Source of the DNA: Lysobacterales bacterium
GTDB lineage: Bacteria > Pseudomonadota > Gammaproteobacteria > Xanthomonadales > Rhodanobacteraceae
Assembly (NCBI GenBank): GCA_015655335.1
Contig: JAATFF010000156.1
Location: 1-32,817 of the forward strand
Direction: 5' to 3'
DNA: 32,817 nt
The notes below the pieces were generated by a model. That model was given only the letters and a program-made list of their open reading frames with translations. It did not search any database and had not been told where the DNA came from. The position numbers were made by a program, and so were the translations under genes. The first letter of the stretch is position 1, and every line of letters begins with the position of its first letter. Shown here one piece after another: positions 1 through 32,817 of this stretch.

Positions 1-57
1 CAGATCAGAAAACGAGTGCAGCTCATCGATATCAAACAGAACACTTTGCAGGGACAC

Positions 58-95
58 AAAAAAATCCGGCCTTCAACACGTGAAGACCGGATTCT
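58..95 (-). terminator. Hairpin, possible terminator
   Basis: An inverted repeat pairs 63-69 with 87-93 and 71-75 with 81-85, with one C/A mismatch and a 5-base loop. Seven A residues (58-64) precede and overlap it, so it reads as a hairpin plus T-run on the minus strand. On the plus strand only ATTCTT follows. No minus-strand gene lies just to the right, so it may serve as a bidirectional terminator for a gene left of the window. Confidence 0.4.
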
Positions 96-138
96 TGGGA
101 TGCCTTGGCTACGATGCAATGCTTAAGTGAACAGCATT

Positions 139-163
139 ACCCGCTTCGGCGGGGTGTTTTTTT
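139..163 (+). terminator. Rho-independent terminator
   Basis: A GC-rich stem (139-144 with 149-155, one bulged G) closes a TTCG tetraloop and is followed by seven T residues (157-163). It most likely ends the plus-strand transcript of a gene that lies left of the window. Confidence 0.7.
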
Positions 164-206
164 ATACGTCTACGGCCATTTTGCTGCGTTGCGTCAGCGG
201 CCTTTG

Positions 207-266
207 ATGACTCGTACTAAACTTAATGGGCTAACTCACCGCCCCAGCCTCTTGCTGGGGCTTTGA
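207..266 (+). CDS. Possible Leu-rich leader peptide upstream of leucine dehydrogenase
   Basis: A 19-codon frame from ATG 207 to TGA 264-266 reads MTRTKLNGLTHRPSLLLGL. Six of the 19 residues are Leu, written with CTT, CTA, CTC, TTG, CTG and CTT, which is unusual for a GC-rich genome that should favour CTG. Its last Leu codons lie inside the hairpin at 241-261. There is no convincing ribosome binding site and the frame is also open upstream of the ATG, so this may be chance. If real, its place before leucine dehydrogenase would suggest leucine-dependent attenuation. Confidence 0.25.
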   Translation: MTRTKLNGLTHRPSLLLGL

Positions 267-270
267 GTTT
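241..270 (+). terminator. Attenuator- or terminator-like hairpin before ldh
   Basis: A perfect 8-bp stem (241-248 with 254-261) with loop CTCTT is followed by TTTGAGTTT. It lies 94 bases before the ldh start. The left arm GCCCC (241-245) could instead pair with GGGGC at 290-294, and a second small stem (275-279 with 286-290) would compete. The arrangement could therefore be an attenuator, or simply a second terminator of the upstream gene. Confidence 0.4.
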
Positions 271-354
271 CAGGCGCCAGGTCCTTGGCGGGGCCGAACG
301 CTTCCTACATAGGTTGCCAACCCCGGCACCGACATACGTGGAGTTCAAGTTCCA

Positions 355-1458
355 ATGATTTTCGAAACCATCGCCAAAACAGGCCACGAAGAAGTCGTCT
401 TCTGCCATAACAAGGACGCCGGCCTTAAGGCCATCATTGCGATCCATAACACGGTGCTGGGCCCGGCACTGGGCGGCCTGCGCATGTGGCCGTACAAGAC
501 CGAGCAGGATGCGGTGAACGACGTGCTGCGCCTGTCGCGCGGCATGACCTATAAGAACGCCGTGGCCGGCCTGAACTTGGGCGGCGGCAAGGCGGTGATC
601 ATCGGCGATCCGTCGAAGGACAAGTCCGAAGCGCTGTTCCGCGCGTTCGGCCGTTTCGTCAACTCGCTCAACGGCCGCTACATCACGGCTGAAGACGTGG
701 GCATCGACGTCAACGATATGGAATATGTGTTCCGCGAAACCGAATACGTGACCGGCGTGCATCAGGTGCACGGCGGTTCGGGCGATCCCTCGCCGTTCAC
801 CGCGTACGGCACGCTGCAGGGCCTGATGGCCGCGCTGAACTTCAAGAACGGCAACGAAGACGTGGGCAAGTACAGCTACGCCGTGCAGGGCGCCGGCCAC
901 GTGGGCAGCGAGTTCATCAAGCTGCTGCGCGAACAGGGCGCCAAGGTGTTCGTGACCGATATCAACAAAGACGCCGTGCAGCGTTGCGTGGATGAACTGG
1001 GCTGCGAAGCCGTGGGCCTGGACGAGATCTACGACGTCGACGCCGACGTGTACTCGCCCTGCGCACTGGGCGGCACGGTGAACGAGCAGACCATCGACCG
1101 CATCAAGGCAAAGATCATCTGCGGCGCGGCCAACAACCAGCTGGCCAACGATGCGATCGGCGATGAACTCGCCCGCCGCGGCGTGCTGTACGCACCGGAC
1201 TACGCGGTCAACGCCGGTGGCGTGATGAACGTGTCGCTGGAAATCGACGGTTACAACCGCGAGCGCGCCATGCGCATGATGCGCACGATCTACTACAACC
1301 TGGGCCGCATCTTCGAGATCAGCAAGACCGAGAGCGTGGCGACCTACAAGGCCGCCGACCGTCTCGCCGAGGAGCGCATCGCGTCCATCGGCAAGATCAA
1401 GCTGCCGCACATGGGCAATGGCGCGCCGCGCTTTGCCGGTCGCATGCGCGGTCAGTAA
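355..1458 (+). CDS. ldh: Leucine dehydrogenase (Glu/Leu/Phe/Val dehydrogenase family)
   Basis: This cytoplasmic NAD-dependent enzyme oxidatively deaminates leucine and other branched-chain amino acids to 2-keto acids and ammonia. The 367-residue length fits the family. The N-terminal dimerisation domain carries LGGLRMWPY and the glycine-rich AGLNLGGGKAVIIGDP with the expected catalytic lysines (Lys67 and Lys79). The C-terminal Rossmann domain has the NAD-binding VQGAGHVG at about residues 178-185. The ATG at 355 has a GGAG about 11 bases upstream. It stands alone with its own terminator, and it supplies the first step for the liu genes further right. No clear sigma70 promoter was found in 1-354. 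Confidence 0.95.
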   Translation: MIFETIAKTGHEEVVFCHNKDAGLKAIIAIHNTVLGPALGGLRMWPYKTEQDAVNDVLRLSRGMTYKNAVAGLNLGGGKAVIIGDPSKDKSEALFRAFGRFVNSLNGRYITAEDVGIDVNDMEYVFRETEYVTGVHQVHGGSGDPSPFTAYGTLQGLMAALNFKNGNEDVGKYSYAVQGAGHVGSEFIKLLREQGAKVFVTDINKDAVQRCVDELGCEAVGLDEIYDVDADVYSPCALGGTVNEQTIDRIKAKIICGAANNQLANDAIGDELARRGVLYAPDYAVNAGGVMNVSLEIDGYNRERAMRMMRTIYYNLGRIFEISKTESVATYKAADRLAEERIASIGKIKLPHMGNGAPRFAGRMRGQ

Positions 1459-1480
1459 AAACTGCACCGTTGGGTGTTGA

Positions 1481-1509
1481 AAAACGCCGGCCTTGGCCGG
1501 CGTTTTTTT
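1481..1509 (+). terminator. Strong rho-independent terminator after ldh
   Basis: A perfect 8-bp GC stem (1485-1492 with 1495-1502) with a TT loop is followed by seven T residues (1503-1509) and preceded by AAAA. It separates ldh from the pigment operon. Confidence 0.9.
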
Positions 1510-1774
1510 ATGCGGCGACCGTGCCTGGGAAACCCGAATCTGTAACAGTTCTGCTAGACTCCCGTCGCAAGAAAAAAATGCTGTAAGGCTTTGCCTGCAT
1601 TGGTAAAGCTTCAGGGGGCCCGCTCCGCGGGTTAAGGAACAAATCGAATCTCGTCACGGCCCACTGCGTCACCCGGCTGCCGTTTGTTTCGCCGTACTTC
1701 TCTACGGCGAGCTCATAGCCGATGATGGTGGTGTCCATGGGGGGACGAAGGATGGCAAGAGCAGGCTGGTGTGT
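1510..1774 (+). promoter_or_regulatory. Leader / promoter region of the aryl polyene operon
   Basis: This gene-free stretch must carry the promoter for the operon that follows. A TAGACT at 1555-1560 resembles a -10 box, but no good -35 box lies 16-18 bases upstream. A small perfect hairpin pairs 1619-1623 with 1627-1631 and is not followed by a T-run. The distance to the first gene suggests a long 5' untranslated leader. The GAAGGA at 1747-1752 is too far from the chosen start to act as its ribosome binding site. No other structure was recognised. Confidence 0.4.
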
Positions 1775-2044
1775 ATGAGCGCAACCATGGAAACCGGGAT
1801 TAGCGATGAGGACATCCTGCTCAGGCTCAAGGATGTGCTGCGCGAGACTTTTGAGATCGATCCGTCGCGAGTCAAGCCGGATACCCACCTGTTCACCGAT
1901 CTTGAACTGGACAGCATCGATGCTGTGGACCTGGCCATCCAGGTGCAGGACATGACCGGCATGCGCATCAAGCCTGAGGATTTCAAGAACGTGCGTACCG
2001 TCGGTGACGTTGTCGCCACCGTGCGCACGCTGTTGACCCGCTAA
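1775..2044 (+). CDS. Acyl carrier protein (aryl polyene biosynthesis, first ACP)
   Basis: This 89-residue acyl carrier protein would hold the aryl starter or the growing polyene chain on a phosphopantetheine arm. The attachment serine is in LELDSIDAVDLAI (Ser47), the classic DSxD context of ACPs. It heads the operon, as ACP genes often do in xanthomonadin and aryl polyene clusters (XanC is the Xanthomonas example). The start is uncertain: GTG 1769, ATG 1775 and ATG 1787 are in frame and none has a good Shine-Dalgarno sequence. The ATG at 1775 keeps the whole first helix. Confidence 0.88.
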   Translation: MSATMETGISDEDILLRLKDVLRETFEIDPSRVKPDTHLFTDLELDSIDAVDLAIQVQDMTGMRIKPEDFKNVRTVGDVVATVRTLLTR

Positions 2045-2063
2045 ATGCAGGCGGGCTGACTTC

Positions 2064-2846
2064 ATGTCGTACGCGCCTGCCTCCGCCGGGGAAAGTTTTC
2101 AGCCCTGCGCGTTGATCCCCATCTACAACCACAAGGACACCATCGCCGCCACGGTGCAGTCCCTGCGCGCGCATGGGTTGCCGATCATCATCGTGGACGA
2201 CGGTAGCAACGAAGCGACGCGTGCGGTGCTCAAAGCGCTGGCCGCCGACGAACCGACGGTTCAGCTGATACGTCTGCCGCGCAACGGCGGCAAAGGTCGC
2301 GCGCTGACGGCCGGGCTGATCGCGGCGCGCGATACCGGCTATACGCACGCGCTGCAGATCGATGCGGACGGTCAACACAATGCCGGCGATGTGCCACGTT
2401 TTCTGGCGGAAGGCCGCGCCGATCCGCAAGCCTTGATCTGCGGCCAGCCCATCTACGACGAAAGCGCGCCGCGGGCACGGATGTACGGTCGTTATGTCAC
2501 GCACGTCTGCGTTTGGCTGGAAACGCTCTCGTTCACGTTGCGCGACTCGATGTGCGGTTATCGTCTCTATCCGCTGGAGGTCACCTGCGCCGAGATCGAC
2601 CGTGCGCCGCTGCCCGCGCGCATGGATTTAGATACCGAAGTGGCGGTGCGCCTGATCTGGCGCGGTGTGCAGGTACGAAACCTGCCAACCCGCGTCATCT
2701 ACCCTGAAAACGGCCTTTCCCATTTCCGCATGCTGCACGATAACTTGCGTATTTCCGCCATGCATACACGCCTATTGTTGGGGATGTTGCCACGTGCGCC
2801 GATTCTGTTGTGGCGCAAGCATCGGAGAGCCGCATGGGTCGGTTGA
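2064..2846 (+). CDS. Family 2 glycosyltransferase (aryl polyene cluster)
   Basis: This 260-residue GT-A fold glycosyltransferase resembles dolichyl-phosphate-sugar synthases. An early CALIPIYNHKDTI strand is followed by VDDGS (44-48) and the metal-binding QIDADGQH motif near residue 100. No clear transmembrane helices are present. Aryl polyene clusters of Enterobacteria encode a glycosyltransferase fused to an acyltransferase. Here the two activities are separate genes, the acyltransferase partner probably being the one at 10168. It would add a sugar or similar linker joining the polyene to its lipid anchor; the real substrate is unknown. The gene follows the ACP by 19 bases and overlaps the next gene by 13. 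Confidence 0.88.
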   Translation: MSYAPASAGESFQPCALIPIYNHKDTIAATVQSLRAHGLPIIIVDDGSNEATRAVLKALAADEPTVQLIRLPRNGGKGRALTAGLIAARDTGYTHALQIDADGQHNAGDVPRFLAEGRADPQALICGQPIYDESAPRARMYGRYVTHVCVWLETLSFTLRDSMCGYRLYPLEVTCAEIDRAPLPARMDLDTEVAVRLIWRGVQVRNLPTRVIYPENGLSHFRMLHDNLRISAMHTRLLLGMLPRAPILLWRKHRRAAWVG

Positions 2847-3553
2847 CGGCATCGACGCAAGCCTGCCTGCATGTTGATCCTCGGCCTGCAAATCGAGAAT
2901 GGCATTCGCATTCGCTGCGCGTAATGTTTACAAACGCGCTGAGCGTTTGGCTTCTTTGCCTCGGCTTTGCCGTGCACGCGCAAGGCACATCGCCGGATCT
3001 GCTGCATACCGTTCTCGGCGAGCTTAGCCAACACAGCGCCGTGCGTGCTGCATTCACCCAGCAGCGAAAGAACCCTGCGTTAACGCAACCGCAGGACAGC
3101 AGCGGTCAGCTGTTGTTCGTGGCGGGACACGGCATGCTTTGGCAAGTGCAGCAGCCTTATCAAGACACGTTGGCGCTAACCGATAATCAGGCTACGCGTA
3201 TCGACGCCAGCGGCCACGCGCAATCCGTGCGCAATGAGCGAGGTGTCAGCCAGATATCGCAGATGCTGCAATCCATGCTTGCAGGCCAGCTTGACGCGAT
3301 GCTGCGCCAATTCAACGTCAGTGCGGAAGGCACGCCCACGCAATGGACGCTGCACTTCGCGCCCAAGCAGGCGCGCGTGGCGCAAGTGCTGCACGGCATC
3401 GAACTTGATGGCGGCCGACTTCAAAACGGCACGTTCCTGCAAGGCATTCGGATCGACATGCAGGACGGCACGCAAACCGACATCCGCATGACCGATATCC
3501 GCGATGCCGGCCCGCTGACCGCGCTCGAAAAGCACGCGCTCGGCCTGCCATGA
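2834..3553 (+). CDS. LolA-like outer-membrane lipoprotein carrier protein
   Basis: This protein is a likely periplasmic carrier of the LolA fold that would chaperone the lipid-linked pigment to the outer membrane. Evidence is a hydrophobic export segment (about residues 31-50, ending in A-x-A before QG), followed by LolA-type beta-rich sequence: the SAVRAAFTQQR segment, then GQLLFVAGHGMLWQVQQPY, corresponding to the RF-x-W region of LolA. The ATG at 2834 is chosen because GGAGAG lies 6 bases upstream and it overlaps the previous stop. This leaves an unusually long polar pre-sequence before the hydrophobic stretch. ATG 2924 gives a more ordinary short signal peptide but has no visible ribosome binding site. 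Confidence 0.8.
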   Translation: MGRLTASTQACLHVDPRPANREWHSHSLRVMFTNALSVWLLCLGFAVHAQGTSPDLLHTVLGELSQHSAVRAAFTQQRKNPALTQPQDSSGQLLFVAGHGMLWQVQQPYQDTLALTDNQATRIDASGHAQSVRNERGVSQISQMLQSMLAGQLDAMLRQFNVSAEGTPTQWTLHFAPKQARVAQVLHGIELDGGRLQNGTFLQGIRIDMQDGTQTDIRMTDIRDAGPLTALEKHALGLP

Positions 3554-5913
3554 ACTCACGAGGGCTGTGGCTGCGCGCAGGATGTTTCGCTGTGGCGACG
3601 CTGCTCATGGCCCTGCTGGGCGCTTGGCTGCTGTTCGGTCGTGATCGCTCGCCGATCCAAACCGATCTGCTGGCGATGCTGCCAGCCACCGAACGCAATC
3701 CGCTTGCCGAAGTCGCCGCGCAGCGACTTGCTCACGCCAATGGCGATCGCGTGATCCTGCTGGTAGCGAATGCCGACGACTTTCGTGCTAAGTCTGCGGC
3801 GCGCGAATTGGGCCACGCCTTGGCCAGCGACCATATCTTTGCTTCCGTAACGGCTGAACTGCCGCCGTTCGATCTGCAGCAGTTGGTAACGCCTTATCTT
3901 GCGCATCGCTTCACGCTGCTGACCGACGCCGACCGTGCGGCACTCGCCCAACCCGGATACAACCCAGCGCAGGCACTCGCGCAACGCGTGAACGAGCCTT
4001 TTGTCATGGGCATTGGAACGCGCCTGCAAGACGATCCCTTCGGCTGGCTGCAACATTGGATGGATCAGCAACCGTGGAGCCGCTCGCCACTGGTACCGGA
4101 AGACAATCTGCTGACCGCGCATCGCGACGACGGTAGCTACGTGTTGGTGACCGCCACGCTCAACGGCTCGTCGTACGACGACGCCATACAACGGCGTGCG
4201 TTGAGCGTGATTGATCAGGCCGAGCAGACGATCGAACACGATCAACCCGGCACACGCGTGCTGCGTACGGGCGCGTTGTTCTATGCCGCTGCCGCGCGTG
4301 CCGGTGCCGAACATGACGTACATATGGTCGGGCTGGTCTCGACCGTCGGCATTGCTTTGCTGTTGCTGGGCGTGTTCCGGTCGCCCGGTCCGTTGCTGCT
4401 GGCCTTTCTTTCGACTGGCATTGGTATTGTCGCCGCAACGACGGTAAGCGTACTGGTGTTCGGGCAGATCTATCTGCTTACGTTGGTGTTCGGTGCGGCG
4501 CTGCTAGGCGAAGCGGTGGACTATTCCATCCAGTATCTAAGCGCACGCGCGAACGCCGGCGCTACGTGGGAGCCACGCCGCGGCCTGCGACAGGTGCGCC
4601 CTGCACTGCTGCTGGCGTTGGGTACATCGTTGTTGGGTTATGCCTTGCTTGGCCTGGTGCCCTTCGCGGCGCTACGCCAAATGGCGTGCTTCGCGATGAC
4701 TGGCATGACCGTGGCCTGCATCAGCGTGTTCTGGCTGCTGCCCGCGCTGTTGCAACGCCCAGCCAGACCGATTTCTGCACTATCCGTTCGCTGCGCACTG
4801 ATGCTGCAAAATGCGGTTGCGCGCGTTGCATCCGGACGTAACGGAATGATGCTCGCTGCGGTGCTGCTGTTGTTGGCGCTTCCCGGCTGGTGGCAGCTGC
4901 GTCACGACGACGACGTGCATTTGCTGGTCGCACCACCGGCAACGCTGGCCGCGCAGGAAGTACAGATCCGCAATATCACCGGCCTTGGCAACGGCACGCA
5001 GTTTTATCTGGTGCAAGGCGCCGACCAAGAGCAGGTATTGCAGCGCGAGGAAGCGCTGGAGCGGCGACTGCAAGGCATGGTCGACGCAGGCCAGCTGCAG
5101 GGTTGGCTCGGTCTCGCCGGAATGGTGCCATCGTTGCAACGTCAGCACGCCAATCAAGCGCTGCTGGCCCCACTCTTTGCGCCACCCGATCGTATGCATC
5201 AGTGGCTGAGCCATGCCGGTTTTCGCGATGACGACATTGAGCGCTGGATGCAGGCATGGCCTGGCACGCCGCTTGAATTGCAGACCTGGCTCAAGAGTCC
5301 GCTCGCCACGCCTTTCCGCTATTTGTGGATAGGTGATGACGTACACGGCGGCGCAGCTTCACTTGTCTTGCCGCAAGGCGATACGTCCAGCGCACTCCTA
5401 CAAAAAGCCGCAACGGATTTGCCCGGTGTCACATTGGTCGACAAACCTGCCGGTATTTCCGATCTCTTCGGTCGCTATCGTCGCTACGCCAGCATCTGGC
5501 TGCTCGCAGCTATCGTGTTGATCGTGCCGGTGTTTGGCTGGCGCTATGGTTTGCGCGATGTGCCGCGCGTGCTCGCACCGCCGGTATTCGGCATCGGTTT
5601 TACGCTGGCGATGCTCGGTTATCTGCATCAGCCGCTGACCCTTTTTCACTGGATGGCGCTGATGCTGATACTGGGCGTGGGTGCCAACTATGCCGTATTC
5701 CTGCGCGAAGGCGAACCGCACGTCGCCCATCGCCCGGGTGCGATGTATGCCAGCGTGCTGCTTTCGGCCATTACGGCCCTGTTGTCGTTCGGCTTGCTTG
5801 CCTTGAGCTCGATGCCGGCGCTACGCGATTTCGGTCTTACGTTGCTGTTGGGCATTGGTTTTACTGCGCTGCTGGTGCCAACCAGCGTGGCGCATCGGAC
5901 AATGTCTTCATGA
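3550..5913 (+). CDS. MMPL/RND-type exporter (aryl polyene cluster)
   Basis: This 787-residue inner-membrane protein has the two-fold RND layout. It has an N-terminal helix (about 10-29), a periplasmic domain, a block of five or six helices (about 255-400), one more helix near 430-450, a second periplasmic domain, and a C-terminal block of helices (about 650-780). The first block contains GEAVDYSIQYL, matching the proton-relay helix of MMPL proteins. The matching site in the second block is GVGANYAVFL, which lacks the Asp, a difference that has been seen in this family. It would export the finished pigment lipid. The start ATGA overlaps the stop of the LolA-like gene, so the carrier and exporter are coupled. 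Confidence 0.9.
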   Translation: MNSRGLWLRAGCFAVATLLMALLGAWLLFGRDRSPIQTDLLAMLPATERNPLAEVAAQRLAHANGDRVILLVANADDFRAKSAARELGHALASDHIFASVTAELPPFDLQQLVTPYLAHRFTLLTDADRAALAQPGYNPAQALAQRVNEPFVMGIGTRLQDDPFGWLQHWMDQQPWSRSPLVPEDNLLTAHRDDGSYVLVTATLNGSSYDDAIQRRALSVIDQAEQTIEHDQPGTRVLRTGALFYAAAARAGAEHDVHMVGLVSTVGIALLLLGVFRSPGPLLLAFLSTGIGIVAATTVSVLVFGQIYLLTLVFGAALLGEAVDYSIQYLSARANAGATWEPRRGLRQVRPALLLALGTSLLGYALLGLVPFAALRQMACFAMTGMTVACISVFWLLPALLQRPARPISALSVRCALMLQNAVARVASGRNGMMLAAVLLLLALPGWWQLRHDDDVHLLVAPPATLAAQEVQIRNITGLGNGTQFYLVQGADQEQVLQREEALERRLQGMVDAGQLQGWLGLAGMVPSLQRQHANQALLAPLFAPPDRMHQWLSHAGFRDDDIERWMQAWPGTPLELQTWLKSPLATPFRYLWIGDDVHGGAASLVLPQGDTSSALLQKAATDLPGVTLVDKPAGISDLFGRYRRYASIWLLAAIVLIVPVFGWRYGLRDVPRVLAPPVFGIGFTLAMLGYLHQPLTLFHWMALMLILGVGANYAVFLREGEPHVAHRPGAMYASVLLSAITALLSFGLLALSSMPALRDFGLTLLLGIGFTALLVPTSVAHRTMSS

Positions 5914-5944
5914 TCCTTTATTACTTCGCACGGAGCACTGGTCG

Positions 5945-7168
5945 ATGAAGCGTGTCGTTATCACCGGCATGGGCGGCATTACACCACTGGGACACGATTG
6001 GTCGCAGATCGAGCCGCGCCTGCGCGACGGCCGCAACGCGGTACGCAACATGCCGGAATGGGATTTCTTCGACTCGCTCAACAGCCGCCTCGGCTGTCCC
6101 GTCGATGATTTCCAGATACCCGATTGGCCGCGCAAACATCTGCGCTCCATGGGCCGTGTGGCGCAACTGGCCGTCGCAGCCAGCGAACATGCCTTGCGCG
6201 ATGCAGGCTTGCTAGGCGATGCCACCATCGGCGATGGCCGCATGGGTGTGGCCTATGGCTCGTCGGGCGGCAGCATCGAGCCGGTGCGTGTCGTGGGCCG
6301 CATGCTGGAAACCGGCTCCATGCAAGGCGTAACCGCCACCAGTTATGTGCAGATGATGGCGCACACCACCGCCGTGAACGTTGGCGTGTTCTTTGGACTG
6401 AAGGGCCGCATCGTGCCCACCTCCAGCGCGTGCACGTCCGGCAGCCAGGCGATTGGTTACGGCTACGAAACCATCCAGCAAGGCAAGCAGAAGCTGATGC
6501 TATGCGGCGGCGCGGAGGAATTGTCCGGTCCCGGCGTGGCCGTGTTCGACACCTTGTTTGCAACCAGCACACGCAATGACGAAGCGAGCCTGACACCACG
6601 CCCCTTCGACCGCAGCCGAGACGGCCTGGTGGTAGGCGAAGGCGCCGCCACGTTAGTGCTGGAGGAATACGAGCACGCGCGCGCGCGCGGTGCGCGAATC
6701 TATGCGGAAGTCGTCGGTTTCGGCTGCAACTCCGATGGCAATCACATCACTCAGCCAACCAGCGAAACGATGGCTACGGCAATGCAACTAGCGTTGCAGG
6801 ATGCAGGCGTATCGGCCGATGCGATTGCTTATGTGAGCGCACACGGTACCGCGACCGACCGTGGCGACTTGGCGGAAAGCCACGCCACCGCCAATGTGCT
6901 GGGTTCGCGTGTGCCCATCAGCTCCATGAAAAGCTACGTCGGCCATACGCTGGGCGCCTGCGGCGCGCTCGAATCGTGGTGGGCGATACAAATGATGCGC
7001 GGCGGCTGGTTCGCGCCGACCATCAACCTCAGCGAGCCTGATCCGGCCTGCGCCGAACTTGATTACATTGTCGGCGCAGGTCGGGCGATTAGCGCGGGCT
7101 ATGTCATGAACAACAACTTTGCCTTCGGTGGCATCAACACGTCGTTGATCTTCAAGGCCTGGGACTGA
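5945..7168 (+). CDS. Beta-ketoacyl-ACP synthase (FabF-like; aryl polyene chain elongation)
   Basis: This 407-residue type II ketosynthase condenses malonyl-ACP with the growing acyl chain. The catalytic triad is complete: Cys163 in SSACTSGSQA, His300 in VSAHGTATDRGD and His334 in KSYVGHTLGACG, with the supporting Lys329. It starts MKRVVITGMGGITPLG, as FabF proteins do. ATG 5945 has GGAG about 9 bases upstream; the frame is open further upstream, but that part reads into the exporter gene and looks unrelated. It follows the exporter by 31 bases, one of the larger gaps in the operon. Confidence 0.93.
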   Translation: MKRVVITGMGGITPLGHDWSQIEPRLRDGRNAVRNMPEWDFFDSLNSRLGCPVDDFQIPDWPRKHLRSMGRVAQLAVAASEHALRDAGLLGDATIGDGRMGVAYGSSGGSIEPVRVVGRMLETGSMQGVTATSYVQMMAHTTAVNVGVFFGLKGRIVPTSSACTSGSQAIGYGYETIQQGKQKLMLCGGAEELSGPGVAVFDTLFATSTRNDEASLTPRPFDRSRDGLVVGEGAATLVLEEYEHARARGARIYAEVVGFGCNSDGNHITQPTSETMATAMQLALQDAGVSADAIAYVSAHGTATDRGDLAESHATANVLGSRVPISSMKSYVGHTLGACGALESWWAIQMMRGGWFAPTINLSEPDPACAELDYIVGAGRAISAGYVMNNNFAFGGINTSLIFKAWD

Positions 7169-7223
7169 TGTGCCATCCCTCGATGCCAATGCAAATTACA
7201 CTGCTTCGACAAGGAGCCATCGC

Positions 7224-7970
7224 ATGATGGATTTCCACATCGAACAGTGGCGCGCGTGGGCGCCGGGGCTGGACAGCGACGACGCGTGGCAGGCGTGGGC
7301 AACGCATCCGATCATCGTACCGGAGGGTGACGCGCAACCTTCTTGCGATTTCCTATCCGCCATGCAACGTCGCAGGCTCAGCCGGCTTGCGCGCATGACA
7401 CTGCACGTGGCATGGCCGCTGTGCGGCGAAGACGAACAGTTGCCGCTGGTGTTCGCATCGCGTCACGGCGAGACGCCACGCACTTTTGCGTTACTCAGCG
7501 AGGCGGCAGACGGACAGCCGTTGTCTCCCACTCAATTTGGCCTGTCGGTGCACAACGCGATTGCCGGCCAATGGTCGATTCTGCGCGGGCAGCGCGGCGA
7601 ATCCGTCGCCATCGCCGGCGAAGCCGACACGTTCGAGCACGCCATGGTGGAAGCGGCCGCGTTGCTGAGCGAAGGCGCACCGGCGGTATTGGTCGTGATC
7701 GCCGAAGAACGTCCGCCTGCTGCGTATGACGACTGGATCGACGATGTGCCGTTTTCGTATGCTCTGGCCTTGAGAGTAAGGGGAAGCGATATGGCCGACC
7801 ATGCGCAAGCCGGCGAGCGCTGGCAGCTACGCCTGGAGAACGGCCGCGACCATTCCGCAGACCGCACGTGGCCGCATGCGCTCGATTTCGTGCAGGCGTT
7901 GTATCGTCGGAAAGACACACTGGAACACCCATGGAAGACACGTCGATGGATTTGGCAGCGAGTTCCGTAA
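7224..7970 (+). CDS. Ketosynthase-like chain-length-factor protein (catalytic Cys absent)
   Basis: This 248-residue protein corresponds to the short beta-ketoacyl synthase N-terminal-like family (Ketoacyl-synt_2) found in aryl polyene clusters. It keeps family features such as FLSAMQRRRLSRLARM and FGLSVHNAIAGQ. Where an active ketosynthase has the nucleophile in TACxSG, it has AIAGEADTF, with Gly132 in the cysteine position. It also lacks the two His motifs of the C-terminal half. It therefore cannot condense by itself and probably pairs with one of the ketosynthases as a chain-length factor. An ideal AAGGAG (7211-7216) sets the start at 7224. It overlaps the next gene by 40 bases. Confidence 0.8.
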   Translation: MMDFHIEQWRAWAPGLDSDDAWQAWATHPIIVPEGDAQPSCDFLSAMQRRRLSRLARMTLHVAWPLCGEDEQLPLVFASRHGETPRTFALLSEAADGQPLSPTQFGLSVHNAIAGQWSILRGQRGESVAIAGEADTFEHAMVEAAALLSEGAPAVLVVIAEERPPAAYDDWIDDVPFSYALALRVRGSDMADHAQAGERWQLRLENGRDHSADRTWPHALDFVQALYRRKDTLEHPWKTRRWIWQRVP

Positions 7971-8740
7971 GGCGCTCCAGCGCCGGCAACTATCTGTGGC
8001 GGCTGCTCGCCACCGCAGCGAGCTTCGTGTTGTTCGGATTGGGTGGGCTGTTGTTGCGGTTGATCGTGCTGCCCTTGCTCGGCCTGTTGCCGGGCGATGC
8101 AACCACGCGTCGGCGACGCGCGCGCGCCGCCATCAGCAAGGCGTTCTACCTGCACGTGCAGTTCATGTACCGCAGCGGCGTGCTGGAGTACGACTTCGAT
8201 GGCGCGCAACGGTTGGGTCGTCCGGGCCAGATGATCATCGCCAATCATCCGTCGCTGATCGATGTGGTGTTCTTGATCGCGCATATCCGCGATGCCAACT
8301 GCATCGTCAAGGAAGGTCTATGGCGTAATCCGTGCACACGCGGCCCGGTGTGCCGCGCGCAATACATCAGCAACAACGGCAGTCCGGACATGCTGGAAGA
8401 AGCGGCGGACGCCCTGCGCGATGGCCAGACGCTGATCGTCTTTCCCGAAGGCACTCGCACCAAACCGGGCGAGCCGCCGGTGTTTCATCGCGGCGCGGCG
8501 GCGATTGCGCTGCGCGGTGCGCGCGTCATTACACCCGTGTTTATCACGGTAACCCCCACCACGCTTACCAAGGCAGAGCCGTGGTACCGCATTCCGGAAC
8601 GGCGAATGCGCGTAACGTTACGCGTGGGACAAGACATCGCACCAGAATCGTTCAATGCCGATGCACCGGCGCCGATCGCCTCGCGACGGCTCAACGCGCA
8701 TCTGCACCGCCTTTTCCTCAAGGAGCTTGCATCATCGTGA
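7931..8740 (+). CDS. 1-acyl-sn-glycerol-3-phosphate-type acyltransferase (PlsC family)
   Basis: This 269-residue membrane-associated acyltransferase has a hydrophobic N-terminal helix (about 22-53). It carries the catalytic H-x4-D in NHPSLID (His106, Asp111) and the acyl-acceptor binding FPEGTRT (171-177). In aryl polyene clusters such enzymes are thought to attach acyl chains to the glycerol or sugar anchor of the pigment; its substrate here is unknown. ATG 7931 lies inside the preceding gene; ATG 7946 is an alternative. Its stop overlaps the following ACP start as GTGA. Confidence 0.85.
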   Translation: MEDTSMDLAASSVRRSSAGNYLWRLLATAASFVLFGLGGLLLRLIVLPLLGLLPGDATTRRRRARAAISKAFYLHVQFMYRSGVLEYDFDGAQRLGRPGQMIIANHPSLIDVVFLIAHIRDANCIVKEGLWRNPCTRGPVCRAQYISNNGSPDMLEEAADALRDGQTLIVFPEGTRTKPGEPPVFHRGAAAIALRGARVITPVFITVTPTTLTKAEPWYRIPERRMRVTLRVGQDIAPESFNADAPAPIASRRLNAHLHRLFLKELASS

Positions 8741-9006
8741 ACGCCCTGCAGCAGGAAATCACCCAGCTGATTATCGACACCCTCAATCTGGAGGACGTCA
8801 CCGTCGAGGACATCCCGCCCGATCAGCCGCTGTTCGGCGAAGGACTAGGGCTCGATTCGGTGGATGCCTTGGAACTGGCGCTGGCACTTCAAAAGCGCTA
8901 CGACATCCGCATTGCATCCGATTCCAAGGATGCCCGCCAGCATTTCACCACCGTGGCCAGCCTCGCCGCCTTTGTGCAGGCACAGCGGGACGCATGCGCA
9001 AACTGA
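8737..9006 (+). CDS. Acyl carrier protein (aryl polyene biosynthesis, second ACP)
   Basis: This 89-residue acyl carrier protein has the phosphopantetheine serine in GLGLDSVDALELAL (Ser41). Having two distinct ACPs is normal for aryl polyene systems, where one may carry the starter and the other the elongating chain. Which does what cannot be told from sequence. The GTG start at 8737 overlaps the previous stop (GTGA) and has AAGGAG at 8720-8725, 11 bases upstream. The protein starts MNALQQEITQLIIDTL, with no upstream extension needed. Confidence 0.9.
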   Translation: MNALQQEITQLIIDTLNLEDVTVEDIPPDQPLFGEGLGLDSVDALELALALQKRYDIRIASDSKDARQHFTTVASLAAFVQAQRDACAN

Positions 9007-9539
9007 CCTCCATTTTGTTGCCGCTCACGGGGGTGCTCTATCCGTTCGTGGTCTATTTCGGCATGGATCGCGTGCCGCCGCCGATGTTTGCGCTAGTACT
9101 TGGCGCGATCTGGCTAATTCGCGCACCAAGCTTGCTGAAACAACCCGGCGGACGATGGATGCTCGGCGCTGCCCTCGTCTATTGTGCGCTGCTTGCATTG
9201 AGTGGCGAGGCTACGCTGCTTCGTTGGTATCCCACGCTGATAAGCGCCCTGCTGCTAAGTGCCTTCGGCTTGAGCCTGATTTACGGACCGCCGCTCGTCG
9301 AACGCATTGCGCGTGTGCGCGAGCCGGATCTGCCGGATGCCGCCATTCCCTACACACGCAAAGTCACGTGGGTATGGGTCGGATTTTTCGTGTTCAATGG
9401 CGTGGTGTCGGCGGCACTGACACTCTGGGCGCCGCTGTCCTGCTGGACGCTCTACAACGGGTTGCTGGTCTACTTCATCATGGGCGTGTTGTTCGTCGGC
9501 GAGTGGCTGCTGCGCCAGCGCTTAAGGGCAACCGCGTGA
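8994..9539 (+). CDS. Small integral membrane protein of aryl polyene clusters (COG4648-like)
   Basis: This 181-residue protein has about six predicted membrane helices: residues 5-22, 28-44, 53-70, 77-96, 123-143 and 150-170. A polar loop holding VERIARVREPDLPDAAIPYT lies between helices 4 and 5. No enzymatic motif is visible. Proteins of this kind sit next to the second ACP in aryl polyene operons and are usually annotated as conserved membrane proteins of unknown role. It overlaps the ACP gene by 13 bases and the next gene by GTGA. Confidence 0.75.
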   Translation: MRKLTSILLPLTGVLYPFVVYFGMDRVPPPMFALVLGAIWLIRAPSLLKQPGGRWMLGAALVYCALLALSGEATLLRWYPTLISALLLSAFGLSLIYGPPLVERIARVREPDLPDAAIPYTRKVTWVWVGFFVFNGVVSAALTLWAPLSCWTLYNGLLVYFIMGVLFVGEWLLRQRLRATA

Positions 9540-10171
9540 ACGCACAGCTCGCTAACATCGCAACGCATCTGCGCACCCACGCATGGGTGGACGATGCGAG
9601 CTGCGGCCATGCCGAAGCCGACATACCAGGTGCATTGCTTGCACTGAACCGCGAAGGTATCGATGCGCTCTGCCGCATGGGCCGTGAACGGTTCGTGCAT
9701 ACCTTGCAAGAGCATGTAAGCGCGGGCGGATATGACGGCTCACCACTCGTCTGGCGCTTGTTCGATGTCATGCCTGACTTGGCATCGACGCAGCACATCG
9801 ATGCATTGCTACAAGCACCTCTTCCGAGCGACACGCTGCCGTTGGACGAACATCAAGACGATGGCGTGTGGACCTTGGCGCTGCGCATTCCGCTCGACCT
9901 GATCTATTTTCCCGGCCACTTTCCACAGGCACCGGTTTTGCCTGGTGCGGTGCAGGTGGCGTGGGCGCTCTCGTTTGCCTCGTCGCTATTGGGCACACCG
10001 CAGCGCTGCCACGCGATGGAAGCACTGAAGTTTCAGCAACTGCTGCGTCCTGGCGACCGAGTCGATCTGACGTTGCGCCATGATCCGATTCGCCACAAGT
10101 TGCATTTCGCGTATCGCCACGGCGACAAGGCTTATTCCTCGGGTCGATTGGCATGGAACGCCGCATCATGA
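9536..10171 (+). CDS. FabZ-like dehydratase subunit (ApeI type) with N-terminal AMP-ligase-like remnant
   Basis: This 211-residue protein has two parts. Residues about 110-211 form a hot-dog dehydratase with FPGHFPQAPVLPG, including the catalytic-type His128. The acidic partner residue that FabA/FabZ carry 14 residues later is Ala142 (PGAVQVAWAL). Residues 1-95 resemble the C-terminal subdomain of aryl polyene AMP-ligases (GREREFVH-like helix near 49-55, then WRLFDVMPD at 73-81) but lack the GK lysine. Some clusters encode a ligase-dehydratase fusion, so this may be the tail of one whose main ligase part was lost. The start is GTG 9536, overlapping the previous stop (GTGA). Confidence 0.8.
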   Translation: MNAQLANIATHLRTHAWVDDASCGHAEADIPGALLALNREGIDALCRMGRERFVHTLQEHVSAGGYDGSPLVWRLFDVMPDLASTQHIDALLQAPLPSDTLPLDEHQDDGVWTLALRIPLDLIYFPGHFPQAPVLPGAVQVAWALSFASSLLGTPQRCHAMEALKFQQLLRPGDRVDLTLRHDPIRHKLHFAYRHGDKAYSSGRLAWNAAS

Positions 10172-11136
10172 ACGAACAAGTCGTCCAGGAACGCCACTGG
10201 TCCACGCACAAAGAGCGCGGCAGTTTTTTTCTGATGCGACTGACCGCGTTTGGTGTGCGCGTGTTCGGACGCCGATTGCTTGCGCCCTTGCTGTATCTGA
10301 TCGTGTTGTACTTCTTTGCATCAGCCCGGGGTGCACGGCGCAATATCTGGCAGTATCAAAGCTACCTGGCCGACTGGAGCGGTCGCGAATCACTGCGTCC
10401 GACATTTGGCAGCGTGTTCGGCCAGTTCATCGCTTTCGCCGACAACCTGCTGGATCGCCTCGACGTCTGGCGCGGTCGCCTGGGTTTCGAACAGGTGCAG
10501 TTGGTCGATCCGAGCGGCATACGCCCACGCTTGTTGCGCAGTCAGCAGGGCGGTCGAGGCGAAATTCTGGTCGTCACGCATTTGGGTAACCCCGACGTTT
10601 GTCGCGCCATGGCCGAGCTGGGCGAACAGGTTCCTCTCAACGTGCTGGTCCATAACCGGCATGTGGCGCAGTTCAATCGCCTGCTGGGCGAAGCCGGCGA
10701 TCGCAGCATGCGGCTGATTCAGGTCACCGAGTTGGACACGGCCATGATGCTGGATCTGTCGCAGCGCGTGGAACGTGGCGAATGGCTGGCGATCGCAGGC
10801 GATCGCGTGCCACTGCATGATGGCCGGCGCGTAGCGGTCAATTTCCTCGGGCATGCCGCGGCATTTCCCCAGGGACCGTGGCTGTTGGCCGGCCTGCTGC
10901 GTTGTCCGGTGAACCTGTTGTGTTGCCTGAAAGTAGATGGCCGCTACCGTATTCATCTCGACCCTTTCCTTGATAACGCGCACTGGGAACGCGGTCGGCG
11001 CGACGACGCGATCCAGAACTGGGCGCAGCGATACGCGGATCATCTCGCGCAACAGTGCCTGATGGCACCGCAGCAGTGGTTCAATTTTTACGCGTATTGG
11101 CAATCTGGCAAATCGGAGGCCCGCGATGCGAACTAG
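10168..11136 (+). CDS. LpxL/HtrB-like lipid acyltransferase (COG4261 type)
   Basis: This 322-residue inner-membrane acyltransferase resembles lipid A late acyltransferases. A hydrophobic helix lies near residues 28-52. The catalytic-type H-x4-D/E motif appears as VTHLGNPDVCRA, and a conserved GDRVP region sits near residue 210. In Enterobacteria the corresponding domain is fused behind a family 2 glycosyltransferase. Here that glycosyltransferase is the separate gene at 2064. It may acylate the sugar or glycerol anchor of the pigment. ATG 10168 gives a 4-base ATGA overlap; ATG 10153 would add five residues. Confidence 0.87.
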   Translation: MNEQVVQERHWSTHKERGSFFLMRLTAFGVRVFGRRLLAPLLYLIVLYFFASARGARRNIWQYQSYLADWSGRESLRPTFGSVFGQFIAFADNLLDRLDVWRGRLGFEQVQLVDPSGIRPRLLRSQQGGRGEILVVTHLGNPDVCRAMAELGEQVPLNVLVHNRHVAQFNRLLGEAGDRSMRLIQVTELDTAMMLDLSQRVERGEWLAIAGDRVPLHDGRRVAVNFLGHAAAFPQGPWLLAGLLRCPVNLLCCLKVDGRYRIHLDPFLDNAHWERGRRDDAIQNWAQRYADHLAQQCLMAPQQWFNFYAYWQSGKSEARDAN

Positions 11137-11587
11137 CGGCGTTCTACACCAGACCGTGGAAATCGTGGTGCCGTTCTTCGACATCGATTCGATGGACGTG
11201 GTTTGGCACGGGCACTACGTGAAATATCTCGAAGTAGCGCGCTGCGCGTTGCTCGACGATATCGGCCACAACTACACGCAGATGAAAGCTTCCGGTTATG
11301 CGTGGCCGGTGATCGATTTGCAGCTGCGTTACGTACAGGCCGCTCGCTTCGGCCAGCGCATTGCCGTTCGCGCCGATCTTATCGAGTGGCAAAACCGTCT
11401 GTTGATCCATTATCTGATTCGTGACGTCAGTAGCGGTCAACGCCTTACTCGTGCGAGCACAGTACAGGTTGCGGTGCAGCTGTCGAACGGCGAGATGCAG
11501 CTGGTGTTGCCCAACGTGTTCACCGATGCGGTCGAACGCCGGCTCCACGATGTTTCGCACCCCCACTCTTCTTCGGTCGCGACATGA
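11126..11587 (+). CDS. Acyl-CoA/acyl-ACP thioesterase (4HBT/YbgC-like)
   Basis: This 153-residue cytoplasmic hot-dog thioesterase has the family motif near its N-terminus: FFDIDSMDVVWHGHYVKYLE, with Asp19 as the likely catalytic acid and the HxxY helix behind it. Aryl polyene clusters carry one such gene, thought to release the finished acyl chain or proof-read stalled ACPs. It overlaps the preceding acyltransferase by 11 bases and the methyltransferase by ATGA. Confidence 0.88.
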   Translation: MRTSGVLHQTVEIVVPFFDIDSMDVVWHGHYVKYLEVARCALLDDIGHNYTQMKASGYAWPVIDLQLRYVQAARFGQRIAVRADLIEWQNRLLIHYLIRDVSSGQRLTRASTVQVAVQLSNGEMQLVLPNVFTDAVERRLHDVSHPHSSSVAT

Positions 11588-12303
11588 ATTACGCCAGCTC
11601 TACATATGTGGAGGAAACCCGCATCGGTTTCCATTTCCTACGCACCCATACCTGGCAGCACCATGTGTTGCGCGTGGCGATCAACGATTTGAAGCGGTTA
11701 GCTGGCGAGCCGCCTTCACAGGGTGGCAGTTTGCTCGATGTCGGATGTGGCCAGGGGAAATCGTTGCGCCTCTTGCGCGATGCATTCCAACCGGCGCGGA
11801 TGGTGGGGCTGGATGCCGATCCGCACAGCATCAGCCTATCCGAGGCGGAGGCGACGCGCGAAGGCATTCGGGCGGAATTCCTCACTGCTGATTGCGCAAA
11901 AATTCCGTTGCCAGATGCCAGCATCGACATCGTGTTCTGCCATCAGACCTTCCATCATCTCGTGGAACAGGAACATGCACTGGCAGAATTCTGGCGCGTG
12001 CTGAAACCCGGTGGCTTGCTGCTATTTGCGGAGTCCACCAAGGCCTATATCGACACGTGGGTGATTCGCTGGTTCTTCCGGCATCCGATGGAAGTGCAGA
12101 AAAGCGCGGAAGAATATCTGGACATGTTGCGCAAGCAGGGCTTCGTGTTTGGTCCGCAGAACGTTTCCTTTCCCTATCTTTGGTGGAGTCGCTCGAAGGA
12201 TTTCGGTCTACTTGAGCGTTGGGGTTTACGCGCACCGCCTCCGCCCGGACAGCGCGAGGAAACGTTGGTGAACGCTGCTGCATGTAAGCCGCAGGTTTTA
12301 TGA
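11584..12303 (+). CDS. Class I SAM-dependent methyltransferase (aryl polyene cluster)
   Basis: This 239-residue Rossmann methyltransferase has SAM motif I LLDVGCGQGKS (50-60), the acidic residue GLDADP at the end of strand 2, the TADCAKIPLPDASIDIVFC segment and the post-motif WRVLKPGG. In other aryl polyene clusters a methyltransferase of this kind modifies the aryl head group, for example by O- or ring methylation. The position modified here cannot be told. ATGA overlaps exist at both ends. Confidence 0.88.
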   Translation: MNYASSTYVEETRIGFHFLRTHTWQHHVLRVAINDLKRLAGEPPSQGGSLLDVGCGQGKSLRLLRDAFQPARMVGLDADPHSISLSEAEATREGIRAEFLTADCAKIPLPDASIDIVFCHQTFHHLVEQEHALAEFWRVLKPGGLLLFAESTKAYIDTWVIRWFFRHPMEVQKSAEEYLDMLRKQGFVFGPQNVSFPYLWWSRSKDFGLLERWGLRAPPPPGQREETLVNAAACKPQVL

Positions 12304-13490
12304 ACACTTACCTGAATGCGCTGGGAGTGATCTGCAATCTTGGCGTGGGCAAGTCCGCCGTTGCCGAAGCGTTGTTCATGGGCGACTGCAGTAGGATTCA
12401 CCCCGAGCAGGGCTGGATTCCCGATCATGCTCCGCCATTGGGCGCCGTGCATGCGGAACTGCCGCCGATACCGACTTCGCTGGCTGATCGCCGCGACAAC
12501 CGCAACAACCGCCTGTTGCTCGCCGCCGTGCAGGAAATCGAAGCGGACGTCCGCGCAGCGATCCAACGCTATGGAAGCACGCGCATCGGCGTGGTGCTAG
12601 GTACCAGCACCACCGGCATCGAAGAAGCGACGCAAGGCATCGGCGCCTACCGTCGCGATGGCGCGTGGCCGCAGGATTACCGTTACTCGCATCAGGAACT
12701 GGGAGCGCCTGCGGCGTTTCTCGCGGAATGGCTGGAACTCGGCGGCCCTAGCTACAGTATTTCCACCGCCTGCACTTCCGGCGCGCGCGCCCTGCTCAGC
12801 GCACAACGACTGCTGCGGCTTGGACTTTGCGATGCCGTGTTATGTGGTGGCGTGGACACGCTGTGTCGGCTGGCCATCAATGGTTTCCACGCGCTGGAAG
12901 CGGTGGACATGCAACCTTGTGATCCCTTTTCCAAACATCGCCGCGGCATCAATATCGGTGAAGCCGCTGTCGTGTTTCTGATGACGCGCGAGGCAGGCCC
13001 GGTACAACTGCTGGGCGGCGGCGCGAGCTCGGATGCCTATCACATGTCTTCACCGGACCCACAAGGAACCGGCGCGCAAAAAGCCATGCAGAATGCCTTG
13101 CGCCATGCGGGCGTCGACGCCGCACACATCGATTACATCAATCTGCACGGTACCGCTACCGAGCACAACGACAGCATGGAAAGCGTGGCCGTAGCCGCCA
13201 CCTTTGGACAAACCGTGCCGTGTTCGTCCACCAAGTCCCTGACGGGCCATACGCTGGCCGCAGCGGGCGCATTGGAAGCGGCATTCTGCTGGCTAAGCCT
13301 CACCGACAGTCGTGCCGAACGGCGACTTCCTCCGCATATATGGGATGGCGAAGCGGACCCTGCGCTGCCGCCCTTGGCTTTCGTAAACATTGGCGACCAT
13401 TTACCCGCAGGCGGTCGACGCTACTTGATGAGCAACTCGTTCGCCTTTGGCGGCAATAACAGCAGCCTGATTCTCGGTGACGCAGCATGA
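12300..13490 (+). CDS. Beta-ketoacyl-ACP synthase (second ketosynthase of aryl polyene cluster)
   Basis: This 396-residue type II ketosynthase has an intact triad: Cys158 in STACTSGARAL, His283 in NLHGTATEHND and His317 in KSLTGHTLAAAG, with Lys312. It is clearly diverged from the ketosynthase at 5945, so the operon has two active condensing enzymes plus the Cys-less short protein at 7224. One of the two probably pairs with that protein for iterative elongation and the other may start or prime the chain. The DH and KR genes follow directly with short overlaps, suggesting a KS-DH-KR elongation block. Confidence 0.92.
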   Translation: MNTYLNALGVICNLGVGKSAVAEALFMGDCSRIHPEQGWIPDHAPPLGAVHAELPPIPTSLADRRDNRNNRLLLAAVQEIEADVRAAIQRYGSTRIGVVLGTSTTGIEEATQGIGAYRRDGAWPQDYRYSHQELGAPAAFLAEWLELGGPSYSISTACTSGARALLSAQRLLRLGLCDAVLCGGVDTLCRLAINGFHALEAVDMQPCDPFSKHRRGINIGEAAVVFLMTREAGPVQLLGGGASSDAYHMSSPDPQGTGAQKAMQNALRHAGVDAAHIDYINLHGTATEHNDSMESVAVAATFGQTVPCSSTKSLTGHTLAAAGALEAAFCWLSLTDSRAERRLPPHIWDGEADPALPPLAFVNIGDHLPAGGRRYLMSNSFAFGGNNSSLILGDAA

Positions 13491-13954
13491 AAACATGGCC
13501 GATTGCCGAGGTCGTGCCGCATGCGGGCGAGATGATTCTGCTCGATAGCATCGAGGCCATCGAAGCCGAGCGCATTGTCTGCATGAGAACGGTGCGAGCA
13601 GACAGCCTTTTTGTCGACGCCGACGGCAGCCTGCCTGCATGGGTCGGCGTGGAATTGATGGCGCAAAGCATTGCGGCATGGGCCGGTTGCCGTGCACGTG
13701 CCGACGACCAACCGGTACAGCTGGGATTTCTATTGGGTACTCGACAGTATGCGTGCAATGTCGACGCGTTCCCGCCCGGCAGTCGCCTATGCATGGAAGC
13801 GGTACGGTCGTTCCACGACGAGCACGGAATGGGCGTATTCACCTGCAGCATCGATGCACCAGGCATACGTGCCGACGCTCGCCTTACCGTATATCGGCCG
13901 CGCAACGCGGATGCATTTTTTGAACAGATTGCGGGGGAACCGCTGCATGTCTGA
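13487..13954 (+). CDS. Dehydratase subunit (ApeP/COG4706-like hot-dog)
   Basis: This 155-residue hot-dog protein is related to 3-hydroxyacyl-ACP dehydratases. It has an N-terminal VVPHAGEMILLD and the helix AWVGVELMAQSIAAW, in which Glu56 matches the acid of FabZ (EAMAQ). At the place where FabZ has its catalytic His, 14 residues earlier, it has Phe42. It therefore appears to be the partner of the dehydratase subunit at 9536, which has the His but lacks the acid. ATGA overlap with the ketosynthase and an 8-base overlap with the ketoreductase. Confidence 0.85.
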   Translation: MKTWPIAEVVPHAGEMILLDSIEAIEAERIVCMRTVRADSLFVDADGSLPAWVGVELMAQSIAAWAGCRARADDQPVQLGFLLGTRQYACNVDAFPPGSRLCMEAVRSFHDEHGMGVFTCSIDAPGIRADARLTVYRPRNADAFFEQIAGEPLHV

Positions 13955-14675
13955 AACGATTCTGGTCACCGGCTCCAGCCGCGGCATCGGCCGCGCCATC
14001 GCCTTGCGCCTGGCACACGCTGGCTACGATCTGGTGCTTCATTGCCGTAGTCGGCGCGATGAAGTCGAGCAAGTGCGTGCATCCATTCGCGAGCTCGGTC
14101 GCGAAGCACGCATCTTGCAATTCGACATCGCAGACCGAGCCGCTTGTGCTAGCGCACTCGAGGCAGATGTTGATGCTCATGGTGCGTATTACGGTGTCGT
14201 CTGCAATGCTGGCTTGACGCGCGACGGCGCTTTTCCTGCGCTTACCGGCGATGATTGGGATCAGGTGTTACGAACCAATCTGGACGGTTTCTACAATGTG
14301 TTACATCCGGTGATCATGCCGATGATTCGTCGTCGCAGCTCTGGACGCATCGTGTGCATCACCTCCGTATCGGGCCTGATCGGCAATCGCGGACAAGTGA
14401 ATTACAGCGCATCCAAAGCTGGCGTGATCGGCGCCGCCAAAGCGCTGGCGGTGGAACTGGCGAAGCGCAAAATTACTGTCAACTGCGTGGCGCCGGGACT
14501 GATCGATACCGATATGATCGGCGAAGACGTACCGCTGGACGACATCGTAAAAATGATCCCCATGCAGCGCGCCGGCACCGCGGACGAAGTGGCCGCGGCG
14601 GTGCAATTTCTGTTGAGCGCGGAAGCCGGCTATATCACCCGTCAGGTTTTGGCAGTGAATGGCGGACTCTGCTGA
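13947..14675 (+). CDS. 3-oxoacyl-ACP reductase (FabG-like SDR)
   Basis: This 242-residue short-chain dehydrogenase reduces the beta-keto group after each condensation, using NADPH. The cofactor-binding TGSSRGIGRAIA is at residues 8-19 and the NAG motif at 87-89. The catalytic residues are Asn111, Ser140, Tyr153 and Lys157 (ITSVSG and YSASK). It ends NGGLC, as FabG-type proteins often end in a glycine-rich tail. The start ATG 13947 overlaps the dehydratase stop; the longer open frame upstream reads the dehydratase gene out of frame. It completes the KS-DH-KR set. Confidence 0.93.
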   Translation: MSETILVTGSSRGIGRAIALRLAHAGYDLVLHCRSRRDEVEQVRASIRELGREARILQFDIADRAACASALEADVDAHGAYYGVVCNAGLTRDGAFPALTGDDWDQVLRTNLDGFYNVLHPVIMPMIRRRSSGRIVCITSVSGLIGNRGQVNYSASKAGVIGAAKALAVELAKRKITVNCVAPGLIDTDMIGEDVPLDDIVKMIPMQRAGTADEVAAAVQFLLSAEAGYITRQVLAVNGGLC

Positions 14676-14712
14676 GTTCGCTATCTATTCTTAGTCAAGG
14701 AGATTGCTTCGC

Positions 14713-15153
14713 ATGAAAGCAAAGACATTAGGACTTTCCATGCTGTTGTTCGTCGCTGCGCCCGGCCTCGCGTTTGCCGCAGATAAAATCGAGTACTTCA
14801 CATTCCAGAACGCCGTTGACGCCGCGACCCAAAGCGGCAAGCTCGATGGCACTGTCAAGTTTTATCTCGCCGGCAACACACCCAGCGGTCAGGCGAACGT
14901 CGTGCTTAGCGATGTCGAAGTCACTCGTAAAACGAATGCTTTCGGCAAGAAGGATCCGGTCACGTGCGATTGGGCGTTGCAATCGGCGCTGATCAGTCTG
15001 CAGGACGAAGCAAAGCAGGCCGGCGCGAATGCAGTGATCGATATCGTCAGCAACTATGGCCACGAATTCCGTGACAGCCAGCGCTACGAATGCCACGTGG
15101 GCTTTTTGATGTCCGGCGTGATGCTGAAGGCCAAACTGGCCAAAGTGCAGTAA
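14713..15153 (+). CDS. Small secreted protein of unknown function (often mislabelled 'excinuclease ATPase subunit')
   Basis: This 146-residue protein has a clear Sec signal peptide (cleavage after GLAFA, about residue 22) and a compact mature domain with two cysteines (CDWALQSAL and YECHVGF). Family members in Xanthomonadales have the same KFYL/NAFGKKD/GANAVIDIVS pattern and are, as I recall, often labelled excinuclease subunits in databases. There is no Walker motif or UvrA feature, and a secreted protein cannot be an excinuclease. AAGGAG (14697-14702) supports ATG 14713. Lying 37 bases after the ketoreductase with no terminator between, it may belong to the pigment operon. Confidence 0.85.
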   Translation: MKAKTLGLSMLLFVAAPGLAFAADKIEYFTFQNAVDAATQSGKLDGTVKFYLAGNTPSGQANVVLSDVEVTRKTNAFGKKDPVTCDWALQSALISLQDEAKQAGANAVIDIVSNYGHEFRDSQRYECHVGFLMSGVMLKAKLAKVQ

Positions 15154-15187
15154 CCACGCCGCCTAACGCCGTTATTGACCGGTAAAA

Positions 15188-15214
15188 GCCCCCTGATGCG
15201 CTGCGTCAGGGGGC
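15188..15214. other. Perfect hairpin between the pigment operon and liuA
   Basis: A 9-bp perfect stem (15188-15196 with 15206-15214) can extend inward to about 12 pairs with a 3-base loop. On the plus strand no T-run follows; on the minus strand TTTT follows. It may weakly end the pigment operon transcript or protect its 3' end. Confidence 0.5.
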
Positions 15215-15270
15215 CGATAGGTCCCTGAGCTACAATCTGCGGGCTAATTTCCCTTCCCCAGGAGTTTGTA

Positions 15271-16428
15271 ATGCGCCCGTTCCCCCTCGGTGAAGAGATC
15301 GACCTCCTGCGCGAAAGCGTTCATGCCTTCGCGGAAAAGGAGATCGCGCCGCGTGCCGATCACATCGATCGCGAGAACCTGTTTCCGCATGACTTGTGGC
15401 GCAAGATGGGCGACATGGGCCTGCTCGGCGTCACCATTCCAGAGGAATACGGCGGCACTGGCATGGGCTTCCTGGCGCACATGGTGGCGATGGAAGAAAT
15501 TTCGCGCGCCTCCGGCTCGGTGGGCCTCTCCTACGGCGCGCACTCCAACCTCTGCGTGCAGAACATCTTCCACAACGGCAACGAAGCGCAACGCCGCAAG
15601 TACATCCCCAAGCTGTGCTCGGGCGAATACGTAGGCGCGCTGGCGATGAGCGAACCGGGCGCAGGCTCGGACGTGGTCGGTTCGATGACGTGCAAGGCGG
15701 AGCTGCGCGGCGATGCATGGGTGGCCAACGGCTCGAAGATGTGGATCACCAACGGACCCGACGCGGACGTGTTGCTGGTGTACATGCGCACGGCACCGCG
15801 TGTTGCGGGCAGCCGCTGCATGACGGCCTTCATCGTCGAAAAAGGCATGAAAGGTTTCAGCACCGCACAGAAACTCGACAAACTCGGCATGCGCGGCTCC
15901 AACACCTGCGAACTGGTGTTCGAGGATTGCGAGATTCCCGCTGAGAACATCGTCGGCGAAGTAAACGAAGGCGTGCGTGTGCTGATGAGCGGCCTGGATA
16001 CGGAACGCCTTGTTCTTTCCGGCGGCCCCATCGGTCTGATGCAGGCAGCACTTGATATATCGCTTCCTTACGTCCGTGAACGCAAGCAGTTCAATGCGCC
16101 AATCGGCACGTTCGGCGTGATGCAGGCGAAGATCGCCGATATGTACACCAAGCTGCAAAGCTCACGCGGATTTGCCTATATGGTTGCGAAGGAATTCGAT
16201 GTAGGCGTGAGGTCACGCATCGATCCGGCAGCCTGCTTGCTCAACGCATCGCAAAACGCCGTGCAAGTGGCGCTCGAAGCGATCCAAACGCTAGGCGGCA
16301 ATGGTTATATCAACGAATTCCCCGCTGGGCGGTTGTTGCGTGATGCCAAGCTCTACGAAATTGGTGCCGGCACCAATGAAATTCGCCGCATGCTGATCGG
16401 CCGCGAATTGTTCCACGGCAAAGCCTGA
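15271..16428 (+). CDS. liuA: Isovaleryl-CoA dehydrogenase
   Basis: This 385-residue FAD enzyme oxidises isovaleryl-CoA to 3-methylcrotonyl-CoA in leucine breakdown and passes electrons to ETF. Typical acyl-CoA dehydrogenase signatures are present ([24 protein letters not shown]). Two features point to the isovaleryl type: the catalytic Glu245 sits in the helix [12 protein letters not shown], and the usual catalytic site near the C-terminus reads [12 protein letters not shown] with Gly in place of Glu. AGGAG 6 bases before ATG 15271 supports the start. A TACAAT at 15231-15236 could be its -10 box, though no good -35 is seen. Confidence 0.95.
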
Positions 16429-16447
16429 TAACGCGTTTCTTCGCGAA

Positions 16448-16476
16448 TAAAAAAGCCCGCCATTGGCGGGTTTTTT
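16448..16476. terminator. Bidirectional terminator between liuA and the autotransporter gene
   Basis: A 6-bp GC stem (16456-16461 with 16465-16470) with loop ATT is flanked by an A-run (16448-16454) and six T residues (16471-16476). It can end both the plus-strand liuA transcript and the converging minus-strand gene. Confidence 0.85.
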
Positions 16477-16492
16477 ATTCCTGCACGAGTGC

Positions 16493-19405
16493 TTAGAAAT
16501 ACAGGCTGTAGTTCAACGTGCTCATCGTGGCATGCTCGTGTTGGGCATCGTATTCGTCGACGCCCAGCGAAAGATTCGAACGCGCAGAGAAACGCCAATC
16601 AAGCGATAGCCCGGCGATGCTACCGTATCGCGACAAGCCAATGCCCTCCACCGGCGACCACTGTTGCAACGCTTCGAAGCTGGCATTCGGCAACACGCCA
16701 CGCATGGAAAGCGCGTCTTCCCACAGCAATCGGGTTTGCACAGTCAGGCTGCTGCCGTCAGACAAATTCCATTGACGCGAACCACGCATGCCCACACCGG
16801 CTTGCCAGCGCTCGATGTTCTGCTGATCGGACGAAAGGCCGAAGCCGCCGCCGCCGAGCTCGTTGAAACCATCGCGTTCAACATACGCGTACTCGGCATT
16901 GACGTACGGCGTGAGCTTCCACTTACCCGCATTGAATCGATAACCGCTTTCGCTGTACGCCACGTCGTAACGACCATTGCTAAAACTGGATACACCGGCA
17001 AATTGGCCGCCGAGCTGCAGTTCCCGGCGCGTATCCTGCCAGTCGGTACCGGCACCGACGCGTCCCATCACATACCAGTTGTTCTGGATGAAACCGCCAT
17101 AGAGCATGCCCTCCATCGAATGACTGAAACCTTGATCCGCTTCCTGCGCGAGGCTACCTAGACCCTGGCTCTGGCTAAGCGCATAACCCATTACGCCACC
17201 ATTGCTGAAGCCGCGGTCGCCACCGACCATGGTGCCATTGAGGTCAACGCCCATGCTGTCAAAGCCCGTACGCGACATGTTCCCTTGATAGCCGATGTTC
17301 TGCGACCAGGCGTGAAACTTGTTCATGTCAAATTGCGGTGGCGCGTCCAACAGTGCATCGAATCGATCGGACAAAGCGCGGGTATCCGCATCGATCGCTT
17401 CAAACGTCATCGCAGCGCTTGCGGCATACATCTCGCCGGACAGGCTATCCAGCGACTGTTGCATTTGGGAAGCGCTGGAGATGTGCTGAATCTGCCCTGC
17501 TTCATTCACGAAGCTGCTTGGCAACGGCTGCGCCGAAGACGCTACGGATCCTTGCACAAGTCCGTTGATGGAATTAAAGGCGTTCTGCACGCGCTCTGCC
17601 GCAGCAAAGGTTCCAATCGAATACGACATGCCTTGAAGCTGTACCAGATTGACGCCCGTGATATTCAAATAAACGTCGTTGGGGTCGTAGGAAAGCGTGG
17701 CCTGCAAAGCCAATGGGGCTGCGCCCGACACGCCGCCCGTAAACGTGCCAGTCAACCCTTGTGCCGCGGTCAGAATAGGAGTGGTCTCGGTCGTCCCTTT
17801 TGTGTAGGTGAAGCTCGCATCGGTGCTATAGACGTAGACGGCCGGTTTCGTTCCCGTGCCTGTGGGCGCGATCGTGGCCTTGCCCGACACCTGCAACACA
17901 GAACCCAGCGATACGTCGAACGTGCCCCCGGTCTGCGTGTAATTGCCGTTGACCGCTAGATTGGTGCTGCCAACGGCCATCCCGCCACCATTGTTGGTGA
18001 CGCTTCCGCCGATCGACGCAGGCGTCGTCGCATTGCCTTGCACTGCCAATATTCCATTTACGCCAATCACTGCGCCGCCGGTGCCCAATGACACCGCGTT
18101 GAGTGTGCCGCCCGTTACCGTGGTCAGTCCCGTATAGGTCGACGGCTGTGTGAGGTTGAGCGTGCCTGGACCATCCAGCGTGAGGCCTCCCAAACCGGAG
18201 ATCGGGTTGTTCCAATCCGACGTGCCCGTAAAACCGACTTCGACGGTGCCCCAGTTGAATTGCTCCGGCCCATTCACCGCAGCACCGACATTAAGCACGC
18301 CATAACCGAAGGTTGGATTCGGCTGCGAACCGCCCAACGGAGTGGCCGTTCCCAGCAACGTCTGCTGCACCATGTAATTGGAGAAATACGGATACGCCTG
18401 CCATACCAACGCTGCAGCACCGGACACCGCAGGCGCTGCAAACGAAGTACCTTCCACGATGTAGTAGGTGGGATTGGTCGTGCTGGCGAGCGTATCCTTA
18501 TCCAGCACGATCACATCGCCCGGCGCAGCAAGGCAGTAGCTCATCGCGATGCCGCACTTGTTCGAATAGCTGTCGAGCTGCGTAGGGCTGTTGCTGTTCA
18601 GCGCCACCGCGACTAGCCAGCCTTTTTGAAGGCTCGCATCGTTCGCTACCGTGGGAAGCGAAGCGATTGTGCTGGGATTGGCTGCCGAATCGTTACCAGC
18701 CGCGAACACCACCAGGCCGCCATGCGTTTCGACGAACGGCGCATAGGCGGTATCGAAAGCTGCCGTGGTGGCGGTATCGGTGCTGCTCCATGAGATACCG
18801 CCCCACGAATTGTTCATGATCTGTACGCCGGAACTGATCAGCTGCTGATTCACTTGCCCCAGCGGTACGGCATCAGCCCCCGTCACCTGCGTCGGCGCCG
18901 TAGAACCGTTATCGTCGGGTGCGTTGTCATCGATGATGCGTGCCGAGACCAGCTCAGCCCCCGGTGCGATACCGCCCGCAAATTGACCGAAGGGTACGCC
19001 CGCGGCAATCTGCGATACCCACGTGCCGTGCCCGACGACATCGGGAATGCTGGTGTTGTTTTGGGTCGGATCGACGTCGATGTATTCCGTACCCACACGA
19101 CCGGCAACCGCTGGGTTGTTCGGCATGATGCCGCTATCGACGACACCGATCGTGACACCCGCTCCGGTGTAACCCTGCGTATGCGCCGCGTAGGTGTTCG
19201 TCAAGGACAGCTGCGCATTGATGGGCGGGTTAGGAACAGGCGCACTTGAGGAAGGTGCAGGTGCCGGTGCAGGTGCCGGTGTCGACGTAGGCGACGATTT
19301 GACGTTGCTGTTGCCACCGCCTCCGCCGCAGGCGCTCAATCCAAGCGCCAGACCGATCAGTACCGCCATGTCACGGCGACGCCACGCCTGCATTCCCGTT
19401 GCCAT
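16493..19405 (-). CDS. Lipidated subtilisin-like serine protease autotransporter
   Basis: This 970-residue type V secreted protease has an N-terminal signal with lipobox LSAC (Cys26), then a Pro/Ala-rich linker (39-61). The S8 subtilase domain has its triad at Asp90 (VVDSG), His126 (GHGTWVS) and a Ser near 320 (GTSFAAPAVSG), with the oxyanion Asn in AAGND. A beta-helical stalk has passenger-type repeats (LTTVTGGTLNA). A C-terminal beta-barrel of about 270 residues ends in aromatic YSLYF, as outer-membrane proteins do. A lipobox on a subtilisin autotransporter recalls NalP of Neisseria and SphB1 of Bordetella, which cleave other surface proteins. Its targets here are unknown. It interrupts the leucine genes on the opposite strand. 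Confidence 0.93.
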   Translation of the reverse strand: MATGMQAWRRRDMAVLIGLALGLSACGGGGGNSNVKSSPTSTPAPAPAPAPSSSAPVPNPPINAQLSLTNTYAAHTQGYTGAGVTIGVVDSGIMPNNPAVAGRVGTEYIDVDPTQNNTSIPDVVGHGTWVSQIAAGVPFGQFAGGIAPGAELVSARIIDDNAPDDNGSTAPTQVTGADAVPLGQVNQQLISSGVQIMNNSWGGISWSSTDTATTAAFDTAYAPFVETHGGLVVFAAGNDSAANPSTIASLPTVANDASLQKGWLVAVALNSNSPTQLDSYSNKCGIAMSYCLAAPGDVIVLDKDTLASTTNPTYYIVEGTSFAAPAVSGAAALVWQAYPYFSNYMVQQTLLGTATPLGGSQPNPTFGYGVLNVGAAVNGPEQFNWGTVEVGFTGTSDWNNPISGLGGLTLDGPGTLNLTQPSTYTGLTTVTGGTLNAVSLGTGGAVIGVNGILAVQGNATTPASIGGSVTNNGGGMAVGSTNLAVNGNYTQTGGTFDVSLGSVLQVSGKATIAPTGTGTKPAVYVYSTDASFTYTKGTTETTPILTAAQGLTGTFTGGVSGAAPLALQATLSYDPNDVYLNITGVNLVQLQGMSYSIGTFAAAERVQNAFNSINGLVQGSVASSAQPLPSSFVNEAGQIQHISSASQMQQSLDSLSGEMYAASAAMTFEAIDADTRALSDRFDALLDAPPQFDMNKFHAWSQNIGYQGNMSRTGFDSMGVDLNGTMVGGDRGFSNGGVMGYALSQSQGLGSLAQEADQGFSHSMEGMLYGGFIQNNWYVMGRVGAGTDWQDTRRELQLGGQFAGVSSFSNGRYDVAYSESGYRFNAGKWKLTPYVNAEYAYVERDGFNELGGGGFGLSSDQQNIERWQAGVGMRGSRQWNLSDGSSLTVQTRLLWEDALSMRGVLPNASFEALQQWSPVEGIGLSRYGSIAGLSLDWRFSARSNLSLGVDEYDAQHEHATMSTLNYSLYF

Positions 19406-19478
19406 AAACGCCTACCCCATTTCGCTATGTTGATCCCGACCATCTACCGGATGGCCGCAACATAAATGCCAGCTTCCG

Positions 19479-19507
19479 GCTATAGCTTTGGGCTGAGTTT
19501 GTCACAA
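19479..19507 (-). promoter_or_regulatory. Candidate promoter of the autotransporter gene
   Basis: Read on the minus strand, TTGTGA (19507-19502) and TATAGC (19484-19479) are 17 bases apart. This resembles a sigma70 promoter with about four of six matches in each box. It lies about 75 bases before the start of the protease gene. Confidence 0.4.
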
Positions 19508-19550
19508 CAAGAGAACGCTGGAACACGCGATTTCTCACGAAAAATTACGT

Positions 19551-19580
19551 TTGCTGCTTTGCATCGAGGGCTGCGATAAT
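19551..19580 (+). promoter_or_regulatory. Candidate promoter of the thiolase gene
   Basis: TTGCTG (19551-19556) and GATAAT (19575-19580) are 18 bases apart, a reasonable sigma70 pair. It lies 55 bases before the thiolase start, in the divergent region shared with the autotransporter gene. Confidence 0.5.
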
Positions 19581-19635
19581 TCGCAAGTTATTTTCCCTGG
19601 CGCGATGCGCCTTAAAGCTCCTCCGGAGAACCCTT

Positions 19636-20820
19636 ATGTCGGACGTCAGCGTTGTCATCGTCGGTGCCAAGCGCACTGCCATCGGCTCTTTTCTCGGCCA
19701 GTTCACCGGCGTGCCCACCCCTAAACTCGGCGCCACCGCCATTCGCGCTGCGCTGGAACAATCCGGCATAGCCGCCGGGGACGTCGGCGAGGTGATCATG
19801 GGTTGCGTACTGCCCGCCAACCTCGGCCAGGCACCGGCGCGCCAGGCCGCGCTGCACGCGGGGCTGCCCCCGGCCACGGGCTGCACCACTGTCAACAAAG
19901 TCTGTGGTTCGGGCATGAAGGCCATCATGTTTGGCCACGACCTGATCAAGGCCGGCTCCGCCAGCGTGGTCGTAGCCGGTGGCATGGAATCGATGACCAA
20001 TGCACCGCACATGGTCAATGCGCGCTCGGGTATTCGCTATGGCGATGGGCAGCTGGTCGACCACATGGCCTGGGACGGCCTGACCAATCCCTATGACGGC
20101 AAGGCCATGGGCGTATTTGGCGAACTGTGCGCCGACAAGTACCACTTCAGCCGCGAAGAACAGGATGCTTTCGCCATCGAATCGGTGAAGCGCGCTCAGG
20201 CCGCGCAGGCATCGGGCGCCTTCGCCGGCGAGATCGTGCCGGTGACCGTATCCGGCCGCAAAGGCGACGTGCAGGTCGATACCGATGAGCAACCAGGCCG
20301 TTCGGACATCGCCAAGGTTCCTTCGCTCAAGCCAGCCTTCCGCAAGGAAAACGGCACGATTACCGCCGCCAGTTCGTCGAGCATTTCCGACGGTGCGGCA
20401 GCGGTCGTGCTCTTGTCAGCTGACGACGCCAAGACACGTGGGGTGAAGCCGCTGGCACGTATCGTTGCCCACGCCACGCATTCGCAAGAACCGGAATGGT
20501 TCACCACCGCACCCGTATCGGCCATCAGCAAAGTGCTCGAAAAGGCCGGCTGGAAGGTGGGCGACGTCGACCTGTTCGAGGTCAACGAAGCCTTTGCCGT
20601 GGTGGCCATGGCACCCATGCGCGAACTCGGCATCGCGCATGAAAAGCTCAACGTCAATGGCGGTGCCTGCGCTCTGGGCCACCCTATTGGCGCCAGTGGC
20701 GCCCGATTAGTCGTGACCTTGCTCAACGCATTGAAAACCCGTAATTTGCGGCGCGGTGTGGCAGCATTGTGCATCGGCGGTGGCGAAGCCACTGCTATCG
20801 CTATAGAACGTTTGGACTAA
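19636..20820 (+). CDS. atoB: Acetyl-CoA C-acetyltransferase (thiolase)
   Basis: This 394-residue degradative or biosynthetic thiolase interconverts acetoacetyl-CoA and two acetyl-CoA. The acylated Cys90 is in VNKVCGSGMKA, His349 in GACALGHPIGASG and the second acid/base Cys379 in LCIGGGEA. Within this neighbourhood it would finish ketone-body carbon from HMG-CoA lyase. A CoA-transferase to activate acetoacetate is not in the window. GGAGAA (19625-19630) supports the ATG at 19636. Confidence 0.93.
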   Translation: MSDVSVVIVGAKRTAIGSFLGQFTGVPTPKLGATAIRAALEQSGIAAGDVGEVIMGCVLPANLGQAPARQAALHAGLPPATGCTTVNKVCGSGMKAIMFGHDLIKAGSASVVVAGGMESMTNAPHMVNARSGIRYGDGQLVDHMAWDGLTNPYDGKAMGVFGELCADKYHFSREEQDAFAIESVKRAQAAQASGAFAGEIVPVTVSGRKGDVQVDTDEQPGRSDIAKVPSLKPAFRKENGTITAASSSSISDGAAAVVLLSADDAKTRGVKPLARIVAHATHSQEPEWFTTAPVSAISKVLEKAGWKVGDVDLFEVNEAFAVVAMAPMRELGIAHEKLNVNGGACALGHPIGASGARLVVTLLNALKTRNLRRGVAALCIGGGEATAIAIERLD

Positions 20821-20836
20821 GCTGCATAGGCAATGA

Positions 20837-20870
20837 CCGGCCAGCGTCATGAAATCCTGGCCGGCGGTTT
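20837..20870 (+). terminator. Hairpin after thiolase, weak terminator
   Basis: A perfect 8-bp stem (20837-20844 with 20857-20864) with a 12-base loop is followed by CGGTTT. The T-run is short, so termination may be partial. Confidence 0.4.
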
Positions 20871-20906
20871 AATGCGGCTTAAAGTTGTTCGTTGAAACAG
20901 GTAGCG

Positions 20907-20934
20907 TTGTTAACACGAAAGCGCTATTAATAAT
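20907..20934 (+). promoter_or_regulatory. Weak candidate promoter of the Ala-rich lipoprotein gene
   Basis: TTGTTA (20907-20912) and an AT-rich TAATAAT (20928-20934) are about 15 bases apart. The spacing is short for sigma70, but this is the best-looking site in the 150-base gap. Confidence 0.25.
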
Positions 20935-20970
20935 CCGCCAATTGGCATTCCACGGCTAAGGAGATCCATC

Positions 20971-21357
20971 ATGAAGTTCACGCGTACCCTTCTCGCCTCC
21001 GCGCTTGTCGCGTTGCTGGCGGCTTGCAGCAATGGCGCGCAGGATGCCGCGCAGGACGCACAGAAGTCGGCTGACCAGGCCCAGCAGGCAGCTACTCAGG
21101 CTGCTGACCAGGCTCAGAAGGCCGCTGCCGCTTCCACGGCCGCCACTCCGGCTGCTGCCCCGGCCTCGACCGCTGCCGCCGCTCCGGCCGCTGCTCCGGC
21201 TTCCACCGCTGGTGCCGCCCCGGCTTCCACCGCCGCTCCGAGCGCTGGCGATGCGATGAAGAGCGCAGCTGCTGACGCTTCCGACGCTGCCCACAAGGCC
21301 GCTGACGCTGCCAAGTCCGCTGCAACCGCTGCCAAGGACGCTGCGAAGGGTAACTAA
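20971..21357 (+). CDS. Ala-rich small lipoprotein of unknown function
   Basis: This 128-residue protein has a lipoprotein signal peptide with lipobox LLAAC (Cys19). The mature part consists almost wholly of Ala with Lys, Asp, Gln, Pro and Ser: an amphipathic helical stretch (24-50), a Pro/Ala/Thr linker (about 51-93) and a second Ala/Lys/Asp helix (about 95-128). The layout suggests two helices or coiled coils joined by a flexible linker, anchored in a membrane. It resembles small Lpp-like or stress-associated lipoproteins only in composition. A good AAGGAGAT (20958-20965) and a strong terminator suggest a well-expressed single gene. No function can be assigned. Confidence 0.82.
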   Translation: MKFTRTLLASALVALLAACSNGAQDAAQDAQKSADQAQQAATQAADQAQKAAAASTAATPAAAPASTAAAAPAAAPASTAGAAPASTAAPSAGDAMKSAAADASDAAHKAADAAKSAATAAKDAAKGN

Positions 21358-21380
21358 TCCTTCGTTCAAGCTTCCAACGA

Positions 21381-21411
21381 AACCGGCCGCCTTAGGGCGG
21401 CCGGTTTTTTT
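21381..21411 (+). terminator. Strong rho-independent terminator after the lipoprotein gene
   Basis: An 11-bp GC-rich stem (21381-21391 with 21396-21406) with loop TTAG runs into T residues up to 21411. Confidence 0.9.
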
Positions 21412-21503
21412 ATGGCGGCGTTAATTGCCTGGACGTCGTTATACAGATGATCCCCGCACACCGTTATCATCCACGTTTGCCCAGACGGTCGCAGCACGAA
21501 ACC

Positions 21504-23111
21504 ATGAGCGCCCTCACCTCGCAGATCGATCCCCGTTCCCCCGAATTCCAGGCCAGCAGCGCCCAATTGCGATCGCTGGTGGATGACCTGCAGCGCGAAA
21601 TGGCACGCAGCGCCGAAGGCGGTGGCGCCAAAGCTCGCGAGAAGCACACCGCCCGCGGCAAGCTATTGCCACGCGAGCGCATTCGCGCCCTGCTTGATCC
21701 GGGCTCGCCTTTTCTGGAGCTGTCGCCGCTGGCTGCTCATGGCATGTACGACGACGCCGCGCCGGCCGCCGGCATCATCACTGGCATCGGCCATGTGTGT
21801 GGCGTGGAAGTGGTGGTCGTAGCGAACGACGCCACGGTAAAAGGCGGCACGTATTTCCCGATGACGGTCAAAAAGCACCTGCGCGCGCAAGAAGTCGCGT
21901 TGGAAAACCGCCTGCCGTGTATCTACCTGGTCGATTCCGGCGGCGCCTTTTTGCCAATGCAAGACGAAGTCTTTCCGGACAAGGAACACTTCGGCCGCAT
22001 CTTCTACAACCAGGCGCGCATGTCAGGGCTTGGCATTCCGCAAATCGCCGTGGTGATGGGCCCCTGCACCGCTGGTGGCGCTTACGTACCGGCGATGAGC
22101 GATGAAACGATCATCGTGCGCGAACAGGGCACCATCTTTCTCGGCGGTCCGCCGCTGGTGAAAGCCGCCACGGGCGAAGTGGTGGACGCCGAAGCGCTTG
22201 GCGGCGCGGATGTCCACACATCCGTTTCAGGTGTCGCCGATCACTTTGCGGAAAACGATGCTCACGCGTTGTCGATCGCTCGCGATATCGTCGCCAGCCT
22301 CAATCGCCGTAAAGCAATGCCTCTTGCCTTGCGCACACCCGTCGAACCGCGCTACGCAGCGGAAGAACTGTATGGCGTGATTCCTCAAGATACGCGCCGC
22401 CCGTTCGACATCCGCGAAGTGATCGCTCGCATCGTCGACGGCTCCGAATTGCATGAATTCAAAGCGCGCTACGGCAAAACGCTGGTCTGCGGCTTTGCGC
22501 ATATCCATGGTTATCCGGTCGGCATTATCGCCAACAACGGTATCCTGTTCTCTGAGTCGGCGCTCAAGGGCGCGCATTTCATCGAACTGTGCAACCAGCG
22601 CAATGTACCGTTGGTGTTCCTGCAGAACATCACCGGCTTCATGGTCGGCAAGAAATACGAAAACGCTGGCATCGCGAAAGACGGCGCGAAGATGGTCACC
22701 GCTGTCGCGTGTTCGCATGTACCGAAATTCACCGTGGTAATCGGCGGCAGTTTCGGCGCCGGTAATTACGCCATGTGCGGCCGCGCCTATGGCGCACGCT
22801 TTCTGTGGATGTGGCCGAATGCGCGCATCAGCGTGATGGGCGGCGAGCAAGCAGCCAGCGTGCTGGCGACCGTAAAGCGCGACGGCATCGAAAGTTCCGG
22901 CAAAAGCTGGAGCGCCGACGAAGAAGAGTCATTCAAAGCACCGATTCGCGAGCAATACGAACGCCAGGGTCATCCGTACTACGCCAGCGCACGACTGTGG
23001 GACGACGGTATCATCGATCCCGCAGATACGCGTCGCGTGCTCGGTCTTGCGATTTCCGCCTCGCTCAATGCGCCGATCGAACCGCAACGCTACGGTGTAT
23101 TCCGTATGTGA
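21504..23111 (+). CDS. liuB: Methylcrotonyl-CoA carboxylase, carboxyltransferase (beta) subunit
   Basis: This 535-residue subunit transfers CO2 from carboxybiotin to 3-methylcrotonyl-CoA in leucine degradation. The family pattern is clear: N-terminal [15 protein letters not shown], then [17 protein letters not shown] in the first crotonase-like domain, [16 protein letters not shown], and [15 protein letters not shown] in the second domain. The length matches MccB/LiuB. ATG 21504 is preferred to the upstream ATG 21447 because homologues start near here, although no clear Shine-Dalgarno precedes it. Its alpha subunit, liuD, is about 5.4 kb downstream rather than adjacent. Confidence 0.94.
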
Positions 23112-23449
23112 TGCTGTTGGCGCGCGCAGCTATCGCGCGCCAACTTCGTCGCCAAGTCGTCAGCAACTCGCAAGTTTGCTCGCAACATCTCATCGCATCG
23201 ACATCTTCTTCACGTTCACTAAAACGTGACGAAGGCGCACGCCACATAAACGCACGTGGCGCTGCCATCCCAACGAAAGATTGATGTCATCTGCAACGGT
23301 TGTGATCGCCGCTTCGGCTGACGTGCACGCATACGCGTGTGCCGAGGGGAAGACCGGGGGGACCGGTCAAGCTGAAGCCGCCCAGGGAGAGCGGCAGTCG
23401 ATGACGCAGGGAGATGCGTGAATGCCTTCCGACTACCTAAGGATTAAAC
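23112..23449 (+). promoter_or_regulatory. Gap between liuB and the PLD-like gene: hairpin and structured leader
   Basis: No gene is supported here. A 10-bp perfect stem (23117-23126 with 23134-23143) directly follows the liuB stop, without a T-run. The second half (23314-23419) holds four successive hairpins described separately. The middle part (about 23150-23300) shows nothing I recognise, and no clear promoter was found. Confidence 0.5.
23314..23419 (+). promoter_or_regulatory. Structured leader with three GGA-loop hairpins
   Basis: Four stem-loops lie in a row just before the PLD-like gene. The first pairs 23314-23318 with 23341-23345, with inner stem 23326-23330/23335-23339. The second pairs 23352-23357 with 23363-23368 around loop GGGGA. 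The third pairs 23377-23381 with 23391-23395 around a loop containing AGGGAGA. The fourth pairs 23404-23408 with 23415-23419 around loop GGGAGA. GGA exposed in hairpin loops is the known target of CsrA/RsmA. It could be a regulated 5' leader or a separate small RNA. Confidence 0.45.
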
Positions 23450-24460
23450 ATGAAGAGTGAACGTTCTTTTGCAAAGACGATGCTTTCTGCAGCATTGGTG
23501 TGTGCTTGCGCGTTTGGCGCAGCCATGCCCGCCGCTGCGCAAACCACCACGCAGACATTGGTGATCTTTCCAGATCAAGGCTTCCAGCCGATCTACAACC
23601 TGATCTCGGCGGCCAAGTCGACCATCGACATGACCATGTACGAACTGCAGGACACCACCGCACAGAACCTGTTGTGCTCGGCCGAATCCAGCGGCGTGAA
23701 GGTTCGCGTGATCCTCGACGTGAACGACGAGAAGAGCAACAACACGACGGCCTATAACCAACTCAAGAGCTGCGGCGTCGGCGTGGTGTGGGCGTACACC
23801 AAGTATGAAGCCACGCACGAAAAGTCGATCGTGATCGACGGTGCCACCGCCAATGCGCAAGTAGCGGTGATGACCGCCAACCTCACCAGCCGTTACTACA
23901 GCACCACGCGCGATTTCGCGATTATCCAGAACAATGCGACCGACATCGCCGCGATCGAAGCAACGTTCAGCAAGGACTACGCACACGATTCTGTAACCCC
24001 AACCAACGGCGCCGACTTGGTGTGGAGCCCGACCAACTCGCAGACCTCTCTACTCGCCATCATCAACAACGCGCAGACCAGCTTGCTGGTGGAAAACGAA
24101 GAGATGAGCGACACGGCTATCGTCGATGCGCTGGAAGACGCGGCCAAGGCTGGCGTCAGCGTGACGGTCGTGATGACCAACGACGATAACGAGTACAAAA
24201 CCGAGTTCAACGCCCTGCAAAAAGACGGCGTGAAGATCAGCACCTACCCGGACAACGACACGGCGCTGTACATCCACGCCAAGGCCATCGTGGCCGATTA
24301 CGGCAAGTCCAATGCAGTGGCGTTCGTAGGTTCTGAGAACTTCTCCAGCGCGTCGCTCACGGAGAATCGCGAACTGGGCATGACCACCACCAACTCGGGC
24401 ATTCTGTCGCAGCTCGAAAGCACTATGAGCAGCGACTATGCCGGCGGCACGCCGTGGTAA
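23450..24460 (+). CDS. Secreted phospholipase D-like (PLD superfamily) protein
   Basis: This 336-residue protein has a Sec signal peptide (likely cleaved after AAA, residue 30) and two PLD (HKD) motifs. The first has His123, Lys125 and Asp130 (THEKSIVID) and the second His276, Lys278 and Asp283 (YIHAKAIVAD). Each is followed by an Asn/Ser-rich stretch (TANLTS; GSENFSS) typical of the superfamily. Both active-site halves are present, so it is probably an active phosphodiesterase. The substrate could be phospholipid or nucleic acid; the cardiolipin-synthase and Nuc-like families share these motifs. It acts outside the cytoplasm. AAGGA (23439-23443) supports ATG 23450. Confidence 0.88.
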   Translation: MKSERSFAKTMLSAALVCACAFGAAMPAAAQTTTQTLVIFPDQGFQPIYNLISAAKSTIDMTMYELQDTTAQNLLCSAESSGVKVRVILDVNDEKSNNTTAYNQLKSCGVGVVWAYTKYEATHEKSIVIDGATANAQVAVMTANLTSRYYSTTRDFAIIQNNATDIAAIEATFSKDYAHDSVTPTNGADLVWSPTNSQTSLLAIINNAQTSLLVENEEMSDTAIVDALEDAAKAGVSVTVVMTNDDNEYKTEFNALQKDGVKISTYPDNDTALYIHAKAIVADYGKSNAVAFVGSENFSSASLTENRELGMTTTNSGILSQLESTMSSDYAGGTPW

Positions 24461-24488
24461 GTCGCACGTAGAACCGATGCCGGAGACC

Positions 24489-24523
24489 AAGCGCATGGGT
24501 GCAACGCCCATGCGCTTTTCTTT
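24489..24523 (+). terminator. Rho-independent terminator after the PLD-like gene
   Basis: An 11-bp perfect stem (24489-24499 with 24507-24517) with a 7-base loop is followed by TTTTCTTT. It lies just before the end of the converging minus-strand small membrane protein gene. Confidence 0.8.
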
Positions 24524-24528
24524 CGCGC

Positions 24529-24831
24529 CTACCGTTTGTACGGGCGAAATTCGAGCGGAACGGTGTCGCTTTTCGCAGAAGCCGGCGGCTTCGGACCGCA
24601 GGCAGCGCAGGTGCTGCATCCGTCGCTGCAACTGCCTGTCGCCTGTTTGGGTTGCAAGCGGCTACCCAATGCACGCAACCATGCCGCGTGATTAGGTTGG
24701 CTGAAATGAATCGAGGCGGAGGCCAGCCAACGGTTGGTAAGCAACGGCGCCAGCTTACGAAAAGCGTACAACGCGCTGACCACTACGATCAGCCCGATCA
24801 CCATGTACTGAATAAGCAAGCTCGTGCTCAC
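24529..24831 (-). CDS. Small Cys-rich membrane protein coupled to feoB
   Basis: This 100-residue protein has one N-terminal membrane helix (about residues 6-26) and a short cytoplasmic or periplasmic tail holding CSDGCSTCAACG near residue 75, four cysteines that could bind iron or an Fe-S cluster. It starts with GTG inside the feoB stop (GTGA overlap), so it is probably translated with feoB. FeoB-associated Cys-rich membrane proteins (and FeoC) occupy the same position in other feo operons. It resembles them in layout rather than clear sequence. The longer open frame upstream simply reads feoB out of frame. Confidence 0.75.
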   Translation of the reverse strand: MSTSLLIQYMVIGLIVVVSALYAFRKLAPLLTNRWLASASIHFSQPNHAAWLRALGSRLQPKQATGSCSDGCSTCAACGPKPPASAKSDTVPLEFRPYKR

Positions 24832-26669
24832 AGGAACAACCTCGCCACCTGATAAGTGATCAGCGATGCCGCATAGGCTACGCCGAACATGTAGCTGAAG
24901 GAGATCGCCACGTTGCGCCACGAATTCGTTTCGCGGCGGATCACCGCCAGCGTCGACATGCACTGCGGCGCAAACGCAAACCACACCAGCAGCGACAGCG
25001 CCGATGGCAACGAGAAATTGGCAGCCAGCGCATGTGCTAGGCCGCCCGTTTGTGCGTCGCCGCCGACGGCATACACGGTCGCCAGCGCCGCCACCGCCGT
25101 CTCGCGCGCGGCAAAGGCGGGAATCAGCGACAGGCTGATCTGCCAGTTGAAACCCAAGGGCGCAAAAATGTACTGCAAGCCGCGCCCGAGATAACCGGCA
25201 ATGCTGTAGTCGATAGCCGGCCCGACGGCGCCCGCCGGTGGCGACGGAAAGGTGGAGATGAACCACATCAGCACCGTCAACGCCAGAATCACACCGGTCA
25301 AGCGCTTCAGGAAGATCGCGCTGCGCTCATACAAACCGATGACCACATCGCGCGGTTGCGGCACGCGATACGAGGGCAACTCCATCAACAATGCATGCTC
25401 GCTTCGATCGCGCCGCATGTGCTTGATCACCCAACCCACCAGCATCGCGCCGAGGATGCCGGCGATATACAGCGCAAACAGCACCAAACCTTGCAAGTTG
25501 AAGATGCCTAACACGCGATGCATGGGAATGAACGCGCCGATCAGCAACGCATAGACCGGCAAGCGTGCCGAACACGTCATCAACGGCGCGACAAGAATGG
25601 TGGTAAGGCGATCGCGCGGATCCTGGATGCTACGCGTACCCATGATGCCGGGGATGGCACAGGCAAAGCTCGACAACAGCGGAATGAAGGAACGACCGGT
25701 AAGCCCCACCGACAGCATCATGCGATCGAGCAGGAACGCGGCACGCGGCAGGTAACCCGACTCTTCAAGCGTGAGGATGAAAAAGAACAGCACCAGGATT
25801 TCCGGCAGAAATCCGAGCACGGTGCCCAGGCCGGTGCAGACGCCATCCCTGATCAACCCTTGCAGCGGACCTTCCGGCAGCCAGACGGCGAGATGCGCGC
25901 CGAGCCAGGTGAAGCCATCGCCAATGGCATCGGTCATCGGCTTGCCGATTGAGTACACCGCCTGGAATACCAGGAACATCACCACGGACAGAATGAGCAG
26001 CCCAAACACGGGATGCAGCGCCCAGCGGTCGAGCGCGTCGTCCAGCGCTGCGGTAGCGCGCGGCATGTGCACCGTGGCGTCGAGCAATTCGCGCACCTGG
26101 ACATGCAAGCCTGCGCGGCTGGCCGCATCGTCGGCCTCTGCAGGCGCGGCGTCCGGCACTTCGCCATCCACACGCTCGATCAACGCGCGTGCGCCGCCGC
26201 GTTTCACCGCGATGGTTTCCACTACCGGCAAACCCAGGCGTCGTTGCAATTCGGGTACATCGATATGGATGCCGCGACGGCGCGCGGTATCCATCATGTT
26301 CAACGCCAGCACCACCGGGCGACCAAGGCGTTTCACTTCCAGCACGAAACGCAGATGCAAGCGCAAGTTGGTGGCGTCGGCCACGCATACGATCAGATCC
26401 GGCGCCGCCTCACCGGGATAATTGCCTTCCAGCACGTCGCGGGTGATCTGCTCGTCGGGGCTCGCTGCATCGAAGCTGTAAGTACCGGGAAGATCCAGAA
26501 TCTGCAGCACGCGACCGGAGGGCGCGGTGAACCGCCCTTCCTTGCGCTCCACCGTCACGCCAGCGTAGTTGGCTACCTTCTGGCGGCCGCCAGTGAGCTG
26601 GTTGAACAAGGCGGTCTTGCCGCAATTGGGATTGCCGACCAGGGCAATGCGTAACGTGCCGGTGCTCAT
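24828..26669 (-). CDS. feoB: Ferrous iron transporter FeoB
   Basis: This 613-residue inner-membrane Fe(II) uptake protein has an N-terminal G-domain with GNPNCGKTALFN (G1), YAGVTVERK (G2), DLPGTYSF (G3) and NMMD (G4). The following membrane domain has about eight helices and two Gate regions. The first Gate carries the conserved Cys in SSFACAIPGIMGTR and the second carries FAARETAVA. It is at the short end for FeoB; E. coli FeoB is 773 residues. ATGA overlap with feoA indicates coupled expression. Confidence 0.95.
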   Translation of the reverse strand: MSTGTLRIALVGNPNCGKTALFNQLTGGRQKVANYAGVTVERKEGRFTAPSGRVLQILDLPGTYSFDAASPDEQITRDVLEGNYPGEAAPDLIVCVADATNLRLHLRFVLEVKRLGRPVVLALNMMDTARRRGIHIDVPELQRRLGLPVVETIAVKRGGARALIERVDGEVPDAAPAEADDAASRAGLHVQVRELLDATVHMPRATAALDDALDRWALHPVFGLLILSVVMFLVFQAVYSIGKPMTDAIGDGFTWLGAHLAVWLPEGPLQGLIRDGVCTGLGTVLGFLPEILVLFFFILTLEESGYLPRAAFLLDRMMLSVGLTGRSFIPLLSSFACAIPGIMGTRSIQDPRDRLTTILVAPLMTCSARLPVYALLIGAFIPMHRVLGIFNLQGLVLFALYIAGILGAMLVGWVIKHMRRDRSEHALLMELPSYRVPQPRDVVIGLYERSAIFLKRLTGVILALTVLMWFISTFPSPPAGAVGPAIDYSIAGYLGRGLQYIFAPLGFNWQISLSLIPAFAARETAVAALATVYAVGGDAQTGGLAHALAANFSLPSALSLLVWFAFAPQCMSTLAVIRRETNSWRNVAISFSYMFGVAYAASLITYQVARLFL

Positions 26670-26914
26670 GCGGCCTGCTCCAGCACGCGTACGGTCACGC
26701 GCGCGGCTTCAGAGCGGCGCAAAGCGAAGCGTGTCGAGCCAATCTGGATCAACACGGGATCGGCACCGATCGGCCCGCGCGCCACCAGCCGTACCCGCTC
26801 GCCCTCGACAAAACCCAGGTCGCGCAGGCGTTGCGCGATCGGGTCATGGGGCTGGGTATCTTCAACTCGTTCAACCACGGCAGAGGCACCTTTCGGCAGG
26901 TCGGACAGGCGCAC
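26666..26914 (-). CDS. feoA: Ferrous iron transport protein FeoA
   Basis: This 82-residue cytoplasmic SH3-fold protein is needed for FeoB function. The sequence fits the family: LSDLPKGASAVVERV at the N-terminus, then QRLRDLGFVEGERV and the closing FALRRSEAARVTV. It begins with GTG at 26914 and has a weak Shine-Dalgarno. A Fur-box-like site lies directly upstream. Confidence 0.92.
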   Translation of the reverse strand: MRLSDLPKGASAVVERVEDTQPHDPIAQRLRDLGFVEGERVRLVARGPIGADPVLIQIGSTRFALRRSEAARVTVRVLEQAA

Positions 26915-26931
26915 GGTTGGTTACGCTTCTA

Positions 26932-26953
26932 AATAAGAATGGTTCGCATTGTA
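26932..26953 (-). promoter_or_regulatory. Fur-box-like site overlapping the feo promoter
   Basis: The 19 bases 26932-26950, read on the minus strand as AATGCGAACCATTCTTATT, closely match the Fur-box form AATGAGAATnATTCTCATT. A TACAAT (minus strand, 26953-26948) that could be the -10 box overlaps it. It is 17 bases before the feoA start. Iron-bound Fur would block transcription from here. Confidence 0.7.
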
Positions 26954-27039
26954 GCCTCTTTTCGCATCCCGTACAGCCAAACCGTCATCTTTCACGAGCA
27001 ATGGTTAAGATGCCTGCGATTTGCCCTCAGGACCGCCCC

Positions 27040-27834
27040 ATGCCCAGCGCCGTACAAATCGCCGACCACGCCGGCATCCGCGAACTCCGCCTTAACCGGC
27101 CGAAGGTCCATAACGCCTTCGACAACCAGCTGATCGCCGACCTCACTGTCGCCCTGCAAGACGCCGCCCGCGACCCCGCCGTGCGCGTGGTGGTGCTGAC
27201 CGGCGTCGGCGCCAGCTTCTCTGCCGGGGCGGATTTGAACTGGATGCGCGATATGGCCAAAGCCAGCGAGGCTGAAAACCGGGACGACTCCCTGCGCCTT
27301 GCCACCTTGATGCGCACCCTGCAGTTCCTGCCCAAGCCCACCATCGCTCGCGTCAACGGCGCGGCTTATGGCGGCGGCGTGGGTCTGATCGCCTGTTGCG
27401 ACATCGCCATCGGTGTCGATACCGCGAAATTCGGTTTGACCGAAGTAAAGCTGGGATTGGTGCCAGCAGTGATCTCGCCCTACGTGATCGCAGCTATCGG
27501 CTTGCGTCACGCACGGCGGCTGTTCCTCACCGGCGAAATCTTCGATGCCGACATGGCCGAGCAGATCGGCTTGCTGCATCAGGCCGTGCCCGCGGAATAT
27601 CTGGATGACACGGTGCACGAGATGCTCAAGCTGCTCGCCAAAGCCGGCCCCGCCGCACAGCATGAAGCGAAACAGTTGGCCTTCGGCATGCACGGCCTCA
27701 CGGAAGAAGCCGCCACCCGCATCGATCAAGACAACGCCGCCCTGATCGCACGATTGCGCGTATCCAAGGAAGGCCAAGAAGGACTCAGCGCTTTCCTAGA
27801 TAAGCGCGCCGCGGATTGGTGCGCCAACAACTAG
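27040..27834 (+). CDS. liuC: Methylglutaconyl-CoA hydratase (enoyl-CoA hydratase family)
   Basis: This 264-residue crotonase-fold enzyme would hydrate 3-methylglutaconyl-CoA to HMG-CoA. The oxyanion-hole segments are SAGADLNWM and GAAYGGGVGLIACCDIAI, and FGLTEVKLGLVPAVISPYV carries the catalytic-type Glu. The placement beside liuD and liuE favours LiuC over a general enoyl-CoA hydratase. The start at ATG 27040 has AGGA 7 bases upstream. In-frame ATGs at 27001 and 27010 would add a short leader without a good ribosome binding site. The gene is divergent from feoA. Confidence 0.9.
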   Translation: MPSAVQIADHAGIRELRLNRPKVHNAFDNQLIADLTVALQDAARDPAVRVVVLTGVGASFSAGADLNWMRDMAKASEAENRDDSLRLATLMRTLQFLPKPTIARVNGAAYGGGVGLIACCDIAIGVDTAKFGLTEVKLGLVPAVISPYVIAAIGLRHARRLFLTGEIFDADMAEQIGLLHQAVPAEYLDDTVHEMLKLLAKAGPAAQHEAKQLAFGMHGLTEEAATRIDQDNAALIARLRVSKEGQEGLSAFLDKRAADWCANN

Positions 27835-27846
27835 GACTTCATCGCC

Positions 27847-28365
27847 ATGACCAAACCCATCATCAACATCACCGACGTCGTCATTCGGACCGCCGACCCG
27901 ACACGGCAACCTCGCGGCGACAACGCGCAGCATTACGACCTTCGTTCGGGTGAGATCGGCAGCCGAATCGGTGCGCGCAAACTTGGCTACAACCTCACCG
28001 TTGTCGCACCCGGTAAACGCAAATGTCCGTTTCACAGCCATCGCGTCGAAGAGGAAATGTTCTTCATCCTCGAAGGTAGCGGCGAATTGCGCTACGGCGA
28101 CGCGCGTTACCCGATCTGCACCGGTGACGTCATCGCCTGCCCACCCGGTGGCCCGGAAACAGCACATCAGATCATCAATACCGGCGACGTCGAACTTCGT
28201 TACCTTGCTGTCAGCAATCGGTCGGAAGCGGAGATTTGCGAATACCCGGATTCCGGTAAGTACTTGGCGTTTGCGCCCGGCGGCACCTCCGATGGAAGTT
28301 TGCCGAAGCAAGTCCGTGTCATAGGTAGACCGGGTGAATCGCTGGATTACTGGGACGGCGAATAA
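27847..28365 (+). CDS. Cupin-domain protein (COG3837-like)
   Basis: This 172-residue single-domain cupin has motif 1 PFHSHRVEEEMFFILEGSG (metal ligands His63, His65 and a Glu at 68-70) and motif 2 GDVIACPPGGPETAHQIIN with the second His. Such proteins bind a metal and may be enzymes or sensors; no substrate is known. It lies 12 bases after liuC and before liuD, so it is probably co-transcribed with the leucine genes. The C-terminal half contains no second cupin. Confidence 0.85.
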   Translation: MTKPIINITDVVIRTADPTRQPRGDNAQHYDLRSGEIGSRIGARKLGYNLTVVAPGKRKCPFHSHRVEEEMFFILEGSGELRYGDARYPICTGDVIACPPGGPETAHQIINTGDVELRYLAVSNRSEAEICEYPDSGKYLAFAPGGTSDGSLPKQVRVIGRPGESLDYWDGE

Positions 28366-28468
28366 GGAGCAACATGCACAACCATGCTGCGCCGCGCATC
28401 GGCTAATACGCGCAAATCTGTTAGTTTTAATCGTTTTGTAATCCCCGCAACGCACGCAAGGATCCCGC

Positions 28469-30466
28469 ATGTTCAAGCGCGTACTGATTGCCAACCGCGG
28501 CGAGATCGCCTGCCGCGTGATCCGCACCTGCCGGCGCTTGGGCATCCACACCATTGCGGTGTATTCGGAAGCGGATCGGGATGCCCAGCACGTGCGTCTG
28601 GCGGATGAGGCATGGCCGATCGGTGGTCCACGTCCGGCCGATTCGTATTTGCGTGGCGATGCGATTCTGGATGTCACAAGAACGTCCGGTGCGCAGGCGA
28701 TTCATCCCGGTTACGGTTTTCTTTCCGAGAACACGGGTTTTGCACGCGCATGCAGCGATGCCGGCATCGTCTTTATCGGCCCACGACCGGAAAGTATCGA
28801 CGCGATGGGATCGAAAGCCGCGGCCAAGGCGCTGATGGAGCATCACGAGGTGCCATTGGTGCCGGGTTATCACGGTGACAATCAGGACGCCGCTTATCTG
28901 GCCGATCAAGCGCGCAAGACTGGTTTTCCGCTGATGATCAAGGCAGCGGCGGGCGGCGGCGGCAAGGGTATGCGCATCGTGCGCGTCGAAAAAGAATTCG
29001 CCGATGCGCTGGCGTCGGCGCAGCGCGAGGCAGCCAGTTCGTTCGGTGATACGCGCGTCATCCTTGAGCGTTACGTCGAACATCCGCGCCATATCGAGTT
29101 TCAGGTTTTTGGCGATACGCACGGTAACGTCATCCATCTAAACGAACGCGAGTGCTCGGCGCAGCGGCGTTATCAGAAGGTGTTGGAAGAAACGCCCTCG
29201 CCTTTTCTTACACCGGAGCGCCGCAAGGCCATGGGTGAAGCGGCGGTGGCAGCTGCCAAAGCGGTGAATTATGTGGGCGCGGGCACGGTGGAATTTATCG
29301 TGGGGCAGGACGGCACGTTCTTCTTCATGGAAATGAACACGCGCCTGCAGGTCGAACACCCTGTTACCGAGGAAACGCTCGGCCTCGATCTTGTCGAATG
29401 GCAGCTGCGCATTGCCAGCGGCGAAGCGCTACCGCTAAAGCAAGAGCTAGTCCATGCACGCGGACATGCGATCGAAGTGCGGCTGTACGCAGAGGATCCG
29501 GATCAGAACTTTCTGCCGGGCTCCGGTAAGTTGCGTACGCTGAGGTTACCTGCACCGTCGCGTCATGTGCGTTTGGATGGCGGCGTCGTCGAAGGCGATA
29601 CCGTAACAATTTTCTACGATCCGATGATCGCTAAATTAATCGTTTATGACACCGACCGTACGCAGGCATTGCAGCGGTTGCGCGAAGCATTGGCCGAATG
29701 CGACATCGTAGGGCCGAAATCCAATATCGCTTTTCTTGAACGGCTCGTGCGTCATCCCGTGGTAGTCGAAGGCCGCATCGACACCGGTTACCTGGATCGT
29801 CATCTTGACGAATTTCTTACCGGGGATGTTGCACCCTCGGACCATGTGCTGTTTGCGGCCGCCACGGCGGCATTGCTTCATGACGAATGCGCGGTCGCTG
29901 CCGGTGCATTACATGGCAACGATCCCTACTCGCCCTGGTCGCGTGCCGATGCCTGGCGTATCGGTCATGCAGGCAAGCGCATCGTGGCTCTTTCGATACG
30001 CGAGCAGCGTTATGAAATCGAAGCCCATGGTCACGATGGTCATTACCAGTTGCAACATGGTGAAGCGCATGGCGATGTCCAAGGCGTACGGCATCAGGAC
30101 GGCATCCTTAGCGCCCGCTTCGATGGCCAGGGTGTTCGCCTTCCGGTTTACGCCGATGCGCAACGGGTTTCCCTGCACGATGCCGATGGCCAGCGTTACT
30201 CCTTTACCCGCGCTGCGGCGTTCGCCTGGGAATCCAAGCAAGGCCAGGGCGGCAACCAGATCATCGCGCCCATGCCCGGCCGCATTGTGCTGGTGAAAGC
30301 CAACGCCGGCGATCACGTCGAGGAAGGCCAGGAGCTGCTGGTGATGGAAGCGATGAAAATGGAGCTGGCCTTGAAGGCGCCGCGTTCTGGCACTATTGAG
30401 AACATAAGCGCAACGCAGGGCGAGTTTGTAGAAGCCGACGCCGTGCTCGTTCGTTTTACGTCATGA
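28469..30466 (+). CDS. liuD: Methylcrotonyl-CoA carboxylase, biotin-containing (alpha) subunit
   Basis: This 665-residue subunit carboxylates its own biotin using ATP and bicarbonate. Domains in order: biotin carboxylase N-terminus (MFKRVLIANRGEIACRV), ATP-grasp with the glycine loop AAAGGGGKGMRIV and EMNTRLQVEHPVTE, biotin carboxylase C-terminus (RLYAEDP), a linker domain (about 490-590), and the biotinyl domain with the acceptor Lys630 in EAMKMELAL. It functions with liuB although liuB is about 5.4 kb away. AAGGA precedes ATG 28469. The length matches LiuD/MccA. Confidence 0.95.
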   Translation: MFKRVLIANRGEIACRVIRTCRRLGIHTIAVYSEADRDAQHVRLADEAWPIGGPRPADSYLRGDAILDVTRTSGAQAIHPGYGFLSENTGFARACSDAGIVFIGPRPESIDAMGSKAAAKALMEHHEVPLVPGYHGDNQDAAYLADQARKTGFPLMIKAAAGGGGKGMRIVRVEKEFADALASAQREAASSFGDTRVILERYVEHPRHIEFQVFGDTHGNVIHLNERECSAQRRYQKVLEETPSPFLTPERRKAMGEAAVAAAKAVNYVGAGTVEFIVGQDGTFFFMEMNTRLQVEHPVTEETLGLDLVEWQLRIASGEALPLKQELVHARGHAIEVRLYAEDPDQNFLPGSGKLRTLRLPAPSRHVRLDGGVVEGDTVTIFYDPMIAKLIVYDTDRTQALQRLREALAECDIVGPKSNIAFLERLVRHPVVVEGRIDTGYLDRHLDEFLTGDVAPSDHVLFAAATAALLHDECAVAAGALHGNDPYSPWSRADAWRIGHAGKRIVALSIREQRYEIEAHGHDGHYQLQHGEAHGDVQGVRHQDGILSARFDGQGVRLPVYADAQRVSLHDADGQRYSFTRAAAFAWESKQGQGGNQIIAPMPGRIVLVKANAGDHVEEGQELLVMEAMKMELALKAPRSGTIENISATQGEFVEADAVLVRFTS

Positions 30467-30493
30467 ACAGTCGTCCGGTTGCAGGAGCTTCGC

Positions 30494-31390
30494 ATGAACG
30501 CCTCTGAAGTCCGCATCGTCGAAGTCGGCGCCCGCGACGGGTTGCAGAACGAAAAGACGTTGCTGCCGCCAGACGTAAAAATTGCGTTGATCGATCGGCT
30601 TTCCTCCACCGGACTGAAAACCATCGAAGCCACCAGTTTCGTCAGTCCTCGCTGGGTGCCGCAGCTGGCCGATGCAGACGAAGTGTTTCGCAACATCCGC
30701 AAGGTGCCGGGCGTGAGCTATCCCGTGCTGGTGCCGAACGAGCAAGGTTATCGACACGCACGTACCGCAGGCGCTGCGGAAGTCTCGGTATTCACTGCTG
30801 CATCCGAAGCGTTCAATCGTACGAACATCAATGCCTCGATCGCCGATTCCCTGGTGCGTTTCCAGCCGATCCTGGAGAGCGCCAAGCGCGACGGCGTGAA
30901 GGTACGCGGTTACGTTTCCACCGTCCTTGGTTGCCCGTACCAGGGCGACGTGCCGGTGGCTGACGTGGTTAGCGTGGCCAAACGCCTGCACGAGATGGGT
31001 TGCTACGAAATTTCCCTGGGCGACACCATCGGCGTGGGCACGCCCGCCAAAGCACGCGCCATGTTGCACGCGGTCGCGCAGGAAGTGCCGATGCATGCCT
31101 TGGCCGTGCATTTCCACGACACCTACGGCCAGGCGCTAGCCAATATTCTCACCTGCCTCGAAGAAGGGGTACGCGTGGTCGACAGCGCCGTGTCCGGCAC
31201 CGGCGGCTGCCCTTACGCGAAAGGCGCAACGGGCAACGTTGCCAGCGAGGATGTGGTCTACATGCTGCACGGCATGGGCATGCAGACCGGCGTGAATCTG
31301 GACCTGCTGGTGGCGACCGGTGCGTGGCTCGCCGCACAGCTCAACAAACCGACGGCCAGTCGGGTGACGCAAGCGCGCACGTCGGCCTGA
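30494..31390 (+). CDS. liuE: Hydroxymethylglutaryl-CoA lyase
   Basis: This 298-residue TIM-barrel enzyme splits HMG-CoA into acetyl-CoA and acetoacetate, the last liu step. The N-terminal VGARDGLQNE carries the substrate-binding Arg14 and the metal-binding Asp15. HFHDTYGQALAN provides the metal His residues, and the signature SAVSGTGGCPYAKG the active-site Cys. ATG 30494 with AGGAG 6 bases upstream is preferred to the TTG 30479. It follows liuD by 27 bases and is likely in the same transcript. Confidence 0.95.
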   Translation: MNASEVRIVEVGARDGLQNEKTLLPPDVKIALIDRLSSTGLKTIEATSFVSPRWVPQLADADEVFRNIRKVPGVSYPVLVPNEQGYRHARTAGAAEVSVFTAASEAFNRTNINASIADSLVRFQPILESAKRDGVKVRGYVSTVLGCPYQGDVPVADVVSVAKRLHEMGCYEISLGDTIGVGTPAKARAMLHAVAQEVPMHALAVHFHDTYGQALANILTCLEEGVRVVDSAVSGTGGCPYAKGATGNVASEDVVYMLHGMGMQTGVNLDLLVATGAWLAAQLNKPTASRVTQARTSA

Positions 31391-31458
31391 CTATCGGCAC
31401 GCTTTGCCTTGCCGCGCCGGCCGATTACGCTGGAGACTCCCCCGCTGAGCTTGTCTCC

Positions 31459-31944
31459 ATGTCCGACTTTTCCATCCGCCCTATCGAACCGCGCGACAAC
31501 GCCGCCGTCGCGGCCATCATCCGTACCGTGATGCCTGAATTCGGTGCCGATGGCCCGGGCTTCGCCATCCACGACAGCGAAGTCGATGACATGCACGCGT
31601 CGTACGCACGACTGCGCAGCGTCTATTTCGTGGTGGAACGCGATGGCACCGTCATCGGTGGTGGCGGCGTGGCAGCGTTGGAAGGTGGTGCCGCAGACGT
31701 CTGCGAACTGCGCAAGATGTACTTTCTGCCCGAAGCACGCGGTATCGGCGCCGGCGCAAGCATGATGCAGCGCTGCCTGGATGCGGCGCGCAGCTTCGGG
31801 TTCAAGCGCTGCTACCTTGAGACGCTTACCGGCATGGATGCCGCGCAGATGCTGTACCGCAAACATGGATTCGTGCCGCTGGACGCACCCATGGGCGGCA
31901 CGGGGCATTTCAGCTGCAACCGTTTCTTTATCCGCGATCTATAG
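31459..31944 (+). CDS. GNAT family N-acetyltransferase
   Basis: This 161-residue acetyl-CoA-dependent acyltransferase has an N-terminal FSIRPIEPRDNAAVAAIIR typical of GNATs, the strand ELRKMYFLPEARGIGAG with the acetyl-CoA pyrophosphate loop, and GFKRCYLETL. The substrate is unknown. Immediately before the ATG, GGAGAC (31432-31437) can pair with GTCTCC (31453-31458), which would place the start codon at the foot of a small hairpin. No good Shine-Dalgarno is seen closer. It lies 68 bases after liuE. Confidence 0.87.
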   Translation: MSDFSIRPIEPRDNAAVAAIIRTVMPEFGADGPGFAIHDSEVDDMHASYARLRSVYFVVERDGTVIGGGGVAALEGGAADVCELRKMYFLPEARGIGAGASMMQRCLDAARSFGFKRCYLETLTGMDAAQMLYRKHGFVPLDAPMGGTGHFSCNRFFIRDL

Positions 31945-31956
31945 CGAGGGTGTGCC

Positions 31957-32550
31957 ATGGCCAGCCACGATCCACGCATCGATGCCTATATCGCGAAATC
32001 TGCCGACTTCGCCCAACCCATCCTTGAACATATCCGTGCCGTCGTGCATGCAACATGTCCTGAGGTGGAAGAAAGCCTGAAGTGGGGGTTTCCGCACTTC
32101 GGCTACAGGGGCGCGATGATGTGTTCCATGGCTGCGTTCAAGCAGCACTGCAGCTTCGGCTTCTGGCAGCGCAAAGAGGTCGTAGGTGCGGTGGTGGAAG
32201 AAGGTATGGGTGCGTTCGGCAAAATCACCACGATCAAGGATCTGCCGAGCAAAAAGGAAATGGTTGGCTACATACACAAGGCCATGGCTCTGAACGACGC
32301 TGGCGTCAAAAAGAAACGCCCGCCCACCACACCTAAGCCAGCGCCAAAGCTACCTCCCGATTTTTCCGCACTGCTGAAAAAGCACGCCGCGTCACGCACG
32401 ACCTACGAAGGATTCAGCCCCAGTGCGCAACGCGAATACGTAGACTGGATCGCTGAAGCCAAGACGGATGCCACTCGGCAAAAACGCATCGCCACGGCAT
32501 TGGAATGGTTGGCCGAAGGCAAGCCACGCAACTGGAAATACATGAAATGA
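31957..32550 (+). CDS. DUF1801 / YdeI-OmpD-associated family protein
   Basis: This 197-residue cytoplasmic protein starts with a DUF1801-type domain (ESLKWGFPHFGYRGAMMCSM, about residues 40-60) and, after a Lys/Pro-rich linker (about 108-130), ends with a YdeI/OmpD-associated segment (YEGFSPSAQREYVDWIAEAK, then RIATALEWLAEGKPRNWKY). Family members are widespread, but their function is unclear. It follows the GNAT gene by 12 bases and overlaps the next gene by ATGA, so the three are probably one transcription unit. Confidence 0.85.
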   Translation: MASHDPRIDAYIAKSADFAQPILEHIRAVVHATCPEVEESLKWGFPHFGYRGAMMCSMAAFKQHCSFGFWQRKEVVGAVVEEGMGAFGKITTIKDLPSKKEMVGYIHKAMALNDAGVKKKRPPTTPKPAPKLPPDFSALLKKHAASRTTYEGFSPSAQREYVDWIAEAKTDATRQKRIATALEWLAEGKPRNWKYMK

Positions 32551-32817
32551 TCCGCATCGCCTGCGCCGAAGACGCCGCTGCCGTCCACGCCATCTACGCC
32601 CCAGCCGTCACCCACAGCGCGATCACCTTCGAGACCGAACTTCCGGGCATCGAAGCGATGCGCCAACGCATCCTCACTCGTTTGCAGCAGTACCCTTGGC
32701 TGGTTTGGGAAGAAAACGGCAACGTGCTCGCCTATACCTATGCCACCCGCTTTCGCGAACGGGCTGCCTACGACTGGATTGCGGAGACGTCGATCTATGT
32801 GCATGCCGACGCGCAAC
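32547..32817 (+). CDS. GNAT acetyltransferase, phosphinothricin acetyltransferase-like (partial, 3' end outside the window)
   Basis: The first 90 codons are visible: MIRIACAEDAAAVHAIYAP, then AITFETELPGIEAM and the acetyl-CoA-binding core beginning WLVWEENGNVLAYTYATRF. This N-terminus matches phosphinothricin/methionine-sulfoximine acetyltransferase-like proteins, which N-acetylate amino-acid analogues. The true substrate is unknown and the C-terminal half, including the acetyl-CoA loop, lies beyond the window. The start ATG overlaps the preceding stop (ATGA). Confidence 0.8.
   Translation, partial: MIRIACAEDAAAVHAIYAPAVTHSAITFETELPGIEAMRQRILTRLQQYPWLVWEENGNVLAYTYATRFRERAAYDWIAETSIYVHADAQ

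Follow-up and report, generated by a model that had tools for sequence, protein, structure and literature searches.

FabZ and FabA act as homodimers of hot-dog folds, and the FabZ dimer has two active sites. The dehydratase domain of polyketide synthases (PKS) and of the animal fatty acid synthase (FAS) holds one site, which combines the His of a first with the acid of a second hot-dog fold. The mycobacterial HadAB dehydratase is, like ApeI:ApeP, a heterodimer of two hot-dog proteins, but differs in that both catalytic residues are contributed by HadB, so that its halves are not complementary. The closest described system is the ApeI/ApeP dehydratase, for which a 2021 paper (PMC8041823) gives 'a single active site'. 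In Acinetobacter baumannii, according to the same paper, an ApeH-ApeI fusion with a ligase described as working occurs together with ApeP. The original prediction for the locus described here mentioned paired ApeI/ApeP dehydratases from Xenorhabdus, which is borne out by the title of PDB entry 6QSR ('The Dehydratase Heterocomplex ApeI:P from Xenorhabdus doucetiae'), and the single split site of ApeI/ApeP was already known when that prediction was made.

The window, meaning the whole stretch of 32,817 nucleotides that was analysed, comes from a Dyella species and contains a cluster of the aryl-polyene/xanthomonadin type, in which both dehydratase genes are located. The features considered here are as follows.

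5942 to 7168, forward strand: ketosynthase (NF006587, 711.4 bits, cut-off 470)
7170 to 7970, forward strand: short ketosynthase or chain-length-factor-like protein of the ApeC type (PF13723, 242.8 bits, cut-off 25)
9536 to 10171, forward strand: ApeI-type dehydratase subunit, 211 amino acids, GTG start (PF22818); predicted source of the catalytic His
9536 to 9823, forward strand: first 96 residues of ApeI, left over from the ApeH adenylating ligase (C-terminal subdomain; HMM and model)
9917 to 9919, forward strand: His128 codon, in the motif GHFPQAPVLPG (translation; His in 162/162 ApeI)
9959 to 9961, forward strand: Ala142 codon, at the second-site acid position (Asp in 6qsr_A and 3esi_A)
11126 to 11587, forward strand: thioesterase, 4HBT_2 (profile search)
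12300 to 13490, forward strand: second full ketosynthase (NF006618, 504.8 bits, cut-off 407)
13487 to 13954, forward strand: ApeP-type dehydratase subunit, 155 amino acids, ATG start (PF22817); predicted source of the catalytic Glu
13610 to 13612, forward strand: Phe42 codon, in the loop that takes the place of the FabZ GHFP motif (translation)
13652 to 13654, forward strand: Glu56 codon, in VELMAQ (translation; Glu in 162/162 ApeP)
13944 to 14675, forward strand: ketoreductase of the ApeQ type, FabG family (profile search)

A profile search of the window also placed an ACP and a LolA-like protein in the cluster, which thus presents an aryl-polyene-type II PKS context with two ketosynthases, an ApeC-like short ketosynthase, a FabG-type reductase, an ACP, a thioesterase and a LolA-like protein. 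No ApeH ligase is encoded within the window cluster; an ApeH-like ligase of 474 amino acids is found on another contig of the same genome (G000:C131:4904-6328). The apeI and apeP genes are separate and spaced 3.3 kb apart, and the start of each overlaps the upstream stop by four bases (upstream ORFs ending at 9539 and 13490).

Both proteins score above the curated Pfam cut-offs of their respective families, with 51.8 bits for ApeI against the ApeI-like family PF22818 (cut-off 28.5) and 72.8 bits for ApeP against the ApeP-like family PF22817 (cut-off 27), and fall far below the NCBIfam cut-off of 155.15 for FabZ (TIGR01750; 24.5 and 15.3 bits, respectively). Their top solved matches are the two chains of the Xenorhabdus heterocomplex, 6qsr_A for ApeI (E 2.6e-12) and 6qsr_B for ApeP (E 8.2e-18). 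A model of the window ApeI, of moderate confidence and with pLDDT below 50 in residues 122-138, the segment that holds His128, aligned with 6qsr_A at Z 11.2 and an rmsd of 3.1 over 101 residues. The dehydratase domains of the Xenorhabdus and window pairs are homologous and share the ApeI His, the ApeP Glu and a Phe in the same place in ApeP. They differ in that 6qsr_A carries Asp fourteen residues after the His where the window ApeI has Ala, and the crystallised chain comprises 119 residues, while the window ApeI carries an extra 96-residue tail. With FabZ and FabA the window pair shares the hot-dog fold, the GHFP motif in ApeI and the E-x-x-A-Q motif in ApeP, but neither subunit has His and Glu fourteen residues apart in one chain, on account of Ala142 in ApeI and Phe42 in ApeP. 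The translation agrees with the original prediction in placing His128 within a FabZ-type motif with Ala142 in the acid position, and in naming Glu56 of VELMAQ as the matching acid. That Phe42 replaces the His holds when fourteen residues are counted back from Glu56, and Phe accounts for 91 % of the aligned column, but the loop has been rebuilt in ApeP and many ApeP proteins have another residue at that count. It is safer to state that there is no HF within the 25 residues before the Glu (0/162 ApeP proteins).

These counts refer to 162 non-redundant ApeI/ApeP pairs, comprising the window, 39 loci from the sample of relatives, 49 named loci and 73 others. Among 100 relatives, 46 genomes had an ApeI match and 46 an ApeP match, and forty were taken as regions (L061-L100), in addition to the window. 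The 196 units with both subunits were reduced to 166 by counting identical pairs once, and to 162 by dropping four FabZ proteins that matched both profiles (L316, L317, L318 and L321). Genes on different contigs (G030, G091), weak matches and genomes with a single family (such as G069, G233, G153, G253 and G278) fell outside the survey. The catalytic His was present in every ApeI and the catalytic Glu in every ApeP (162/162 each), which makes the window pattern more than chance. The Glu is the most conserved ApeP column (rank 1 of 134). A point against the one-site reading is that scattered His residues occur in the ApeP loop, in at most 10/162 proteins at any one offset from the Glu. In the window as in the family, ApeI carries the His, and ApeP carries the Glu and lacks an HF motif. 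In the FabZ control, found in 41/41 related genomes searched, His and Glu stood in one chain in 30/30 loci returned, including the FabZ of the window genome (L327).

Complementarity in both directions, as implied by the original prediction, does not hold as a general rule. An acid (Asp or Glu) fourteen residues after the His is kept in the ApeI of 84/162 pairs, as well as in the crystallised ApeI (6qsr_A), while Ala occupies this position in 28/162. Homologues in which each subunit alone keeps both residues had been named as evidence against the prediction; ApeI does so in those 84 pairs but ApeP never does, and the one-site conclusion therefore stands despite the acid-keeping ApeI proteins. 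This acid would sit in the second, dead site, where it is not needed in the absence of a His. A quick tree built from the pairs (about 230 columns, no mixture model) gives at least 18 changes of state at this position, a minimum in which loss and gain are not separated. Whether ApeI has lost the acid showed no link to whether it has lost the fused ApeH among the 162 pairs, with the acid kept in 33/54 fused and 51/108 unfused ApeI proteins, and an independent-pairs sign test returned a median p of 1 (166 rows, the four FabZ rows still included). The orphan acid of ApeI appears to keep eroding across the family, and the lability of this position, like family membership and residue conservation, is a direct observation on the window and its relatives.

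It is very probable, by analogy with the orthologues, that ApeI and ApeP form a 3-hydroxyacyl-ACP dehydratase heterodimer with only one working interface site, composed of His128 and Glu56. The two hot-dog folds would pair within an aryl-polyene/xanthomonadin-type II polyketide synthase through an interface like that of the FabZ homodimer, with two potential sites of which only one would be functional. There, His128 of ApeI and Glu56 of ApeP would act on the 3-hydroxyacyl-ACP delivered by the ketoreductase encoded at 13944, yielding a 2-enoyl unit, and repeated rounds would build the polyene. The other interface site would lack a His and, in the window, has its ApeI acid swapped for Ala. The complex, the single site and the reaction are read across from the orthologues, with the residues lining the 6QSR site taken from a sequence alignment and the published sentence. 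A single site built from the ApeI His and the ApeP Glu, as originally predicted, is consistent with the 6QSR orthologues, with the statement in PMC8041823 and with the 162/162 conservation.

That ApeI and ApeP are instead two separate homodimeric dehydratases for different chain lengths appears very improbable. PMC8253772 counts E. coli ApeI and ApeP among seemingly duplicated functions, and the joint presence of His and acid in 84/162 ApeI proteins means that some of these might also act as homodimers. In the window, however, ApeI has no acid and ApeP no HF motif, and neither homodimer would have a complete FabZ-type site; the absence of HF before the Glu throughout the surveyed ApeP proteins and the crystallisation of the orthologues as a heterocomplex also argue against separate enzymes. 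It is less credible still that ApeP is a non-catalytic scaffold and that ApeI borrows its acid from a different protein of the hot-dog fold, for instance the housekeeping FabZ. An intact FabZ (L327) is available in the genome, but a scaffold would have no need to keep the Glu, which is the top-ranked ApeP column and invariant in all pairs.

Equally remote is the explanation that the window pair is decaying as the cluster goes out of use, having lost the ApeI acid as well as its ligase part. Besides Ala142, the relic tail would be in its favour. The N-terminal 96 residues of ApeI have no Pfam match of their own, but are matched by an HMM of 58 ApeH tails (E 3.5e-12 at Z 100; best reversed control 0.14), and model residues 1-95 adopt the fold of the ANL C-terminal subdomain (3gpc_B with Z 11.3 and an rmsd of 2.3 over 90 residues; other ANL enzymes with Z of about 10-11). 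The catalytic Lys (N-x-x-G-K), present in 58/58 ApeH-ApeI fusions, is absent in 12/12 aligned tails, as read from the alignment. Against decay, dN/dS relative to seven genus orthologues is low, at 0.04-0.16 for the dehydratase part and 0.12-0.31 for the tail (rough values, with dS above 0.8 throughout), and ApeI is present in 15/16 genomes of the genus.

Independently of the decay reading, residues 1-96 of the window ApeI are what remains of the ApeH ligase to which other ApeI proteins are fused; they lack the lysine but are under selection. The A. baumannii fusion, as described in PMC8041823, resembles the window in having a ligase part at the ApeI N-terminus and an ApeP partner, whereas in the window only the C-terminal subdomain of the ligase is left, without the Lys, and the ApeH-like ligase lies on the other contig.

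The two hot-dog halves, separate in the window, are joined in one chain with the His half first in Rhodanobacter sp. DHB23 and the metagenome-assembled genome HJP_bin44 (2/15 genomes of one genus group), while in Rhodanobacter sp. PCA2 the apeI and apeP genes adjoin with a four-base overlap. A fusion model of moderate confidence (pLDDT 69.3, pTM 0.59) was folded from alignment A5; the 62-row alignment A2, which lined up most ApeP rows with the ApeI part of the fused chain, was left out, as was alignment A4. Among the matches listed, the double hot-dogs of PKS dehydratases aligned to most of this model (Z 14.1-16.6, identity 8-16 %). The Rhodanobacter fusions thus resemble the PKS/FAS dehydratase domains in the order of the halves and in the fold, while the window pair differs from these in having its halves on separate chains and, as its acid, a Glu in FabZ-like surroundings. 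Neither the ApeI-ApeP fusions nor the relic tail were met in the portions available of the literature on aryl polyenes, ApeI/ApeP and xanthomonadin, among the matches listed. Tentatively, with chances somewhat short of even, the family may display a path from a symmetric two-site FabZ-type dimer through an asymmetric one-site dimer to a single-chain double hot-dog. This path would run through early loss of the ApeP His, repeated erosion of the ApeI acid (Ala in the window), a four-base gene overlap (PCA2) and a His-first fusion (DHB23, HJP_bin44) that repeats the PKS/FAS order. In parallel, the folded and selected ApeI tail left by the shed ligase may have become a docking element for a carrier protein or for some partner.

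As the single split site was already established for the family, the window pair represents a new example of it. What is added here is the strictness with which the His and Glu are retained, the apparent erosion of the leftover acid and the fusion of the halves in some relatives. The His and Glu are invariant across the 162 pairs and the acid assigned to the dead site drifts, so that the family provides a natural experiment that separates the needed from the unneeded residues. The Rhodanobacter fusions provide single-chain constructs that could go straight into structural studies of a polyene dehydratase, and a testable route by which dehydratase domains like those of PKS may arise from two FabZ-like genes.

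The Pfam profiles identified the two dehydratase subunits of the window as ApeI (PF22818; 51.8 bits against a cut-off of 28.5) and ApeP (PF22817; 72.8 bits against a cut-off of 27), and the residues named for them in the original prediction are borne out by translation:

9536-10171, ApeI, 211 residues, with GHFPQAPVLPG, His128 and Ala142
13487-13954, ApeP, 155 residues, with Phe42, and Glu56 within VELMAQ

Profile searches located two full ketosynthases and a short ApeC-like ketosynthase near these genes, as well as a FabG-type reductase, an ACP, a thioesterase and a LolA-like protein, while a methyltransferase, acyltransferases and an RND-type exporter were recognised from their translations. 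On the basis of this surrounding gene set, the cluster is classified as aryl-polyene / xanthomonadin-type. A 970-residue protein with a subtilisin-like start and an autotransporter-like end is encoded opposite to the cluster direction (16493-19405, minus strand; from its translation). Judged from translations only, the region 15271-31390 encodes an acyl-CoA dehydrogenase, a thiolase, two carboxylase subunits, an enoyl-CoA hydratase and an HMG-CoA-lyase-like protein, a gene set probably involved in leucine / isovalerate degradation.

Three samples supplied ApeI/ApeP pairs: 100 relatives, 397 phylum genomes and, out of 284 relatives in named genomes, the 80 best. Once identical pairs and four FabZ artefacts were removed, 162 pairs remained. 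Two sequence titles in this collection look odd, namely 'Bacillus subtilis' for L236 (JAHREJ010000002.1), which carries an ApeP with 53% identity to the Rhodanobacter query, and 'Candidatus Eremiobacteraeota' for L197 (CAJCJD010000219.1). The FabZ control was present in 41/41 related genomes, with His and Glu in one chain in 30/30 fetched loci. The catalytic His of ApeI and the catalytic Glu of ApeP were each found in 162/162 pairs, and form the most conserved columns of their respective alignments (rank 1 of 92 and rank 1 of 134). HF did not occur within the 25 residues before the Glu of ApeP in any of the 162 pairs, and a His at any single offset of 9 to 19 residues before this Glu was observed in at most ten. 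The column of Phe42 (91% Phe; rank 18 of 134) is conserved beyond what drift would give, with Phe as the stand-in for the lost His; this residue may give the polyene tunnel its shape or block the site that lacks the His on the ApeP side.

The residue fourteen positions after the ApeI His, the second-site acid, ranks 53 of 92 in conservation. It is Asp in 71 pairs, Ala in 28, Gly in 20, His in 17 (e.g. L284, L273 and L301), Glu in 13, Gln in ten, and Asn, Arg and Lys in one each. The original prediction held that the two halves are exactly complementary, which applies to the window and to 78/162 pairs, but not to the other 84 or to the crystallised ApeI, where ApeI retains both residues. The acid state is inherited yet labile, since a quick tree built from the pairs requires at least 18 changes, as compared to a mean of 54 (lowest 44) in 200 shuffles. 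Among fifteen representatives of the genus of the window, Dyella, the residue is Ala in eleven, Gly in two, and Glu and Asp in one each. Across the surveyed pairs, loss of the acid showed no association with loss of the ligase fusion described below.

This conservation pattern is the one expected if the sole working site combines the ApeI His with the ApeP Glu. The other site would lack a His on the ApeP side, and the ApeI-side acid there would consequently have no catalytic job and be free to drift, a drift which in the pair of the window would already have arrived at Ala. In the window's ApeI model, the loop carrying His128 is of low confidence. The best solved matches of ApeI (E 2.6e-12) and ApeP (E 8.2e-18) are chains A and B, respectively, of a single published entry, 6QSR ('The Dehydratase Heterocomplex ApeI:P from Xenorhabdus doucetiae'; released in 2019), and a 2021 paper (PMC8041823) ascribes a single active site to ApeI/ApeP; the central idea is therefore already in print. 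The predicted single site is supported, and is already known for this family. While the 6QSR ApeI carries Asp as its second-site acid, and so holds both residues in one chain, the window's ApeI has Ala, and its pair is a further family member from which this acid is gone.

ApeI and ApeP form one open reading frame in 2/15 genomes of the G036 genus group, with no further match at E 1e-10 in either genome:

L182:9593-10456, fused ApeI-ApeP, 287-residue chain, Rhodanobacter sp. DHB23
L190:9590-10453, fused ApeI-ApeP, 287-residue chain, MAG HJP_bin44, labelled R. denitrificans

The fusions share 73% identity over 283 residues. In L190, the stretch separating the final ApeI-domain strand from the ApeP core contains no ATG, GTG or TTG; in L182 it contains one ATG. 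Rhodanobacter sp. PCA2 (L187) has separate ApeI and ApeP genes that share four bases, ATGA. The dehydratase domains of PKS and FAS place the His half first and the acid half second, and the fusion follows the same order. The fusion model (pLDDT 69.3, pTM 0.59) aligned over most of its length with PKS dehydratase double hot-dogs, including 5hst_B (residues 14-270; Z 16.6, rmsd 3.6, 237 aligned), a likeness of fold that is no proof of function, and its first half aligned with 6qsr_A (Z 16.9, rmsd 1.8, 110 aligned). As read from sequence and model, the Rhodanobacter fusion is a natural single-chain form of the heterodimer.

A full ApeH adenylating ligase is fused to ApeI in 58/202 loci with an ApeI-profile match (duplicates and the four FabZ included), and in 54/162 of the clean set. 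A profile built from the 58 ligase tails matched, over profile positions 2-96, the stretch that precedes the ApeI domain in the window's protein (E 3.5e-12 at Z 100, against a best E of 0.14 among reversed segments; both for that set only). Residues 1-95 of the ApeI model (pLDDT 74.4, pTM 0.54) resemble the C-terminal subdomain of acyl-CoA synthetases (e.g. 3gpc_B; Z 11.3, rmsd 2.3, 90 aligned). The catalytic Lys is present in 58/58 fused ligases and in 0/12 aligned tails. Within Dyella, matches to the window's ApeI began at residue 1-4 in 9/15 positive genomes, which have the whole tail, and only at residue 10-99 in the remaining six, two of which have an internal stop codon. Against seven orthologues, dN/dS was 0.12-0.31 for the tail and 0.04-0.16 for the dehydratase part, with synonymous sites near saturation. 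Sequence and model together indicate that 9536-9823, encoding the first 96 residues, is what remains of the ApeH C-terminal subdomain, a relic that lacks the Lys and evolves under purifying selection. The genome also has a stand-alone ligase gene, which lies on a different contig amid housekeeping genes (topoisomerase I-like and purD-like; from translations):

G000:C131:4904-6328 (L352), ApeH-like adenylating ligase, 474 residues, intact N-E-T-G-K motif

This enzyme is a candidate starter-unit loader for the window's cluster. The simplest account would be that the ligase job moved to this unlinked gene, with the C-terminal subdomain left behind on ApeI, folded and selected. The relic ligase tail and the fused ApeI-ApeP chains are the features deserving a second look.
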